Origin: Neptuniibacter halophilus
Lineage (GTDB): Bacteria > Pseudomonadota > Gammaproteobacteria > Pseudomonadales > Balneatricaceae
Assembly: GCF_030295765.1 (NCBI RefSeq)
Contig: NZ_AP027293.1
Coordinates: forward strand, 62,001-126,000
Length of the DNA stretch: 64,000 nucleotides
Direction of reading: 5' to 3'
Shown: positions 1 through 64,000 of the stretch, one piece after another
Position numbering within the stretch: position 1 is the stretch's first letter
How the letters are laid out: the number at the start of each line of letters is the position of its first letter
Notes under the pieces: model-generated
Told to the model about the DNA's origin: nothing
Seen by the model: the letters and a program-made list of their open reading frames with translations, nothing else
The model's database searches: none
Translations under genes and position numbers: made by a program

Positions 1-493
1 TAGCCCAAGGACCAAAACGCTGATCCTGATCCAGCAGCTTAGCCTTAATAGCCGGTTTCATACGTGGATAGCGAGAGGCTTGTATTTCGGCCAGCTCATG
101 GAGACCAATTTTCCTTTTAAAGGTCATCTTCTTAGAAAAGATGATGTTGGAGACCCCTCGCCAGATCAATAAGGGAACCAGGATAACGCTGATGGCCCGG
201 AAAGCGATGCCCTGTAGAAACATAACTTCCCCAACAGTGACCGTTGAGAAATTCATGTTTTGTTCCAGGTAGCTTCTCATGTTCAGAATGAAATCGGCCA
301 TGCCGTCATTCATGATTACGGTGAAAGGGTGCAGTAGCGGTTTCACAAAGAGGGTGAACTGCACAGTGCCCCAAGCAATGTAAGGAGAAAACAAAAACCA
401 TGCAGCGGCCAGCATGGCTGAGATCATGGCAAAGAGGACTAGGAAGGTTGCTACTGCGCCGTCACCTTGGCGGTGATTTTCAGGATTAGCCAC
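1..493 (-). CDS. DotM/IcmP (TrbA)-like conjugation protein, partial
   Basis: This is the N-terminal part of a membrane protein whose 3' end lies beyond the window edge. The frame starts at a GTG at 493 that overlaps the upstream stop by 8 bp. A hydrophobic segment lies near residues 13-33 and a second near residues 85-105. A motif of the type SRYP-x2-KPAIK followed by FGPWA at the window edge matches the conserved region of DotM/IcmP and R64 TrbA. DotM is part of the type IV coupling complex with DotL in the inner membrane. The neighbours are transfer genes. The family call is from motif recognition only, and the catalogue of residues beyond the edge is unknown. Confidence 0.65.
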   Translation of the reverse strand, partial: MANPENHRQGDGAVATFLVLFAMISAMLAAAWFLFSPYIAWGTVQFTLFVKPLLHPFTVIMNDGMADFILNMRSYLEQNMNFSTVTVGEVMFLQGIAFRAISVILVPLLIWRGVSNIIFSKKMTFKRKIGLHELAEIQASRYPRMKPAIKAKLLDQDQRFGPWA

Positions 494-920
494 GTTTCAG
501 ATCCTCAATTTGTCGTTTCAGCTTTTCTCCATGTCGGATCAGGTGATAGCGGTAGGTCAATCTATATTTCGGTGTAAAGGAGTGGTAGCAGGCCACTTGA
601 CCAAACCAGTCATAGCCTTTTTTTTTGCAGATATTCAGTTTCTGGCGAAGAATAATCCCAGCGGCGAGCGCATTTCCCCAAGCGGTGTGGATGATCGCTT
701 TTTCAGAAAGCCCATATGCGCGTAGTTCCGAATAATGTTGACGGTTAACCTGAAATGGCCCGCAGTCATTTGTAGCGTTACATTTCCCCAGCGTTCCCTT
801 TTCTTGTTGCAGTACTAAATACAAACCGAGTACGGGGGTTTTAGTAATTTTGGCAACTGCTTCTATCATCTCGAAGGTTACCGTATTGACTGGTGCCTCA
901 ACCGGTGGGAGATCAATCAC
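486..920 (-). CDS. Lytic transglycosylase-like protein of the transfer cluster
   Basis: A 144-residue protein with the SLT/lysozyme-like pattern: a candidate catalytic Glu in QQEKG (about residue 40), then DCGPFQV, and a late ACYHSF-TPKYR motif. Such enzymes open peptidoglycan locally so that the conjugation channel can cross the cell wall (VirB1 or R64 PilT type roles). No clear signal peptide is visible. The start is a GTG at 920 that overlaps the upstream stop by 8 bp, the same arrangement as in the next gene downstream. It is translationally coupled inside the minus-strand transfer operon. Function is inferred from motifs and context. Confidence 0.7.
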   Translation of the reverse strand: MIDLPPVEAPVNTVTFEMIEAVAKITKTPVLGLYLVLQQEKGTLGKCNATNDCGPFQVNRQHYSELRAYGLSEKAIIHTAWGNALAAGIILRQKLNICKKKGYDWFGQVACYHSFTPKYRLTYRYHLIRHGEKLKRQIEDLKRG

Positions 921-1851
921 GGTCCAACCCCCATGCGTGTATCGACATGGCGACTAAAGCGGCTAAGCCGATTAGCACTCCAAACAGGTTAAATAGGGAA
1001 AGCAGACTTGATTCTTTAGTGCAAAGATTGACCCCGGTGAAAATTACAGTGGTGATGAGGACCACAGTTGGATGAGTAGCCTGATCACCTGCAACAGCCG
1101 GGTAGCGCGTAATCGAACGGCCAGTCAGTGTTCTGGTGATAATAGCTGTAATGCTATAGCCCTTGGTCGCTTGTTTTGTCGGGTTGTAACTGTTTTTAAC
1201 CGATTGAATGACACCGATGGTTGTGAGCACAGTGAACAGCCCAGCAGCTGCACGTTCATAGCTTAGCCCTGGTGCAAGTTGCATGATGATGGCGCAGGCA
1301 TTCATCAGGATAATTGTTGTTGCAATAGGGGTGTAAGTGGCACGGTACTGAGCCGTCAGCCCTGACGGCGCGGGTGTAATACGAGATATCAGCCGAAAAT
1401 CGCGCAGGCTAAGGTAACCATTCATGAGAAAATAAATGATAGCCAGAAAGCCGATACTCATGCTGAAGATATTGATCGTCGGCATATCTTCAAGCGAAGT
1501 AGAGAGTACAGCAGCTATCGGGCCATAGGTGAAGAAGACTGTGATCAATGACAAAAAAACCGCGCCGAACCACACGATTGTCGAATAAAGCGAGTTGGCC
1601 TGCTTTATCTGGCGTTCAACAAGAGAGATATCAGAGACTTCAGCCATTGGTTGCTCTTTAGAAAGAGCAATGACGTTGGCTGCGCCAGTTTTTAAGACGG
1701 CATATCCTTGCTGTCCTGCCCGAACATGGGCAGCAATACCGCGCTTGATAAAGGTGAAACCGGAGACTTCAGAGCCCACCATTCGCGCAGATTTAAACCT
1801 TTTTTTCGGCTTTTCCTGTTCCGGAGCCTCTTCTTTGTGTTGGGTGCTCAT
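913..1851 (-). CDS. IcmV/TraX-like inner-membrane protein
   Basis: A 312-residue protein with a charged Lys/Glu-rich N-terminus (first 35 residues) and at least four hydrophobic segments (near residues 92-115, 125-145, 175-195 and 285-305). The N-terminal part, with an FxFIKRG motif, a linker and then a first membrane segment after a QxKQANSLY stretch, is reminiscent of IcmV and R64 TraX, which work with DotA/TraY. The similarity is weak and the protein is longer than Legionella IcmV. Its place beside a DotM homologue and a transglycosylase supports a transfer role. It could be an unrelated membrane protein. Confidence 0.45.
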   Translation of the reverse strand: MSTQHKEEAPEQEKPKKRFKSARMVGSEVSGFTFIKRGIAAHVRAGQQGYAVLKTGAANVIALSKEQPMAEVSDISLVERQIKQANSLYSTIVWFGAVFLSLITVFFTYGPIAAVLSTSLEDMPTINIFSMSIGFLAIIYFLMNGYLSLRDFRLISRITPAPSGLTAQYRATYTPIATTIILMNACAIIMQLAPGLSYERAAAGLFTVLTTIGVIQSVKNSYNPTKQATKGYSITAIITRTLTGRSITRYPAVAGDQATHPTVVLITTVIFTGVNLCTKESSLLSLFNLFGVLIGLAALVAMSIHAWGLDRD

Positions 1852-1853
1852 AA

Positions 1854-2669
1854 TTAACCTGGCTGCATGAAAGATGGCACCTTTGTAGATGGAGAATGCG
1901 CTGCAATCTCAGCTTCCCCCAGATTTGGCACCAGATTAGAAAGGGTTTCTTTGTTTCGGTGGTATATGCTCAGCAGGCCGTCGAGAGGCAGGCCTTGAGG
2001 GTTTTGAGTCACGACTTCTCGGGTCATAGCCGGCGCTATCCGGGCCGCTTCAATTTCGAGAGCACTGATCATTAATCGGGTGTGATTTCTTAAGAAATTA
2101 GTCATCAGAGTGCCTTTGTCGGCATAGAACTGATTTCCTAATGAATCACATAGCGTTCGAGCATCGTTGAAGACTGTTGTTAATAGTTCTTTTACGAATG
2201 CCTCTTGCGGTCGCAAGAAACTGAAGGATTGAGTGGCGCTTAGCAGCATGGTGGCGGAGTCAGAGAGTGCCAGTTTTACTTGCGCTGCTTGGGATTCGGG
2301 TGTTGCTCCGCTAGTTGCCTGGATTTTTAGCGTTTGGGTCATTTTGCAGACCGTAGGCAGCCAGTTGTCAGCCTGAATATTACCAGTGGATTTGATGTCC
2401 TCCAGACACAGAGGAAGTATCGCATTCCTGATACTCGCCCGTTGCCATTCTTGGCCGGGGATAGGGAGCTTGTTTGCACTTAGAACCGAGTTAATAAGAC
2501 CGTCAATTTGCGAGACTAAATCCTGGATCTCCTGAGTCTGCAGTCCTTGTGACAGTCGAATACTAACAGCCGATATAAGCGGTGCATAAACCTTGACCAT
2601 GTGCATGGTTGGTCGGAGGTTAAGGCTCCTGTCTTGGCTGTTGAACTCTTCTAAAAGTGACTTTTCCAT
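1854..2669 (-). CDS. Unknown protein of the transfer cluster
   Basis: I do not recognise this protein. The frame is open from a TTG at 2705, but that would overlap the upstream gene by 32 bp. The first ATG (2669), five bases past the upstream stop, is preferred, giving about 271 residues. The sequence is mostly helical and hydrophilic, without signal peptide or membrane segment, and ends in a Ser/Pro-rich tail. It ends 2 bp before the IcmV-like gene, so it belongs to the same operon. It may be a cytoplasmic or regulatory component of transfer, but there is no motif to support a specific role. Confidence 0.6.
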   Translation of the reverse strand: MEKSLLEEFNSQDRSLNLRPTMHMVKVYAPLISAVSIRLSQGLQTQEIQDLVSQIDGLINSVLSANKLPIPGQEWQRASIRNAILPLCLEDIKSTGNIQADNWLPTVCKMTQTLKIQATSGATPESQAAQVKLALSDSATMLLSATQSFSFLRPQEAFVKELLTTVFNDARTLCDSLGNQFYADKGTLMTNFLRNHTRLMISALEIEAARIAPAMTREVVTQNPQGLPLDGLLSIYHRNKETLSNLVPNLGEAEIAAHSPSTKVPSFMQPG

Positions 2670-2673
2670 TGTA

Positions 2674-3228
2674 TCAGTGGGCTGCGTGACTAAAGCCTTC
2701 AGCAAGTTCTGTTAGCGTCATCATTCGAAGGTCATTGATATAGGCGTTGGTGGGGTCAGAAATACGTGACATTTGGATAAGACGTTTAACGGTATGGCTG
2801 ATGACCAGTAGTGCCTCTTTCACTGACATATCGCTGTCTGGATTCACCGCTGCATATAAATGAGTACTACTGATTTCTAAATCCGTGGTCTCGTATTCAC
2901 CTACCCGGAAGTAGAAGGCTTTTTCCGGCATGAGGACCATAGATGTCTGTGCGGCCCGATCTACAATGAAAGGCAGTAGCCCGGTTGGCATTGCTGCTTC
3001 ATCGATCTCAAAAATGGTTTGCCCGAGTTGAACCCCTTCGATATCTGCATCCAGTGCTATTTCAAGAAAAGTACGTGCGGCTAATTCTACTTCTAGCCGG
3101 TGTTCCCGAGTGAGTGAACTACTGCACTTGCTACATTCCATGGACTGGTTACGTAGGTTATTCCGTAGTTCAGCCCCGCAATGGCAGGCATGAATGTATT
3201 GGGGAACCATTAAGTTGTTCATCATCAT
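2674..3228 (-). CDS. Zinc-ribbon protein, first gene of the left transfer operon
   Basis: A 184-residue soluble protein with a possible N-terminal zinc ribbon (CHCG near residue 16, CSKC near residue 33) and an otherwise acidic helical body. It is not recognised as a named family. It is the promoter-proximal gene of the minus-strand cluster that runs to DotM, preceded by about 260 bp without a gene. Three consecutive ATG codons occur at the start, and the outermost is used here. A DNA-binding or assembly role is possible, but this is inference. Confidence 0.6.
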   Translation of the reverse strand: MMMNNLMVPQYIHACHCGAELRNNLRNQSMECSKCSSSLTREHRLEVELAARTFLEIALDADIEGVQLGQTIFEIDEAAMPTGLLPFIVDRAAQTSMVLMPEKAFYFRVGEYETTDLEISSTHLYAAVNPDSDMSVKEALLVISHTVKRLIQMSRISDPTNAYINDLRMMTLTELAEGFSHAAH

Positions 3229-3492
3229 TTCAACAATCCAGTGTTTGAATATCTCAGAATACTATCATAAAACAGATTGGTATCAAGATTTGATTATTAA
3301 TCAAAAAATCTCTAAGGGCCGGTAACATACCTTTTTTTAGTCATGTTTTGGAAGGTTTATGGCCATGATCTAAGTCTATGTAAATTAAGTATAATTTTAA
3401 GTATTTAGAAAAGTCTAATATAAAAGAGCGTTTGAATTTATGTTTTATATTACATGTCTGCTAGATAGATAAAATTTTAACTAATGTACTGG
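3229..3492. promoter_or_regulatory. AT-rich intergenic control region with a short palindrome
   Basis: This 264-bp AT-rich gap separates topB (ending at 3493) from the left transfer operon (starting at 3228). A 15-bp palindrome TTGATTATTAATCAA occupies 3290-3304. On the minus strand, TTGATA followed after 16 bp by TAGTAT could serve as -35 and -10 for the operon. Both are weak matches read by eye. Confidence 0.35.
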
Positions 3493-5652
3493 CTAGTTTC
3501 CTTTTTGTGAGTTTGAAACCGGATAGTGACCACCTTCACATACCAAGAACCGAGCGTCTTTGACCTTCCGCCTTTCCTGCAGAGAGAGTTTGTCGAGGTT
3601 GCGTAACCGGGTCTTGAACGGTGTGTTGCATTCAGGACAGAGGGTGCCGTCATTGGGAAGCGGATCCAGAGGCTTGCCTTGGTAGTCAGGCAAGTAGGTT
3701 TTACAGTCCGTATCAATACAGGCCCAATAAACTCGCTTCTCTTTTGTCTTTCTCGCCATCGGGTTTTGGCAAGTCGGGCAGGGATAAGACAGGGGATTCG
3801 GTTTAATGGTCCTTGTCTTCGCCAGCTGTACCTGGTTGTTAACCCAGCTTTGTATTTTTCGGAGGAATTCGTCCGGATCAGCACGCCCTTGTCGGATTGA
3901 CTTAAAATTGATCTCCCAGAGAGCTGACAAGTCGGGTGTCGAAAGCTCGGGTGGCAAGAGGGCGCGAACTCGCTTACCCATTTGAGTAGGCTGAATGATC
4001 CCTTTAGCATCACGACTGAGGTATTTGCGCTTGGCTACCAGCAATTCGACTACATTTGGCCGGGTCGCAGCCGTACCCAGAGTAGCATTGGCACCAAGGC
4101 GCTTTCGTGTTTGTTCGCTTGCCAGATATTCACTGGCGTTTTCCATTATGCCGAGGATCTTAGCTTCGGTCATTCGTGCAGGTGCTCGCGTTTTTTTAGA
4201 GGACTTCTCTATGGAAACCAGTGTTAATTGACTCCCCTTTTCGAGCAGTGGGATAGGGGGGGCATCCGGGTCATCAGCAGCTTTTGGAATGACTTGCGTC
4301 CATCCTGGGGAGACTACTGTCATACCCTTTGCTGAAAAGGTGTGTGAGCCGATCGCTATTCGAAGCTGTAGAGTGCTGGTGGTGTAGCTTGGATAGAACT
4401 GAGCAATCATCTGCTTGGCTACTGTTCGATAGATGTCTTTGCTCTTTGAACCCATCGTTTCCCACTTAGGGCGAGAAAGGGTAGGGCTGTTCGCGGAGTG
4501 CTCTGCAATTTTGGAAGAATCGAATACTGCCGGCTTGACGCTCAAATCAGCTCCATCAACCAAGGGCGTAAATTCAGGGTCCAAATTCCTGAGCATTCGG
4601 AATAGCTCGTTGATCTTGTCGTATTGATCGTCTTCGTAGTAGGTATCGTCGGTACGTGTATAAGACAGCCAACCAGACTCATACATCTCTTGATACAGGG
4701 ACATGACTTCCCCTGCCGTGATGTTGAAGTTTCTGCTTAGGCTCATACAGAGCGTAGTCAGGTTAAAAGGGGTAGGCGGCTTATAGCTTTGTTCTGATTG
4801 TGAGCAGCCGACCACTTCAGCAGGCTGACCGTTGCAGGCTTGAATGATCTGATTCAGGGCTCCGTCATCGATACAGTGTTTCCCGTCATGCAGTAGGTGT
4901 TCGGGGATATCAAGTTTGGCTTTTACACTCTCCCCGGTCTCGGTAGCCAGCAGTGCTTCCACTTCGTAGTAGGAGGAGCTTTTGAACTGGTCCACCATTG
5001 CATCATGATCAACACAAATTGCCAGGCAGGCGCTTTGTACCCGGCCAGCGCTAGCAATGAAGTCATAACCGGCTTTTCGTGCGATGTTTGTATAGGCTAC
5101 CGTGAAATTGATACCGATCAGCCAATCACCTTTCATGCGTGCCAGCCCGGATAGCTTCAGTCCCTGGTACTTCATGTCGTTGTTTGGCTTCACAGTATCC
5201 AGTGCGCGAGTAATCTCCGTAAGGTTTGCCACAGAAGACCACAGGCGTAATGTATTTCCTTTCCAGCCTATCTGTTCAAGAAAGATTTCTGCGATGATCT
5301 GTCCTTCCTGCCCAGCATCCGTTGCAATTACCACCGTGTCAGCTTGGCTGATCGCAGATTTGGCCGCTTTACGGCATCCCTCTATGAAATCGCCTTCTAT
5401 GGGTTTGAAGGTTAACTCATCAGGAATTAAGGGTAATGGCAGCCTGCCCCATGGCTGGTCCCATTCTTCTTTATAGTCCTTTGCATCAAGGAGGGTATAA
5501 GCATGTCCAGCTAACCAGCAAACAGACCAGTTCTGAGATTCTATCTTTCCGTTGCGTGCTTTAGGGACCGTAATACGGTCCCTTTTAGCAAGCGCAGCGG
5601 CTATCAGCTGGCCCATATTGGGTTTTTCAGCGAGATATACCGTGCGTCCCAT
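3493..5652 (-). CDS. topB: DNA topoisomerase III (type IA), plasmid type
   Basis: A 719-residue type IA topoisomerase. The N-terminal Toprim region starts with VYLAEKPNMG and has a TDAGQEGQ motif. The active-site tyrosine lies in GWLSYTRTDD near residue 331. The C-terminus carries a cysteine pair cluster (CPTC near residue 623, then CIDTDC and CPEC), which fits zinc-ribbon modules. Such enzymes decatenate DNA and are common next to transfer genes (TraE of IncP, TopB of ICEs). The start is an ATG at 5652 preceded by AGGAG. It follows the giant gene by 3 bp and is therefore probably co-transcribed with it. Confidence 0.93.
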   Translation of the reverse strand: MGRTVYLAEKPNMGQLIAAALAKRDRITVPKARNGKIESQNWSVCWLAGHAYTLLDAKDYKEEWDQPWGRLPLPLIPDELTFKPIEGDFIEGCRKAAKSAISQADTVVIATDAGQEGQIIAEIFLEQIGWKGNTLRLWSSVANLTEITRALDTVKPNNDMKYQGLKLSGLARMKGDWLIGINFTVAYTNIARKAGYDFIASAGRVQSACLAICVDHDAMVDQFKSSSYYEVEALLATETGESVKAKLDIPEHLLHDGKHCIDDGALNQIIQACNGQPAEVVGCSQSEQSYKPPTPFNLTTLCMSLSRNFNITAGEVMSLYQEMYESGWLSYTRTDDTYYEDDQYDKINELFRMLRNLDPEFTPLVDGADLSVKPAVFDSSKIAEHSANSPTLSRPKWETMGSKSKDIYRTVAKQMIAQFYPSYTTSTLQLRIAIGSHTFSAKGMTVVSPGWTQVIPKAADDPDAPPIPLLEKGSQLTLVSIEKSSKKTRAPARMTEAKILGIMENASEYLASEQTRKRLGANATLGTAATRPNVVELLVAKRKYLSRDAKGIIQPTQMGKRVRALLPPELSTPDLSALWEINFKSIRQGRADPDEFLRKIQSWVNNQVQLAKTRTIKPNPLSYPCPTCQNPMARKTKEKRVYWACIDTDCKTYLPDYQGKPLDPLPNDGTLCPECNTPFKTRLRNLDKLSLQERRKVKDARFLVCEGGHYPVSNSQKGN

Positions 5653-5655
5653 AAC

Positions 5656-8600
5656 TTAAACTCCTGGTCCATTTAGTGTTTTAGGAAGGCTGGGGTTATT
5701 TGCTGCTTGCTGATACATCTCGATCTCATCATCACTCAGCAACGAAAGCCGGGCGTTGAGTTCAGATAGGAGGTTTTCAAAATCATGAAGTATCCCTTCT
5801 GGAAGTTTTTGGTCCAGATCCTGTTCCATCTTCGAAACTTCGGTATTGATCTCTATCTGGCGGGCCAGAAGATCTTCCAGCTCTGCGGCATCGGCAAATG
5901 GTTTGTTGGCTCTCTCACGATAAGACTCAATATCGGCATCCAGTTTATTCAGAGTCTGCTGGTAATGAGCAATGAGGTGATCCATGTCCATCATCTTTTT
6001 GATGAGATTATTGACGAATCGCGCCGGATCTTTGGTTAGATTAACTTCAAGCTTAGTTGGGCCTTCCCAGACGAGAGTGAAGTGATCTTTTTCTACTCTA
6101 GATTTCAAAGGATATCCGGCAATTTCCGCGACCGTGTTACCACTCCCCAACTTGTGCTTCAGAGCATCATGAATCTGCACGCCGATCTCTTTTGGCTTGA
6201 TGAAGGTTTTGCCATTGATGAAGAATGGAATAATGCCGGATTCGAGATTGTCTCTGCCGATGGCTGTGATCGATTTGGTGATGCCCTTCACGGCATCTTC
6301 ATATGAGGGCTTACGCTGCTCCTCGATCCAGGCTGCTTCTCCTAAGAAGCGTCGACAATCAGAATCATGGGCATTACGCAGCAACAGTAACTGATCTACT
6401 TTGCTGTCCACTTCCACTTTATCTTTGATTAAAGAGTTACCTGTCGTGATTGCCATAATCTCAGACAGCGTTGGATCAATGTCCTCATCCAAGCGCCGGG
6501 CAGCTTTTTCAGGACTACTCATTGCCTGTGTGATGAACTTCAATTTGCGCACAGCTGTTTCCAGCATAAAGAGATCGAAGCTATCTTCGGTGGTGTAAAA
6601 ATGAATGTTCACATCCTCAAATAGGTTGCCTTGTCTCTCAAAGCGCTTTCTGCGCTGCTTGAGGTCCGTTGGCCGCCATGGAATGTCGAGCATATGCAAG
6701 TCGGAACCCCGAGTTTGTACGTTGGTTCCTACACCCAATTTATCCGTACTTCCTAAAAGAATACGAATCTCGCCGGCACGTACCTTGGCAAATATGGCTT
6801 CTTTTTGTTCATCGTTTTTGGCTTCGTGTATGAAGGCAATTTCTTCCGCAGGGATACCCATAGCCACCCATTTTTGCTTCATATCGTCATACAGGTTGAA
6901 GCCTGGCTTTGGGGTGCCTCGGTCACAAAAGACAATCTGGGTACGACGGTCTTCAGCATGCTGAATGTATTTGTCATGCACATTTTTAACGCACATGTTG
7001 ACCTTGCTGTTGGGGTCATCCGGCAGTAATTCGTGGATCAAACGCAAGTCGAGAGAGGCAGACCGGCCATCATTAGCAATACTAAGAATGTTATCTTCGG
7101 ACGGTTCCACATCACCTTGACGGACGTTAATTGCCCGGTGCGTTAACCAGTCCATAAACAGGCGCATTTCTGAAGATTGCGGAGCCACATGCTTAATATC
7201 GGTGGCTTCTGGAGTTGGCAGGTTCAGATCTTCTGCCATCTTGATATCAGCAACCATCCGGAAAATACGAATGAGTTCTGGAACATTGTGGAATCGGCTA
7301 AGGCGAGACTTCATTTGATAGCCACCACCTTCAGGTTTTAACTCGATATGTTCAACCACTTCACAGAAGGTAGCCGCAAAGTTATCAAAGCTATCGAGAC
7401 CGGTTTCACGCAGTAGGCTGGGCGCTACCAAACGAAGCATTACCCATGCTTCAGATACGGAATTGGTGATAGGTGTTCCCGAAGCGAGGTTAACCCCTTT
7501 TTCGTCCCCGCGCTTATATCGGATGAAGTCAGCCTTTATAACGGCATCCATTGCTCTGTTTGAGGTTTGGGAATTTACGCCCGCGACACTTTTTAGCGTG
7601 GAAGGGGGAGCGTAGTTCTTAAGGTAATGTCCCTCATCATAGAAAAGAGCATCAAACCCGCATTCCTCAAAGGAGATGTCATCCTGACGTTTCTCAAGCT
7701 CACCAGTACGTTTCTTTAAGGTGGATTCGAGACTTTTCTTGGCCTTCTCCAGTGCCTTGATCGTGATGCGATCAGAATGATCAGCGGCTTTGATAGCGGT
7801 TTCGTACTGATCGATTTCATCCATTATGAAGTGTTTAACGAAGTCGGCTGGTGGAGCCATCGCCGTAAACATACTATGAGTACAGATCACTAGATCCCAA
7901 TCGTTTAACTGCACTTTGCTGGCAAACAAAGCACGGCCACCCGCTTCAAAGTCTTGCGGTGTGGCGGTTAGGATCTTGGCATTTGGGTAAAGGTCGCGGG
8001 CTTCATTCGTCGCTTGCTTCAGCATGTGGTTCGGGATAACCAAAAGCGGTTTAGACGCTTGGCCAAGACGTTTCATCTGCATGGCCGCGGCGATTTGCTC
8101 AATCGTTTTTCCTGCCCCGGCTTCATGCGCGATAAGAACACCCGTGTCGGAATGTAGAATGCGTTCGATGACAGCAGGTTGGTGCTCCCGTAGTTTGAGC
8201 TGTTTTCCATTAATGACACCCGACATACCCGGAAATGTCATATAGGAACCATCGTACTCAGCTTCTTTGTAGGCATTGAACTTTTTGTTGTATGCCTCGC
8301 TGACTAGATCACAACGCTCTGCATCTGCGAGGATAAATCTCCTGAATTCCTGCAGGATTTCTTTCTGCTTTGCTTTTGCCAGTGTGGTCAGCTCAGGATC
8401 CAGATTGCCGTCTTGGTCCCGAACATTAGCCACTTGCTGATTCAGGGTTTTAGTGATCAGTTGTTCAAATCTATAACCACCAGCTGCCAGCTCTACTTCA
8501 TTCTTCTGATAGAAGGCATTTCGAGCGGCTTGGGTTAAGCGTAGATCCCATGTGTGTGTCTCTGGAACAAAGGTCAGTCTGACTCGATCATCGAAAATCG

Positions 8601-11600
8601 GACTACCTAATTGTTCGGCTATAAACGCTTGTACCAATTTGAAAGGTATCCAACTGGCACCCAAGCGCGTATTGATATCGCCAATTTCAATAGGTGCAGG
8701 CAACACGGCTTCGAGAGCATCGACGTTCCTCTGATATTCAGGCGTGTATTTAGCGGCTGTCTTAGCACTTTCTAGTTTTTGATAGATGTTCCCTGACAAG
8801 TAAAGGGCTTTGAGTTCGTAGAAATCGGTTGTTGGGTTCTTAAAGCAAATCTCGGTGAGCTGATCCTGAATATCATGGCTCTCAACTTCCAAGAGTTCAG
8901 CAACCGCTTCCTGCGATACAGTCCCCTCAGTATTCATCAGGTAGATAACCGCATCAGATACGGACTCGATAGATGCTGTTTTAGAGCTGAGTGCCTGGAA
9001 GCTGTTCGAGAAGATATCAGCTTTAAGGAAATCGTCAGAGTTGGGGTCTTTTGCTTCCAATGCCAAGACCAGATAGTGGTCTGGATCCAGTGCCAAAAGA
9101 TTTTTATTTGTGCGAGCGTTTAAGTAGCCATACTGACGTTGGAATTCGTCATATGCCGTGTTCAGCGACTCTCTAATCTGATTGGCATCATCGGTTAAGC
9201 CTTCTTTTTCTGTATCGATCAGGCTCAAAGTTAAATCGCGGATACCAATAACAGCCGCGAGCTTTTGTGCACGTTTTCCAGATGAAGAGTGTGGCACCAC
9301 ACCCTCAGAGTTGACGATAAAGATCCCGTCATCAGTTGAGACATAGCTACCAATTTTGGCACCCGCAAACCGAGGATCATCCATAATACGAGCGGCGTCT
9401 TGTTTGCGATGACTGGTGTGCTGTGTGGCAGAAAAGATATCGGAGGGGATGTCATCCGCTAACACCTTCACCAACTGCTCAGAGGAGAGATCGCCGGTTA
9501 CGGTTAAGGTGGTGCCAAACTTCCCGTGAGACCACTCAATATTGCCCAGCACATTGTCGGGATTATCCAGATAAAATTGGTTAATGTTACCTGCCCTAAA
9601 CCCTGAATCTTCACCATGGTGTTCTACGTCGATCGGCGCAACCTCAAGCCAATTAAGGGGGCCTTGCTCTTGGTTTGGATGACGTTTCTGGAAAAAAAGA
9701 ACATCGGTTACAACTGAAGCGCCTGTTTTCTTAAATGTAGAAGCGGGTAACCGGTAAGCGGTTACCAGGTCGGCTGAAGCTGCAATGCGATGGCGGGTGG
9801 CACTATTCGCTTTATCCAATGTTCCTGAAGAGGTCACAAACGCGACAATGCCACCGGGTTTTGCAAGCTCAATGGAGCGCATCAAGAAGTAATCATGGAT
9901 AAGGTGTTGCCGGCCCTCTCGTTTGTCATAGACGGTGTATTCACCGTATGGCGGATTACCAATGATCAAATCCTGAGAGTGCTTAGGCAGTACTACATCT
10001 TCGAATCCTTCATTGATGATTTGGACTTCGGGATACACTGCTTGCGTCAGTTGCGCAGTGAAGGAGTCTTTTTCAATCCCGGTAAAGACTGCACCCGCCC
10101 TGATTTGTTCTGGGGCCAGCCCAATAAAGCGCCCGCTGCCGATTGATGGTTCAGTAATATGCAGCGGGTGATCGGCATTCGACACCCCCATTTTGGTCAC
10201 GGCATTCCACATGAAATTGGTGATAGGGGTAGGGGTGTAGTATGCGTCAGTTACAGACGCTTTGAGCGACTGATGAAGTTCGCGGTTGTATTTGAAGAGG
10301 GATTTCAATTCACTCTGAAGTTCCCGGCCGGCCTCTGTGGTATAGGAACTGGATTTGAAAGCTTCGGTAATGGCTGAATGTGCAGCGCCATTCGTTGCAG
10401 CCATACTGAGGCGTTCTTGCTCGGTAGGCTGGTAGTCTTCTTCGAGAATCTTTCTCAGAATGGATATGGTCTGCGTAAAGTTGGCTCGAACAGTGTCCGG
10501 TTGAGCCCCTTCCATTCGCAACATTTCTTCCCGAGGGAAGAACGTAACTTCTCGCTGGAATTTTATAGAATCTGAGCGATCATCTTGTTCAGCATTTCCT
10601 TCTGGTACATCTGCAGGTCGGCCTGGTAGCTTGCCTGCACTGTGTAGTCCTGACTGTGCGGAGCTGGGTTTTTCTCCTGATACTCGTTCATCAGTAACTC
10701 CACTTTCTTCTGGATCATGACGCTGTTCGTTGTTAGAAACATTTCCAGCTGCTGCTTCCGCTGCAGGTTCATTATCTGTTCTTCTGACATCTGACTGCGA
10801 ATCTGATGGGAGAGAGCTTCGGCTTGTGGGTTCATCGTTTGTTTCCTTGTCTAATGCATCGTCCAGATGTTTTTTCCAGACGTTTTGCAGATTCTGTAAC
10901 ATAGCACGGTCAGCAGTCGTTGCTGTACCGTTCTCTATTCTGAGGTCAATTTCTTGGGCACGGGAAAGTGCCTTACCAAAACCAAAGCGGTATCCCAGCA
11001 GCATGGTGTAATGAACCTGGCTGGGATCATCATCAGTGGCTTTGATCTGGTCTAGATGGGCTTTAAAGTCCTTCAGGGGCGCGGTTTCCCAATTTGTGCC
11101 TTCGTTTGGCGCAGTCTGGGGCTGTTCCGCCTGAATAATCTGATCGACGGGATCAATGTTTTCAGTGGTAGTTTCTGGTGTTAAGAGAGCGGAGCTTTCC
11201 GCTTTATTGTTGATAACCTGACCTTCACCAAATCCCTGAATCAGTAAATTATTAGACATCAGGTTGGCAAAAGATCGGTCATTACCTCTTAGCTCACCTC
11301 CACTGAGGGGATTGAATACTGCTGTTTCGCTCAACTCCAAAGTGCCGTTGCGCTTAACTTCGAACACCATTTCAGCATCCATATAGCGCTCCTCATCGCC
11401 GGTATAGTGGGTCAAGTAAAGAGACCGTTGCTCTCCGGAATGCAAAGATGGGTGGAGTTCGATCACCAGATCCATGAACGGGTCATTTTCAATCGTAAAG
11501 TGCCAATCGTCATCGTTTGAAAAATCGACAGAAGCGAGGTTGAGTTGGGCCAGTAGTTTTGCCACATTCTCTTCAGCCCGATTCGGTTGATCCTTAGGGC

Positions 11601-14600
11601 TTATGACAGCCGTTGTTTCAACAGCTGCTGGGTGTGGTTGAACCGGGTTCTCCATCGCAAACGCGACCGCATGTACATAAGCTTCCTGCGCTGGACGGTC
11701 CCCGGATTCAAATGCCACGCATTCCAGGCTTTCCGGATTGATTAACAGAGTCCCCCCACCTGAAGTCAGGCCGAGATTGTCTTTGGAAATATCAACACTA
11801 TGCCAGCCCGTGTCGTTCCCCATATGGTCCACCAGCGGTTGGCTGATCTCTGCCAGGTCTGGGGAGGCCGTATTATTCTGGGCTTCCCATGGCAGCGCGT
11901 ATGTGCGATCGCGTGTTACAGCAGAGCTGGTGGGCTCAGATTCCACAACGGGCTGGGATGCTTGCACTTCCTCTATTGAGGCCGTGATTTCTTCATCGGT
12001 GTCCTCTTCTGTAACCAGAGAAGTTTTATAAGCTTCAATCGCACGCTCGATTTCTAGAGCACGTAATTCGTGTTCTGCTTCTACGTGTAGGTAAAAGTTC
12101 GTATTAAAATAATCGGTTTGTCTATCGGAGTTGTCATAGTTATAAGCATTTGCCACCGCTTCAAGAGCGTGCTTCAGGGCGCGATAATCTGCAGTCCACA
12201 TAGCAGGGGCATCCGCGTGATGGCCTTCACGATTTTCCAGATTCCACTGCGCATATTCATGGGTGATCATCGGAATGCTGTCTGGCAGTTCCTTGATTGA
12301 AATGTAAATAGAGCCATTAGATTTTCGAACACCCACCTTTACGCTGGCGGGAATCGCGCCGGTTTTCTGAAGCTCTTTAATATCACTGCGGATCCGTTTG
12401 TTGATTTCCGTAAGGCTATAGAGCTTTTCGCCATTTTCACCACTGAACAGTTTGGCCCCGTACCGAGGAAGATCAGCAGTCTGAACAACAGTTTCATAGG
12501 TCTTGAGGAAGTCTGATAACTGCGTTGCAAAGGCCTGCGCCGGGTTGTCAGATTCTTTGGAAATCTTGATGGTTTCAAAGGTGCTGTATTCGTTGTCGCG
12601 GTCGATTGGGTATACGGAAATACTGAGATGGTATTCGTCGCCTTCGAGCTTTGGAGGCGCTACGGAGGCTCTGCGGGGGCCAATAATGATTGATCCCACG
12701 GTCTCTGTTTCTGTGCCTGCCGCTTCAGTGAAACCCGGCAATAGCGCAACAACGGCCTGACCCAGCTTGAAGAGGTCTGATCCTCGGATCTCAGCTACTC
12801 TGTCTGCATGGATTTTGTCAGCGATGCGTTCAGATAAAACTTTAGCGCCTTCTCGGTCCATCCCGGTGAGTTGGCTAAGCTTTGCAAAGGTTTCGTCGTA
12901 GTCCGGGGTGTTTTTAAAGATATCGATCATCTCTGAGGTTATTTCCATTTCGGAAATCTCGTACCTCAATTCAGCCAACTCTTCTTGCAGAGCCTGTAAG
13001 CGCTCCCATTGGTAAGTGGACAAAGTATCTTCGTTGCCAACGGTCAACTGCTCTATCTCTGTTTCGATCTCAGTGCGACGAGCAAATCCCTCGAACTGTT
13101 CAAGCATAAAGGCTGCTACTGGATGAGCATGGATATTTTCTTCAACAGCCCGTTCGACCATGCGTATATTTCTTTCTTCTCCCAGGCGCTTGGCTATGAA
13201 TAAGGCTTTTTGTAATGGTTTGTCGTTATCAATACCGTTAACGATGTCGATGAAGCCTTGATCAGACAACAGACTTTTAACCGTATCTGGATGCATGTTC
13301 CATGGTTCGGCATCGTGTTCTGTAGCATCGGCAATTCTGTCCGACATGTCTTGTGCGATCTGGTGCAGTATTCCCTGATCGAGAATGATGCCACCGGCTG
13401 CAGCTTTCGTGGACAGAGTAGCCCATGTGTTATCGAGAGCTTTTCTGGCGCGGGCTATTTCAAACTGGGAAGGAGAATCAGGGCTTTGTTCAGCCAGTTC
13501 TAGCATGGAAACGCTGCGGAGATATGAGCTGATATCGGAAAATTCAATGTCAGCATGTCTCAGCTTTTGCACCAGCTCCGGCATTTCTGTTTCAAGATCA
13601 AATTTATCACTCGCAAGCGTTCTGTCTTCTTTAAACAGGGGGACTACTTCACCGGTTTGTGTGGACGGAGAAAGAATCTCCGGCTCTGCGATGGCTGTTT
13701 CTTCAGGTTCGGCTTCCTGTTCTGGCTGGTGGATAGATTCGTACTCGGAATCTACGGTGATTTGATCGTTTTCCCACCACTCGCCCGCAAAATTGAAAGT
13801 CTGACCATCGATGTCCACTACCTGGCAGTCACTATGAACGACTGGTTTACCGTCCTCAAACTCAGCGATTTGCATTCGTCCATGGCGCTTCGTCAGGACC
13901 ATATACGGAGTCCCGAGATTGTCACGGATGACAGCGGAGAAATTAATAGGTGTGTCTTGTGTGACCGGCTGTGTGCCTTTTGGTGCTGCAGGTAAGGTGG
14001 AGGCCACCTCAGGATTAGATGTGAAATTAAGCTTCAGCCATTCAGGCGCATAGTAAAGGTTGCCAGCATTAAAGCGATCCACCAGAGCGTTGAACTGCTC
14101 AATGGAATTGAAGTAGTTAACCAGTTCCGAATCTTTGATCTGTTCTCGACGCATCAAGTAAACGCCAGCAGGGTCAGGCGTTACAAAGTTTTTGATCCTT
14201 GGATAGATCAGCTCTTGGCCCTTCGGTGCTTCAACCAGACGTTCTGGTTTTACCGCGTGTGCCGGGACTTGTTCGCCGGGGTTGTACCATAGGCCGTCAG
14301 GCGTGTACTCGCCAAATTCACCGGCTATATGAGGAGGAATCAGGTCTGGGCTTTCTGGCTGCTGTTGCGGAACATCAACTGGCTCCTCAGAGATTGCAGA
14401 AGCCTCTACTTCAATCGGTTCCTCTGTTGTAACAGACTCCTCTGAACTAATTAGCTCCTGATTGGCGTTCGATTCCTCAGTAGCTTCAGGCTTAGGTACA
14501 TTGACGCTGCGAATGAGATCAGCGCGATTCGTTTTGATATACAAATCAAGCAGGGATAGGGCTTGTGGGATCTGACCTTCATTGTTAAATATGACATCCC

Positions 14601-17445
14601 GCTCGGTTCCTTCAACGCGAGCTATCAACTGAGTTCCAGCAAATTCGCGGTGCAAGGTGTACCAGTGCAGAGTATACCCACGGCGGTGTGTAGCTTCTTC
14701 CAACTGATCAATGGATACAGCGGCTTCCTCGTTAACGTATTCAAGTGCCCAATGCGAGGATATGTTGGTAAGGGGGTCAGGTTCATTCTGCTCATCAACG
14801 ATCGTAGGAGCATTTTCAGCAGCATTTTGCTGTTCAGCCTCGTTCTGAAGAATCGGGACAGGGGAACCCTGTAGTGCCTGGCGACGTTCTTTTATCGTAT
14901 TGAAAAGGTCTGCTTTTTCCGATGGAGAGAGCATAACAGTTTCATTCTGGATACCTACTTCGATCTCAGATTTGATAGCCAGTATTTCTGATTCAGTTGG
15001 GGCAGAGGTCAGAGCCTGTTTTGTTTCGGCGTACCCTTCTAGTGCTGGTATCGAGGCGCTTTGCTCCTCAATAAAATTCACTAATAGTTCTGATTCACCG
15101 TCTTCAAGTCTGGTATCGATCTGTAGTTGTTCTATGTGCCCAGACATTCTTGCGGATCGTGGATTTTCAATGATCCACTGCTTATGAGTTGAGTAACTAT
15201 CAGAGCGTTCGATTTCCTCTTGAACTTCAGTCACTGGTTCCGGCGCTGCAGTTACTTCCGCTGCAACCTGATTGAAGGTAGCGATCGCCTTATCTGCCAG
15301 CTCTTCAAAGGTTGTTGCTCTAGGAAATTTGACCTGATTTTCTGATGCCGCCAGTAGATCAACGCCTTTGAAAGCATATCGCTCACCGGATTCCATACTC
15401 AGGAATGCGGATGGTTGATCATGATGCAGGTTTATCCTAAATTCGGTTCTGACCTGACGGTGCAAAGGAGTGTCAGGGTTAGCACGGATGAAACATGATA
15501 TCTGAGAAGAGCCCGCCGTGCGTACAAATCGGATATCGCGTTCAATATCAAAATCTTCGAAGCTATGGCCGGGCGGTATTTGCAGATTCTCAGCGAACTT
15601 TTGTGAAAGTGATTTTCCGACTTCTTTTACGGCATCTACGGCCAGATAGTCCATGCCTGTTATTGCTTTTGCTTTTGATGGTCGGCCTTCGATGTAGGTG
15701 ACTGGTTCGGCATGGTCTTTGAAATAGACCGCATGAAACTTGCCGTCTTTTTCAGTACGGAAATCGTCATGTGAAAGGGCTGTCTCAGCCAGTCGTGCCC
15801 GAGCCTTAAACAAGGTGACGATAGTGTTAGCGCGTTCTTCTGCCGTAGGAACCTGTGGCAGGTTGTTGGCGGGCTGTTCTTCTGGAGCTGTCCACGTTTC
15901 TGCTTCTACTTTCGCTTTCGCCTGATTCAGCATGCCATCCAGAAAGGCTTCAGTTGTCTCGATTGCTTTCAGGGCACCCAGATCCCAGCGGGTATAGCGC
16001 TGTTCTTTAACCAAAGCATTAAATGCTTCTTCTTCAGTGTTATGGACCTGATGAGAGAAGAAACCACGGGTATCGAACAGGGTGTAACGGAATTTACCGA
16101 CTTCTTCCAGATCTGGGGTTACAAATCCCCAGCTCTCTTTAGATTCGTGTTTTAGCTCCTTACCTAATACACTGCCCGGCATCTGGGCTTTTAGGTGTGT
16201 CAGTTGCTCCTCACCAGACACGAAACGCATGCGCTCTTCTGCCAGTGCTGCAAGCTCTGCAAATTCAGAATCAACGAGGAATCCAGCTGCATCATCGAAC
16301 ACAGAATTAAGGTCATCAATAAGATCTTCTCTGTTGTCTCGAACATACATATAAGATGCATATAAAGCGTGATCTCCGATTTCAGATGCCTGATCAAGTA
16401 ACCGCTCAATATCTATCCCCCGAAGCTGCTCAATAGAATCAGCGACAATCCTGATATGCGCTTCTGGAGAGAACTCCAACGGTTCTTCAGAAGCCGGAGT
16501 TTCGTCATCCGTGATTCCTGATTCAACCGGTTCAGGGGCTTCAGCTGGTTCAGGAACTTCGACTGATGCCGGCTGCTCTATGTCTGAAACGTGTCCAGCC
16601 TCAATGGGCTCCAGAGCTTCGGCAGCTGCTTCCACCAGGCGATTCTGGTAAGCATTCCATTCAGTCTCGGTCATTACTTTTGTTAATGACTCTAAATCGA
16701 TCCTGCGGAGAACTTCTTGAGGAGAAGGGCAGGCAAATTGAGTAAATGCCAGCACCCCGTTAGAGCGCTCTACTGCTGGAGCGTAGCTGTTATCGGTCAG
16801 CCGGATAAACATCTTGGTCTGGAATGAGAATGGTTGACCGATCTCTGCGTCCACTTCATTTCGTTCACGCAGATATAGGTTTTCTAATGTGCTATGAAAA
16901 TCAGCATCGTGGAAGATAACGGAAACTTCACGGTTACGTTTGTTGATAGTAACGGTGACATTAGTGCCCTCAGTATATTTCGCCTCGAAGGTGTTTGCTG
17001 ACCGGCGCATGCCGTTCTGCTCTAACCAATGCGCCAAGCTCTCGCCTGCAGGTGGAAGTTGACCTTCGTAGCGCTTTACATTGATACCTGGTGCATATTC
17101 TTCTGAAAAGGCGTTGCGGAACATGGTTGAGAGGAAGCTGTTTGGACTATTTTCTTCAGCTTCAACCACCTGTGAAATAGGGGTCGCAACATCTTCAAAA
17201 TCCATCAAAGGGAAGGCTGCCCTAAGAGCAGCCAGATCAATATTTTCTACAGGGCAAACCCATACACCTTGTTGTGAGTATTTGAAGCCTGCGCTGTCTA
17301 GGGCAATATTCCTGAAAGGGTTTGTATTACCGGCGTTATAAAGAATGAAAACAGGCCTATCGTTGATCACTTGGACCTGCGAGATAAGCGTTTCACCGGT
17401 ACGATCGTTATGGCGGTCAAAGCTGACCCAGCTAAGTAAATTCAT
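5656..17445 (-). CDS. Giant polyvalent protein: N6-adenine methylase plus SNF2 helicase (DarB-like)
   Basis: A single 3929-codon frame. The first 2200 residues are acidic, Glu/Pro-rich linkers between small globular repeats, as in the LPD modules of polyvalent proteins from phages and conjugative elements. A methyltransferase follows, with SIGSGRF near residue 2425 and the N6-adenine motif NPPYGEY near 2498. A SNF2-type helicase comes next: GAGKTIEQ near 3108, DEGH near 3268, and helicase C motifs GVGTNVQ and RRKRFERQGN near 3600. A coiled-coil tail ends it. Phage P1 DarB combines the same two enzymes and protects injected DNA from restriction. Delivery to the recipient through the transfer channel is inference. 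SD AGGGG precedes the ATG at 17445. Confidence 0.85.
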   Translation of the reverse strand: MNLLSWVSFDRHNDRTGETLISQVQVINDRPVFILYNAGNTNPFRNIALDSAGFKYSQQGVWVCPVENIDLAALRAAFPLMDFEDVATPISQVVEAEENSPNSFLSTMFRNAFSEEYAPGINVKRYEGQLPPAGESLAHWLEQNGMRRSANTFEAKYTEGTNVTVTINKRNREVSVIFHDADFHSTLENLYLRERNEVDAEIGQPFSFQTKMFIRLTDNSYAPAVERSNGVLAFTQFACPSPQEVLRRIDLESLTKVMTETEWNAYQNRLVEAAAEALEPIEAGHVSDIEQPASVEVPEPAEAPEPVESGITDDETPASEEPLEFSPEAHIRIVADSIEQLRGIDIERLLDQASEIGDHALYASYMYVRDNREDLIDDLNSVFDDAAGFLVDSEFAELAALAEERMRFVSGEEQLTHLKAQMPGSVLGKELKHESKESWGFVTPDLEEVGKFRYTLFDTRGFFSHQVHNTEEEAFNALVKEQRYTRWDLGALKAIETTEAFLDGMLNQAKAKVEAETWTAPEEQPANNLPQVPTAEERANTIVTLFKARARLAETALSHDDFRTEKDGKFHAVYFKDHAEPVTYIEGRPSKAKAITGMDYLAVDAVKEVGKSLSQKFAENLQIPPGHSFEDFDIERDIRFVRTAGSSQISCFIRANPDTPLHRQVRTEFRINLHHDQPSAFLSMESGERYAFKGVDLLAASENQVKFPRATTFEELADKAIATFNQVAAEVTAAPEPVTEVQEEIERSDSYSTHKQWIIENPRSARMSGHIEQLQIDTRLEDGESELLVNFIEEQSASIPALEGYAETKQALTSAPTESEILAIKSEIEVGIQNETVMLSPSEKADLFNTIKERRQALQGSPVPILQNEAEQQNAAENAPTIVDEQNEPDPLTNISSHWALEYVNEEAAVSIDQLEEATHRRGYTLHWYTLHREFAGTQLIARVEGTERDVIFNNEGQIPQALSLLDLYIKTNRADLIRSVNVPKPEATEESNANQELISSEESVTTEEPIEVEASAISEEPVDVPQQQPESPDLIPPHIAGEFGEYTPDGLWYNPGEQVPAHAVKPERLVEAPKGQELIYPRIKNFVTPDPAGVYLMRREQIKDSELVNYFNSIEQFNALVDRFNAGNLYYAPEWLKLNFTSNPEVASTLPAAPKGTQPVTQDTPINFSAVIRDNLGTPYMVLTKRHGRMQIAEFEDGKPVVHSDCQVVDIDGQTFNFAGEWWENDQITVDSEYESIHQPEQEAEPEETAIAEPEILSPSTQTGEVVPLFKEDRTLASDKFDLETEMPELVQKLRHADIEFSDISSYLRSVSMLELAEQSPDSPSQFEIARARKALDNTWATLSTKAAAGGIILDQGILHQIAQDMSDRIADATEHDAEPWNMHPDTVKSLLSDQGFIDIVNGIDNDKPLQKALFIAKRLGEERNIRMVERAVEENIHAHPVAAFMLEQFEGFARRTEIETEIEQLTVGNEDTLSTYQWERLQALQEELAELRYEISEMEITSEMIDIFKNTPDYDETFAKLSQLTGMDREGAKVLSERIADKIHADRVAEIRGSDLFKLGQAVVALLPGFTEAAGTETETVGSIIIGPRRASVAPPKLEGDEYHLSISVYPIDRDNEYSTFETIKISKESDNPAQAFATQLSDFLKTYETVVQTADLPRYGAKLFSGENGEKLYSLTEINKRIRSDIKELQKTGAIPASVKVGVRKSNGSIYISIKELPDSIPMITHEYAQWNLENREGHHADAPAMWTADYRALKHALEAVANAYNYDNSDRQTDYFNTNFYLHVEAEHELRALEIERAIEAYKTSLVTEEDTDEEITASIEEVQASQPVVESEPTSSAVTRDRTYALPWEAQNNTASPDLAEISQPLVDHMGNDTGWHSVDISKDNLGLTSGGGTLLINPESLECVAFESGDRPAQEAYVHAVAFAMENPVQPHPAAVETTAVISPKDQPNRAEENVAKLLAQLNLASVDFSNDDDWHFTIENDPFMDLVIELHPSLHSGEQRSLYLTHYTGDEERYMDAEMVFEVKRNGTLELSETAVFNPLSGGELRGNDRSFANLMSNNLLIQGFGEGQVINNKAESSALLTPETTTENIDPVDQIIQAEQPQTAPNEGTNWETAPLKDFKAHLDQIKATDDDPSQVHYTMLLGYRFGFGKALSRAQEIDLRIENGTATTADRAMLQNLQNVWKKHLDDALDKETNDEPTSRSSLPSDSQSDVRRTDNEPAAEAAAGNVSNNEQRHDPEESGVTDERVSGEKPSSAQSGLHSAGKLPGRPADVPEGNAEQDDRSDSIKFQREVTFFPREEMLRMEGAQPDTVRANFTQTISILRKILEEDYQPTEQERLSMAATNGAAHSAITEAFKSSSYTTEAGRELQSELKSLFKYNRELHQSLKASVTDAYYTPTPITNFMWNAVTKMGVSNADHPLHITEPSIGSGRFIGLAPEQIRAGAVFTGIEKDSFTAQLTQAVYPEVQIINEGFEDVVLPKHSQDLIIGNPPYGEYTVYDKREGRQHLIHDYFLMRSIELAKPGGIVAFVTSSGTLDKANSATRHRIAASADLVTAYRLPASTFKKTGASVVTDVLFFQKRHPNQEQGPLNWLEVAPIDVEHHGEDSGFRAGNINQFYLDNPDNVLGNIEWSHGKFGTTLTVTGDLSSEQLVKVLADDIPSDIFSATQHTSHRKQDAARIMDDPRFAGAKIGSYVSTDDGIFIVNSEGVVPHSSSGKRAQKLAAVIGIRDLTLSLIDTEKEGLTDDANQIRESLNTAYDEFQRQYGYLNARTNKNLLALDPDHYLVLALEAKDPNSDDFLKADIFSNSFQALSSKTASIESVSDAVIYLMNTEGTVSQEAVAELLEVESHDIQDQLTEICFKNPTTDFYELKALYLSGNIYQKLESAKTAAKYTPEYQRNVDALEAVLPAPIEIGDINTRLGASWIPFKLVQAFIAEQLGSPIFDDRVRLTFVPETHTWDLRLTQAARNAFYQKNEVELAAGGYRFEQLITKTLNQQVANVRDQDGNLDPELTTLAKAKQKEILQEFRRFILADAERCDLVSEAYNKKFNAYKEAEYDGSYMTFPGMSGVINGKQLKLREHQPAVIERILHSDTGVLIAHEAGAGKTIEQIAAAMQMKRLGQASKPLLVIPNHMLKQATNEARDLYPNAKILTATPQDFEAGGRALFASKVQLNDWDLVICTHSMFTAMAPPADFVKHFIMDEIDQYETAIKAADHSDRITIKALEKAKKSLESTLKKRTGELEKRQDDISFEECGFDALFYDEGHYLKNYAPPSTLKSVAGVNSQTSNRAMDAVIKADFIRYKRGDEKGVNLASGTPITNSVSEAWVMLRLVAPSLLRETGLDSFDNFAATFCEVVEHIELKPEGGGYQMKSRLSRFHNVPELIRIFRMVADIKMAEDLNLPTPEATDIKHVAPQSSEMRLFMDWLTHRAINVRQGDVEPSEDNILSIANDGRSASLDLRLIHELLPDDPNSKVNMCVKNVHDKYIQHAEDRRTQIVFCDRGTPKPGFNLYDDMKQKWVAMGIPAEEIAFIHEAKNDEQKEAIFAKVRAGEIRILLGSTDKLGVGTNVQTRGSDLHMLDIPWRPTDLKQRRKRFERQGNLFEDVNIHFYTTEDSFDLFMLETAVRKLKFITQAMSSPEKAARRLDEDIDPTLSEIMAITTGNSLIKDKVEVDSKVDQLLLLRNAHDSDCRRFLGEAAWIEEQRKPSYEDAVKGITKSITAIGRDNLESGIIPFFINGKTFIKPKEIGVQIHDALKHKLGSGNTVAEIAGYPLKSRVEKDHFTLVWEGPTKLEVNLTKDPARFVNNLIKKMMDMDHLIAHYQQTLNKLDADIESYRERANKPFADAAELEDLLARQIEINTEVSKMEQDLDQKLPEGILHDFENLLSELNARLSLLSDDEIEMYQQAANNPSLPKTLNGPGV
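10563..10835 (-). CDS. Possible nested 90-residue gene inside the giant frame
   Basis: A second frame on the same strand, inside the giant gene, has an ATG at 10835 with AGGAAA eight bases upstream and encodes 90 residues. The product is a Gln/Met/Glu/Leu-rich amphipathic helix, a more protein-like composition than the Ser/Asp/Pro-rich linker that the giant frame encodes over the same bases. It lies between the N-terminal repeat part and the methylase domain. It could be a real overprinted gene, a relic of a former gene junction, or chance. Confidence 0.3.
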   Translation of the reverse strand: MNPQAEALSHQIRSQMSEEQIMNLQRKQQLEMFLTTNSVMIQKKVELLMNEYQEKNPAPHSQDYTVQASYQADLQMYQKEMLNKMIAQIL

Positions 17446-17456
17446 TCCGATACCCC

Positions 17457-19190
17457 TTACATGCCCACTTCAGCTTTAGGATTAGTTGAGAACATCTGAT
17501 CGATTTCATTCCCCAGTTCGCTAAAATCCAGATTATTTTCGGGATTTTGGTTTTTAACTGGGTTCGTCGGTGCTGCAGGCTGAGAGGGGGCAGCGGTGCT
17601 CATATCGTTGATGCCGCCTGACAGTTCGGGGTGCTGTTGAGAAACAACCTGAAGTGCTGATTGAAGTTGTTCTTTAATCTGCGAATACTCAGCAATAGGG
17701 AAGTACCAACGGCCATTTTGTTGAATTGGGTTGCTACTTAAAGTGCTCAGGCTGGTGAAAAGTGACTCTTCTAAATCGGGATTGCCGTTTGGTGGTGTAA
17801 TAGAAATAAATTCTCCGCCCTGAACATCGTTAATTGTGAAGGGTTGAGCTGCTGCTTGCTGCGGTGTCATCTGCGGAGCCTGCTGGCTCATCTGTTGCTG
17901 CGGTGCCATCTGCGGGGCCTGCTGGCTCATCTGTTGCTGCGGTGCCATCTGCGGAGCCTGCTGGCTCATCTGTTTCTGCGGTGCCTGGAAGTCAGTGCTC
18001 ATCGCATGTGCTGATGGTGATTGTTGCTCGGGGAAAGGGTTTTCGAAAGCTGGAGCTTCCGGCAAAGCATTTGGTTGGGGGCTGTGACCTGCCGTAGGGT
18101 TGTTCTGGTTTTGTTTCTGCTGTTGGCGCTCAGCAGATAGTTTATTCAGGTAGTTCTGGTGATTTTGCTTATCCACAAGTGTAGGGATGCCCGCACGGGT
18201 GACAAGGCCGTTGCGTTCAGTAGCCATACCGCCACAGATCATATAGAAAGAGCTGCCAGATTGAGAATGTCCCTTTCGGAAACCAATCATGCACTCGGCA
18301 AAGCCGGTGTAATTTTCTTCGCCCTCTTTACCGCTATTGAGCATCGTTGGCACCACTTCCCAAGTATTCATGGGCAAGTTGTCGAAGTGTTTTTTCTTAA
18401 CGCTCTTTTTGGTCTCTGTACCTACGGTGAACCCCAGCTGTTTAACGACTTCAACCTTATAATTCGGTGCCTGAAAAGCTTGCTCCAGCATCGGGCGGAT
18501 ATCCCGAAGTAAAGCATTCGATTCGGTTCCTTCCGAGTTGTACTGGTTAAACGTGGTTTGAATATTGGCAGGAGAGTGATCATCATTAAATGCAGGGAGA
18601 AAGCGGCGCAGTGCAGCGTTCAGCGCGTTACCGGAGTCATCAAACTCAATGATGCGAATCCCGGCAATTGGGTTGGCGTTCATGGGCGTTGTTTCTGGGT
18701 TCAAAGCCTCAAAAAATGCCCGATTAAAAGATTCCATATTGTTAACATCAACCGCATCAGGGAGCATCACCGTAACATTCATGGACGTATTGCCATTCTC
18801 ATGGAAGAAAGGTGACTGGATCCGGGCCATTACTTTACGGGCCTGTCCTTCTTGTGCGGAAGGGGATAACAGGCGGGGCCAGCGGCAGCCCATTACATAA
18901 CTAGAATCCTGAGATCGCCGTGAGGCTTTCTGATCAACATACGCTTCAGCCAGCATGACTGCACCGCCAGGGGCTGCATTCTTGCGAATACTGCTTACTG
19001 ATGGTTGGTTCGGGTTGTTGGCTTTCGGCACATAAACTTCAACTACTTCACCGGTATCCACCCGTTGGCCGATAATACGTTCATCACTCGAATCGGAAGG
19101 GTTTTGAATGTAATTGGTGACTGTGATTGCAACATTCACACGATTTGATTGGGTATTCCGTTTGGTGTTGAACTGATCCAGTAATGACAT
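17457..19190 (-). CDS. Gln-rich protein between exonuclease and giant methylase/helicase
   Basis: A 577-residue protein of unknown family. The first 350 residues look globular, and the N-terminus (VNVAITVTNYI, then GQRVDTGEVVEVYVP) has the beta-rich look of an OB-type fold, though I cannot confirm it. Residues about 360-450 are a disordered Gln/Pro/Asn-rich stretch with a 13-residue unit (QMSQQAPQMAPQQ) repeated about three times. A globular C-terminus and an acidic end follow. Its position directly after a lambda-type exonuclease gene would suit a single-strand binding or annealing partner. This is context inference only. Confidence 0.6.
   Translation of the reverse strand: MSLLDQFNTKRNTQSNRVNVAITVTNYIQNPSDSSDERIIGQRVDTGEVVEVYVPKANNPNQPSVSSIRKNAAPGGAVMLAEAYVDQKASRRSQDSSYVMGCRWPRLLSPSAQEGQARKVMARIQSPFFHENGNTSMNVTVMLPDAVDVNNMESFNRAFFEALNPETTPMNANPIAGIRIIEFDDSGNALNAALRRFLPAFNDDHSPANIQTTFNQYNSEGTESNALLRDIRPMLEQAFQAPNYKVEVVKQLGFTVGTETKKSVKKKHFDNLPMNTWEVVPTMLNSGKEGEENYTGFAECMIGFRKGHSQSGSSFYMICGGMATERNGLVTRAGIPTLVDKQNHQNYLNKLSAERQQQKQNQNNPTAGHSPQPNALPEAPAFENPFPEQQSPSAHAMSTDFQAPQKQMSQQAPQMAPQQQMSQQAPQMAPQQQMSQQAPQMTPQQAAAQPFTINDVQGGEFISITPPNGNPDLEESLFTSLSTLSSNPIQQNGRWYFPIAEYSQIKEQLQSALQVVSQQHPELSGGINDMSTAAPSQPAAPTNPVKNQNPENNLDFSELGNEIDQMFSTNPKAEVGM
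17853..17996. repeat. 39-bp tandem repeats encoding a Gln-rich 13-residue unit
   Basis: Three near-identical 39-bp units begin with GCCTGCTGG at 17878, 17917 and 17956, with a degenerate partial copy before them. The period is an exact multiple of three, so copy-number change would keep the reading frame of the host gene. Confidence 0.85.
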
Positions 19191-19202
19191 GGTTTAATCC
19201 TC

Positions 19203-19260
19203 AGGGTTCTTTAAATTAGGGTTCTTTAAATAGGGTTCTTTAAATTAGGGTTCTTGGGTT
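19203..19260. repeat. Four tandem 14-15 bp repeats in the leader between two genes
   Basis: AGGGTTCTTTAAATT is repeated at 19203, 19218, 19232 and 19247 (the last copy diverges after AGGGTTCTT). The array fills the gap between the exonuclease stop (19259) and the ATG of the Gln-rich protein (19190), so it is transcribed in the 5' leader of the latter. It may bind a regulator or result from slippage. Confidence 0.85.
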
Positions 19261-20731
19261 ATCCCACCTTCATGGCAGGAGGATCAGAGGGGGCTTGTAA
19301 GGCATCCTCTGTAGGTTCGCTGTGCTGTGCCTGGAGTTGGCGCAGTGACAGGAATTCATCAATGTCGGTGGTAAAACCTGCTAACTCTGCAAAACAGGCT
19401 TTGGCTGCTTTAGAGGTGGCTTTACGAACACCGACTTCGGTTTTCTGGAAGGCTTCAGGGTTTTCGCCTAATGCTGTCAGAGCACTTTCCACCAGCTCGG
19501 GATCAAGCTTTGGTTCTTTCAAGCACTGTTCCAGTAATCCGTGTTCTTTTAGGAGTTCGAAGGCTTTAGTGGTATCTAGATCGCTCTTTTGGGCCTTCTC
19601 GATAGTTGGTTGTTTACGCAGGGAATCTAGGTCCACCGGGTACTTCTTCAGTACTTGCTCAGCGGCATCAAGATCCATGCTTTGTTTCTGAGAGAAGTTA
19701 AACATTTCTCCTTTTATAGAATCGAAGGCGATGTTTTGTTGTGAAATAAAGCTACGCAGGTAGTCTTGAGTGCCAGAGGTTTCCCGCTCGCAGTACTCTG
19801 AAATCGCACGCAGATTACCAAGACGCTTTTCTATGGCTTTCAACTCGTCAGCTGCCGCGTCACTGAGTTCTACCTGTTCAGGAATGTAATGAGGAACGGC
19901 TTCACCTTTGATGAGGTGGTCCATGAATGAATCACTTACTAAAGGAATCGCTTCCCTGATTGAGCACTCATTACCGTAGAGATTTACAGTGATATCAGGC
20001 TCAACCTCGATAAAGTTGATCCGCATGCCGGGATTCTCAGCGGCCAGTAAGGAGGTCATCTGGCTAACGACTTGATGGTGCCCGTCCTGTCCATCTTTGC
20101 GGATCATTTTTACCCAGGCATCGGCCAGCTCAACAGGAACGTCAAGTTCGGCAATGATTAGCTTGTCAGCTTTGATTCCCTTTTCTTCGCCAATCAGGTC
20201 ATAGTGATGCAATTGGGATTTGTATTGGAAAATCTTGGCGTTTTCCGAGCCCGTGCTTTCGACTTCCGTTGCGGAAATAGGCACCTTGGTATCAACCAAA
20301 ATCCGCTTTTGATTCAGGTTCCAATACAAATCCGGTGAACCAGTACGATTGGGTATGTGAGAGTCATTGATTGTGTTCTCAGCAGCCACATCTCGGGTTC
20401 CGCCATAGATCGCCAGAATGGCTTCGATCAGTGGTTCTTCAAGAATGATGCCGCGAAGCATGTGAGGTAGAGGTCTGGACGGAGGGATTTGCAGTAACTT
20501 TTCAGCCGCAATCAGTTGGCCGGTATTCCCGAATGGCGGGGTTAGACCTTGAGCCTCAAGTAAGAGCGTCCCTATTTCAGAGCCACCAACCCCCGCTGCA
20601 CGTTTTAGATGCCACAGCAGGCGATTGGGGTCTGTTGTGTGTACGTTCTTAAGCCAGTTAATGACCGTATCTTTGTCTAAGTTTTGCGAGTGAGGCAAAG
20701 AGGCCAGTAGTGCTTTAATTTCCTTCATCAT
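19259..20731 (-). CDS. YqaJ/lambda-exonuclease-like PD-(D/E)XK nuclease
   Basis: A 490-residue protein with the YqaJ recombinase pattern: GVGGSEIGTLL near residue 47, RGIILEEPLIE near residue 93, TGSPDLYW near residue 132 and LVDTKVP near residue 146. The last two supply the acidic and lysine residues of the core, with Asp in place of the usual Glu of ExK. Such exonucleases resect DNA ends for single-strand annealing and are carried by phages and conjugative elements such as SXT. The C-terminal 200 residues are helical and of unknown role. It is the first gene of the minus-strand DNA-processing operon. Confidence 0.75.
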   Translation of the reverse strand: MMKEIKALLASLPHSQNLDKDTVINWLKNVHTTDPNRLLWHLKRAAGVGGSEIGTLLLEAQGLTPPFGNTGQLIAAEKLLQIPPSRPLPHMLRGIILEEPLIEAILAIYGGTRDVAAENTINDSHIPNRTGSPDLYWNLNQKRILVDTKVPISATEVESTGSENAKIFQYKSQLHHYDLIGEEKGIKADKLIIAELDVPVELADAWVKMIRKDGQDGHHQVVSQMTSLLAAENPGMRINFIEVEPDITVNLYGNECSIREAIPLVSDSFMDHLIKGEAVPHYIPEQVELSDAAADELKAIEKRLGNLRAISEYCERETSGTQDYLRSFISQQNIAFDSIKGEMFNFSQKQSMDLDAAEQVLKKYPVDLDSLRKQPTIEKAQKSDLDTTKAFELLKEHGLLEQCLKEPKLDPELVESALTALGENPEAFQKTEVGVRKATSKAAKACFAELAGFTTDIDEFLSLRQLQAQHSEPTEDALQAPSDPPAMKVG

Positions 20732-20797
20732 AATTTATGCAGACTATTAAAATATTATGATAAAAGAATATCAGAAAACTATTTAATCCGCTAAATA

Positions 20798-21826
20798 TTA
20801 ATCCTTACTTTTCATGTCCCTTATGATGCTGGCGATTAGCTTCGGATTGTAGCCATGAATGACAGTCGGGCTACCATCAGCACTGCGATACAGGGTAACC
20901 GGCGTTCGACGGTCTCTCAGGTTATAAAACGCCTTTTGAGTCTGATGAAGACGCATAGCTGCCTCGTCATTCGCTTCAAAAACGATTCCGTCCTTCATGT
21001 TCGGGTTTTCCATCAGCAGATCGAGATTCTGTGTATTGACGGCAGTATCTGGTTGGCTCAGTGCAACCTGCTTATAAGTAGGGCTGGTGGTAAGGGCATA
21101 AATTGGTATCCAGTGGAAAACCGCATCACCTTGGTGTTTCTTCGCAGACTGGTATTCAAGCCGACAATTCGAACAGTTCGGGTCAGCGAAGATATAGATG
21201 TGATGCTTGCCATCACCAAGTTGAATGCTTGGAAGCTGTTCAACGGTCGCCATGAATTCTTCTGGGGTTTTGGCTGCGCCCTCGAAAACCGGCGTTAAGT
21301 CGCTGCTTTTCATACGCCGCTCTTTTACAAGAGTATCGAGCCCGTTTGAGTAGTCTATCTGGAGCTGCGGCAACTTGGCCGTGTAGGGGCTGTTGTGGTT
21401 TTCCTCTATTTCATCCAATGCCTCTCTGGCTTGCTTACCTTGCAGCTGGGCTAACTTCGCAGGTTGGGTGGGAGTGGCTAATGGCTGCTTGTCTCCCGCC
21501 TTGATGATGTTCCCTAAGATTAGATGCTCCCCATCAGGCAGCATAATTACCCTTTCACGTTTTCCGTTTGTGTCGAAGTCGATCACCGTGCTTGCGTTAA
21601 GCACTTTCCCAACAACGCCATTAATCGAGTCGGATTGGTATCTGGTAATTGCCAGATTCTGTGCATCTGGAAACGTCGATTGGACCATCTTTCTCGCCTG
21701 GAAATAGGTATGGGACGGGACGTTTTCAGCAGCTTGGCTAGCAATAGATGTGCTTAGCAGCAGTGGCGCAATGAATGCGGCCAGAAAATTTCGTTTTGCT
21801 CTCTTGCTCAGTCTTGTATTAATCAT
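20798..21826 (-). CDS. DsbC-like periplasmic thiol-disulfide oxidoreductase (TrbB type)
   Basis: The protein starts with a basic segment and a hydrophobic signal (FLAAFIAPLLLSTSIASQA), so it is exported. Its C-terminal half is thioredoxin-like, with FADPNCSNC giving a CSNC active site near residue 217 and a cis-proline candidate in RRTPVTLY. R64 TrbB and other transfer systems carry similar DsbC/G-type proteins that help fold disulfide-bonded channel components. The ATG at 21826 is preferred over the in-frame TTG three bases upstream. It diverges from the icm operon across a 97-bp control region. Confidence 0.8.
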   Translation of the reverse strand: MINTRLSKRAKRNFLAAFIAPLLLSTSIASQAAENVPSHTYFQARKMVQSTFPDAQNLAITRYQSDSINGVVGKVLNASTVIDFDTNGKRERVIMLPDGEHLILGNIIKAGDKQPLATPTQPAKLAQLQGKQAREALDEIEENHNSPYTAKLPQLQIDYSNGLDTLVKERRMKSSDLTPVFEGAAKTPEEFMATVEQLPSIQLGDGKHHIYIFADPNCSNCRLEYQSAKKHQGDAVFHWIPIYALTTSPTYKQVALSQPDTAVNTQNLDLLMENPNMKDGIVFEANDEAAMRLHQTQKAFYNLRDRRTPVTLYRSADGSPTVIHGYNPKLIASIIRDMKSKD

Positions 21827-21881
21827 CAATTTAGCCCTGTTGAATAACGCGGATACTCAATATATTATTGCAAAACAAATT

Positions 21882-21900
21882 ATGATCAAAGCCTGATCAT
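21882..21900. promoter_or_regulatory. Palindrome in the divergent promoter region of the icm operon
   Basis: Arms ATGATCA and TGATCAT flank a 5-bp spacer. On the plus strand the hairpin is followed by a T-rich run (TTATTTTTTTATT) and then by the ribosome-binding site of the first icm-operon gene. It could be an operator for the small HTH-like protein encoded next to it, or a weak attenuator. Confidence 0.5.
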
Positions 21901-21923
21901 TTATTTTTTTATTGGGAGGTTTG

Positions 21924-22202
21924 ATGGCGGAGGAGTACTACACGCTGCAGATGTTGCGAGAAGAACTGCCAGCGAAGATGGAGGTGAAAGGGGTAATGCG
22001 GGCCTATGAAAAGCTGGCAGTAGAGTTTGACCGCTCTGTGACAGATGTTCGGCGCTGGTTTGCTGCTCCAGATACCAAGTTTCACGGTATTCCACCGATG
22101 GATCGGGATATCTGGGACCGTCTCGAATCTCTATCTGGATTCAAGCTGAACCGAGAAAATTACTATCCAAAACCAGATTTCTGGGACCGTGCTCATGGCT
22201 AA
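21924..22202 (+). CDS. Small HTH-like protein heading the icm operon
   Basis: A 92-residue protein with a segment (VMRAYEKLAVEF followed by RSVTDVRRWF) that looks like a helix-turn-helix. The real start is the ATG at 21924, with GGGAGG six bases upstream, rather than the TTG at 21912. It overlaps the next gene (icmL-like) by 8 bp, so it is the first cistron of the transfer operon. A role as operon regulator is likely but inferred. I see no match to a named Icm protein. Confidence 0.65.
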   Translation: MAEEYYTLQMLREELPAKMEVKGVMRAYEKLAVEFDRSVTDVRRWFAAPDTKFHGIPPMDRDIWDRLESLSGFKLNRENYYPKPDFWDRAHG

Positions 22203-22896
22203 AGATAACCATACCGAAAAAGCGGATGAGATTTTAAAAGGGCTTCAGAGGTCGTTGAGGGAGGATCCAACTGGGGGTGTTTCCGCCTTTGTTGATCTGC
22301 TAACAGTTGAAAGATTCACCGCAAGAGCGATCGCGGCAAAAGCTTTGAGCTATTCATTGATTATGAATGTGCTGCTGATTGCGCTGGTGGCCTACCTGGC
22401 TTTCCCGCGTACCGATGTAAAAGTGGCTCAGCAGCGTATTGATGGTCGTTTGGCTGAAATTGCGACCTCTGAAAAGCCTTATTACGATCTGCAGGACATT
22501 AAAGATTTTGCCCAAAAACGTGCAGTGAATATCCATTCATGGACACATACCAATTACTTGCAGGTGTTCGAGGATGAGCGTCCTTTCTGGGATGAGAGTG
22601 TGTTGGAGACCTATATCGATACATTGCTTGCCAGAGACACTTTTGGTGCTGCTGAACAGTACCGCCGCCGTTTTGAAGCTGTGATCCCCCGCCCCCCTAA
22701 AGTGCTCCAGCAGATTAAATATGACGGCGAATATCGGATATATCGCGTCAAGCTCACATTAGTGGATGAGTCGATTGATATTGAGGGTGTCGATTCCAAG
22801 ACCTGGGAAATCACTTTGGATGTGCGTGAAGTCACTCCCGACGAAGGCTGGGCTGGCTTAAAGGTGATGCGATATGACGAGGTAATCAAAAAGTGA
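22195..22896 (+). CDS. IcmL/DotI (TraM)-like inner-membrane protein
   Basis: About 233 residues with one membrane anchor (LIMNVLLIALVAYLAF, near residue 60) and a periplasmic domain that carries a WTHTNYLQVFED region and a long beta-rich C-terminus, the layout of IcmL/DotI and R64 TraM. In Legionella this protein is part of the inner-membrane complex of the type IVB channel. The ATG at 22195 overlaps the previous stop, and the next gene overlaps its end by 4 bp. Gene order (L, K, E, G, C, D, J, B) strongly supports the call. Confidence 0.8.
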   Translation: MAKDNHTEKADEILKGLQRSLREDPTGGVSAFVDLLTVERFTARAIAAKALSYSLIMNVLLIALVAYLAFPRTDVKVAQQRIDGRLAEIATSEKPYYDLQDIKDFAQKRAVNIHSWTHTNYLQVFEDERPFWDESVLETYIDTLLARDTFGAAEQYRRRFEAVIPRPPKVLQQIKYDGEYRIYRVKLTLVDESIDIEGVDSKTWEITLDVREVTPDEGWAGLKVMRYDEVIKK

Positions 22897-23906
22897 AGTC
22901 GTTAACTCGTTCTATCATCACAGCTCTTGGCGTTCTTGCCTCCGGTATGACTTTCGCTGGAGCGACACAAGACACTGAGAAGCCTATGGCAACGCCCGAA
23001 GCGCCTATTGGTGTTCCTGAGTATTTCGATATAGCTCCTCAGGGAGAGGTATTAGATGCTGTCAGGCAGGTTATGGGGGGAACGGTTGACGAATCCGCCC
23101 AGACCGATAATGCCATCAAGATGTATGAGCATGCTCGACAGGTTACACCGGAGGTTGATTCCATCGTTGATACCTTCACTGTGCGTCTGCATTCCGACAA
23201 AAAGTACGCTGTCCAAGTCGTGTCTGGTTATGAGAGTGAGATTGTTTTCTTTGATCTTAATGGTAAGCCTTGGGAGATTGGCGATGTCTCCACTGGCAAT
23301 ACGACGATTCTGCAAGCTACCAAGAATGAAGTCATGCCTCATAGCATCGTACTTGCTGCAGGCGAAGGTCAATATGCGGGGCGAACCAATATTAAAGTTC
23401 GATTCGCAGGGTTAGATACCTCTATCTCATTCCCAATCACGATCAACACTCAGGCCTACATCGAAACGCTTAAAGTTGTGCTTCCGGGCATGGCTCCAGC
23501 AGTTGATGGCGTGACATACAACCCATCCTTTGATGAGCGACGAGTTATGGATGATCCCATTGCCAGAGCCATTCTTGATAATCCTGTGGCTCCGGAGAAC
23601 TCGGGCGACTGTGCCAGCCGCTTAGCTATTACCAAGACATTAACGGGGCAGACATTACCGGGTATCCAGCCGGCTGTTTTCTCTTGTGACAACGGGCTCT
23701 ATATCCGGACTCGTTATCTCAGCGCTCCAGCACCGGAGCCTAATGGCGTGACTCATGGACCAGATGGTTACCGTGTCTATCACTTCATCGACTCAGGGGA
23801 ATACTTTTCTTTCCGCGATCGCGCCGGCCAACCGGTGTTTGTCGAAGCGGTTAAACCCCAAACATTTATCGGTGCACGTTTCGGAGAGGGAGCCACATTA
23901 AAATGA
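22893..23906 (+). CDS. IcmK/DotH (TraN)-like outer-membrane core protein
   Basis: A 337-residue exported protein. The GTG at 22893 is followed by a signal sequence ending near GVLASGMTFAGA. The body has the VAVxSGYESEIVFFDLNG-type beta region typical of DotH/TraN (VVSGYESEIVFFDLNGKPW). DotH forms the outer-membrane core complex with DotC, DotD and DotG. The GTG overlaps the icmL stop by 4 bp, and the ATG of the next gene overlaps this stop by 4 bp. It lies in the position expected from Legionella and R64. Confidence 0.85.
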   Translation: MKSLTRSIITALGVLASGMTFAGATQDTEKPMATPEAPIGVPEYFDIAPQGEVLDAVRQVMGGTVDESAQTDNAIKMYEHARQVTPEVDSIVDTFTVRLHSDKKYAVQVVSGYESEIVFFDLNGKPWEIGDVSTGNTTILQATKNEVMPHSIVLAAGEGQYAGRTNIKVRFAGLDTSISFPITINTQAYIETLKVVLPGMAPAVDGVTYNPSFDERRVMDDPIARAILDNPVAPENSGDCASRLAITKTLTGQTLPGIQPAVFSCDNGLYIRTRYLSAPAPEPNGVTHGPDGYRVYHFIDSGEYFSFRDRAGQPVFVEAVKPQTFIGARFGEGATLK

Positions 23907-25189
23907 CTGAACAGCACACTGAAGTCGTTGATACTCCGAAGAAGCTCACCGTAGGGCAAAAAGTGGGCTCTGTATTCGGTGCCAGTGCCCCTCATGGCGG
24001 GTTTGCAAAAGTGGTGCTTATTTTGGCTGTGTTTGTGGGCCTGGCTACGTTTTATTTTTCAGGTTCAGATGAAACGAAAGAAATAAAAGCCGCGGGGAAA
24101 GGGCATACCGACCGGGGCAAAAAAGAAGCAACCGTGCCGCAAGCTGTTGCTGATGAGGAAATCGAGCGAGATCACGCCCTTGCTGATACTGCGAGACAAG
24201 AGGGAGATACATTTGCTGGTACTCGACCGAACACCGGGAAGAAATCTATTGATGAAGTATTGGCTGGTATAAAAAAACCACCAGCAGCAGAGCCAGAACC
24301 AGCTAAACCTGAACCGGCAAAGCCGGTATCGCCAGTTTTCAAGCCCAACAACCTCAGTTTGGATAGTGCCAAAAATACAGGTGCCCCACGGGCTCAACAA
24401 GCACGGCATCAGAATACGCTGGATAAAACCCGTGCTGAGCTAATTCGGGACCGCATGGGTGAGTTGAAGCCTTCAGGAAACTTTTTAAATGGAACGCTGG
24501 TGGACTTTGTACCACCTGAACCAACCACTACCCTAAACCGCACTGAGGGCGGTGACAGCGCAACAGGATCGGCTTCCGGAGTAACCGGATCAACAGCGAA
24601 TTCCGAATCAGATCTGATTCAGGCGCAGCGTGCTGGATACTTCTCATACGGAGTGACAGTCACAGGAGCTGATACCGATGTACCTGTGAATACCATTGTT
24701 GCTGAAATCATGGGTGGGCAGCTAGACGGTGCGCGAGTTATCGGAAGTTGGCAGCGACTTGGTAATTTTTATGAAGACCTCTCATTAACCTTCACTTCCT
24801 TGGAATTCGAGGGTGAGGTTTATCCGGTCAATATGATCGCCTTCAACAGCAGTAATCATCTTCCAGCCTTCGTTAGTGAGGTGGATCGTCACATCCTTTA
24901 CCGTTGGGGTGGTTTATTAGGTGGTGCCGCACTGGAAGCAGCGCAGGCTGCTGCCTTGGCGGCCGCTGCGATCTCCAACCCAGAAGCTACAGACTCCGTG
25001 GTGCAAGCGACTACGGAATTGTCAGGTGAAGAACTTCGTAACCTTTTCTTATCAGAAGGGGGATCACGGATAGCTGAGCAGCTGAAAGAGAACTTTCAGC
25101 GACCAATCACTTCACGGGTGTTTGTCGGCCAGGACATGCGCCTTTTAACACTTGAACCAATCTTTGTGAAACGTAAAGGGAGCCTCTAA
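23903..25189 (+). CDS. IcmE/DotG (TraO)-like channel protein, VirB10/TrbI type
   Basis: A 428-residue protein with a cytoplasmic N-terminus, one membrane segment (VVLILAVFVGLATFYF, near residue 35), a long Pro/Glu/Ala-rich periplasmic linker and a C-terminal TrbI/VirB10-like domain. That domain contains GYFSYGVTVTGADTDVPV, IVAEIMGG and a Gly/Ala-rich segment near residue 345. DotG spans both membranes and forms the core of the type IVB channel. It is shorter than Legionella DotG, which has many pentapeptide-like repeats, and is close to the plasmid type. Confidence 0.87.
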   Translation: MTEQHTEVVDTPKKLTVGQKVGSVFGASAPHGGFAKVVLILAVFVGLATFYFSGSDETKEIKAAGKGHTDRGKKEATVPQAVADEEIERDHALADTARQEGDTFAGTRPNTGKKSIDEVLAGIKKPPAAEPEPAKPEPAKPVSPVFKPNNLSLDSAKNTGAPRAQQARHQNTLDKTRAELIRDRMGELKPSGNFLNGTLVDFVPPEPTTTLNRTEGGDSATGSASGVTGSTANSESDLIQAQRAGYFSYGVTVTGADTDVPVNTIVAEIMGGQLDGARVIGSWQRLGNFYEDLSLTFTSLEFEGEVYPVNMIAFNSSNHLPAFVSEVDRHILYRWGGLLGGAALEAAQAAALAAAAISNPEATDSVVQATTELSGEELRNLFLSEGGSRIAEQLKENFQRPITSRVFVGQDMRLLTLEPIFVKRKGSL

Positions 25190-26577
25190 TGAGCAGCCTT
25201 GATCAAACTGGGGGCCATGAGGCTCCTGACACTGTAGAGAACTATGGGGAAGAAGCAGGTTCCTCTTCACAGGAAACCCAACAGGGTGGAAATGAAGAGA
25301 CATTGAGTAGCCCTCCCAAGAAGAAAATGAATAGCTTTTTGAAGGTTATCCTTATCGTCGGGGTTGTGTTTATTCTGGCGATTAGCGCGTTTGCCGGTTA
25401 CATCATGTACCTGCAGAATTCGGGTCCGAGTCGGAATAGCTGGGAACCGGTAGAACCTAAATCAACAGCGAATGAGCTTGTACCTGCTACCCAGCAGGCA
25501 CAGCCTGAACGTGCCGAACCGAGCGTTAAGGTAGAGACAGCGCAATCAGTATTTAAACCAACAGGTGCCGTGGATAGACCGAAGCTGGAAATGCCGAAGC
25601 TTTCCGCTCCTCAGTCTATGGAACCGGCTCAGCCTATTAAGACTGCAAAGGTCTTCGATCAAAGCAGTGACTTTGTTAAAGCTGATCCTGAACCGGTGAC
25701 AGAGATGGAGCGTTATGCAGCAGCATCTCAGTCCGGCTCCCTTGATAACTCAGAGGAACATGGTCATCTCAGCCTGGGGCATGATGCAGAGGATGATTTA
25801 CATAACTCAGTCCTCGCTGAAGTGCGAGTGATGTTGGCAAGGCAGGAAGAGCATGAGCAGCGATTCAAAAGCTTTGATCTGGCTGCTACAGCGCTGCACC
25901 GGGCTCATAACGATCAGTTAAATGTATTGTCCGTCGATCAGAAGCGCACCAACGCAGCCGTACTGGGCATTAAGAAAGACATTCTGCAGTTGAAATCACA
26001 GATTGAAAGGCTGGATTCAAAGGATCTGGAAAAAACCCTTGAGAAGGTCGAATCATCCGCCAAAGCGGTTGATAAGCTGGTTGCCCAGTCGCAGCAGAAC
26101 GATCGCAATATCAAGTGGCTTAGCCGTGAACGCCTTTGTCTTCTCGAAGCACAGCTGGGGGTAACCAAATACTCCAAACAGTGCTCAGAATTCAATAAAG
26201 AACATAAGGCTAAAGCACAGCCACTGGCGATTCAGTCAATTCCTCAACAAGCTGCCAGTCCACAGGGCGCGGCGGTATTCAGTGGTAATCCTGATGTACC
26301 AGCGACTGTTGGTGTCGTGGCTAACCCTGCACCAGTCGCTAATACAGCGATCGTAGCGAGTAATCGACCAGCTAACCCTTGTACGTATGCTGATCGCACT
26401 TGGAAGCTACAGTTGATCAGTGGCACTAATGCATTGCTGGTTCGGGGTACGGATGGATTTGAAACCGTTGTGGAACCGCATACGTCGATCCCAGGTTTGG
26501 GGCGTGCTCAGCTGTTTAATGCGCAGGGCTATCCTCAGTACGTCCAGTTCACTAATGGCATTGTGTGCGGGGGATAA
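25189..26577 (+). CDS. IcmG/DotF (TraP)-like inner-membrane protein
   Basis: A 462-residue protein with an acidic cytoplasmic N-terminus, one membrane segment (VILIVGVVFILAISAFAGYI, near residue 50), a Pro-rich stretch, a coiled coil (residues about 200-310) and a small C-terminal domain with two to three cysteines. This topology matches IcmG/DotF, and it sits exactly between icmE and icmC. DotF belongs to the inner-membrane part of the machine. Its sequence is poorly conserved across systems, so the call relies on topology and gene order. Stop and start codons overlap by one base with icmE. Confidence 0.65.
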   Translation: MSSLDQTGGHEAPDTVENYGEEAGSSSQETQQGGNEETLSSPPKKKMNSFLKVILIVGVVFILAISAFAGYIMYLQNSGPSRNSWEPVEPKSTANELVPATQQAQPERAEPSVKVETAQSVFKPTGAVDRPKLEMPKLSAPQSMEPAQPIKTAKVFDQSSDFVKADPEPVTEMERYAAASQSGSLDNSEEHGHLSLGHDAEDDLHNSVLAEVRVMLARQEEHEQRFKSFDLAATALHRAHNDQLNVLSVDQKRTNAAVLGIKKDILQLKSQIERLDSKDLEKTLEKVESSAKAVDKLVAQSQQNDRNIKWLSRERLCLLEAQLGVTKYSKQCSEFNKEHKAKAQPLAIQSIPQQAASPQGAAVFSGNPDVPATVGVVANPAPVANTAIVASNRPANPCTYADRTWKLQLISGTNALLVRGTDGFETVVEPHTSIPGLGRAQLFNAQGYPQYVQFTNGIVCGG

Positions 26578-26583
26578 TGATCG

Positions 26584-27123
26584 ATGGGTCCGAACCTTAA
26601 CACCCAGAACCTGATGATATCGATCAGTGCTGAATACCCACTGATCTTCAATTTCGTGGTAATGCTGGCCGCATTCCTCGGGTTCATGTTTGGTTTATGG
26701 GTGCTGAGTTGCTTATTCAAAGTCCATGTGACCCGAACCTTACCACCTGAAAAGTTTGGCTGGGATTTAGCTATCCCGGCCATGCTTATTGCTTCTGCGA
26801 CTATCGCCTTTTCTTCAACACTCTACATGCTATCGGTGTCGGTTCTTGATCACGGAGCCGGCTCACTGTTCCCTCCTGCGGCAATTACTGGCGAGCTTAC
26901 CCCGATCAAAATGCTCGGCATGTTCGCAGAGCAAACGTGCCGTATTTTCGGATTTATCTTTGGTCTCTGGGGCATGGTTGAAGCCTTTATGTCTCGGATG
27001 CCCGAAGGCGAAAGATCGAAGATCTGGGGTGCGCTGGTTCGGATAGTAGTGGGAGTGATCCTTATTCGTGCCCGAGACTTCGGCAACTTGTTCGGAGGTA
27101 TGGGCGATGTATTTTTTCGATAA
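26584..27123 (+). CDS. IcmC/DotE (TraQ)-like membrane protein
   Basis: A 179-residue protein with four hydrophobic segments and the sequence FGLWVLSCLFK in the first loop. IcmC/DotE and R64 TraQ are small polytopic inner-membrane proteins of the same size. It starts 7 bp after the icmG stop and precedes icmD, matching the Legionella order. An ATG at 26577 is out of frame. Confidence comes mainly from topology and position. Confidence 0.7.
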   Translation: MGPNLNTQNLMISISAEYPLIFNFVVMLAAFLGFMFGLWVLSCLFKVHVTRTLPPEKFGWDLAIPAMLIASATIAFSSTLYMLSVSVLDHGAGSLFPPAAITGELTPIKMLGMFAEQTCRIFGFIFGLWGMVEAFMSRMPEGERSKIWGALVRIVVGVILIRARDFGNLFGGMGDVFFR

Positions 27124-27153
27124 TCAACTTTCAAAATTAAAGGAAGTGAAACA

Positions 27154-27636
27154 ATGAACTTTCCAAAAACTTTTGCTCTTACAAACCGCCTGGTAACAGG
27201 GGGGATTTTGCTGATGTCCTCAAATGTTGTGCTGGCAAATGCTGATAAGTCATTTGGGCAACACCTTTCAGATCATGGTGTTAAAGAAATGGGGCTGCTT
27301 TTCAATGTGCTAACTCTGGGAGCTGCCTTTGTAGGGTTTGTGCTGGGGTTGGTCTGCCTTTATGGAATGGCATCAATAAAGATGTTCCCCAATTCACCGG
27401 GGGCACAAAAGTTTGAACAGGCGGGTATGGGAGGCTTGGCGATTGGCTTGGTGATTTGCATGTTCATGATTGTGTTCGGCAGTGCCGTTTATTACTTCAT
27501 TGGCACTGCAGCCGGCACCGAGGCCGATACTTCGGCCTTTGATAAGTTGAAGGGTAGCGCTATTGAACATCGACTGACTCCAGTCGGCCAGGAATTAGCA
27601 TCGCTCGAAACGCTAACTCTGACAGCTAAGGCTTAA
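27154..27636 (+). CDS. IcmD/DotP (TraR)-like membrane protein
   Basis: A 160-residue protein with an N-terminal hydrophobic signal or anchor (GGILLMSSNVVLANA) and two further membrane segments (near residues 50-72 and 92-115) separated by a KMFPNSPGAQKFEQAG loop. That layout and length match IcmD/DotP and R64 TraR. SD AGGAAG precedes the ATG. It lies between icmC and icmJ as in Legionella. Confidence 0.72.
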   Translation: MNFPKTFALTNRLVTGGILLMSSNVVLANADKSFGQHLSDHGVKEMGLLFNVLTLGAAFVGFVLGLVCLYGMASIKMFPNSPGAQKFEQAGMGGLAIGLVICMFMIVFGSAVYYFIGTAAGTEADTSAFDKLKGSAIEHRLTPVGQELASLETLTLTAKA

Positions 27637-27638
27637 TT

Positions 27639-28277
27639 ATGTTGCTCATAGGTAATTGGTCCGATCCGATCCAGCCTGAAGAAGCAGGAGGGGTTCAGGT
27701 ATTACATGACTTTATCAGTAGGAAAGGCTGTGTATGCGAATTCTGCGGTACTCAAACGCGGTTAAGCGCTAAAGAGCCCCTTGGACATTTCCATGTATGC
27801 CGCCTCGATCGCCAATTACCTAATGAGCCTGCGAACTGGGTAACCCTGTGTTGTATCTGTTCTGATCTCAACAGTTTGGACAAACTGAAAGGGAAGGGGA
27901 GCTTTATCGAAGCTCCTTGGATCTCACAGGGGCAGCTGACCAACCTGCTGCGGTTGGCTTATGCCGTATCAGTGAGGCCAGAGGCCGAATGGGGGACCGT
28001 AGGAAGCAGCGCCAGTGCTTTTCTGAATGCCATCGATTCTACGCCTGAAGCATGGGCCTCGATTAAGTGGGCTGGTCAGGTAGAAAGCCTTCAGTTTGTC
28101 ATGGATCGGATGGTCCACCCTTTCAGCCGTGGTGCCTATGCTAACAGTCTTCGATTCAGGTTTGACTTGGATCCCTACGAGGACGCAATACGCTATTGGG
28201 CGGTGGCGCTTGAGAAGCTGGCAATGGCAGCCCAATCCACTGATGAACCTGCTGCAGAGAGTCCGGACACGATATGA
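27639..28277 (+). CDS. IcmJ/DotN (TraT)-like zinc-binding protein
   Basis: A 212-residue soluble protein with cysteine pairs CEFC (near residue 32) and CCIC (near residue 70), with histidines in between, an arrangement like the HNH-type zinc site of IcmJ/DotN. In Legionella DotN is a subunit of the DotL coupling-protein complex. It follows icmD by 2 bp and overlaps the next gene by 4 bp. Position directly before the icmB region supports the call. Confidence 0.75.
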   Translation: MLLIGNWSDPIQPEEAGGVQVLHDFISRKGCVCEFCGTQTRLSAKEPLGHFHVCRLDRQLPNEPANWVTLCCICSDLNSLDKLKGKGSFIEAPWISQGQLTNLLRLAYAVSVRPEAEWGTVGSSASAFLNAIDSTPEAWASIKWAGQVESLQFVMDRMVHPFSRGAYANSLRFRFDLDPYEDAIRYWAVALEKLAMAAQSTDEPAAESPDTI

Positions 28278-29509
28278 ATAAGTTTGGCTTAGGAATCGCA
28301 CTGCTGGATTATGGTATCGCAGCGGATAGTACAGGAAACGTCTTTGAGTTCCGGTCTCCCAGAGAGTTAAACGATTCATGTGTGTGGGTCACGGACAAAG
28401 ATGATGCCTATGTAGAAGTGAACCTGGCAGGAAGGGGCCGCTTTAAATCAGATGCATTCTTTGGCCGTAAATTGAGAACGATCGTTACTGATTTAGGGCT
28501 GTCAGTGTTAAACCCAAAAGAACAAGCACAGGTGCTGCAGGTTATTCTGGGTTGGGCACTGGATATGAGCCGAGAATATGCCGGCCTCATTCCGCGTGAG
28601 GCTGCGCGGGTGGCTTTTTTCGCAAAAACGGATACCCGGCAAAAGCATTTGAAACCGATCCTAGAATCAGCTTCTCAGCGATACTGCACGCTGGTGGGTA
28701 TGAACCCGGCTAACTTGTTCATGCTCTACAAGCCGGCAAGCGCGGTATACCAAGAGATTAAAGATTACCGGTTTCCCTTTGGTAATTATCGCCTGCAATC
28801 ATCGTCAGGGGTGTCCCCAGATCAAATTGGCACCGATCAATCGAATGTCGCCTTTGTGAAGATCACTGATCCTGAAGTAATCGGCCAGATTAAAGTAGTC
28901 AGCTTTATCTCTGTTGAAAGCCGGGTGAAAGAATCTGCCCTTTGGTTATCTGCCCCAGAATATCAGCAGTTAGAGTCATGGATTGGATACTATCCAGAGA
29001 TTGACGAGGTACTAACCGCGTTAACTTTCACCTCATTAGCGGAGCAATATCCGCTTAATCGTATACCCAATACATCCAGTGAGCAGGCAAAAAAGATCAA
29101 GCTCCAAGAAGAGATGTCTTACTCCGTATTTCTTGTTTTTGAGGCGTTGCTGGCTGCGCACTTAGGAATTGGGGCAAAGCGGATGTCATTCTCGGAGGCT
29201 TATCTGTCTGCTTTGGTCAGGGTGAGTCAGATACCTGCTGTTCAGATGCTGGAAAGGTCTGGTTTTGCCGTACAGGGATACGGCGGTGGCCGGATTGCCC
29301 TTACAGAACATCCAATGAAATCAGATACAGATAAACGCAGTGAGCTTCTTGAACTGGCTTACCGACAGGGGTTAATGACCCCCGCTATCGATTTTGGTGT
29401 GAATTTTGGTGACCGTTCTCAAACGGGATTTGGCACCTTTTTCTCTTTTGCTTGTGCAGGCGATACCAACAACCTGTGCCAGCTGAACCACTATATCTTA
29501 GAAGATTAG
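28274..29509 (+). CDS. Unknown 411-residue protein inserted between icmJ and icmB
   Basis: I do not recognise this protein. It is soluble, without signal peptide or membrane segment. The C-terminal third ends in a Gly-rich stretch (GYGGGRIALTEHP), and a region with FLVFEALLAAHLGIG looks helical. Legionella has icmB directly after icmJ, so this is an extra gene in an otherwise conserved order. Overlap by 4 bp with icmJ and a 10-bp gap to icmB make it a genuine cistron of the transfer operon. A role in recruiting or coupling at the ATPase is possible, but inferred from position only. Confidence 0.7.
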   Translation: MNKFGLGIALLDYGIAADSTGNVFEFRSPRELNDSCVWVTDKDDAYVEVNLAGRGRFKSDAFFGRKLRTIVTDLGLSVLNPKEQAQVLQVILGWALDMSREYAGLIPREAARVAFFAKTDTRQKHLKPILESASQRYCTLVGMNPANLFMLYKPASAVYQEIKDYRFPFGNYRLQSSSGVSPDQIGTDQSNVAFVKITDPEVIGQIKVVSFISVESRVKESALWLSAPEYQQLESWIGYYPEIDEVLTALTFTSLAEQYPLNRIPNTSSEQAKKIKLQEEMSYSVFLVFEALLAAHLGIGAKRMSFSEAYLSALVRVSQIPAVQMLERSGFAVQGYGGGRIALTEHPMKSDTDKRSELLELAYRQGLMTPAIDFGVNFGDRSQTGFGTFFSFACAGDTNNLCQLNHYILED

Positions 29510-29519
29510 AGATAATGTT

Positions 29520-32500
29520 ATGAGCATCTTTTTTTCAGCCTTAGAACGTCTACTGGATACTCTCGATCATATTGAGAATCCCGGTAGCAGCTGCAGTCTT
29601 AACCTGCCGATAGGGAATACAGGTGTCATTACTTGTAAGGATGGCAGTCTATTATCTGTCATCGAGATACGTGGTTGCCGCCGCTATGTTGGCCTGAAGG
29701 AGCATAGAGAGAATGTTGAAGCATTGGCGGAAAAGCTCACTCCATACTACAAGTCACAACAACACGACATCGGCTTTTTCTATGAGTTTGATAATGATGA
29801 GGATGTTGTTCGCAAGAAGCTGGATGAAATCTACTCGCCGGTACAGTCTGCGATTCGATCCCTTGGTCTGAAGTTTGACTCAGTACTCAAAGAAGAAAAG
29901 GATGTACTGGCGAAAGTAACACACGTTGAAACATGCTGGATGGTGATCTGGACCAATACGAAGCTCAGAACACAAGTCCCAGCTGAGGAGCGTGTCCCTG
30001 TTGCTAATGCTGCGGAATTTCGAAGCTCCAACTACATGGATATGAACGGTATCACCCATCATGCCACTCGTGGCAGCAGTCATGAGGCGATGGTCGGTGG
30101 CGTTATGACAGTTCTCAAAGAACGTGATTTTAGTGTCGTTAAACTGACCTCGGCTAATATCATTCGTGCGATCCGCAACTGTATCGATGCGCGTAAAACT
30201 GGGCAGAATTGGGAGCCACGGATGATCAGCAACCAAAAATCTGCGTTTGCTTATCTCCCGGATAACCCCAAAGATGTTGTAAAAGAGGGGGTCGCTGGTT
30301 TAATGCCGCCAAGCCTCGGTCGCCAGGTCTGGCCTTGTGAGCCCAGAACAGTAAAAGGGCACCCTGAGGTTCTTCAGGTTGGTAGCCGTATCTACAAAGT
30401 GATTGTGTTGAAGGTTCAGCCAAACGGGCCTGTTCCATTCGAGAAGCTTCTAAAAGAAGCCTCAAGTCTTGGCATTTCCTTAAGGTTCTCAGGATTGATG
30501 AAATCAGCGGGTAGCGCCATGCTGGGCCTTAAAACCATGGTGGCTGCGGCAACTACCGTGCTACCCATCCCCAGCCGTGCAAAACACCTACGAGATACGA
30601 CAGATCATCTGAAAAAATACTTGGATGAAAAACGGAAGACGGACTCTGCCATCCAAATGGCGTTCACTACCTGGGATCATGTAGACAATATAAGGGAACT
30701 GGAGTTTAAAGCTGACAAGCTACTGCAGATCATTAATGGTTGGAACCAGGCCAGTGCCTATTTCATCGTAGATGATATTCAAGAGGGCTATGTTTCAACT
30801 CTTCCGGCATATCGGAACGGTAGTGTTGCCCCAGCAGCTGTAGGGCCTTTGGAAGACATCCTGTACTGCATGCCGATTACTCGCCCTGTCATGCCCTTTA
30901 ACACTGGCGGGATGTGCTTTCGAAGTGAGGATGGTCGTCCGATGCCATTCCAACCGTTCGATTACAACGTACTTAGACACCATATTTATCTGGTAGCTGG
31001 TGAACCCGGCTACGGGAAAAGTGCGTTGATCAATAACCTGCAGGTTTCTTTGTTAAGTGCGTCAAACGATATTCCTTACATTGGTATTGCTGATGTGGGT
31101 ACTTCCTCCTTAGGCGCAATTCTAATGGCTCAATCCATTCTGCCTGAGGGTAAGAAACACTATGCAATGTATCACCGGCTACGTAATACGGAGGAACAGT
31201 CTTATAACTTTCTTGAGCAGGACTATGGCCTCAGATCTCCATTAAAAGAACACTTTGATGAGATCGTTAACCATATCGAGCTGATGATGTGTGATGACCG
31301 TACTGGCGAACTTCATACGGATATGCCGGGCTTGATCAGGGCGGTGGTTAGATTGGCGTATCGAGTCAGATCCGATGAGGGGTCAAAGGCGGATCCGGAA
31401 TATTTCAAGCGGAACCGCATGAATGATAAGCATTGGCCGATCATCTCAAAAGCGCTAGAACAGATTGGTTTAAAGCCGAATACCGATATGACATGGTGGA
31501 GCATTTTTGATGCGCTGCACGCGGAGGGCTTCTACCGGGAAGCTTCATTGGTTATGAGGTTTGTCGCTCCAACACTTCCATTGCTTGCGGCGATCGCTAC
31601 GCGGCCTGAGATTCGTTCTGAGTATCCAGGTATCTATGATAGTGGGACACCGTTGGTTGATTATTTCTCCCGCAGAATTGGGGAACTGGTGGAGGAGTAC
31701 CCGATATTTTCAGGCCACACTCAGCTGGATCTGGGGGATTCACGTATTATCTCTCTTGATCTTGAAGAGGTAGTACCGCGGGCTTCCGAAGGGGATTATT
31801 CGCTGAAGAAAAAAGGGGCGGTATTCTTTGCAACGGCTGCTCGAATACTAACTTCGCGTTTCTTCTGGAAAGAAGACCGGCTCACTGATATCCCTGAAAA
31901 ATATCACACCTATCATGAGCCGCGTATTCGCTCCATACGTCAAACCACAAACGCGCTTCAAATCGATGAGCTGCAACGCTTTGCGGGTATTGATCAGTCT
32001 GACCAGCTTTGCATCAAGATTGCTAACGAAGGTCGGAAATGGGAAATCGGTGTCATCCTTGCCTCACAGGATGTCATAGAGATGCCTAAACGACTGGTTA
32101 GTTTCTCCACAGCTCGTTTCATATGCGGATTCGAAGCTAAATCGGTGGGGAACGTAAAAGAGTATTTCAAACTCAACGATACAGAAGTAGAGCTGATTGT
32201 GCGCAAGATACGCCCGCCTTCTAAAGAGGGGGCTTGGTTGCTCCTGCAGATCGATACGGATGAGGAAAGCTATTCGCATCTGGTCAACTGCCGTATGGGG
32301 CCACAGAAGCTCTGGGGGCTATCTACACGAAACAAAGATGCCATTGTGCGGAGCAGGGTTTACAAAGAGTTCAACGATGAACGCGGCCGGGCGCTGTTGG
32401 CTCATTTGTACCCCAGTGGCTCGATTGGTGATGAATACGACTTCCGAGTGCAGAGCTTATCTGTCGATCATGATGTTGGGTTAATGGAGTTGGATGAGAT

Positions 32501-32597
32501 CAACGAGAACACCGATATCATTCAGTCTATTGGTGACTCGATAATTAAGCAGGGGCATGAAATCTTTACGAAATCTCTCAGAGAGGAAATGGCATGA
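29520..32597 (+). CDS. IcmB/DotO (TraU)-like type IV secretion ATPase
   Basis: A 1025-residue VirB4-class ATPase. Walker A is VAGEPGYGKSALIN near residue 493. Candidate acidic motifs are RIISLDLEEV near residue 742 and LQIDELQRF near residue 812. The length matches IcmB/DotO and TraU, which power assembly and substrate transfer at the cytoplasmic base of the channel. It is the last strongly conserved gene in the L-K-E-G-C-D-J-B series. Its stop overlaps the start of the next small gene by 4 bp. Confidence 0.92.
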   Translation: MSIFFSALERLLDTLDHIENPGSSCSLNLPIGNTGVITCKDGSLLSVIEIRGCRRYVGLKEHRENVEALAEKLTPYYKSQQHDIGFFYEFDNDEDVVRKKLDEIYSPVQSAIRSLGLKFDSVLKEEKDVLAKVTHVETCWMVIWTNTKLRTQVPAEERVPVANAAEFRSSNYMDMNGITHHATRGSSHEAMVGGVMTVLKERDFSVVKLTSANIIRAIRNCIDARKTGQNWEPRMISNQKSAFAYLPDNPKDVVKEGVAGLMPPSLGRQVWPCEPRTVKGHPEVLQVGSRIYKVIVLKVQPNGPVPFEKLLKEASSLGISLRFSGLMKSAGSAMLGLKTMVAAATTVLPIPSRAKHLRDTTDHLKKYLDEKRKTDSAIQMAFTTWDHVDNIRELEFKADKLLQIINGWNQASAYFIVDDIQEGYVSTLPAYRNGSVAPAAVGPLEDILYCMPITRPVMPFNTGGMCFRSEDGRPMPFQPFDYNVLRHHIYLVAGEPGYGKSALINNLQVSLLSASNDIPYIGIADVGTSSLGAILMAQSILPEGKKHYAMYHRLRNTEEQSYNFLEQDYGLRSPLKEHFDEIVNHIELMMCDDRTGELHTDMPGLIRAVVRLAYRVRSDEGSKADPEYFKRNRMNDKHWPIISKALEQIGLKPNTDMTWWSIFDALHAEGFYREASLVMRFVAPTLPLLAAIATRPEIRSEYPGIYDSGTPLVDYFSRRIGELVEEYPIFSGHTQLDLGDSRIISLDLEEVVPRASEGDYSLKKKGAVFFATAARILTSRFFWKEDRLTDIPEKYHTYHEPRIRSIRQTTNALQIDELQRFAGIDQSDQLCIKIANEGRKWEIGVILASQDVIEMPKRLVSFSTARFICGFEAKSVGNVKEYFKLNDTEVELIVRKIRPPSKEGAWLLLQIDTDEESYSHLVNCRMGPQKLWGLSTRNKDAIVRSRVYKEFNDERGRALLAHLYPSGSIGDEYDFRVQSLSVDHDVGLMELDEINENTDIIQSIGDSIIKQGHEIFTKSLREEMA

Positions 32598-32815
32598 AAC
32601 CGAGAGAAGTAAACGCAACTATCCAGATTAAAGCGCCATCATTGGATATCGCACGGGAGAGGTTTACAGAGCAGGTCCGTGCGTTGGGTTTGGATCTGGT
32701 CTCTACGGAGATGGATGTAGATTATGGGCCAGGTGACACTGAGTACCATTTTAAGATCACACACCTGGTTAACTTTGAGCAGAGCTGGAACAGGACACAC
32801 CCTAATGAATTTTGA
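32594..32815 (+). CDS. Unknown small protein after icmB
   Basis: A 73-residue acidic soluble protein that begins MKPREVNATIQI and is not recognised. It overlaps icmB by 4 bp and the following membrane-protein gene by 11 bp, so it is very likely translated as part of the transfer operon. A ferredoxin-like alternation of strands and one helix (TIQIKAP, then a helix, then DLVSTEMDV) can be read, but it is not proof of a fold. Confidence 0.6.
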   Translation: MKPREVNATIQIKAPSLDIARERFTEQVRALGLDLVSTEMDVDYGPGDTEYHFKITHLVNFEQSWNRTHPNEF

Positions 32816-33500
32816 TTCTGATATCCCGCAGGTACACCAGCGAAAAGCCGGCCCAGATCAATTCGATAGCAATGCTCAGGCTGGGTGGGAAGAAATTAGC
32901 GAACATAGAGAAAAAGTGCAGCTGAACCCCATATGGGGGATGTTACGACGGCCAACAGAAACGCTGAACACAATCTATCGACTGGACTACCCGATCATCT
33001 GGCCACTTCTCTTGATCGTTGTAGCGGGGATCTCATTCTCTCTGAACCAATTTATTGCAGGTATGGATCCGTCAGTGGGTGCGTTGGTAATGACTACGCT
33101 ATTCGGGGCGCTGGCCGCTATGATATTAGCTGCTATCAACTGCGCGAGCATTACATGGATAGGTCGGTTGCTTGGCGGTACTGGTTCTTTCAAACGGGTG
33201 CTGGTGGCCTGGGGCTGGTCATCAGCACCCTCTTTTCTGATACTCATTATCTGGGGCATCCGCTTTTCCATTGTTGGGCCGGGGTTCTTCGATGGAGGCA
33301 GTATTCCAGATACCGAGCAAAGCTTGGGGTTGCGATCGCTGGTCTATTTGACCATATTAAGCGCCATCCTGATGGTTTGGCAGATGATTCTTACAGTCAA
33401 AGCTATATCGATTGCTCATCAGATGCGTAAACTCAAAGCTCTGTTTGCCTGCATTGTATTACCTGCTTTGGCTGGAATTATTGTCGGTGTTATTGCTTAA
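32805..33500 (+). CDS. Yip1-like polytopic membrane protein, end of icm operon
   Basis: The preferred start is the ATG at 32805, inside the end of the previous gene, giving 231 residues. Residues after a cytoplasmic N-terminus of about 55 read MLRRPTETLNTIYRLDYPI, followed by five hydrophobic segments, the layout of Yip1-domain proteins. I see no known Icm counterpart. It closes the plus-strand transfer operon, followed by a 96-bp gap with a weak hairpin (AATGCA/TGCATT) just after the stop. Confidence 0.6.
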   Translation: MNFDSDIPQVHQRKAGPDQFDSNAQAGWEEISEHREKVQLNPIWGMLRRPTETLNTIYRLDYPIIWPLLLIVVAGISFSLNQFIAGMDPSVGALVMTTLFGALAAMILAAINCASITWIGRLLGGTGSFKRVLVAWGWSSAPSFLILIIWGIRFSIVGPGFFDGGSIPDTEQSLGLRSLVYLTILSAILMVWQMILTVKAISIAHQMRKLKALFACIVLPALAGIIVGVIA

Positions 33501-33596
33501 TAATGCAGCTTTGCATTTAACGGCTAAGAATTAACGTGGCAGACATTGTGGACTGGATCAGGCTTTAACGAACGGGAAGAGTGCAAGGAATAAACT

Positions 33597-34247
33597 ATGA
33601 ATATTACGCCGATTAGCGTAAATCAGCTCTGTCCCGGTGATAAAGAACAATTACGATCTCTTTTTACACTAAATGATCGATATGGGCAGTTATCGTTGGC
33701 TACGTGTGCCCTGCTGTCACTGTTCGAGTTACAACATCTTGCAGAAAAAGAAGTCATGAATCTTATCAGATCCAATCATGACGATTATCGTAAACAGTTT
33801 TTTAAGCTGAGAAAAGCTGGTTTATTGGAGCCCAGTTTAGAATATTACTCCGATCCAAAAACAAAGAGGCAAACCCCGCGCCTCAAACTGGGTGTACCTG
33901 GTCGGAGCCTTTTGGCTGAGATCAGGTCTTCATTAGAAGGAAAACCTCACCAAAATCAAAATGAGCGTGTAGAGCAATACAAATCAGTGAAAGAGTCATT
34001 CCCGTATTTGTATCTATCAGCATTGCCTTGCCTTCTCGCTGTAAAAAAACATCTTTTCAGCAGTCGAGAGTTAGGATTGTTGACTGGTCACGACTTTAAA
34101 ACCCACTTCGCAGCCACACGTAAAGCCCAACAACGCGGTTTAATAGAACCGGTAGGTTTTTGCCCCCAAACTACCGGGGGGGCATTAAAACTGTTTAAAG
34201 TAACTCAAAGTGGTGAAGATCTGCTAAATCACGTTTCCCGTCTTTAA
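33597..34247 (+). CDS. Tandem winged-helix-like protein
   Basis: A 216-residue soluble protein that seems to contain two similar halves. Each has a helical stretch ending in a recognition-type segment (YRKQFFKLRKAGLLEPS near residue 60, and FAATRKAQQRGLIEP near residue 170) and then a wing-like strand pair. This pattern resembles MarR-type winged helices and suggests DNA binding. SD AGGAA lies eight bases before the ATG. It stands alone after the icm operon, so it could regulate transfer, but no operator is identified. Confidence 0.55.
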   Translation: MNITPISVNQLCPGDKEQLRSLFTLNDRYGQLSLATCALLSLFELQHLAEKEVMNLIRSNHDDYRKQFFKLRKAGLLEPSLEYYSDPKTKRQTPRLKLGVPGRSLLAEIRSSLEGKPHQNQNERVEQYKSVKESFPYLYLSALPCLLAVKKHLFSSRELGLLTGHDFKTHFAATRKAQQRGLIEPVGFCPQTTGGALKLFKVTQSGEDLLNHVSRL

Positions 34248-34421
34248 TCCTGATAGGTGGCTGTAATACCTTTATGACAAGAAAGTTTTTCTTATAAAAA
34301 CGGGACGGAAATAGATGCTATGGAATTGTTAAAATTATAGATTTTGTCCTGGGCGGTATATTAAATCACACCACCTGTTGATTTTTGTCCTTTTAACGAC
34401 TTGTTAGCCATAAAGTTCACT

Positions 34422-34991
34422 TTAAGGCAGACAATACTGCCAATCGATACGACCATTTTCCAGGCCACCGTTAGCAGTGTTGTCCTCAAAAACCAGTAAC
34501 CTTGGAGCATGAAATGCACTTATATCAAGTAACTTTCCGTTTTTTTCTTTAAGATAATAAAGGGTAATGGAGAGTAAGCCAGCTAAAGTATCAATGGCAT
34601 TTTTTAGACTTGCTTTATGAAATTCATTTGCTCTGTCGTGCTTGATTGAGTTATAACTTTTCCACCAGTTAGGACTCTGATTCTTCGACCAATCTTTCCA
34701 TGGCTGTGTTTTAATTCCATACCTTGGAATAGCAAGACTCACACCACATATATTTGGGTACTTAGATTGAATGCACTCTGCATACTTTGATATGTTATTT
34801 GCCTTTGAATCAGAGTCAATCAGTTTGCACAACTCTTTAGCAAGCGTGTCAATCTCAGCTGATGCAGCCATGATAATTCTTGCGAACTCAATTGAGAATG
34901 TATCAAAATTAGTTTCAGAAAACTCTACATATCTAGCGCAATATTCCAAGTCGGATTCAATTGAAAAATAATATTCTAGTTGATTCGACAT
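34422..34991 (-). CDS. HEPN-like protein of unknown function
   Basis: A 189-residue helical protein with the motif WWKSYNSIKHDR near residue 110, followed by a helix (AIDTLAGLLSITLYYL). This arrangement is common in HEPN-like domain families found in defence and toxin loci, although the strict R-x4-6-H RNase motif is not evident. It stands alone and converges with the winged-helix gene. Its bases look AT-richer than the transfer operon, which fits recent acquisition. Function is unknown. Confidence 0.55.
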   Translation of the reverse strand: MSNQLEYYFSIESDLEYCARYVEFSETNFDTFSIEFARIIMAASAEIDTLAKELCKLIDSDSKANNISKYAECIQSKYPNICGVSLAIPRYGIKTQPWKDWSKNQSPNWWKSYNSIKHDRANEFHKASLKNAIDTLAGLLSITLYYLKEKNGKLLDISAFHAPRLLVFEDNTANGGLENGRIDWQYCLP

Positions 34992-35123
34992 ACTATCCCT
35001 TTTATGGTTAACGCCTCAAAGATTGGCTGTTCGCATTATTATGCACAGCAAATTCCCTAAGTTATTAATATTGGTCTTTGTTCTGTGCTTTGAGTACTTC
35101 CTTAGTATTTAAGGTGGTATGCT

Positions 35124-35312
35124 TTAAATGTTTTTAATAAACTCGGATCTGTATTTATTCAATTCTGATTTGGTGACTTCTAGTTCTAATTCCAAGTGTT
35201 CTTTTTCCTCGGTTAAGTATTTTACTTCTTCAGCTAATTGCCGGTTGTTTTCTGTTTGAATCTGAATTTGGTGCTTTAAAACTTTACATTCATCACAATT
35301 AGAATTAATCAT
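35124..35312 (-). CDS. Small coiled-coil protein overlapping the recombinase gene
   Basis: A 62-residue protein with one CDEC motif near the N-terminus and a continuous coiled coil (KYLTEEKEHLELELEVTKSEL). It overlaps the recombinase stop by 8 bp on the same strand and so is probably co-translated with it. It could be an accessory factor of the recombinase, but nothing else supports this. Confidence 0.5.
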   Translation of the reverse strand: MINSNCDECKVLKHQIQIQTENNRQLAEEVKYLTEEKEHLELELEVTKSELNKYRSEFIKNI

Positions 35313-36486
35313 AATCTGGCTCCTTCATAGTTAATTGATTGACTGCTGCCCGGCGTGTACGTCCATCTCGACGGTCATATTTAGCTGTTGTATTAAATGA
35401 AGAGTGACGCAATAAACCCATGGCTGTTGTTGGATCGATACCTGGTAGGTCTAGGATATTGGAACAGTAGGTTCTTCTACCGTCATGGCAGGTAAGTTTT
35501 GATAAACCAAGGCGTTCACAATAATCGCTGAATAGAAATCCAATTCCGCTCTGGGAAATACCTACTTTGATCAGATCCCCCCGACGATTAATCCGATAGA
35601 ACAACGGCCCGGCATCTGTACCACGGTGTTCGATCCAGAGCCTGATCGCTTCCGATACTTGTTCGTTTATCTCCAAAACCACAATCTTATCGCCTTTGCC
35701 GTTTACCCTTAAAAAGCCTGGGGTTCCGTTCGGTTCAAAATCTTCCAATTCAATCTTGCAGAATTCATGTCGGCGGATACCGGCTAAAAAGGCCAGCCGA
35801 AATATGGCCCGGTCCCTTGCTGCCTTTACCGGTCGATGCAATGCCAGTTCATTCAGGTACTTCTCAAAAGCATTGGTTTCCGAAGCTTGCACCATCCTTC
35901 CAGCTAATGGGCGTTGGTTTTTGATCGGCTTTATATCTTGGATGCCTTCCCACTGCAGCGGCGTAATGATGCTGAGTTTGAAGGCTTGACGCAGCACACC
36001 CCGTATTGTGTCCAGATATCCATTCAGTGTGCTGGGGCTACGTTTCACCTTTTCGACGGTTTCTATGAGTGTGCCGTCTGCATCTTTTTTCTTAATGGGC
36101 TTGTTGTATGGCTTTGCTAATTCGTTGAGAAACGCGAGCAATCTGATTTCGGTCATCAGTGACCACTCGATGTAATGCGGATTACTGCCCGGTGCGCCGA
36201 GATGGCCAGCAATTTGTCGGAGCCGTCTTTTATGGGTAGTAAGCGATGTTCCGTGATAACGCATAAGGAACACGGTCACCGGGTTGGACTCACCAGCTGC
36301 GGTTGGCGTGGATCTGATGGGATTCACACCTTCATCAGCAACCAGTGCCTGTTCCGGGCGTTCGAAACTGGCCATGACCTGTTTAGCTTCTGCTGCGATA
36401 AGGCTGGTTGGTTTGCTGACCTGGTTCATAGCTGCTTTCAAGTTCCTATTGGTGACCTCATAAGAGTAGCATACTAACGAGATCAT
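35305..36486 (-). CDS. Tyrosine recombinase (site-specific integrase)
   Basis: A 393-residue tyrosine recombinase. The N-terminal half is a helical core-binding domain. The catalytic half shows the first Arg in FLAGIRRHEF, the HxxR box in CHDGRRTYCS, and RHSSFNTTAKYDRR with the late His/Arg and the nucleophilic Tyr. HDGRR deviates from the usual HDLRR. It may resolve plasmid multimers or integrate the element. No att site or tRNA gene was found beside it. The ATG at 36486 has GGCGAG upstream; an internal ATG at 36429 is also possible. It diverges from the KfrA-like gene. Confidence 0.88.
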   Translation of the reverse strand: MISLVCYSYEVTNRNLKAAMNQVSKPTSLIAAEAKQVMASFERPEQALVADEGVNPIRSTPTAAGESNPVTVFLMRYHGTSLTTHKRRLRQIAGHLGAPGSNPHYIEWSLMTEIRLLAFLNELAKPYNKPIKKKDADGTLIETVEKVKRSPSTLNGYLDTIRGVLRQAFKLSIITPLQWEGIQDIKPIKNQRPLAGRMVQASETNAFEKYLNELALHRPVKAARDRAIFRLAFLAGIRRHEFCKIELEDFEPNGTPGFLRVNGKGDKIVVLEINEQVSEAIRLWIEHRGTDAGPLFYRINRRGDLIKVGISQSGIGFLFSDYCERLGLSKLTCHDGRRTYCSNILDLPGIDPTTAMGLLRHSSFNTTAKYDRRDGRTRRAAVNQLTMKEPDYD

Positions 36487-36511
36487 TTAATCTCGCCAGT
36501 TAAAATATATC

Positions 36512-36543
36512 AACTGTATTGGTGTAATTACACTAATACAGTT
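36512..36543. promoter_or_regulatory. 32-bp palindrome between recombinase and kfrA-like genes
   Basis: The left half reads AACTGTATTGGTGTAA and the right half TTACACTAATACAGTT. They are reverse complements except for one pair, with a perfect GTGTAATTACAC centre. It sits in the divergent promoter region, between the two start codons. KfrA proteins of IncP and related plasmids bind palindromes in their own promoters, so this is the likely operator of the adjacent KfrA-like protein and may also control the recombinase. Confidence 0.7.
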
Positions 36544-36597
36544 AATATAGGGGGAGGGTAGGGCAGTGAGCCCAAATTTGGCATGAGGAGTGCATTT

Positions 36598-37305
36598 ATG
36601 TCTCAAGGTGGAAATAAGTCGAAGTACTGGAATGAGGCCGTTGTCGCTGCAGCCTGCACCAAGCTCAGTGAGGCCGGCATTACTCCTACAGTGAATTCAG
36701 TGCGCAGTCACTTGGCCATCGAAAAAGGCAGTGACGCGACCGTTCAACGCTATATCCGACTCTGGAGAGAAAACCGGATCAACGATGATTCTGAGGCTGA
36801 TACGCCGGAGCCATTGTTAACTGCACTTAACAGTCTTTGGCACCAAGCATTAGAGGTGGCCAATAAACAACTGGAATCCGATAGAGAGTTGTTAGCTAAA
36901 GATCAGAAGGCTTTTATCGCTGAAGCGGTTGCCCTTGAAGCTTCTTTGAACGATGCAGAACAGACGGCGAGGAATGCATTGGCTGAAGCAGAGGAGATCC
37001 GCCACTCTGAAATGGAACTCAAGTCTTTACTGGAGACCCAGACCGGAATGCTCACTAAGGCCAAGCAACAGATGAATGAGCAGGCTTTAGAGATAAAGAG
37101 CTTGAGTACACAGCTAGCCACGGAAAAAGAAAAGTCTCAGATTTTGAATGCTCAGCTGGAACAGCAGGCTAAAACGGCCACCCAGGTTCAGAATATGTTC
37201 CGACATGATTACGAGAAGAAGTTGGAGTTCATTAAACAGGAGCTGGGGACTCACCTGGACAAGAAAGAATTTGCTGCGATCTTCAACTCTGAATTATTCA
37301 AATAG
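36598..37305 (+). CDS. KfrA-like DNA-binding coiled-coil protein
   Basis: About 235 residues. The first 60 form the KfrA N-terminal DNA-binding domain (KYWNEAVVAAACTKL, then VRSHLAIEKGSDATVQRYI). The rest is a long Glu/Gln/Ala coiled coil. This is the plasmid replication/stability family called KfrA, which binds DNA, autoregulates and can form filaments that aid plasmid maintenance. The start at 36598 is chosen because AGGAG lies seven bases upstream; the ATG at 36583 contains that SD. The palindrome upstream is its probable operator. Confidence 0.82.
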   Translation: MSQGGNKSKYWNEAVVAAACTKLSEAGITPTVNSVRSHLAIEKGSDATVQRYIRLWRENRINDDSEADTPEPLLTALNSLWHQALEVANKQLESDRELLAKDQKAFIAEAVALEASLNDAEQTARNALAEAEEIRHSEMELKSLLETQTGMLTKAKQQMNEQALEIKSLSTQLATEKEKSQILNAQLEQQAKTATQVQNMFRHDYEKKLEFIKQELGTHLDKKEFAAIFNSELFK

Positions 37306-37404
37306 CCACACCGGGCCTGCTCGTATCTTGTTACCCCGGTAGAGGGAACTACCCTTATATGGAAGCTATTCAAGTACTCTGATTTCAGCATGAGGAGGTT
37401 CGTC

Positions 37405-37769
37405 ATGACGATCTTGAATGGAATGCTCCGGAATACGGTACTGGCGCTCTGCCTTATCACCCCGCAGCTGGTTGCAGCGGCTGCCGATCACTAGGACTGC
37501 GCACTCAATAAAGCTCGGTTTCTATCTGATACAGCTGATCTTATAGAAAACCATGCGTTCTCTTTCGTGGAAGGCCAATCTCTTCGGATTAACAGGAACA
37601 CCGGGCGGATAACCGGCGATACGGTTCTGGGTAATTCAAATGATCTTAAGCATACTGCTGCGATGGTCGTTGACCGGGGAAGTAAGGAGCAGGGCTTTCA
37701 GATGATGCTAATCGACCCTACGCCTGAAGCTGGAACCGGCGTGATGCTTCTTTATATAGAGGAGTTTAC
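37405..37769 (+). pseudogene. Secreted-protein gene with amber stop, interrupted by the TnpB element
   Basis: The frame starts at an ATG at 37405 (AGGAGG upstream) with a signal peptide (NTVLALCLITPQLVAAAADH) and then hits TAG at 37492-37494. The same frame continues open for about 100 codons with protein-like composition. It runs into the IS605-type element after TTAC at 37766-37769. Joining 37769 to 38953 across the element restores the frame for 14 more codons (TATASPYWPRSPEW) to a TGA at 38993-38995. The product would be a small periplasmic protein of unknown function. The TAG may be a mutation, a read error or, less likely, recoding. Confidence 0.65.
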
Positions 37770-37873
37770 TGACCGAGATGCGCGACAAGCCCCGTACTTC
37801 TAGTGCGGGGAAGGATAGCGCGGAACGCAAAGCGTTCCTTGTATAACTTGCAGTGTACTGTATATTTATACAT

Positions 37874-38935
37874 ATGAAGCTTACTAAGACTTTGAAAGTT
37901 CGCGTCAGAGACAAGCACTGCAACCTACTTAACCGCATGGCCTGTAGTGTGAATTTCTGCTGGAACTACATCAACGAACTTAGTCACCGATCTATCAAAG
38001 AGCGTGGCGTATTTCTGTCTGCCTATGATATACAGAAATATACGCAGGGTGCTCATAAAGAGCTGGGACTGCACAGTCACACCGTACAGTGTATTGGTAA
38101 AGAGTATGCTACCCGCCGCAAGCAGTTTAAGAAGAGCAAGCTGAACTGGCGTAAGTCCCTTGGCGTTCGGCGCTCACTGGGCTGGATTCCGATCAACACC
38201 GGCATGGCGAAGTGGAAAAACGGGCAGGTGTACCACAACGGTCATTATTTCAAAGTTTGGGACAGTTACGGGCTCAACCAGTATAAATTCCGAACCGCCT
38301 CTTTCTCGGAGGATGCGCGTGGCCGCTGGTACTTCAATGTTGTTGTTGAAGTCGAAGCTGAAGTTCCAGCCGGGCAGAATCAGATCGGTATTGATCTGGG
38401 CCTGAAGGACACGGCTACGTGCTCCGATGGCACGAAGCTCGAAGCCGGACGCTTCTACCGCGATCAGGAACCGAAGCTTGCCGTCGCTCAACGGGCCGGT
38501 AAGAAAAAACGCGTCAAAGCGATCCACGCCAAGATAGCGAACCGGCGCAAGGACGCTTTACATAAGTTTTCCCGCCAACTGGTGAACCGTTCCGGTGAAA
38601 TCTACGTTGGCAACGTAAAATCATCCTCGTTAGCCAAAACCAAAATGGCAAAGTCCGTGCTAGACGCTGGCTGGGCCATACTAAAAACAATGCTGGAATA
38701 TAAATGCGATGGCGCAGGCATTGTTTTTAAAGAGGTTAACGAGTCGTACACCTCCCAAGCCTGTTCGAGCTGTGGTAGTTTGCCCGATTCGAGGCCGAAA
38801 GGTATCGCAGGACTTGGAATAAGAGAATGGACTTGCAGTGAGTGTGGTGTCACTCACGACCGCGATGTGAACGCGGCCAAGAACATTCTTGCGGTCGGGC
38901 ATGGCCGTCCTATAGAGGGAATCCCCGTGCTTTAG
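37874..38935 (+). CDS. tnpB: TnpB RNA-guided nuclease with altered RuvC-II residue
   Basis: A 353-residue TnpB. The N-terminus (MKLTKTLKVRVRDKH) supports the ATG at 37874 over the GTG at 37853. RuvC-I Asp is in IGIDLGLKD near residue 174. A four-Cys zinc ribbon (CSSCG, CSECG) and RuvC-III Asp in HDRDVNAAKN near residue 330 are present. The place where canonical TnpBs have Glu (VIEDL) reads YVGNVKSS here, while FKEVNESYTSQ further on offers acidic residues near 287-290. TnpB proteins with such a rearranged catalytic Glu are known. The gene ends within the right-end hairpin. Confidence 0.88.
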   Translation: MKLTKTLKVRVRDKHCNLLNRMACSVNFCWNYINELSHRSIKERGVFLSAYDIQKYTQGAHKELGLHSHTVQCIGKEYATRRKQFKKSKLNWRKSLGVRRSLGWIPINTGMAKWKNGQVYHNGHYFKVWDSYGLNQYKFRTASFSEDARGRWYFNVVVEVEAEVPAGQNQIGIDLGLKDTATCSDGTKLEAGRFYRDQEPKLAVAQRAGKKKRVKAIHAKIANRRKDALHKFSRQLVNRSGEIYVGNVKSSSLAKTKMAKSVLDAGWAILKTMLEYKCDGAGIVFKEVNESYTSQACSSCGSLPDSRPKGIAGLGIREWTCSECGVTHDRDVNAAKNILAVGHGRPIEGIPVL

Positions 38936-38952
38936 CGCGGGGAGGATGTCAA
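38830..38952 (+). ncRNA. Probable omega RNA of TnpB (approximate bounds)
   Basis: TnpB guide RNAs come from the 3' part of tnpB through the right end of the element, ending at the insertion boundary so that the flanking DNA supplies the guide. The hairpin at 38923-38942 and the GGATGTCAA end fit this. The guide would then start at 38953. The 5' limit is a guess. Confidence 0.4.
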
Positions 38953-38967
38953 AGCGACAGCAAGCCC

Positions 38968-39342
38968 CTATTGGCCACGTTCTCCGGAATGGTGATCACC
39001 GGTATATGTCATTAATTCCCCGGCCTCCGGATCTGTTTCATTTAAGAACATACCGGTTACTGAGAATGCGAGTACCAGAAGACCTGTACTGACGGTATAT
39101 GAGCAAATCTGCAGGTCTTCTCCTGTCAGCAATAAACCTAAAGCGATCGCCAAAATCAAACTGCCGAACATGGTCAGGTGCTTGTAGAAGCGTTGGCACC
39201 AACTGAAGTAGGGGCTCAATTTTGAGTAGAAAACGGCCTCTTCAGTTGAGGCTGCATAGAGAATCGGGGCTATTAATGCCAGCGTTGAAAAGCCCAGTAT
39301 TGCAAAGTCGGCGGAGGCAAATATCAATTTGATGTCTTCCAT
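38968..39342 (-). CDS. Small polytopic membrane protein
   Basis: A 124-residue protein with four likely membrane segments (starting near residues 12, 50, 68 and 84) and a hydrophilic C-terminus. It is not recognised. It follows the 103-residue gene by 5 bp within a minus-strand run of small genes. Its 3' end would overlap the restored end of the pseudogene on the other strand by 28 bp. Confidence 0.55.
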   Translation of the reverse strand: MEDIKLIFASADFAILGFSTLALIAPILYAASTEEAVFYSKLSPYFSWCQRFYKHLTMFGSLILAIALGLLLTGEDLQICSYTVSTGLLVLAFSVTGMFLNETDPEAGELMTYTGDHHSGERGQ

Positions 39343-39347
39343 GATGT

Positions 39348-39659
39348 TTATTGTTCCTGTTTTGCATGCTCTCGATTCATCAAGAATCGAGAATACTTCT
39401 CTCGATAGACTGCGATCTCTTTATGCGCAGCAGTTAGGCGTTGCTCAACATAATGGAGATGGCTTTGGGAGGCTGCAAAATTTGCCGCCAGTCTATCACT
39501 GATGGCTTGCCAAGCCTCTGCTTCTGAGTTCCAGTGGGAATATTCACTGATCAAGCAGCCCTCAGAATCTTGCCGATTCTCAATATCCGCAGTGACCTTC
39601 ACCGGTCGTAGCTGGTTCAGATCCGCTCTCCAGATTGGTATATAAGGGCTGAACTTCAT
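39348..39659 (-). CDS. Unknown small protein
   Basis: A 103-residue protein with an N-terminal beta-like part (MKFSPYIPIWRADLNQLRPV) and a helical, charged C-terminus. It is not recognised. Its start overlaps the previous small gene by 4 bp (ATGA), which argues that both are real and coupled. Confidence 0.5.
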   Translation of the reverse strand: MKFSPYIPIWRADLNQLRPVKVTADIENRQDSEGCLISEYSHWNSEAEAWQAISDRLAANFAASQSHLHYVEQRLTAAHKEIAVYREKYSRFLMNREHAKQEQ

Positions 39660-39814
39660 GATTTAGGATCCTGTTGCTCTTTGGGACGCTTTTTCTGCTT
39701 CAGCCTGGCGCGGTAGGCTTTCTGTTTTGCGGCGTTGTCTTTATGTTTCCGGGGTCTTCCGACTCGGTTTGGAAGTAAACTGAGAGTGTCGTGATCTTTT
39801 GCATCGATCGCCAT
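39656..39814 (-). CDS. 52-residue basic protein
   Basis: A short frame starts at an ATG at 39814 with AGGAGG eight bases upstream and ends with an ATGA overlap to the next gene. The product contains NRVGRPRKHKDNAAKQKAYR, an AT-hook-like GRPRK followed by a basic helix. Similar short basic proteins occur on plasmids and phages. Nucleic-acid binding is likely from composition; the role is unknown. Confidence 0.6.
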   Translation of the reverse strand: MAIDAKDHDTLSLLPNRVGRPRKHKDNAAKQKAYRARLKQKKRPKEQQDPKS

Positions 39815-39826
39815 GTCATCAGCCTC

Positions 39827-40096
39827 CTACATCCGGAATAACCATCTTTCAAAAGTCAGGGCGTCTGGACGAATGCCCGGGCGCTCCTCAATAACGACTG
39901 ACCCGTAACCGCCATTTGGTGTGATGGCATACCCCGCAATCTGCCGGGCAACTCGGTAATCCGGCGTACTGGTAATGTAATCACCGTTCACGGATAGAAT
40001 GACGCACGTATCATCATAACCATCGGAAACTTTGGAAACGGCTGTATGGCCTCCAACTTGCTCAGGTTCTCTGGCAATAACCTTCTCTTCTGGCAT
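39827..40096 (-). CDS. Unknown small protein after the Tus-like gene
   Basis: An 89-residue protein from the ATG at 40096. A TTG at 40108 in the same frame would overlap the upstream stop by 4 bp and is an alternative start. It is beta-rich with ILSVNGDYITSTPDYRV in the middle. Not recognised. It lies between the Tus-like gene and the 52-residue protein in a tight minus-strand run. Confidence 0.5.
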   Translation of the reverse strand: MPEEKVIAREPEQVGGHTAVSKVSDGYDDTCVILSVNGDYITSTPDYRVARQIAGYAITPNGGYGSVVIEERPGIRPDALTFERWLFRM

Positions 40097-40104
40097 GGTA
40101 GGTC

Positions 40105-40977
40105 TCAAGCTATGTATTGGTGAGCACGGATAGACGGAAGAAACACTTCAGGCGAAATGGTCTGGTCCGATCGCTGGGTGTTTGTACGGGTTCCCCCTTT
40201 ATTCAGCACGGGCATGATGTTGCCAGTGGCGCAAAGAATTGGCACTGGAGCATGCACCTGCCGCCGATCCATGGTTTTGACACCATCTTTAATAGTCGGG
40301 TGAAAAAGAGTGGCTTTAAGGGTTGGGCTCTGTGCTTTCTGAACGATAGCTAAGTTATTACTACTTGGAATTTTAGAAAGAATCTCTCTATCAATGTGAG
40401 CTTGTTCAGAACTGAGTTTGTCCAGCATTTTGGCTGCTTGCTCAATGGTAATCCGGCGAACACTGTTCCCTTGCTTTTCAAGCCAAGAAATACGATGTGG
40501 AGCCTTCTCAACGACTGGAATCTTACGTGTTGCCTGCTTCACACAAAGCCGACCAATACCTGCATGGCGCAGCAGACTGCGAATATGCTCCTGCTGATTT
40601 AAAACCTCTCTTAGAGAGGTGTGCTTGCTGAGCCGCGTGCGTAAATCTTTAAAGTGTTCAGCAAGAACGGCCTTGGTTTCATTGATTTCGAGCGCTTTCG
40701 CCAGACTGGATGGCCCCACCAACAAAACACCTTTCTGTTTTTTGGTTTCATTGCCTTGCTGGCCCACCTGGTACTCGATCCCGGTAATCGCCTTGATCGC
40801 TTGCTGCAGGTATTCAGGGTAATCATTTACGGCGTAGAAACATCCCTTTTTCTCATCTTCATCTGGGTTCATACCCGGCATCCAAATCGAGTGGGTTTCA
40901 TGCAATAGCGCCTGTTCGAGTTCGGTCTGCTGTGCAATCAGATCTTTTAAGCTTAAGAGTAAGTCACCGGATATCAT
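40105..40977 (-). CDS. Tus-like replication terminus-binding protein
   Basis: A 290-residue protein whose pattern follows E. coli Tus over much of its length. KGVLLVGPSSLAKAL resembles the Tus GVLCYQVDNLSQAAL region. RHAGIGRLCVKQATRKIPVV followed by PHRISWLEKQ resembles RHLPGLITLNAYRTLTVL and PATLRFGWANK. The C-terminal HAPVPILCATGN and FLPSIRAHQYIA resemble CPTPLIALIN and IPRLHLYVAD. Length is close to the 309 residues of Tus. Tus halts replication forks at Ter sites in one direction. SD AGGAG precedes the ATG. Two Ter-like sequences lie upstream, as TerB lies upstream of tus in E. coli. The call is from remembered sequence. Confidence 0.7.
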   Translation of the reverse strand: MISGDLLLSLKDLIAQQTELEQALLHETHSIWMPGMNPDEDEKKGCFYAVNDYPEYLQQAIKAITGIEYQVGQQGNETKKQKGVLLVGPSSLAKALEINETKAVLAEHFKDLRTRLSKHTSLREVLNQQEHIRSLLRHAGIGRLCVKQATRKIPVVEKAPHRISWLEKQGNSVRRITIEQAAKMLDKLSSEQAHIDREILSKIPSSNNLAIVQKAQSPTLKATLFHPTIKDGVKTMDRRQVHAPVPILCATGNIMPVLNKGGTRTNTQRSDQTISPEVFLPSIRAHQYIA

Positions 40978-41081
40978 CGATCACTCCTATACATCACTGG
41001 AAGTAATAGGGGCGCGGTGAGCTTGGAAGTGTGCCAGGTGGCGCAGGGTAAATATCATACCGATCACAGCTTTAACCGCTT

Positions 41082-41100
41082 GAGTACGCTGTATGATGAG
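41082..41100 (+). promoter_or_regulatory. Ter-like site 1 upstream of the Tus-like gene
   Basis: GAGTACGCTGTATGATGAG matches the E. coli Ter pattern AGTATGTTGTAACTAAAG at AGTA, the G at the sixth position and TGTA. It is the left arm of an inverted repeat whose second copy lies 54 bp away. Fork-blocking function is inference. Confidence 0.45.
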
Positions 41101-41154
41101 CCCCAGCCCGGAGGACGTTTCCACCATCTTGCTGGGATGGGTCGAAACCTGAGA

Positions 41155-41173
41155 CTCATGATACAGCGTACTC
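41155..41173 (-). promoter_or_regulatory. Ter-like site 2, inverted copy
   Basis: On the minus strand this reads GAGTACGCTGTATCATGAG, identical to site 1 except for one base. The inverted arrangement, the position in the promoter region of a tus-like gene and the shared AGTAnGnTGTA core support a protein-binding site, either for autoregulation or for fork arrest. Confidence 0.45.
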
Positions 41174-41303
41174 GCCCTCATAGGGCATAATTCTAGCAGT
41201 TTTTAATATGCTGTTTAAGCATAATATTTTATATATTGAGAGAGGCTATGCCTCTTGGAGGGATGTTGAGTATTTACTGTTTGATACTACACCACAACCC
41301 TCA

Positions 41304-42440
41304 TTAATTTATTTGGTCTCTCCGTTGATCCAGAAGCACCCTTTTAACCCGTTGCACTGTTCGCGTAGATGCACCTGTCATGGTAGCGGTATCACGTATT
41401 GAGAGCCCATCTGCCAGCGCTTTAGCTATTAGCTGGTTAGTCGGTTTCGATAAGTACCGGTCTATGCTTTCTGCACTCCCTTTCGGGCGACCTAAAACGG
41501 CTCCCATTTTCTTAGCTTTCTTTACCCCCTGACGAACCGCGACTAAGCGCCGTTCTTCTTTTCTCCACCAATCACGCATGATCTTCTCCTCGGTAGCAGT
41601 GAAGACCCTTTGGGGGATACGCTTAAGATCACTGATTATTTTTTTGGCCTCGGCCGCGTCAAAGGAAAAGTATTCTGTCAAAGTTCCAACTGGGACATTG
41701 TTGGCTGAGTACCGGTATTTGAAATAGCGCTCACAGTGTCCTCTATGCTCTTTGAACACCAGTGGTTTAATAATGATCGAACTATAGAATTGCTGCAGAT
41801 CTCGCTTGATTTCAGGCAGGCGATCGGCAAGAGGGCGCGAGGTCAGGCCGATTTTATAAAGCTCCTCATCATCCGCTGTAATTGATAAGAAATAGAGGTG
41901 CTGACCAGCAAGCCGGCGCAGCTGCGCCCTATAAATACTGAGAGCTACTTTGTCGGTCTCTAACTGATAATAGTCTGCTAACTCCACCAACCGGCGATGA
42001 GCATCTAATAACAGTTCTGGATGCAGCTGACTAAACAGGTTGAGGCTCAACCCACCAACGGGGATCTTTCCTCGTTTAGTAAATTCAAATGGCATACTCC
42101 GAAAAATGTTTTCTTGAAGCATACCCAGTTTGACAAGGGATTCAGGGGCTCTGGCCAACCCTTTGCTGCCTAGTTCTGATTGCTTCCACAGTGTTTGCAG
42201 GGTTTCAAACTCATCATGTGACAGCGACAGTGTGAAGTCATCAAAGCCCGGTAGCGATCGGAGAGATGCCACACCGTTACAACTTTCTTCAAGGTGGGAA
42301 AAATGGTGCTCTTTAATGTTCCCCTTTTTTGCAACAAGCAGGCCCTGACAGAAGGGGCATTGAAGATCGGATTTACCGCGATCACAATCCTCGATCCCGA
42401 TATAGTCTCCATTTTGAGTTATTCCGACAGTGAGGTTCAT
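41304..42440 (-). CDS. Zinc-finger, GIY-YIG-like and resolvase-HTH fusion protein
   Basis: A 378-residue three-part protein. The N-terminus has CPFCQ near residue 28 and HHFSHLEESC near residue 45, a CoiA-like zinc site. The middle contains HLYFLSITADDEELYKIGLT near residue 180, with a later CERYFKYRY, the pattern of T5orf172/GIY-YIG-type nuclease domains. The C-terminus has GRPKGSAESIDRY and then LADGLSIRDTATMTGASTRT, a serine-resolvase type HTH. The combination suggests a DNA-binding nuclease or a regulator built from nuclease parts. The ATG at 42440 is preceded by a long inverted repeat. Confidence 0.65.
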   Translation of the reverse strand: MNLTVGITQNGDYIGIEDCDRGKSDLQCPFCQGLLVAKKGNIKEHHFSHLEESCNGVASLRSLPGFDDFTLSLSHDEFETLQTLWKQSELGSKGLARAPESLVKLGMLQENIFRSMPFEFTKRGKIPVGGLSLNLFSQLHPELLLDAHRRLVELADYYQLETDKVALSIYRAQLRRLAGQHLYFLSITADDEELYKIGLTSRPLADRLPEIKRDLQQFYSSIIIKPLVFKEHRGHCERYFKYRYSANNVPVGTLTEYFSFDAAEAKKIISDLKRIPQRVFTATEEKIMRDWWRKEERRLVAVRQGVKKAKKMGAVLGRPKGSAESIDRYLSKPTNQLIAKALADGLSIRDTATMTGASTRTVQRVKRVLLDQRRDQIN

Positions 42441-42458
42441 TTAGCGCCCTTGAAACAG

Positions 42459-42510
42459 ATCATTAAAGTACCACGGCATTCAGGCAGAATATCCGTAGTA
42501 CTTTAATGAT
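42459..42510. promoter_or_regulatory. Inverted repeat upstream of the fusion-protein gene
   Basis: Arms of 18 bp (ATCATTAAAGTACCACGG and its complement with one mismatch) are separated by 16 bp. It lies 19 bp before the start codon of the fusion protein and 48 bp after the lipoprotein stop. There is no T tract, so an operator is more likely than a terminator. Confidence 0.55.
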
Positions 42511-42557
42511 TCAAGCCGGGGCCACAAATCAAACCAGTAAAGGAGGGAAACTGGTTG

Positions 42558-42941
42558 CTACCGCTGCGAACAAACAAACTTAACTAAATCTGCCTTGCTT
42601 GAACCTTGAATTAGTTCGGTCCAGGGGGAGTTCGGGTATTGCTTTATATTTTCAACGCTACCTTCACCATACCCTATCGCTCGGTATCGGCTATTCTGGC
42701 AGTCGATCAATGTGTGCGAATACCCATGGCTCATCGAACTAATGCGGCTGTGAGTGGCCTTGAGATAGCCTCGATCGGCTTCAAGCGCGATCAGGTAATA
42801 ATCAGCCTTTTCAGCCATGCTTCTAGGTATGAGCTGCCCTTTAATTTCCTGATTAGTATGACTGGGTGAGTTGGAATCACTATCAGAGCAGGCAGCAAGC
42901 AGGAAAGCTCCGGCCAGTGCAAACATTGTCTTTATCAACAT
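42558..42941 (-). CDS. Small lipoprotein
   Basis: A 127-residue protein with a lipoprotein signal (MLIKTMFALAGAFLLAACSD; lipobox LAAC, mature Cys at residue 18). The mature part contains two further cysteines (DCQNSR and the C-terminal FVCSQR) that could form a disulfide. The function is unknown. Small lipoproteins on conjugative plasmids are sometimes entry-exclusion proteins, but nothing here proves that. Confidence 0.65.
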   Translation of the reverse strand: MLIKTMFALAGAFLLAACSDSDSNSPSHTNQEIKGQLIPRSMAEKADYYLIALEADRGYLKATHSRISSMSHGYSHTLIDCQNSRYRAIGYGEGSVENIKQYPNSPWTELIQGSSKADLVKFVCSQR

Positions 42942-43016
42942 AAACCGTCCTTGTTCTAATGAGAGAGATAGGTCATCGCGGAAAAACTTTTTTCCAAGGG
43001 ATTCCCATAGCCTGTT

Positions 43017-43856
43017 TTAGCGCGAAAATAATTTATCGTAAAGCTCATCCATCGAGCCGACTTTTTCAAACTGGTTTTTGCTAGCTTTTCTAATTTGCGG
43101 CCGCTCTAGCTTCCGGCCTTCGGCGTTCCCTTTTGTGTGCTTCGCTAAAGGGAAAGTATCAATGCAAGGAAGCGGTTTACCAGCCGAGCCACCGAAGAAG
43201 AGGAAAGGCCCCAGCTCCAGCGTTTCATCATTAAATTCCATCCATACCACACAGCCGCTGGGCTTAGAAGCAAGCGCAGTGTGAATTGTTTGTGAACTGG
43301 CATTGCCACCGTGCTTTGTCGATTTGAGCTGAATATGTCTGACAACACCATTATTTTCTGCAATGAGATCGTAACCTTTACTATCTACTTCTGGTTTCGC
43401 TATTTCCAGATCGCAATGATGCTCTAACCACGAACGCTTCAGCAGTTCCGAAATAAACAGATGCTCTAGCATTTTTTCCCTGAATGATGAGTGTCGAAAG
43501 TGCTTGGTCTTTGCCAGATCCAAACTCTGCTCAGTTGGTGCTGGGTTGGTATCAACGGCCTTAGGTATTTTTGGTTCTAGGCTTTTACCGCTCTCCACCA
43601 GCGCTACATATTGCCTCATGGCTGAGGTGTAATTTCCGATGGTTTTTTCACTGACTAAGCCTTGGAGATCGGCGCGATAACGCTCGATATGCTGCTCACT
43701 ATTGAGCGTAGACGGGTTGATATCGATCGCCAGGTGCTTGCTCACGGCGTTAAGGTAGCCAACATATGATCGTACAGAGTCAGCGACTTGATCATTATCG
43801 CCAACGCCCTGTTTTCGAATAAAGGCTTCGAATTTATCTAACAATGCTACAGGCAT
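43017..43856 (-). CDS. PD-(D/E)XK nuclease-like protein with a recombinase-like N-terminus
   Basis: A 279-residue protein. The first 100 residues resemble a SAM-like core-binding domain (VADSVRSYVGYLNAV, then SEKTIGNYTSAMRQYVAL). Residues about 125-200 have a restriction-endonuclease-like core: a helix with E, then KPEVDSKGYDLIAENNG and RHIQLKSTKHGG, which supplies the D and QxK signature. A basic tail follows. It could be a nuclease of the plasmid, perhaps for defence or DNA processing. SD AGGAG is present upstream of the ATG. It is followed upstream by the KorA-like gene on the same strand. Confidence 0.6.
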   Translation of the reverse strand: MPVALLDKFEAFIRKQGVGDNDQVADSVRSYVGYLNAVSKHLAIDINPSTLNSEQHIERYRADLQGLVSEKTIGNYTSAMRQYVALVESGKSLEPKIPKAVDTNPAPTEQSLDLAKTKHFRHSSFREKMLEHLFISELLKRSWLEHHCDLEIAKPEVDSKGYDLIAENNGVVRHIQLKSTKHGGNASSQTIHTALASKPSGCVVWMEFNDETLELGPFLFFGGSAGKPLPCIDTFPLAKHTKGNAEGRKLERPQIRKASKNQFEKVGSMDELYDKLFSR

Positions 43857-43882
43857 CTTGGCTCCTATCCGATCGCCGGGAT

Positions 43883-44119
43883 TTACCGGTTGAATTCAGA
43901 GACTTTTATCGCCCAGTCATTGAGCTTTTTGAGCTTAGACACCAGGCGAGAGAGAGATTCTTGGGTGACACCATGCCGGGCAGCGATCTCCGGTTGATTC
44001 CCGCCATGAATCAGGTACTCCCTGGCTGCATCTCGAACGGATTCTGCCCCTGCCCGCTTCGCTACCTGTTCCAGCAATAGATCGACATGCTGGGGTTCGA
44101 CTTGGCCTTTCTTTATCAT
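43883..44119 (-). CDS. KorA/TrfB-like transcriptional repressor
   Basis: A 78-residue protein with one HTH: VRDAAREYLIHGGNQPEIAA followed by RHGVTQESLSRLVSKLKKL. The pattern (helix, short Gly-rich turn, Gln-x-x-IA, GVT, recognition helix with SxLVxK) matches the TrfB/KorA family, global repressors of plasmid backbone promoters. It is shorter than RK2 KorA and lacks the C-terminal dimerisation part. It lies just upstream of the nuclease-like gene (26-bp gap), with which it probably forms an operon. Confidence 0.7.
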   Translation of the reverse strand: MIKKGQVEPQHVDLLLEQVAKRAGAESVRDAAREYLIHGGNQPEIAARHGVTQESLSRLVSKLKKLNDWAIKVSEFNR

Positions 44120-44154
44120 AATTTCTCACTATCCACTGGAGCAGTTCTTTACCG

Positions 44155-44601
44155 CTAAATATCGAAAACGTCGGCTGGCTCTTCATACCAAGGCAAGTCG
44201 GTCTTTCTGAGCGTGTGTTTCAGGATATTAGGAATCGATTCCAGGTATTCAATGAATGCTTCATTCTTCATCCAATGAGGGTCAATTTCGTGCCCACCAG
44301 CACTGTGAAGTAGCTCGAACCAAACCCCTGTCAGCCCCAGATCCCCAAAACTATACGCCGTTACTACATAACGACCATCGGACGAATAATGCCAAGTCTC
44401 TAAGCAAACTTGATTCTGTTCTACGGCTGCATTGGGGATATTAAATGTATCCATAGCCTCTTTCGGAATCTGATTATGGACCTTAAAATCCTCAATGAAG
44501 TAAAAACTCGCCAGCGCCTGGGCCATCTTTGCCGCGTTCGTGTTGCGGCTTAAAGATACAAAGCTTTGGGCCTTTTTCAAATGTTCTTCATGGGTCAGCA
44601 T
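44155..44601 (-). CDS. Unknown protein
   Basis: A 148-residue soluble protein not recognised. It begins MLTHEEHLKKAQSFVSLSRN, is helical at the N-terminus and shows a beta-rich middle (YVVTAYSFGDLGLTGVWFEL). It lies upstream of the KorA-like gene on the same strand with a 35-bp gap and may be co-transcribed with it. Confidence 0.5.
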   Translation of the reverse strand: MLTHEEHLKKAQSFVSLSRNTNAAKMAQALASFYFIEDFKVHNQIPKEAMDTFNIPNAAVEQNQVCLETWHYSSDGRYVVTAYSFGDLGLTGVWFELLHSAGGHEIDPHWMKNEAFIEYLESIPNILKHTLRKTDLPWYEEPADVFDI

Positions 44602-44696
44602 ATCGACAATCCTTGTGCGGCATATTTGAAATGCCTGTTGTTAAAAAAAACTGATGCACAGTCATAATCTGCTATCTAACTGGCGCAAACCATCAC

Positions 44697-45551
44697 TTAA
44701 GAGGCATCGTTTTGCGTTATTTGGGCCTCTACACCGCGTATAGCAATCTGGAACAGCTGGTCATGTATAGCGTAGAAACTTGTCCAGTCATCGTTGTCCC
44801 AGTTCGCCTGCAAGGTCAGGTGTTTTCCATGGGCGAGAATGTTCCTTAGCTTGTTTTCACTGCATGGACTCCCCAGTTTCCCGCCGATCTGCCTTACCTT
44901 TATATTAAACTCTCTACGCTCGGCTGTGTCGCAGACCAGACTTAATAAGTGGCTCAGGCTTCTGTCATCAGACGTTTTGGTATCCTCTCCCCTCCAGTAA
45001 TGCTCCACGAATGACCACAAAGCCAGCTGACCCACAAATACGGGCGATTCCCGGATATCCCCCAGGTAATCGATAACGCTGAGAAAGCGATCCCTATCAG
45101 CAGCATCCATCGCGGCCAGTCGATCAGCCAACCGCATCACCCGAGACAACTCCGGCAACTCAAACGCAGGCCGCTTTGACGGCGACTGCACACGAATACC
45201 CGGTGTCTGCCTGATAGGGGCTCTACAGGGATCGTTGGCATCTTCCAGCAAAACCCCTGGACCGCTAACAGCACAGCCATAAAGTGCTCGAATAATGAGT
45301 TGATGGATTTTGCAGTAGGCTTCAGCATGGCCTTGCGTTTCAAAATGACGTTCAGGAAACATCCATAAGGCTTCATACAGAGATGTACGCATATGGAGCA
45401 TCTGGTAGAACAGCTCCCCCAGATCCCCCAAGGGGGACGATCCCGCGATCACTTGCTGGGAGTCATAGGCAGTTAAACCTGATTCGTAGGCATGTTTGAT
45501 TGATGTCTTGACGGGGTACACAATCCAATAGGTACGAACTTTAAATTCCAT
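44697..45551 (-). CDS. Unknown 284-residue protein
   Basis: A soluble protein that I cannot assign. It contains a central helical region (SRVMRLADRLAAMDAADRDR) and a C-terminal RNILAHGKHLTL motif, the kind of R/N-x-x-x-H-G element seen in helical HEPN-like families, but this is weak. It is the first gene of the minus-strand run, bordering the repeat-rich gap at 45.6-46.2 kb. Confidence 0.5.
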   Translation of the reverse strand: MEFKVRTYWIVYPVKTSIKHAYESGLTAYDSQQVIAGSSPLGDLGELFYQMLHMRTSLYEALWMFPERHFETQGHAEAYCKIHQLIIRALYGCAVSGPGVLLEDANDPCRAPIRQTPGIRVQSPSKRPAFELPELSRVMRLADRLAAMDAADRDRFLSVIDYLGDIRESPVFVGQLALWSFVEHYWRGEDTKTSDDRSLSHLLSLVCDTAERREFNIKVRQIGGKLGSPCSENKLRNILAHGKHLTLQANWDNDDWTSFYAIHDQLFQIAIRGVEAQITQNDAS

Positions 45552-45748
45552 TTACACACATCCAGACATTGGGGCCAGCAGCAGTATAGCAGCAACACTT
45601 GCCTAAATAACTCTATTTATACCGTTATCCCCTACAGGGCTCCGCCCCGGACACTGGCCCTTCTGATTAACCTTTCAAACTCCCTGCTACACCGACCTGG
45701 GCACCCTGAATATCTGGGCCTCTATTCTGCCCCTGCAGGACCGGATAA

Positions 45749-45771
45749 TTTCGTAACGCCGCGTTACGAAA
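45749..45771. promoter_or_regulatory. Perfect 23-bp palindrome
   Basis: Arms TTTCGTAACGC and GCGTTACGAAA are exact complements around a single central C. It looks like a protein-binding site such as an operator or centromere-like site. It does not match the chromosomal parS consensus. Confidence 0.7.
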
Positions 45772-45804
45772 CTCCCTGCACCTTACAGCGCCTGATCAGG
45801 CACC

Positions 45805-45905
45805 CATTTATAATAGGCCCCTATATAGAATAGATACCCATCATAAATAGGCCCCCTTTCTATTTGGGCTCCCATCACATTAGGCCCCCATCATAATAGG
45901 TTTCC
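45805..45905. repeat. Iteron-like 17-bp degenerate tandem units
   Basis: Units such as CATTTATAATAGGCCCC, CATCATAAATAGGCCCC, CATCACATTAGGCCCC and CATCATAATAGGTTTCC alternate with more diverged units. Strong copies begin at 45805, 45839, 45873 and 45889, so the spacing is 34, 34 and 16. The common core is AATAGGCCCC. Confidence 0.65.
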
Positions 45906-46249
45906 ATTGGAGCGGTTCCCATCCATTCGCCGAGGTCAGGCTATAAAGGTGCCGGGGAGTTCCCCTTCGGGGGTTGGACAGGGGGAAGTGCCGTTTGGGA
46001 GCGCTGTGCATTAGGGGGTAACGGTATAAATATAGAGTTAAGGGTGGTTTGGTGGGTGGGTTTGGCGCGGGTCGGCGGTGCCTGGTGGGTCATGGAACAC
46101 GGGGGGGGGTAACGGTATAAATAAAGGCTTTCAGCGCCCGATCTGGCCCCTAAAAAAATTCGTCTCCAAAATTCATAGCTACAACACCGCCTCTCCGGAA
46201 TAGCATGCAATTGCACGATTCACTACTATCTACTCATAGGAGGCCTATC

Positions 46250-46408
46250 ATGGCTAACAACAAGAAAACTGTTTCTCAGGTTCAGAAAGACCATCATAGC
46301 CAGCAGCTGAACAAGCACATTGGCAGCTCAGGTTCCAATAAGGTGAACTCCCAGGTTCATGGTAACCGCTCTAAGCAGCTCACCCAGAACCAGCAAAAGG
46401 ATCAGTAA
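46250..46408 (+). CDS. 52-residue hydrophilic protein
   Basis: The ATG at 46250 has a strong AGGAGG seven bases upstream, so the longer frame from 46205 is not used. The product is rich in Gln, Asn, Lys, Ser and His (VSQVQKDHHSQQLNKHIG) without hydrophobic core and is probably disordered. It is followed by a strong GC hairpin. The function is unknown. Confidence 0.6.
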   Translation: MANNKKTVSQVQKDHHSQQLNKHIGSSGSNKVNSQVHGNRSKQLTQNQQKDQ

Positions 46409-46421
46409 GTAAGGATGCCCG

Positions 46422-46442
46422 CCCCCGGCCACCGGCCGGGGG
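46422..46442 (+). terminator. Strong GC hairpin after the 52-residue gene
   Basis: Stem CCCCCGGCC/GGCCGGGGG with an ACC loop. It lacks a T run, so it may weaken rather than end transcription into the next gene, whose start is 19 bp downstream. Confidence 0.45.
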
Positions 46443-46460
46443 ATATTTCACGGAGAGCAC

Positions 46461-48038
46461 ATGGATAAGAATTTAGCATTTGCCAATCACGGCGAAGTCA
46501 TCAAGATGCTTTACAAAGCCTTTGGCGTACTCCCTAGAAAAAATGCCCTTGGTGATGACGGACTGGATGACACCGCCAAAAAGAGGGTCCAACAGGTACT
46601 GAATCGATTGGCGAAAGAGGAAGGTAAACTTCAGGGTAACCTGGCCGGGGCCCATAAAAGACTCGCCTATATCCTCGCCGGCTATTTCCCCCTTCCGATT
46701 ATGGAACCTATCATTGAGGTGCTGAACGACCTGCTCGATGGGTATGCTCATTTTGTCAGTAATGAAGGCACCTTTCTGAACAGAGAGCAGTCGTTACGCT
46801 ATGCTATCTCAATAAAAGCAGTGCCAATAGCTGTGGATTCGCTTTATTTTCATCTCCACTGGTTTAGCCTTGTCGCAGTGGATCTGGACATGCCTGACGA
46901 TCCCTACTGGTTTCTGCCGTCATTCGAAGAGGGCAAGGATGGCCGAACAACCATCACCTACCCATTAGGGAAAGCTCTGGAATGGGCTTACCAACTGTGT
47001 GAGACATCGCAAACCCAGTTCCATTACCCCGGTAAATCAGCTCAAACAGACTCCCCCGAGCTGGTACAGAACCTTGAAAATGCGATTAACTGGAAAAAAG
47101 GTCGTGCCCTTCCCGCGTTACCAGCGTTAAGAAAAAATCTATTACTTTCTTTTACAAAAATGGACGAAGCCGGCAGGCCGGTCCCCCCCCAAAAAATAAC
47201 GGCGATCTTCACTGTCGTTGTGATTGCTCGCGTTACGACCTATCTGGCAACGGAAATTAACAAGCACTTCGGCACAGCGTACCTGCAGGAACTCTGCCAG
47301 CAGTTCCGAACCTATGCTGACTGGCGAAGAATAGAGACCGACGAATTTTTACGCCAAGTGCTCCCGGTGGTGACCGCCGTACCTGGAGAGGAACAGGCAC
47401 GCTGGCAACATGCCTGCATGCACCATCACCGGTTTCTAAAAAAGAAACAAATGGATGCCGCCAAAGAGTACATCGCGCACTGCAACTCCACCGGGCAACT
47501 GCCACCAGAGGACGCAGTGACGAAGCTCGCTAACCGTCTGGGCGATTATGCGGTGCGTGTTCTCCACGATCTAAACCAGCGCCAACAGGGCTATCACCCG
47601 CCAGCTGAATTTATAGAAATGCTCGGCCTTGGTATGGAACTCAAGAAGGCCGCCAAGACCGAATGGAAGCAAATAGATGACTATGCCGCCACACTGGCAG
47701 AGCATGGCCAAGAAAACGTGCTCAACTGGCTGGAGCAATGGATCAGGGGAGCCTATCACCACCACCGGGAACAATGGGACAATGCCCTGCCCTACTACCG
47801 CAAGGCATTTAAGTTAGCTAAATACCGCGCCGGGGGAGAGCAACATAATCTGGTTCGGCAATACCTTACCGCAGCGGCCAAGACTCAGAAAAAAGTAGAT
47901 TTTAAACAAGGCGTTGAATGGGCACGCATTATGGGAATAAAGGTTTTTTGGCTTCCAGCTGACGAAGAGCTTACTGACGAGAACATTGCCATGGCTATGG
48001 CCGTTTTTGAGGAAGTCACTTTCGCCAAGCCGTTGTGA
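46461..48038 (+). CDS. Unknown 525-residue helical protein
   Basis: A long soluble protein that I do not recognise, with GGAGAG upstream of the ATG. It seems almost entirely helical. The C-terminal 120 residues (WIRGAYHHHREQWDNALPYY, then KAFKLAKY) resemble a TPR-like pair. There are no membrane segments. It is co-directional with the small protein upstream and next to the origin-like segment, so a Rep role was considered, but no winged-helix, primase or HUH motif is visible. Confidence 0.55.
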   Translation: MDKNLAFANHGEVIKMLYKAFGVLPRKNALGDDGLDDTAKKRVQQVLNRLAKEEGKLQGNLAGAHKRLAYILAGYFPLPIMEPIIEVLNDLLDGYAHFVSNEGTFLNREQSLRYAISIKAVPIAVDSLYFHLHWFSLVAVDLDMPDDPYWFLPSFEEGKDGRTTITYPLGKALEWAYQLCETSQTQFHYPGKSAQTDSPELVQNLENAINWKKGRALPALPALRKNLLLSFTKMDEAGRPVPPQKITAIFTVVVIARVTTYLATEINKHFGTAYLQELCQQFRTYADWRRIETDEFLRQVLPVVTAVPGEEQARWQHACMHHHRFLKKKQMDAAKEYIAHCNSTGQLPPEDAVTKLANRLGDYAVRVLHDLNQRQQGYHPPAEFIEMLGLGMELKKAAKTEWKQIDDYAATLAEHGQENVLNWLEQWIRGAYHHHREQWDNALPYYRKAFKLAKYRAGGEQHNLVRQYLTAAAKTQKKVDFKQGVEWARIMGIKVFWLPADEELTDENIAMAMAVFEEVTFAKPL

Positions 48039-48073
48039 TCCCAACCCCCAGCTATTGTCGGGTGCCCAGCGAT

Positions 48074-48096
48074 GGGCACAACGGTATAAATTATTT
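48074..48096 (+). promoter_or_regulatory. Fourth copy of the AACGGTATAAAT element
   Basis: GGGCACAACGGTATAAATTA repeats the element found three times in the 45.6-46.1 kb gap. TATAAA could be a -10 box of a promoter for the leader of the downstream EAL gene. Confidence 0.45.
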
Positions 48097-48198
48097 ACCA
48101 GACGGTTCTTTTTTATGCCACCGTTTTACAATACTATTTTAGACTCATTGGGTATTGTCCTTGTTGGGCTCAATGTTCTAAGAGCGAATAGGAAGTTC

Positions 48199-48225
48199 GG
48201 CCTCTCACTGAGAGGCCTTTTTTTT
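48199..48225 (+). terminator. Intrinsic terminator upstream of the EAL/HDOD gene
   Basis: Perfect stem GGCCTCTC/GAGAGGCC, loop ACT, followed by eight T residues. It ends 12 bp before the EAL/HDOD start codon and some 160 bp after the 525-residue gene. It either ends that transcript or acts as an attenuator in the leader of the EAL gene. Confidence 0.85.
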
Positions 48226-48237
48226 GGGGGTTCCATC

Positions 48238-49512
48238 ATGCACGTTGCAGATCTTTGTTTGGATGAGCTTCAGCATTCTTTGCCGACCGACCGATTTCAA
48301 ATAGGACGGCAGGCCATCATAGACCGCAATATGGAAACTTACGGCTTTGAATTGCTGTTCAGACCTATTGATCGCCTCTCCCGTGACATATCAGGTGAAG
48401 CAGCCACTTCCCAGGTCATCGCCAGCAGCATGACAGACGCGGATTTACCCACCCTACGCAACCTAAATAAACCCCTCTTCATCAATATGACCAAAGAGCA
48501 TTTGATGAACCTCCATCTAATCGGCCTACCACCTGAAATGGTGATCTACGAGATATTGGAAGACATCATCGTAGACGATCGGCTGGTGGACCGTATCAAG
48601 ATGCAACGCGGCATGGGTTACCGGTTCGCTTTGGATGATTTCTCAATGAATAAGCACAACCGGCGACTGATACCGCTGGTGTCCTACGTAAAACTGGATG
48701 TGCTGGCCTTATCTCCCTTAGAGCTGGAGCAGCATGTCCGGACCATCAAGCAGTACGGTCCCTCCTATGTGAAGCTGGTGGCAGAAAAGGTCGAAACCTA
48801 CGAACAGTTCCTGAAATGCCAGGAGATGGGATTTGATTACTTTCAGGGGTTCCTGTTCTCTAAGCCTGATCTGATTACTGGATTTGCGTTGTCGCCAGTG
48901 CAGAACAGTGTCTACCGGGTACAACATTGCCTGAACAATCCGGAGTGCAGCTATCAGGAGATCGCAGCCCTGTTATCTGAAGATCCCGCCTTGGTCTATA
49001 AACTTCTGCGGTTTATCGGTAACACGCACAAGGTTATGCCTGCTGACCAGCTCACTTCACTACTGGAAGGCATTGGCAAAAATAAGCTTCGAGTAATGAT
49101 GTCCTTGTTTGCCCACGGCCAATTACGCACTGGCCCAGCCGAGATCGCCCGACAAGCTCTACTGAAAGCACACCAATCTCGCCAGGTAGCGATCGATCAT
49201 AAGCTGGCAAAGCCTGAACAGTATTTCTTTGCCGGTCTCATCTCTCATTTGGATGACTTTACCCAGCGCCCGATCCGCAGCCTGCTCTCCCAATTACCCA
49301 TCTCCCGGCAAATAAAAGAAGCCGTCACAAACGGCACGGGAATTATCGGGGAGGTATTGGATGCTGTTAGCTCCTCAACCCACTTTGATCCTATTGGGAT
49401 GAGCCTTCCTGTAAATGACTATACAGAAACGGTAACCCTCTCCCAGGTGCAATGCGAAACTGCGGTAGACCTGATCATAGAGGGCTTAGGGGAACGATTA
49501 GACAAGCGTTAG
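48238..49512 (+). CDS. EAL and HDOD domain signalling protein (YuxH type)
   Basis: About 424 residues from the ATG at 48238. Upstream in-frame ATGs (48115, 47986) are rejected because an intrinsic terminator and the end of the previous gene lie between. The EAL half is degenerate: ELLFRP in place of EAL, LDDFSMN in place of DDFG, then VAEKVET and FQGFLFSKP. The HDOD half follows from about residue 210. YuxH-type proteins bind partners and usually lack c-di-GMP hydrolysis. Such genes are usually chromosomal, so it may have been picked up from a host. Confidence 0.82.
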   Translation: MHVADLCLDELQHSLPTDRFQIGRQAIIDRNMETYGFELLFRPIDRLSRDISGEAATSQVIASSMTDADLPTLRNLNKPLFINMTKEHLMNLHLIGLPPEMVIYEILEDIIVDDRLVDRIKMQRGMGYRFALDDFSMNKHNRRLIPLVSYVKLDVLALSPLELEQHVRTIKQYGPSYVKLVAEKVETYEQFLKCQEMGFDYFQGFLFSKPDLITGFALSPVQNSVYRVQHCLNNPECSYQEIAALLSEDPALVYKLLRFIGNTHKVMPADQLTSLLEGIGKNKLRVMMSLFAHGQLRTGPAEIARQALLKAHQSRQVAIDHKLAKPEQYFFAGLISHLDDFTQRPIRSLLSQLPISRQIKEAVTNGTGIIGEVLDAVSSSTHFDPIGMSLPVNDYTETVTLSQVQCETAVDLIIEGLGERLDKR

Positions 49513-49634
49513 CTGGTTATAAATGCCAATCCCCTCTTACCTTGCAATTTATCAATGCCGTTAGCTTTCGCTGCTTCGTTTGTAAAAAACTTTTCTAGCT
49601 GGGCAGTTATCGGGCTCTTATTGCTTGCATCCAT
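49509..49634 (-). CDS. Possible 41-residue remnant downstream of the UDG-like gene
   Basis: An open frame on the minus strand, from an ATG at 49634 to a TAA at 49509, encodes 41 hydrophilic residues (ITAQLEKFFTNEAAKANGID). It overlaps the end of the UDG-like frame in another frame and the EAL gene end on the other strand. It may be the tail of a degraded gene. Confidence 0.25.
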   Translation of the reverse strand: MDASNKSPITAQLEKFFTNEAAKANGIDKLQGKRGLAFITS

Positions 49635-50077
49635 ATACCCTTGGGTAATTTATTAGGGCTTTTCTTGTTATAGTCCCAAGCGAAGATGTTCGAGTAAATC
49701 ATGCCTTCAGGCGGTAAATTTAAGCCTTCAGCGACCTCTAGATAATATCTCTTTAGATGGCTGCTAATTTTGCGTTTCATCTCACCGTCAGGGCCTGTTT
49801 TCAAGTGCCAACTGTAGCGATGAATTGCCTCTTCAATAATTTGATCAAGGTTGCCTTCTTTATTGGCCTTTACGATTCGCTCAAGCGTATTACGGTGGTT
49901 ATTGGTATTCCAACCAGCCGTTTCCCTGCCTACGAAGAGAACCTTAGGAGATGCTTCAGCATAAGCCTCAAAAGGGACAGGTAGAAATACACCTGAAAAA
50001 AGATCCTTTACTGTCCATTCAAGATCATCTGTGATCTCTGAGAGAATACCTTTGTATCGTTGTGTCAGATCATTCAA
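49607..50077 (-). CDS. UDG-like fifth gene of the Wadjet operon, probably truncated
   Basis: A 156-residue protein starting at a TTG at 50077 that overlaps the jetD stop by 4 bp. It has KVLFVGRETAGWNTN near residue 45 and GMIYSNIFAWDYNK near residue 125, a pattern like uracil-DNA-glycosylase-fold proteins (first motif of the GQDPY type and a strand with N). The frame stops soon after, without the C-terminal His motif region, so it is probably a truncated member. Whether it still acts with the Jet proteins is unknown. Confidence 0.5.
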   Translation of the reverse strand: MNDLTQRYKGILSEITDDLEWTVKDLFSGVFLPVPFEAYAEASPKVLFVGRETAGWNTNNHRNTLERIVKANKEGNLDQIIEEAIHRYSWHLKTGPDGEMKRKISSHLKRYYLEVAEGLNLPPEGMIYSNIFAWDYNKKSPNKLPKGIWMQAIRAR

Positions 50078-50961
50078 TTTAGCAATTCAACTCCTTCTTG
50101 CTCCAATGCTTTACCTAGCTCTTGCATAAGGTGTGTCAAAGGGCGTAAGCCTATTAAGCTATCGTTCTCTTCAATAGTTTTTGCGGCTTTAATAAAAGCC
50201 TCATGATTTTTGTCTTTCAAAAAGATACTGGATGTACCCCATTTAGTAATCAGATCTTTGAATTCATCCAATAATAGGAATTCTACACCCTTACCATTCA
50301 AGGCGTTCCGTAGCCGAAGGTGCTCCCTCAAACCGATCCCATCATAATCAGGGAAATGAATGATCTTCTTAAATCGTTGTTGAGATAACCAAGACTTAAA
50401 AGGCCCAGAGAGTACACCTGGATACTGAAGAATTACATCAGTTTCAGTAACCTTTTCTATCCAATCTAAATCGATAAACAGCTGCCTATTTTCGACCAAT
50501 AGCAATACCGGTGCTTCACCTTGACGAATAAATCTCCAATCATCATCAGGCGTTACTTCTATTCCAGCCACACCACATAAAGCGGTTAAGTTCGACAGAT
50601 TTATTTGTTTTCTTCGATGAATGGCAAAGATATCAGGCTTAAGGGTTTTAAGATGGAGATACATTACTTGCTGGGCAGTTCTACGATTCTTAGTCTCTTT
50701 GCCATCAGCCAGATTCTGGGCCTTCTCAGACAAATCTTCATATTCCAAATCAAACTGATCGTTCATACCCTGAAGGAAAGTTTGTAGGCCTTCCCCCTTC
50801 TTATAATGGGCTCCCGCACCCGCTTTAACCTTTTCCAGCAAAGCTGTTGATAGACAAAGCGTATCTAACCATTCTCTATGACGTTTTTTGCATTTGCTAA
50901 TAGCAACGGGGCCTTGAGAAATCTGTTTAAGAATGTGGTACTGATCGCGATCGATGTCCAT
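50074..50961 (-). CDS. jetD: JetD/MksG-like Toprim nuclease subunit
   Basis: A 295-residue protein from the ATG at 50961, which overlaps the jetC stop by one base. A Toprim-like core is seen in VLLLVENRQLF (Glu near residue 157) and HFPDYDGIGL (Asp 205 and 207). JetD is the nuclease of Wadjet, cutting DNA after the SMC motor has extruded it. It is shorter than many JetD proteins (about 400 residues), with a reduced N-terminal part. The Toprim acids are intact, so it may be active. Confidence 0.8.
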   Translation of the reverse strand: MDIDRDQYHILKQISQGPVAISKCKKRHREWLDTLCLSTALLEKVKAGAGAHYKKGEGLQTFLQGMNDQFDLEYEDLSEKAQNLADGKETKNRRTAQQVMYLHLKTLKPDIFAIHRRKQINLSNLTALCGVAGIEVTPDDDWRFIRQGEAPVLLLVENRQLFIDLDWIEKVTETDVILQYPGVLSGPFKSWLSQQRFKKIIHFPDYDGIGLREHLRLRNALNGKGVEFLLLDEFKDLITKWGTSSIFLKDKNHEAFIKAAKTIEENDSLIGLRPLTHLMQELGKALEQEGVELLN

Positions 50962-53750
50962 CAAGCAGCAGTCCCTTCAATAATTTCCGTCTTTCTAGGT
51001 TTAATCACATCCCAAGAATCTGGAGTAATGATGCAACGATCATTGGGAGTCAACCTGATCTGGATCGAGTAATGACAGGTTGTTTGTGCTTCCACAGAAG
51101 CCATAGCCAAACTAAATCCATAGCTTTCTGCAATGTTTACCAATGATTTCTGGTTTTGGTCATCTAATCTAGCCGCTTCATCCAGAACTAATATAGAGCG
51201 GTAAGTAGTCTTAGAATCACCATACATCTGATACAGCAGGTTCATGCCTAGAATCAACTGAATAGTGGCCTTTGTGCCAGTAGATCCTGCTTTATTGATA
51301 TCAGTCACGCGATGTTCTTGTTCGCCTGTTTTTTTCACTACGTAACAAAGAGAAAACAAATCAGCTAAACGAATGCCACCGGCCTGAGTGTAGTGCTGAA
51401 AAAGTGTGTCTTTGGCTTTTTCTAGCATTTTGTGGTTTTCACTTCGATCAGCAAGAAGATCTAAGGTTTCACCGGCTTCCACTTGATTAACTTGTTCTAG
51501 TACGGCTCTTATTTGAGGGACGATTGCTGTATTTTCGACAACCTCTACTTTGAACTTTTCGAGATCGCTTATTTTTCGTTTATTGATACGTCTGTTAAAG
51601 GCATTTAACTCACGAGTAAAGGCTTCTAAATCATCTGACAACGTTTTAAGGCCACTACCCACGGTAGCTAAAGCTGCTTCGACGGATTTATTCAATATAC
51701 GCTCTTCGTTGTCGAGATTGTTTGTTAGCTCTATCAGTTTTTCTAAGCGTTCCTCTAAAGGATTTACATGATCAAATCGATGTAAGCCTTGTTCCTGAAG
51801 CTTACTCAAATTAGAGCCAATTTGAATGAAACCTGACTTGATAGCTTGGCAATCAGAGTTATATTGATCGAGTATCTCAACCAAATTTTCAGGAGTAACA
51901 ATGATAGGCTCAACATCATCGGCATAATCAGGGTTAAGATGCTGCAGAGTTAGGTCAATTCTTTTACCAATTAGCTTATCTAATTGCCTTTTTTTCTGAT
52001 CAAGTCCTGATAACTGTTGCCCAATGTTAATAATTTGTTCATTAAAATTTGCAATTAATGTGGATAGATTTGTTTTGTCACTTTCCAGCTCAATGATGCT
52101 CGATTCGATTGAACTGAATTTCTCTTTGTCTTCAGCCTCACTCGCTAAAAGTATTTGATAGTCTTTATATCTACTCAATGCTAACTTAGACTGATTCAAT
52201 GCTTCTTCTGCATTTCGCTGTTTCTGTTCTATGTCAGCATTAGATTCAGCAGCGGTTAGCTCGCCTTGCAAGTCAATCGCTTTCCTTTCGTATTCTTCTA
52301 TGGCTTTCTGCAGCTCTAAAGGGTCATCTGATGGTTTGTGAATAGGTAAGGATGAAAGGCTAATCTTCACACCTGGGAGATTAAGCTCATTACGGTCAAA
52401 GATACCTGTATCAGCAATCTCACCGCTCAAAAAGTTTGAGAACAGGCTAGGATCAGTAATCTTCACATCATGTTTAGTCGAAAGCGCTAACATCTCTGTG
52501 CTCGCAATCTTGCTAAGCTGCTCTGCTTCATCTTTTGGTAATTCTTCATACAAAGCATCTAACAAGCTATGCCCAATGCTCTCTATTCGTCTTGTTATCT
52601 TCCCAATTTCTTTACGCGTTTGGTTCAAGTCAGACCTAATAACGCTGATTGGTCGAACATCCCTTTTCTCCAGCTGAAGCATCGCTTTGTAGAGTGCTCG
52701 CTTTTGATCTACGTCAGCCGTCATCTGAGATTCAGATGTGATTAACTGAAATTCAGTTTTCAAGTTGGCAAGCTTTTCCTTTTTTTTATCTAACTCGTCA
52801 CGCTCAGATTCCAATCCCGATATACGTTTGCCTATATCAGTGATCTTGGCCAATGACTCCTTGGATTCGCCCCTGTAGTGCTGCTCCTCTTTCTGCAAGC
52901 GATCTTTTTCACCTTGATGCCATGATGAAAAGTTTCTCAAGGCATCATCAATACCCTGACCCACCATCGATACCTTGCCTCTTAGCTGCCTAAGCTTTTG
53001 GTATTCTATGCGAGCCTTTTCAGTAGCTTCCTGATTAGCCTTTACGGCCTTTAATTCCCTGATTTGGATGTCTACGTCCTTGAAAGCCTCTGTCCATAGC
53101 CTTTGCATATCTAGCTTATCATCGACTGTTTGACGGTGAATGATCGCCATTAAATACTGCTTTATCTCATGACTGCTGATATCACTCAGTTGCAGAAGCT
53201 TACGTTGTACCGTTTGGAAGTTATGCTTCTGGCTTTGTTGGTTTAACGGAAAGATCGTAATCGGGTATTGGGCTGAGAATTTGTTTGTTCCACCAGCTAG
53301 TAGAGAGGTTAGTTCTTTAGGCTTCAAAGATGCGGCAATCATACCCTTGCTAGCTAAGTGCGCAGCGATATTTTGAACGGTGACAGGTTTACCATCATCC
53401 ATGAAGTCGTGAACGTCTAATTTCCCCTTATATACAAAGTATTTAAGGGTGTCGTTCAATGTATCTTTACATACAAAAATGACAAACAGCCCAGCTGGCA
53501 CTTGTATTTCCATCGCAATGTACGAGTGTGAAGATCGGAAATAGAATTTGCGAGACTCTTCCGTGCTATATCCATCGAAGGAGAGCAATGACTGATCTGC
53601 GATCAAGATATAGGAGATCGCATTAAGCAAGGTAGTTTTTCCTTTATTGTTTCTAATATGCAGCGACAAGCTTCTATCTAAAGGAATTTCCGCATAATCA
53701 TAGGTACCCACATTTAAGAGCATTAATTTACGCATACCATTCTCAAACAT
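50961..53750 (-). CDS. jetC: JetC/MksB-like SMC ATPase
   Basis: A 929-residue SMC-type protein. The Walker A is HIRNNKGKTTLLNAI (residues 33-40), with Arg where GxNxxGK usually starts. Two long coiled-coil arms flank a hinge-like region near residues 440-500. Near the C-terminus are the signature-like STGTKATIQLILGMNLL and Walker B ILVLDEAARLDD near residue 853. It is shorter than MukB, as Wadjet JetC proteins are. JetC extrudes plasmid DNA loops. The ATG at 53750 overlaps jetB by 8 bp. Confidence 0.85.
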   Translation of the reverse strand: MFENGMRKLMLLNVGTYDYAEIPLDRSLSLHIRNNKGKTTLLNAISYILIADQSLLSFDGYSTEESRKFYFRSSHSYIAMEIQVPAGLFVIFVCKDTLNDTLKYFVYKGKLDVHDFMDDGKPVTVQNIAAHLASKGMIAASLKPKELTSLLAGGTNKFSAQYPITIFPLNQQSQKHNFQTVQRKLLQLSDISSHEIKQYLMAIIHRQTVDDKLDMQRLWTEAFKDVDIQIRELKAVKANQEATEKARIEYQKLRQLRGKVSMVGQGIDDALRNFSSWHQGEKDRLQKEEQHYRGESKESLAKITDIGKRISGLESERDELDKKKEKLANLKTEFQLITSESQMTADVDQKRALYKAMLQLEKRDVRPISVIRSDLNQTRKEIGKITRRIESIGHSLLDALYEELPKDEAEQLSKIASTEMLALSTKHDVKITDPSLFSNFLSGEIADTGIFDRNELNLPGVKISLSSLPIHKPSDDPLELQKAIEEYERKAIDLQGELTAAESNADIEQKQRNAEEALNQSKLALSRYKDYQILLASEAEDKEKFSSIESSIIELESDKTNLSTLIANFNEQIINIGQQLSGLDQKKRQLDKLIGKRIDLTLQHLNPDYADDVEPIIVTPENLVEILDQYNSDCQAIKSGFIQIGSNLSKLQEQGLHRFDHVNPLEERLEKLIELTNNLDNEERILNKSVEAALATVGSGLKTLSDDLEAFTRELNAFNRRINKRKISDLEKFKVEVVENTAIVPQIRAVLEQVNQVEAGETLDLLADRSENHKMLEKAKDTLFQHYTQAGGIRLADLFSLCYVVKKTGEQEHRVTDINKAGSTGTKATIQLILGMNLLYQMYGDSKTTYRSILVLDEAARLDDQNQKSLVNIAESYGFSLAMASVEAQTTCHYSIQIRLTPNDRCIITPDSWDVIKPRKTEIIEGTAA

Positions 53751-54303
53751 GATCTACCTCCATATCCTTATCAGACTTTTTTTCTTGTTCGTTTTGTAGG
53801 TTTACTGCAGCTTGCAGAAACCGTTGCACTGGCGCTCTAAAATAGAATTGAACCCCATCAGTGTCGCAAAACCCAGATCGCTTAAGTCTGTGGTACTTAT
53901 CCATCAAGGTTTCTTCGTTACCGATGCCCCCTTGTTCTAAAAGCATCTTATTTGAATCGAACTGTTCTCTGATGAGTTCGCGAGTTATAGGTGATTGCGT
54001 GATATAACTTATCGCTTCATAGCCCTTGTTGGTAAGCAGCTCTACCAATGTCCACACAGTCAAAGCCATTTCTCTTGTGCTTTTGTTGAGATTTCCTGAC
54101 TCTTTTCCGCTGAGATAAATGAAGCCGTGTGGATCATGATTCAACTCATATCCTAAGAGCGCAAATATAGCTTTATACTGGTCTTGGAATTGATCGAGTT
54201 CAGTGAACAAAACATTATCTGATCGACTTATGTGGTATCCGTTGCGTGTCATGCGATCGATGATATCTGATGCATTCGGAAGCGCTTTTAAATCTATATT
54301 CAC
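53743..54303 (-). CDS. jetB: JetB/MksE-like subunit
   Basis: About 186 residues from a GTG at 54303, which overlaps the jetA stop by 4 bp (GTGA) and has AGGGAG upstream. The TTG at 54330 in the same frame is less likely. The protein is small and helical with winged-helix character (ELLTNKGYEAISYI, then RLKRSGFCDTDGVQFYF), as expected for MukE/MksE-type KITE proteins. It lies between the kleisin-like and SMC genes, the conserved JetA-B-C-D order. Confidence 0.78.
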   Translation of the reverse strand: MNIDLKALPNASDIIDRMTRNGYHISRSDNVLFTELDQFQDQYKAIFALLGYELNHDPHGFIYLSGKESGNLNKSTREMALTVWTLVELLTNKGYEAISYITQSPITRELIREQFDSNKMLLEQGGIGNEETLMDKYHRLKRSGFCDTDGVQFYFRAPVQRFLQAAVNLQNEQEKKSDKDMEVDHV

Positions 54304-55538
54304 TCCGGATTTCTCCCTGTAACTTTGCAACTGTATGTTTCGAAGATCACTTCTTGAAGATCGTAACCTGCTCTTTGCGTGGTACGCTCTAATTCGAATG
54401 CTTGAATTTCTTTAAGTTTGTAGTAGGCACGAATCAACTGGCGATCTGCACAATGACCGTAATGATCATTTAGCCACGCCATCAGGTCGGATACTGGAAG
54501 TGCGGTTTTCAATTCTTCTAACAAAGAATCGAAATCTAAGAGTACGTTGCCTTCTTCTAGAACCGGCGATAAATCTATAGTGGGTTCATCATCGGATTCA
54601 AATTCTGAAGCACGTTCGTAAAACTGTTCTATTGCAGTAGTGGAAGAGACAAGCGCCGTATTGGTAGAACCAGCAAGAAATCCAGAAAGAGCCTTATCTA
54701 GGTTTAATTGACCTTTCTCGAATCTACGCAAATTGTTAGCAATAGCTTTGGTGTATGCGCTGTTTTGCCTTATTTCATCTTTGAGAGGTTTTACCCTTTC
54801 AACCGAGCGCTGCAATGTATCCCTGCTTAGCTTGATTAGGTCATTTGTTCGCGCAATAACGTGCGATAAGCCATGTGAGTGGCTAATTAAATTACCTGTG
54901 ATAGTGGAATCTTGTTGTAATGCGATGATCGTTTTCTTTGCCATATCAATAGTCGAAGAGAATTCGCCTTCCGGCTTAACCATCGATATCAATGGATCTA
55001 AATATAGATCCCATGCCTCTAAAACCTGTTCATATCGTTTTTGAGCACCGACTTCTATATCTCTACTTTTAGCATCTGTTACTAAATCAGCAATGGCCTG
55101 CTCATTCTTTTCCATGTATCGAGTTATGTGGCGCAACCGGCCATCTAACAGTCTTGCTGACTTCTCAAAAAGCTCACTATCATAGTTCCTGTAACCCTCT
55201 TCTAACTGTTCCACGCGCCGACGAACATCTTTGATATATCCATGAAGTTCTTCAATGAGGCCGAGTTGATATTCACACATCAAGGCTTCAATAAAGATCC
55301 GGACATCATCATTGATTTGCAGCTGATCAGATCGAGCGAAGTTAATCAGCAACTCATTACTACGTAATTTCTCAACCTGCTCTATGTGATCAGTTTTGGA
55401 TGAGTCAGGGTTTACACGTGCCATTGTGTAAACAGCTTCATCAAATGAAAAAGCCCCTTGCTGGTGTCGGTCTAACATTTCACGAATAAACACGAAGTTT
55501 TGAGAGAGAGCACGAACAAGTCTAAGAGGTTCAAACAT
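54300..55538 (-). CDS. jetA: JetA/MksF-like kleisin subunit
   Basis: A 412-residue helical protein at the head of the operon. The N-terminus (MFEPLRLVRALSQNFVFIRE) and the long central helices (RRRVEQLEEGYRNYDSELFE) fit MukF/MksF-type kleisins, with a small C-terminal wing-like part (LMAWLNDHYGHCADRQ). In Wadjet, JetA bridges the two SMC heads and carries JetB. The ATG at 55538 faces the divergent WYL regulator across a 119-bp promoter region. Confidence 0.8.
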   Translation of the reverse strand: MFEPLRLVRALSQNFVFIREMLDRHQQGAFSFDEAVYTMARVNPDSSKTDHIEQVEKLRSNELLINFARSDQLQINDDVRIFIEALMCEYQLGLIEELHGYIKDVRRRVEQLEEGYRNYDSELFEKSARLLDGRLRHITRYMEKNEQAIADLVTDAKSRDIEVGAQKRYEQVLEAWDLYLDPLISMVKPEGEFSSTIDMAKKTIIALQQDSTITGNLISHSHGLSHVIARTNDLIKLSRDTLQRSVERVKPLKDEIRQNSAYTKAIANNLRRFEKGQLNLDKALSGFLAGSTNTALVSSTTAIEQFYERASEFESDDEPTIDLSPVLEEGNVLLDFDSLLEELKTALPVSDLMAWLNDHYGHCADRQLIRAYYKLKEIQAFELERTTQRAGYDLQEVIFETYSCKVTGRNPE

Positions 55539-55582
55539 CGACCTTTCCCTTGGACAGATAACGAGTTTGTATTGTATTAGGG

Positions 55583-55645
55583 TATCAAATGATATGGTAG
55601 ATGATATATATACAGTTTATAATGATACTAGGCATCATAATGATA
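55583..55645. promoter_or_regulatory. Divergent promoter with repeats, between jetA and the WYL regulator
   Basis: TATCAAATGATA (55583-55594) is a palindrome. ATAATGATA occurs twice (55619-55627, 55637-55645), the first overlapping TATAAT at 55618. The second lies within CATCATAATGATA, also palindromic. These are good candidate operators for the WYL regulator. Confidence 0.55.
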
Positions 55646-55657
55646 GGCGATAGATAA

Positions 55658-56500
55658 ATGTTTCTGGATCCACGTATACAATTGATTGATCAATACCTCT
55701 ACTTTTGGGGAGCTGTAGGGCGTTCTGAGTTGATTGAGCACTTTGATGTGAGTACAGCGACTTCAAGCAGAATTTTGAAGCAGTACAGAGAAGCCTATCC
55801 AGAAAACATGTTTTACAAGGTGGATAAGCGAGCGTATATCGCTACGGATAGTTTTAAGCCACTGGTAGATCATTCACCTGAAGTTGCACTTGAGCTTTTA
55901 GCTTATGGGCATGTGCAACAGAAAATAAACAGACAAACCTACGGCCCTGAAGGGGTTCCTGCTTTCATTGCAAAACTTGATGCTGAAAGTGTTGCAGCCA
56001 TCACGAGAGCGATTACTAATAGGTATGAAGTTCAGATTGAATACGCTTCAGGCACATCGGGTATTTCAAAACGATGGGTAACTCCGCATTCCGTTTTCCG
56101 TAACGGTTCTAAATGGTACTTCAGAGCTTTTTGCTACAAGAACAATGGCTTTAGGAACTTCATTTTTGGGCGAGTTATTAACCCACTAAGCGAACGTTCG
56201 CTGCAGGTTAAAGCCTCTAAAGAACAGGACATAGAGTGGTTAACGCAAGTAAATTTAACGATCGCTCCTCATAGCAAAAGCTCCTATCCAGAAACCTTAC
56301 GTGTCGATTTGGGCTTATCAGATGAGCCCGTACGCAACATACAAACCAATTCAGCTCTGGCCGGATTTATTTTGAATGATCTTCGAGTTGATTGTTCATT
56401 GGGGGGTACATTAGATCCAATGGAATTTAATTTACAGTTGATGAATAGAGCTGAAGTTATGGAATGCCCTTCAATGCAATTGGCCCCTGGCTTCAATTAG
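55658..56500 (+). CDS. WYL-domain transcriptional regulator (BrxR/CapW-like)
   Basis: A 280-residue protein with an N-terminal winged helix (AVGRSELIEHFDVSTATSSR), a central WYL domain (WVTPHSVFRNGSKWYFRAFC near residue 135) and a C-terminal WCX-like part. BrxR and CapW proteins have this layout and repress phage-defence operons until a signal binds the WYL pocket. It is divergent from jetABCD, so it probably controls the Wadjet operon and itself through the repeats between them. Confidence 0.85.
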   Translation: MFLDPRIQLIDQYLYFWGAVGRSELIEHFDVSTATSSRILKQYREAYPENMFYKVDKRAYIATDSFKPLVDHSPEVALELLAYGHVQQKINRQTYGPEGVPAFIAKLDAESVAAITRAITNRYEVQIEYASGTSGISKRWVTPHSVFRNGSKWYFRAFCYKNNGFRNFIFGRVINPLSERSLQVKASKEQDIEWLTQVNLTIAPHSKSSYPETLRVDLGLSDEPVRNIQTNSALAGFILNDLRVDCSLGGTLDPMEFNLQLMNRAEVMECPSMQLAPGFN

Positions 56501-57087
56501 GCTAAAGAAGACCGCACCAAATATTTATCTAATACTTTTTGGGTGGTGAGGGCTTTATATGAATCCAAAGATAACGAAAATAACTGTTGCACAATCTCAG
56601 GATACACAGAGAAGGCTAAAGGTCTTCTTTTGACACTTTTACGACATGCTGATCCAGACCATGGATCGGATTTACGCAGCCGAGTGTGGATTGCATGCAC
56701 GCGGTTCGCCAGAGGTTTAATGATGATTTGGCCCTGCCGCATCTCCGCATGGAACCTTTCGGTATATTGCGGTATGCAGTCATTCAGAAGTTTCTGCCCA
56801 CCGAACTCCACCAGCGCTTCGAGTGGCTTATTGGTTCTCTGCCGGTTATAGGTCCGTGAGTACACCTGCTGGGCACCCGCTTGGTCTGGAACGATTGTAA
56901 ATCCATCCAAAAGCCTGTCATGGGCAATGGTTGTTAGTCGCTGGCCTGGCTCAAACCCCATCAGGCGCAGAAAGTTAGAACTGATCCGGACTTTTCGATT
57001 TCCGTTGGCATGATTCAAAGCCAGATTTTTTGTCACGATTTCTGGTTTATGAGCAGAGAGGCCGGTTTGTGGCATTACATATGACAT
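56497..57087 (-). CDS. Accessory protein, possibly DNA- or toxin-related
   Basis: About 196 residues from the ATG at 57087, which has GAGGA upstream; the frame is open to 57144. The N-terminal part (NRKVRISSNFLRLMGFEPGQ) resembles an AbrB/SymE-type swapped hairpin, with LTTIAHDRLLDGFTIVP next. The rest is basic and helical. The promoter carries the GTAC-type operator shared with three other loci. Its stop overlaps the end of the WYL gene on the other strand by 4 bp. The function is unknown. Confidence 0.6.
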   Translation of the reverse strand: MSYVMPQTGLSAHKPEIVTKNLALNHANGNRKVRISSNFLRLMGFEPGQRLTTIAHDRLLDGFTIVPDQAGAQQVYSRTYNRQRTNKPLEALVEFGGQKLLNDCIPQYTERFHAEMRQGQIIIKPLANRVHAIHTRLRKSDPWSGSACRKSVKRRPLAFSVYPEIVQQLFSLSLDSYKALTTQKVLDKYLVRSSLA

Positions 57088-57137
57088 AGCTTGTTCCTCG
57101 TAGGCACCCGGTAGGACAGGTTTGATATACCAACATC

Positions 57138-57154
57138 GTACCATTTAACAGTAC
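57138..57154 (-). promoter_or_regulatory. Shared operator, copy A
   Basis: GTACTGTTAAATGGTAC (minus strand) lies between a TTTACA/TTACAT -35-like box and the -10 region of the 57087 gene. It is part of a longer palindrome with arms CATCGTAC/GTACGATG. The leader ends in CCTACGAGG, as in the other copies. Confidence 0.65.
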
Positions 57155-57191
57155 GATGTAAAGTTAAAATCTTCAGCATCACTATTGAATT

Positions 57192-57208
57192 GCACTAATA
57201 AACAGTAC
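57192..57208 (+). promoter_or_regulatory. Shared operator, copy B
   Basis: GCACTAATAAACAGTAC follows TTGAAT and precedes CACAAT at the 17-bp spacing of the other copies. The leader then has AATCCTACATCCCTACGAGG. This is the most diverged copy and drives only a relic. Confidence 0.55.
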
Positions 57209-57245
57209 ACAATCAGACCAATCCTACATCCCTACGAGGTTTTGA

Positions 57246-57290
57246 TATGCATACTTCTGAACTGCTTGGCCCCGGTAAAGCTGCTCTTTG
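57246..57290 (+). pseudogene. Relic of a gene start, 14 codons
   Basis: The short frame reads MHTSELLGPGKAAL and then stops. It resembles the start of the zinc-finger protein at 58517 (MHTFELSGLGKAPF), and the leaders match too. It looks like the remains of a duplicated leader plus gene start. Confidence 0.55.
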
Positions 57291-57368
57291 AGGTTCTAGC
57301 CCTTTTAAGCACCGTGCTGTAAGATTTTTTGGCACAACGATCATTGCATCAAGAACGGAGGGTCAGTC

Positions 57369-57701
57369 ATGGAGAAGCGCGTAGACCAGCACGCTGGATT
57401 ACAAATACAAAAAACGATCCTCGAAACTGAGATTAAAACGTCCCCTGCATTGTTTCGCGTGAAAGTAGGCTGTGCGATACTTTTTTTTCTCGGGACACTA
57501 TCTTATTTCACGATCCACTTTCTGATACTTGCTGCCAACACAGGTTCTTTTGAGGGTCGCAGTTTTACTACACCGGCTGTCATGATTAGTCTCAGCTTAC
57601 TAGGGGCGACACTCATTTATACGCTCTACCATTTTTCCAAAATGATCCCTTTTTGGAGGCAACGTAATCAGCGTATCAGAGAAATTATGGCATCTCTTTA
57701 A
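57369..57701 (+). CDS. Two-TM membrane protein
   Basis: A 110-residue protein with two membrane segments (CAILFFLGTLSYFTIHFLIL near residue 36, and MISLSLLGATLIYTLYHF near residue 75), a hydrophilic N-terminus and a basic tail. It is not recognised. An imperfect hairpin (57707-57730) follows the stop. Confidence 0.55.
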   Translation: MEKRVDQHAGLQIQKTILETEIKTSPALFRVKVGCAILFFLGTLSYFTIHFLILAANTGSFEGRSFTTPAVMISLSLLGATLIYTLYHFSKMIPFWRQRNQRIREIMASL

Positions 57702-57706
57702 GCACA

Positions 57707-57730
57707 GGATCGCGCCAGTGGGCGTGATCC
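57707..57730 (+). terminator. Hairpin after the two-TM gene
   Basis: GGATCGCGCC and GGCGTGATCC pair with one mismatch around AGTG. The downstream bases are T-poor, so terminator strength is uncertain. Confidence 0.4.
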
Positions 57731-57847
57731 CTCCTCTGTTTCCCAGCCCAGCACAAAATCACTCAATAACGATCCAAGCGCCATCATCTCCCTGCACGAA
57801 GACTGTTCTATACTGATCAGGAATACAATTAGTCAGGGAAGATTGTC

Positions 57848-58384
57848 ATGTCTGTTATATTTTCCTTTCTAGCTAAACATCGCCGCTCCTTCTGCGCTGT
57901 TTCCGCTTCAATCCTTTTGATTATTTCTGGTCAAAGCTACTCTGCTCAAGTCGAAAATGGGCAGGTTGTACTGGATGAAAACAACCAGATCCGATTTGTT
58001 CCGGTATCACCCGGCACTCAGGATTCGACTAACGAGATTTACATGCTTACAAGTGGCTCTGGGGTTGTTAAAGGGATGTACCCAGACAAAAAAACAGCCT
58101 TGTCTCAACCACTGAAGCTAGGTGATTCAGTGCAGGTAGTTGCAGTGAGCAATGACTTCCTCAGGGGTATCTTTTCACCAGCTGAAAATATGGAAAAACA
58201 ATTGGAAGAATTGGCGCGTGAAGTATCGAAAAACTTGCTCGACGCTGCCAAAGCATCTGCGTGTGGTTTCGATCCACTTCCTGTAACAATCAGCCCTACA
58301 GTAGAAGTGTCGTTTACCATGCTGGCTGGAGGGAGCTTTTCACTACAGGCAACCTGGAATACTGCAGATCTTTGCTCGCCTTAA
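57848..58384 (+). CDS. Exported protein of unknown function
   Basis: A 178-residue protein with a signal peptide (SFCAVSASILLIISGQSYSA, cleaved near residue 36). The mature part has a beta-rich N-terminal half, a helix (MEKQLEELAREVSKNLLDAA) and two cysteines (ACGFDP near residue 138 and the C-terminal DLCSP) that may pair. Not recognised. It stands alone, with its own ribosome-binding site. Confidence 0.55.
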   Translation: MSVIFSFLAKHRRSFCAVSASILLIISGQSYSAQVENGQVVLDENNQIRFVPVSPGTQDSTNEIYMLTSGSGVVKGMYPDKKTALSQPLKLGDSVQVVAVSNDFLRGIFSPAENMEKQLEELAREVSKNLLDAAKASACGFDPLPVTISPTVEVSFTMLAGGSFSLQATWNTADLCSP

Positions 58385-58452
58385 CCTTTTAGAGACTCCA
58401 CTGCCTGCTCCCGCATGTTCATCTAGCTATTTATATTCTCGTTGAAATTGGG

Positions 58453-58476
58453 TTGACCTGTACCGTTCTTTGGTAC
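58453..58476 (+). promoter_or_regulatory. Promoter with shared operator, copy C
   Basis: TTGACC (58453-58458), then GTACCGTTCTTTGGTAC (58460-58476), then CAAAAT gives a 17-bp spacer. The operator fills the spacer, so a bound repressor would exclude RNA polymerase. Confidence 0.7.
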
Positions 58477-58516
58477 AAAATACCCACTAATCCTACATCA
58501 CCTACGAGAATTTATT

Positions 58517-59188
58517 ATGCACACTTTTGAACTGTCTGGACTCGGGAAAGCACCATTCCATCTAATCACACCAAAGCAAAGCGCCCTGGATAAAGGCGAG
58601 ATCTTTTGGTGTGAACACTGCGGCACGACGATTAAACACCGGAACTTTATAAAGAGTGCTGATGGGAAGGTCTCTATTGTGGGCATTGATTGCCTGAAAA
58701 AAACAGGGGATCAAGGCCTGATCGATGGTCAGCGTCGATTGGTGAGAGAAGCAAGGCACGCAGAACAAGAAGTGCAACGTGCCAAAGATCAGATGGACCG
58801 TGAAGCTATTGAACGTGAGCGCAACGGAGGGTTATCCAATAATGAGCTAATCCAGCAGCTCCAAACCGAGGTAGAGCAACGCTGCAGCAACTTAGCAGAA
58901 GAGATGGATATAGAAGAGACAGTGCTACCGTTTCTCACTAAGCATGGATTTGAAACCAGCATGCAGCTTATGGCATATACCGGTAAACCTTATTCCGAAG
59001 GGATGCTCAAGGTGATTGCAGAGATCCTTGCAAAGAAAAAATCGGGGGCTCGGAAAAACTCAGCTAAGTACAATGCTCAGCTTCCGGAAGCACAAGAAGC
59101 AGTAGCGGCGCTACAAAAACGCTTAGTAAGCCACCAGCAGAATGTAGCAGCAATCAAAAGTAAAATTCTATCAATCCGGTGCGGTTAA
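58517..59188 (+). CDS. Zinc-finger and coiled-coil accessory protein
   Basis: A 223-residue protein. The first 60 residues form a treble-clef-like zinc site (FWCEHCGTTIKHRNF near residue 32, VGIDCLKK near residue 57). A coiled coil of about 60 residues and a helical C-terminus follow. Proteins with this N-terminal domain are common on plasmids and in phages, function unknown. The promoter carries the shared operator, and the leader is duplicated at 57.2 kb. A GC hairpin covers the stop codon. Confidence 0.6.
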   Translation: MHTFELSGLGKAPFHLITPKQSALDKGEIFWCEHCGTTIKHRNFIKSADGKVSIVGIDCLKKTGDQGLIDGQRRLVREARHAEQEVQRAKDQMDREAIERERNGGLSNNELIQQLQTEVEQRCSNLAEEMDIEETVLPFLTKHGFETSMQLMAYTGKPYSEGMLKVIAEILAKKKSGARKNSAKYNAQLPEAQEAVAALQKRLVSHQQNVAAIKSKILSIRCG

Positions 59189-59197
59189 CCCCGCACC
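59178..59197 (+). terminator. Hairpin at the end of the zinc-finger gene
   Basis: GGTGCGG and CCGCACC form a 7-bp stem around the stop codon. Only a short T stretch follows, so it may cause partial termination before the small winged-helix gene. Confidence 0.4.
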
Positions 59198-59218
59198 TTA
59201 CAAAACAGGAGGATCAGT

Positions 59219-59491
59219 ATGTCATTTCCTAAAGGTGATTTGCGTAGAACCTGGATGGTGCTGGGTGCAATCGATAAACTTGAGCACCCATCAGCTCGCA
59301 AAATCAGCCAAGAGTTAGGGTTACCGGTTTCTACCGTTCAAGCACAACTCAGCAAGCTGTCTGGCGATGAGATCCCAGGATTACGCATCAGCCTTGCCAA
59401 CGGGACTTACACGATCGAAGACTGGGGCTCCATCATTAAGGCTGCCGGCATCAGAGCATTTTACAAACAGAACCTGACCGGTTCCGTCTAA
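59219..59491 (+). CDS. Small winged-helix protein
   Basis: A 90-residue protein with a winged-helix pattern: HPSARKISQELGLPVSTVQA then LSKLSGDEIPGLRIS and a short wing. This suggests a DNA-binding regulator of the accessory region. AGGAGG lies seven bases before the ATG. It is 30 bp after the zinc-finger gene and may be in its operon. It could be the factor that reads the shared GTACC operator, but there is no direct evidence. Confidence 0.6.
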   Translation: MSFPKGDLRRTWMVLGAIDKLEHPSARKISQELGLPVSTVQAQLSKLSGDEIPGLRISLANGTYTIEDWGSIIKAAGIRAFYKQNLTGSV

Positions 59492-59532
59492 CACCTGCAG
59501 GAGCCTATTTCACGTAAGGGAGGACAGGAATC

Positions 59533-60009
59533 ATGAGAAAGCTTTTCTTCATTGGGGTTGCTACTACGATGTTATCTGGGTGCATGGCACTGGTTACCAA
59601 AGATAACGCATCAACCTTTGAGACTTGGGAGCTATGCACTCTACTCTATAACCCCACTTCGCTATACAGTGACTGGATCAATATCGAAGAGGAGAACATC
59701 GATATCGCAGCAGAGCTTTCTCGACGCGGCGTGCATACCGAAACTCAGTGCTCTGTGCCGGCGATCGCTGAATCTAAATGCCTTGCATATGGTTTTCAGG
59801 CTGATACAAACGATTTTGCCCGATGCCGGATAGATGTAGAGCAACATATTCAGCAGATGAAACAGATGAAGAAGGCAGCGCATGACGCACAGCTGGCTTC
59901 AGAGGCGCTACAGGCCCAGCAGATTCAAAACTCCATTCAACTGCAGCAGATTAAATATGAGCAACAGCGGCAAAACTGGCGCTTACAGCAACAACCCATT
60001 CAGTACTAA
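59533..60009 (+). CDS. Lipoprotein with Gln-rich C-terminal coiled coil
   Basis: A 158-residue protein with lipobox LSGC (MRKLFFIGVATTMLSGCMAL, Cys at 17). Mature residues include several cysteines (ELCTLL, TQCSVP, SKCLAYG, ARCRID) in the globular part and a Gln-rich helix at the end. The function is unknown. It follows the winged-helix gene by 41 bp. Confidence 0.6.
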   Translation: MRKLFFIGVATTMLSGCMALVTKDNASTFETWELCTLLYNPTSLYSDWINIEEENIDIAAELSRRGVHTETQCSVPAIAESKCLAYGFQADTNDFARCRIDVEQHIQQMKQMKKAAHDAQLASEALQAQQIQNSIQLQQIKYEQQRQNWRLQQQPIQY

Positions 60010-60037
60010 ACACCACTGGCTACAGGGAACGAGCTAA

Positions 60038-60859
60038 ATGAATTACTTACACTACACAGATGTAAATGCTCTACATTCCATCATTAGCAAACAGAAGATC
60101 TGGCTTACCGATATCCGTTTTTTGAATGATTCACAGGAACTAATTAAAGGATTTGAAATCTTCGAAGAGATACTGAAGGCACCAATTACCACGCCATTGC
60201 TTGCTCATCAGGATCATATCGATATCTCCAAAGACTACATTTTGACCCTGATTCAAGAACACCAATTATTCGGCTCTTCAGAAGACCCTATTTTTGTGTT
60301 CTCTCTTAGCCAAGAGCATGACCTGCTTAGTCAATGGAGAGCATACGGAGATTATGCGATTGAGTTCGATGAGGAGATGCTTTCTGAGGAGTTCAAGACC
60401 TTATCCACCTGCATTTATGAACCACTGGCACAAAAGCAGGCTGCAGTAACTGCTATCACCGAAGCCATAGAGACAGTAAGTAATGACTTTGAAATCAGTC
60501 GCGGCTATACCCAAGAGCAAACCGATTCGTTTTTGTGCTCACTGCTCGCCCGTGCAGCGCTATTTAAACACGATGGATTTCAGGAGGAAAAAGAAGCTCG
60601 GATCATCATTGATTCTTTTTCCGAGGCCAAGAAGATCCATTATCGGGCAAGGGGCAACATGCTCATTCCATACATTGAACTTGATATCTCGCTTGAATCA
60701 ATCAAAAGAATTCACATCGGCCCCATAGCCAACCAGGACCTTGCTGCCAGATCTATCTCTGAATTTGTTCAACGCACCATAGACCAACACAATAGCGACT
60801 ATGGCTTTACTGAAACAGATATTGCGGTGGTGAAGTCACCCATCCCTTTTCGGAGCTGA
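60038..60859 (+). CDS. DUF2971-type protein
   Basis: A 273-residue protein with the DUF2971 signature: LHYTDVNALHSIISKQKIWL, then TDIRFLNDSQE near residue 25, and FVFSLSQEHDLLSQWRAYGD near residue 88, followed by YAIEFD. These proteins occur often in mobile elements and defence neighbourhoods, with unknown activity. A long hairpin (60868-60917) separates it from the convergent gene. Confidence 0.75.
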   Translation: MNYLHYTDVNALHSIISKQKIWLTDIRFLNDSQELIKGFEIFEEILKAPITTPLLAHQDHIDISKDYILTLIQEHQLFGSSEDPIFVFSLSQEHDLLSQWRAYGDYAIEFDEEMLSEEFKTLSTCIYEPLAQKQAAVTAITEAIETVSNDFEISRGYTQEQTDSFLCSLLARAALFKHDGFQEEKEARIIIDSFSEAKKIHYRARGNMLIPYIELDISLESIKRIHIGPIANQDLAARSISEFVQRTIDQHNSDYGFTETDIAVVKSPIPFRS

Positions 60860-60867
60860 TCAGACAT

Positions 60868-60917
60868 CCACTATATGTTGTGCTAAACATCAGCTGGTGA
60901 AGCGCAACATATAGTGG
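60868..60917. terminator. Long hairpin between convergent genes
   Basis: 17-bp arms CCACTATATGTTGTGCT and its complement pair with one T-G position and a 16-bp loop. Position between convergent stops supports a bidirectional terminator, though no T run follows on either strand. Confidence 0.5.
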
Positions 60918-60952
60918 TCCTACAGATCCCGGCCGGTTAAGATGAAAACCAT

Positions 60953-61507
60953 CTACTTAGCCAAGCTCCCCATGATTTCCAAGGCCTTTGCATCGATGTC
61001 ATTGAGCTGCTTAAGAGCCAATTCAGACAGCCCAGATTCCTTTAACCTTGCCAGTTCAGTTAGCCCGGTCAGTTCGGAGAATTGACTGAGCAGATCGGGA
61101 GTATCGCTGTGCGCTGTAACGGCAGCTTCTAACTCAGCCAGGCGCTGTTTTGCTACTCGAACAATTACGTGCTCCAGAACAGGAGCAGGCGCAGCGCCTT
61201 CAGATGGGTCATCGTAGTCGGTTCGCACGATCTTATCTGCCAATCGCTCAGCGGCCTGTTTCACCTTGAGCATATACAGATTACCTGGCCCATGTTCTCG
61301 GGTACGCCATGACTGGATTGCTTGCTCCAGGCGATAGATATATACCTGCGTGTCTTCAGGCCATTCTTCTATAACAAGTGACCCTCCGCAGTGAGGACAG
61401 AAATTCACATCTTCCTTGAAGGTCTCCACAACAACATGCACAGGGAGATCGCACGCCGGACATGTCCGTTTGATTGAACTGCCAATGTCTCTTCCGACAA
61501 TACCCAT
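60953..61507 (-). CDS. Zinc-ribbon protein
   Basis: A 184-residue protein with a zinc ribbon at the N-terminus (TCPACDLPVH near residue 14, FCPHCGGSL near residue 33) and a long helical C-terminus (ELARLKESGLSELALKQLND). Not recognised as a named family. It follows the 77-residue gene and umuD-like gene on the same strand, so it may be part of an SOS-linked transcript. Confidence 0.55.
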   Translation of the reverse strand: MGIVGRDIGSSIKRTCPACDLPVHVVVETFKEDVNFCPHCGGSLVIEEWPEDTQVYIYRLEQAIQSWRTREHGPGNLYMLKVKQAAERLADKIVRTDYDDPSEGAAPAPVLEHVIVRVAKQRLAELEAAVTAHSDTPDLLSQFSELTGLTELARLKESGLSELALKQLNDIDAKALEIMGSLAK

Positions 61508-61529
61508 AAATCATACCATCCAGTTTATT

Positions 61530-61763
61530 TCAGACTTCCGTGCTACCAACCCATTGATCATCCAGGTAGGCATCCACCCCCTCAGAAATAATCTGCTCGT
61601 TGAAACGCAGGTCAGTTAACGTGTCGTGGGTCCATCCACCAGCAGGCGCATGAACTGTCATTAAATGCATTCCTTCCAGAGTGCGTAAGTGAAGTGGTTT
61701 CTGAACCAGCTGGGATAGAATATCTGGTTCTCTATTCTGCTGATCGGTGATAAAGCTAATCAT
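61530..61763 (-). CDS. Unknown small protein downstream of umuD-like gene
   Basis: A 77-residue protein, not recognised, beginning MISFITDQQNREPDILSQLV. It lies 40 bp after the umuD-like gene on the same strand. No umuC-like gene occupies this place, which is where one would be expected. Confidence 0.5.
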   Translation of the reverse strand: MISFITDQQNREPDILSQLVQKPLHLRTLEGMHLMTVHAPAGGWTHDTLTDLRFNEQIISEGVDAYLDDQWVGSTEV

Positions 61764-61803
61764 CCTTGTCTCCTTTTAGATGACGGAAAATAGCACAACG
61801 CTA

Positions 61804-62211
61804 TCAGTTCAGCGATCTGATTAAAGGTCGGTGTAAACGTATTGAGCGGGTTACCACGCCTTCTACGATAAAATCATCCCCTTCCTTCAGCTGATAGGGT
61901 TCATCGGTCTCAGAAGAGGATAGGAGCCGTCTGTTTGCTATATCAGCGATCTTACAGACAAAGTTTCCATTCAGGGTGGCAACAATAACATCCCCACTCT
62001 TCACTGTTTCAGCGCGGGAGACTACCAATAGATCTCCGGGGAAAATACCAACCCCCGTCATAGATTGACCCTCAACGATGCCCAGATAACTAGCAGAAGG
62101 GTGATCAATCAATATCTGATCGAGGGTAAGGCTCAGCTCTGAGTACTCGGCGGCAGGGCTTTCAAAGCCAGTGATACCGGCTTGGGCTCGAATTGGAATA
62201 AATTTTAACAT
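61804..62211 (-). CDS. UmuD-like protein (S24/LexA-type self-processing)
   Basis: A 135-residue protein aligned by eye to UmuD/MucA: TGFESPAAEYSELSLTLDQI, then HPSASYLGIVEGQSMTGVGI, FPGDLLVV and VCKIA. The catalytic pair is Ser50 and Lys87. The RecA-stimulated cleavage dipeptide, C-G or A-G in relatives, appears as T-G (residues 15-16). UmuD proteins act with a UmuC polymerase in translesion synthesis. No umuC lies in the window. An excellent LexA box precedes it, so it is SOS-induced. Confidence 0.82.
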   Translation of the reverse strand: MLKFIPIRAQAGITGFESPAAEYSELSLTLDQILIDHPSASYLGIVEGQSMTGVGIFPGDLLVVSRAETVKSGDVIVATLNGNFVCKIADIANRRLLSSSETDEPYQLKEGDDFIVEGVVTRSIRLHRPLIRSLN

Positions 62212-62223
62212 CGGCTAGCACTA

Positions 62224-62239
62224 CTGTATTTATATACAG
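62224..62239. promoter_or_regulatory. LexA (SOS) box
   Basis: CTGTATTTATATACAG is a perfect CTGT-N8-ACAG LexA site 13 bp upstream of the umuD-like ATG. A related inverted element (ATACAGTGCTAG at 62261-62272, against CTAGCACTACTGTAT at 62215) extends the symmetry of the region. Confidence 0.88.
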
Positions 62240-62276
62240 GCAATGGTAGCCGATGCATGAATACAGTGCTAGGGCA

Positions 62277-62741
62277 TTAACAATACGTGTCCACCAGCCT
62301 TTGCGTAATCAACGAAGTCGTTCCCCGGTAAGGCATATCATCAATCAATGTGAGCGCATGATCTTCAGCGTCATTCTGGAGCCAGACAAAACCACGCGCC
62401 ATTTTCAGGTCATAGCCGACGTCCTTCCACTCTGAATAGGACGAAAACATGTCCTCATGCTCTGAGTTGATCTTCGATAATGTGGTTATTTCTTCAGGCT
62501 TCATTGCTGGCACATCACGGGCCTTAGGTAGGTCACCAGTGACCCTTAGAATGTTATGCTGTTCATGTTCATCAAAGCAGACAAATGGACCTTCATAGCC
62601 CGACTCAACAGCTTCTTGCTCAGCCAAGTCATAGTGGTTCCCCAGATCCACATCAGACTCAGTAACGTCCAGAGTGCAAACGAACATGTCTGCTTCACCA
62701 TTAGCATTTTTACACGCAACGAAAATAGTATGTGATGGCAT
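62277..62741 (-). CDS. Unknown accessory protein under the shared operator
   Basis: A 154-residue acidic soluble protein not recognised. The N-terminus (SHTIFVACKNANGEADMFVC) is beta-rich. A segment (EQEAVESGYEGPFVCFDEHE) follows. The promoter has TTGACG, the shared GTACC-N7-GGTAC operator and CAAAAT in ideal spacing, and the leader ends in CCTACGAGGAAC. Its regulation is therefore linked to the loci at 57.1, 57.2 and 58.5 kb. Confidence 0.6.
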   Translation of the reverse strand: MPSHTIFVACKNANGEADMFVCTLDVTESDVDLGNHYDLAEQEAVESGYEGPFVCFDEHEQHNILRVTGDLPKARDVPAMKPEEITTLSKINSEHEDMFSSYSEWKDVGYDLKMARGFVWLQNDAEDHALTLIDDMPYRGTTSLITQRLVDTYC

Positions 62742-62784
62742 AGTAAGGTTCCTCGTAGGAGTGTGTAGGATTAGCCTCCATTTT

Positions 62785-62808
62785 GTACCATTTAACGGTA
62801 CTCGTCAA
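62785..62808 (-). promoter_or_regulatory. Promoter with shared operator, copy D
   Basis: On the minus strand, TTGACG (62808-62803), then GTACCGTTAAATGGTAC (62801-62785), then CAAAAT. This is the most regular copy, with the same 17-bp spacer as copies B and C. Confidence 0.7.
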
Positions 62809-62919
62809 GCATTTATCTACTTCCTGACTACGGCTCACCACCCGCTCCGACCCGGAGTATAGTGGTCTGACTCAATTCCAAATATAATTCCGATATCGAA
62901 ACTAATTATTCGCCAGACC

Positions 62920-63711
62920 ATGATTAACGCACCGTATGACCTCTCAAAGAGAGACCTCCCACCCGAGGTAAATGATCTAAAGGTGTGGGAATTTAACACC
63001 CTACTTAAATTGGCTAATGCAAAAGTCGGCCAATGGGTAGCCCTGCGCGAAATTCGTGATGACCATTACTCAGGGAGCCGCTTAAGCCGGTCCTTGAAAA
63101 AGCTCACCGATCAAAATTGGATAACATCCAAGCTGGACCCTGACGATAAACGAGATAAACAGATCCGACTTACAGTCAAAGGCCGGAAGAGATTAAAACC
63201 CTTCGTCACAACTGAATTCAGCCCTAATGAGATGGCAGCCTGCGACTTATCTCAGTCATCATTCGAGCATTATCTAACTGGATTGGCCGCTTTGAATATC
63301 CCATCAGCAGACGCAGAAGGTACTGGCGATTGGCACGCCATAGAAACTTTCGAGGGTGGCTTTGGAAGATCTCCGGGGCCATTCTTTTTTTCTGGTGTTA
63401 ATTATGCTGACACAAAGCACATACTCGGGACCAACGGCATTCATGAATTATCAGGTGTGCTAAAGAAAGCGGGGTTTAATTGCCCAGACCAGCTATGGGC
63501 TGCTGATCACTACAGAGCAATGGCAGACATGATTTACCAGAGATTTTGCGAGAAAGGGACAATAGACAGTTACCAAGTGGATGATTGGTTCCCCGAGAAA
63601 AATCATAAAGAAAAATTATGTGCATACCTGGTAAAGCTTAAAAACAGCCTGAACAGTAAGCAGAATGCCTCTTTGAACCACTGGATGGAGAAAAATGGCC
63701 TTGAATGCTGA
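62920..63711 (+). CDS. MarR-like winged-helix protein with an unknown C-terminal domain
   Basis: A 263-residue protein. The first 105 residues read like a MarR-type winged helix (YSGSRLSRSLKKLTDQNWIT, then DKRDKQIRLTVKGRKRL). The rest has conserved-looking blocks such as GPFFFSGVNYADTKHILGTN and WAADHYRAMADMIYQRF, which I cannot assign. It is not a plain MarR protein and may be a sensor or a nucleic-acid enzyme with a DNA-binding head. It converges with the methyltransferase gene. Confidence 0.6.
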   Translation: MINAPYDLSKRDLPPEVNDLKVWEFNTLLKLANAKVGQWVALREIRDDHYSGSRLSRSLKKLTDQNWITSKLDPDDKRDKQIRLTVKGRKRLKPFVTTEFSPNEMAACDLSQSSFEHYLTGLAALNIPSADAEGTGDWHAIETFEGGFGRSPGPFFFSGVNYADTKHILGTNGIHELSGVLKKAGFNCPDQLWAADHYRAMADMIYQRFCEKGTIDSYQVDDWFPEKNHKEKLCAYLVKLKNSLNSKQNASLNHWMEKNGLEC

Positions 63712-63790
63712 TGAAAGTAATTATTAACCCTCAACAAGGCTTCTGAAGAATTATCCGAAGACCATAGCCATACCCTTAACCCGAAGTAAT

Positions 63791-63816
63791 ATGTGACCGG
63801 CCTACACCGGTCACAT
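63791..63816. terminator. Hairpin between convergent genes
   Basis: ATGTGACCGG and CCGGTCACAT form a perfect 10-bp stem with a 6-bp loop (CCTACA), between the stops of the MarR-like gene and the methyltransferase. A bidirectional terminator is likely. Confidence 0.6.
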
Positions 63817-63827
63817 ACATCACCTGA

Positions 63828-64000
63828 TCAACTCCCGGCAGCCACCAGTTCAGCCCAGCTGGGGAAGCGCAGCGCTTCAAAATCTGCTTTATTAATTTGC
63901 GTTGTCCCGGATATCACCCGCAAGGCCATTTCAACGGTGTCCGATTGCAGATAACGCATCATCCCCCGTGCCAGTCGCTGGCAGGTAATCCCCTTCCCGT
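63828..64000 (-). CDS. C-terminus of an adenine-specific DNA methyltransferase-like protein, partial
   Basis: Only the last 57 residues are in the window, ending at a TGA at 63828. They include ARGMMRYLQSDTVEMALRVI and SGTTQINKADFEALRFPSW, the typical end of Eco57I-type and related methyltransferases whose C-terminal target-recognition part finishes with a TQxNKxDFxxLRFP motif. It could belong to a restriction-modification system or be a solitary methylase on the plasmid. Confidence 0.6.
   Translation of the reverse strand, partial: GKGITCQRLARGMMRYLQSDTVEMALRVISGTTQINKADFEALRFPSWAELVAAGS

Follow-up and report, generated by a model that had tools for sequence, protein, structure and literature searches.

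A candidate self-contained Tus/Ter terminus, set off-centre by an inverted pair of Ter-like sites, on a 172-kb plasmid

Does a plasmid that encodes its own Tus-type protein also fix its own replication terminus? The question is raised by a locus on plasmid C2 (172,193 bp), the second contig of a two-contig assembly (4.11 Mb in total, with a chromosome of 3.94 Mb), of which we analysed a stretch of 64,000 nucleotides, hereafter the window (C2:62001-126000; coordinates given without a prefix are those of the window, and positions in kb those of the replicon). Our analysis makes it probable that C2 carries a self-contained Tus/Ter terminus, at which the plasmid's own Tus-type terminator fixes an off-centre end point of replication at an inverted pair of Ter-like sites.

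The tus-like gene (40105..40977, minus strand) encodes a 290-residue protein which has the Tus fold over its whole length and shares it with E. coli Tus across 253 residues, at ∼11% identity in the structural alignment. The original prediction of a Tus homologue thus stands as far as the fold is concerned, and the HHpred-type comparison that it had called for likewise came out in its favor, with a 60-sequence family profile matching the E. coli Tus sequence at E=1.6e-5 (probability 79%). This profile comprises the window's own translation and 59 of 121 proteins among the matches listed; the family search found 283 proteins, 120 of them among the matches listed. The prediction fails for direct profile searches: the 290-residue protein gave no match in Pfam or NCBIfam at E<=0.1, and the Tus profile PF05472 found nothing in the host genome at E<=0.001. 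PF05472 does match three of 18 family members at E<=1 (best 3.4e-7), none of which is the window protein, and since its match to PF05472 is absent we classify the latter as a Tus-fold homologue linked through its relatives, and not as a member of PF05472. Tus was likewise not found in sequence searches of the PDB with the protein itself or with an 18-sequence profile, a six-sequence profile remained below significance against E. coli Tus, and E. coli Tus was absent from the hmmsearch output for the 60-sequence profile. In E. coli Tus, the pocket that locks onto cytosine-6 is formed by I79, F140, H144, G149 and L150. In the profile alignment G149 and L150 correspond to G140 and I141, whereas F140 and H144, which align near a gap with Q129 and R133, are not clearly conserved in the plasmid protein. 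A viral collection contained neither relatives of the protein nor copies of the 19-bp site described below.

Chromosomes of the host's relatives also commonly carry Tus-like genes (40 of 96 genomes gave a match), and the host itself has one at G000:C1:3593542-3594249 (locus L042). Because PF05472 detects none in the host genome, counts of resident tus genes based on this profile may be too low. From the 41 other places with a match we fetched 33 loci, of which 32 were readable and one (L022) lacked a tblastn match; at 17 of the 32 kin loci the upstream reading frame contains a motif that, judged by eye, resembles the end of a PilZ-domain gene.

Upstream of tus lie two Ter-like sites, site 1 (41082..41100, plus strand; GAGTACGCTGTATGATGAG) and site 2 (41155..41173, minus strand; GAGTACGCTGTATCATGAG), which agree in 18 of 19 bases, are 54 bp apart and together occupy the stretch from 105 to 196 bp upstream of the tus ATG at 40977. 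The two inverted 19-bp copies claimed by the original prediction are thus present as described, and both carry the AGTAnGnTGTA core on which its comparison with E. coli Ter had been based; site 2 is, moreover, oriented to tus like TerB. An equally good inverted pair is expected by chance ∼1e-5 times within the 325-bp intergenic stretch, and exact AGTACGCTGTAT occurs in the whole 4.11-Mb genome at these two sites only. The window contains four copies of the pattern AGTANGNTGTA, where 0.24 are expected and none of 100 shuffles gives as many, and the 172,193-bp plasmid has no further exact match; the search of the full plasmid suggested earlier thus adds two matches to AGTAnGnTGTA, one at 30963..30973 (minus strand; AGTACGTTGTA), within the ORF 29520-32597, and one at 57150..57160 (plus strand; AGTACGATGTA), just beyond the ORF 56497-57144. 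Each is weak alone, and as ∼0.6 such matches are expected on the plasmid from the chromosomal density, we retain them as possible, and not as certain, parts of the system. On the 3.94-Mb chromosome AGTANGNTGTA occurs 14 times. Genome-wide it is not enriched, with 18 occurrences against 17 for a reversed control pattern, and the chromosomal Tus homologue therefore probably uses other sites; use of the plasmid site by the chromosome was dropped as a candidate on these counts.

It is then of key importance where replication of C2 begins and ends. Iteron-like repeats (10 copies of a 22-bp and six copies of a 33-bp unit) occupy C2:155138-156378 (L040:9138-10378) and adjoin the gene for a 599-residue RctB-like protein, which matches RctB weakly in Pfam (E=4.5e-4, below cut-off) and in the PDB (E=0.007) and is 25% identical to a named RctB-domain initiator of a Teredinibacter plasmid. 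Plasmid-encoded DnaG-type primase, ParAB and RdgC genes lie nearby. A fourfold-site skew model corrected for gene strand fits an origin at 152-162 kb and one at 12-16 kb equally well, and we chose the former because the initiator and the iterons are located there. From this origin, the Ter-like pair is ∼53 kb away in one direction and ∼120 kb in the other.

The composition of the plasmid switches at the pair. The raw cumulative GC skew is maximal at C2:102,419 (window 40,419), 0.7 kb from the Ter-like sites, and when the origin is set to 155 kb the skew step falls at 102 kb (bootstrap 95% interval 95-109 kb), so that the two arms measure ∼120 and ∼53 kb. Skew amounts to +0.049 from the origin to the point opposite (69.6 kb), +0.050 from there to the Ter-like pair, and -0.054 from the pair back to the origin; only 0.1% of bootstraps place the step at 80 kb or earlier. 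A terminus opposite the origin was rejected. The gene-strand-corrected fourfold-site model favors a terminus at 96-100 kb, 3-7 kb from the pair, and rates 102 kb as 2.4 scaled log-likelihood units worse. These results support the role in ending plasmid replication that had been proposed for the locus; nothing that we saw supports the accompanying proposal that transfer is separated from vegetative replication.

Based on this anatomy, we consider it probable that the plasmid Tus recognizes the inverted pair of Ter-like sites in its leader and thereby creates a fixed replication terminus. Forks would depart both ways from the iteron origin (C2:155.1-156.4 kb); the leftward fork would reach the pair first, after ∼53 kb, and would be held there until the rightward fork arrives after ∼120 kb, so that replication would finish there rather than at the point opposite the origin.

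Both the coincidence of skew terminus and tus and the core of the site recur on other plasmids. Out of 24 plasmid records, 12 were fetched around tus, with all 12 searched whole for patterns and eight read whole; the family profile matched the proteins of all 12 plasmids tested (E<=3e-18). Skew was judged on 11 replicons, namely C2, eight further tus plasmids and two draft contigs sharing the backbone of C2 (32 and 48 of 146 C2 ORFs matched). In five of these the skew terminus, as fitted, coincides with tus: C2, NZ_CP130702 (0.14 kb away), pHP-187 (2.4 kb), G043:C17 (0.4 kb) and Amphritea contig C4 (1.3 kb). It lies away from tus in the other six, NZ_CP011054, NZ_CP019295, NZ_CP095734, CP098529, NZ_AP025467 and pMAQU01. 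Coincidence within 3% of the half-circle, a limit set after the data had been seen, has P=1e-5 if the 11 replicons are independent, P=0.002 with one replicon per backbone (three of nine), and P=0.02 when C2 is left out as well (two of eight). Among the five replicons in support are two draft contigs whose circularity is unproven, with the Amphritea tus at a contig end, and the NZ_CP130702 terminus ranges from 195.0 to 199.7 kb depending on the method (bootstrap -16 to +13 kb). For pHP-187, the skew maximum is at 117.0-117.1 kb by raw and step methods and at 100.6 kb after detrending, and the minimum (173.5-174 kb) falls between parAB and the replication initiator. Among the replicons without coincidence, NZ_CP095734 shows no significant skew step (p 0.135), the CP098529 terminus shifts between 79.5 and 56 kb as the block size changes, and the terminus interval of pMAQU01 is broad (155-196 kb), its raw maximum lying elsewhere than its Ter-like pair. 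The skew terminus of NZ_CP011054 (∼90 kb) is near a homologue of the window's tyrosine recombinase (93 kb) and away from tus (115 kb).

Inverted pairs of the core GT[AG][CT]G[CT]TGT (at least 16 of 22 bases identical, within 6 kb) were found in three of nine plasmids, C2 and the two Marinobacter tus plasmids pHP-187 and pMAQU01, the latter two carrying the same GTACGyTGT core as C2 and all three having the order (+)(-). In pHP-187 (NC_017507) the sites are at 117145(+) and 117299(-) (span 117145-117314; TGTTGTACGTTGTCCC), that is, at the raw and fitted skew maximum, 1.5 kb from tus and upstream of an integrase. In pMAQU01 (NC_008738) nearly the same site occurs at 161609(+) and 164438(-), inside the terminus interval and 48 kb from tus. 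A rare 14-mer shared by these two plasmids, TTGTACGTTGTCCC, forms inverted pairs on both; it is found once each in two of 390 genomes of the order. Shuffled patterns yielded pairs in at least two of the eight other plasmids in 10 of 400 trials and, by a looser count, in at least three of nine plasmids in 3 of 300. Such pairs are absent from NZ_CP130702, CP098529, NZ_CP011054, NZ_CP095734, NZ_AP025467 and NZ_CP019295 and from the draft contigs G043:C17 and Amphritea C4. AGTAnGnTGTA itself was found around tus at none of 12 related plasmid loci and at none of the 32 readable kin loci, the host's own chromosome included; an 11-kb Amphritea locus has neither this core nor repeats upstream of tus, and the short repeats seen at some kin and plasmid tus loci do not carry it.

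One may ask whether the sites merely control tus. A promoter-like element, TAAACA-16-TAGAAT with extended TG, is located by consensus match at 41190..41217 (minus strand), one of two such elements in the region against 0.7 expected; both Ter-like sites would consequently be part of the tus leader. Repression by blocking of RNA polymerase is then a likely candidate mechanism, and the same binding that is proposed to hold forks probably represses tus in this way, as at E. coli TerB/tus. The pair might hence be an autoregulatory operator and nothing else, with Tus repressing its own promoter while forks pass. The position of the sites between promoter-like element and ATG fits this alternative, as do passages of PMC10331603 that assign an autoregulatory role to a ter site in the promoter region of E. 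coli tus. We consider it unlikely, however, as it leaves the off-centre skew terminus at the pair unaccounted for, and as the pairs on the Marinobacter plasmids lie away from the tus leader, the one of pHP-187 still at its skew maximum.

The neighborhood of tus brings up a second alternative. A XerC-like tyrosine recombinase (35305..36486, minus strand) and a KfrA-type DNA-binding protein (36583..37305, plus strand) were identified by family search, with an IS605-type OrfB/TnpB-like gene (37853-38935) between the KfrA gene and tus; upstream of tus lies a gene (41304..42440, minus strand) with CoiA_N and MUG113/T5orf172 above cut-off and a helix-turn-helix-like stretch below it. Homologues of the recombinase adjoin tus in NZ_CP130702 and lie 7.6 kb from it in G043:C17, and in NZ_CP011054 the gene immediately upstream of tus encodes KfrA. 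This recurrence suggests that the genes form a terminus module, perhaps with dimer resolution as one of its functions. The window also encodes an EAL plus HDOD domain protein (47986-49512) and a 3929-residue ORF (5656-17445) with homologous stretches on G043:C17 and pMAQU01 (there named helicase-related), and three 403-residue ORFs at C2:6314, 24508 and 138284 have near-identical starts and are transposase-like by eye, two of them flanking accessory genes on the long arm.

The terminus could then be set without Tus, either by a recombinase acting at a dimer-resolution (dif-like) site or by collision of forks on arms made unequal by insertions, and the recombinases beside or near tus in several replicons, the NZ_CP011054 terminus close to the integrase homologue, and the transposase-like ORFs and accessory genes of C2's long arm all point in this direction. 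Yet skew holds at +0.050 for 33 kb beyond the point opposite the origin, removal of ∼30 kb of accessory DNA would by our estimate still leave arms of ∼90 versus 53 kb, and the best dif-like match on the plasmid has 10 mismatches of 28 against a dif consensus and was dropped as a candidate; we thus regard a terminus independent of Tus as very unlikely. Finally, that the repeats serve as operator for a different regulator (the product of 41304..42440, with its helix-turn-helix-like stretch, or the nearby KfrA) while Tus binds elsewhere would agree with the lack of AGTAnGnTGTA beside tus on all 12 plasmid relatives, but is highly improbable given the fit of site 2 to the Ter core in its E. coli orientation relative to tus and the inverted pairs on the two Marinobacter tus plasmids, rarely matched by shuffled patterns.

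Returning to the proposed Tus-dependent terminus, the order of the sites calls for comment. In E. coli, TerB lies immediately ahead of tus on the plus strand, TerA is on the minus strand, and they face clockwise and counter-clockwise forks, respectively, from which it follows that the AGTA end is the blocking end; passages of PMC8707476 are consistent with this assignment. Under E. coli polarity, site 1 (AGTA end left) would block rightward forks, and site 2 (AGTA end right) leftward forks, that is, those coming along the short arm. The inner pair of C2 is ordered (+)(-), the reverse of the (-)(+) pair of R6K, while the weak outer matches at 30963(-) and 57150(+) together have the order of an E. 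coli-type trap. With the pair reversed relative to R6K, both forks would, if E. coli polarity simply applied, halt outside the pair and leave a short stretch unreplicated between them, measuring 79 bp from core to core in C2, 153 bp in pHP-187 and 2.8 kb in pMAQU01. This presents a mechanistic puzzle: either polarity is inverted in this branch of Tus proteins, or the barrier is leaky, or another helicase finishes replication. We suggest, tentatively and as a somewhat doubtful extension, that a divergent plasmid Tus branch sets an off-centre terminus by means of a reversed (+)(-) pair, acting as a trap of inverted polarity or as a two-faced barrier that halts both forks before they meet and needs another activity for completion. 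The original prediction was right in kind, and is extended here; the reversal of the pair relative to the R6K terminus had escaped it.

Comparison with known systems places the C2 locus as follows. With the E. coli fork trap (PF05472) it shares (i) the Tus fold, (ii) a Ter-like site upstream of tus and on its strand, and (iii) the AGTAnGnTGTA core, whereas the protein is plasmid-borne, ∼11% identical and missed by PF05472, and the two close sites are not in trap order. R6K uses host Tus, and its record lists no tus among 44 features (the feature table being incomplete by its own account). TerR1 and TerR2 of R6K are, like the C2 sites, two close inverted Ter sites on a plasmid (spacing 95 bp), but in their order forks may enter and not leave. 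Plasmid Ter sites are also described, in passages of PMC10331603, for R1 (terRL and terRR); those are located at the origin and enforce one-way replication, whereas the C2 sites lie 53 kb from the origin, between two arms of opposite skew.

That tus occurs on plasmids and second chromosomes is already documented in PMC6549158 and PMC7858055; the former, which found tus with the PF05472 profile that misses the C2 protein, also proposes a domestication of chromosomal tus from plasmids. For the chromid of Pseudoalteromonas (P. tunicata), PMC7858055 reports that no E. coli-type ter could be found close to where the ter region was expected, and the review PMC10331603 puts a question mark on ter there; C2, by comparison, has candidate cognate sites at its skew terminus. 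Searches of open-access literature listings brought up no paper naming sites for such tus plasmids, and as far as these searches reach, candidate cognate sites at an off-centre terminus are new.

C2 and the two Marinobacter plasmids provide concrete candidate sites, whereas for the chromid-borne Tus the passages of PMC7858055 and PMC10331603 name no Ter sites. C2 is a natural plasmid with arms of ∼53 and ∼120 kb, and the reversed order of its sites bears on whether the lock polarity of E. coli is universal. If the reading of this order given above is true, the (+)(-) pair would under either option constitute a fork barrier whose mode of action differs from that of the E. coli lock.
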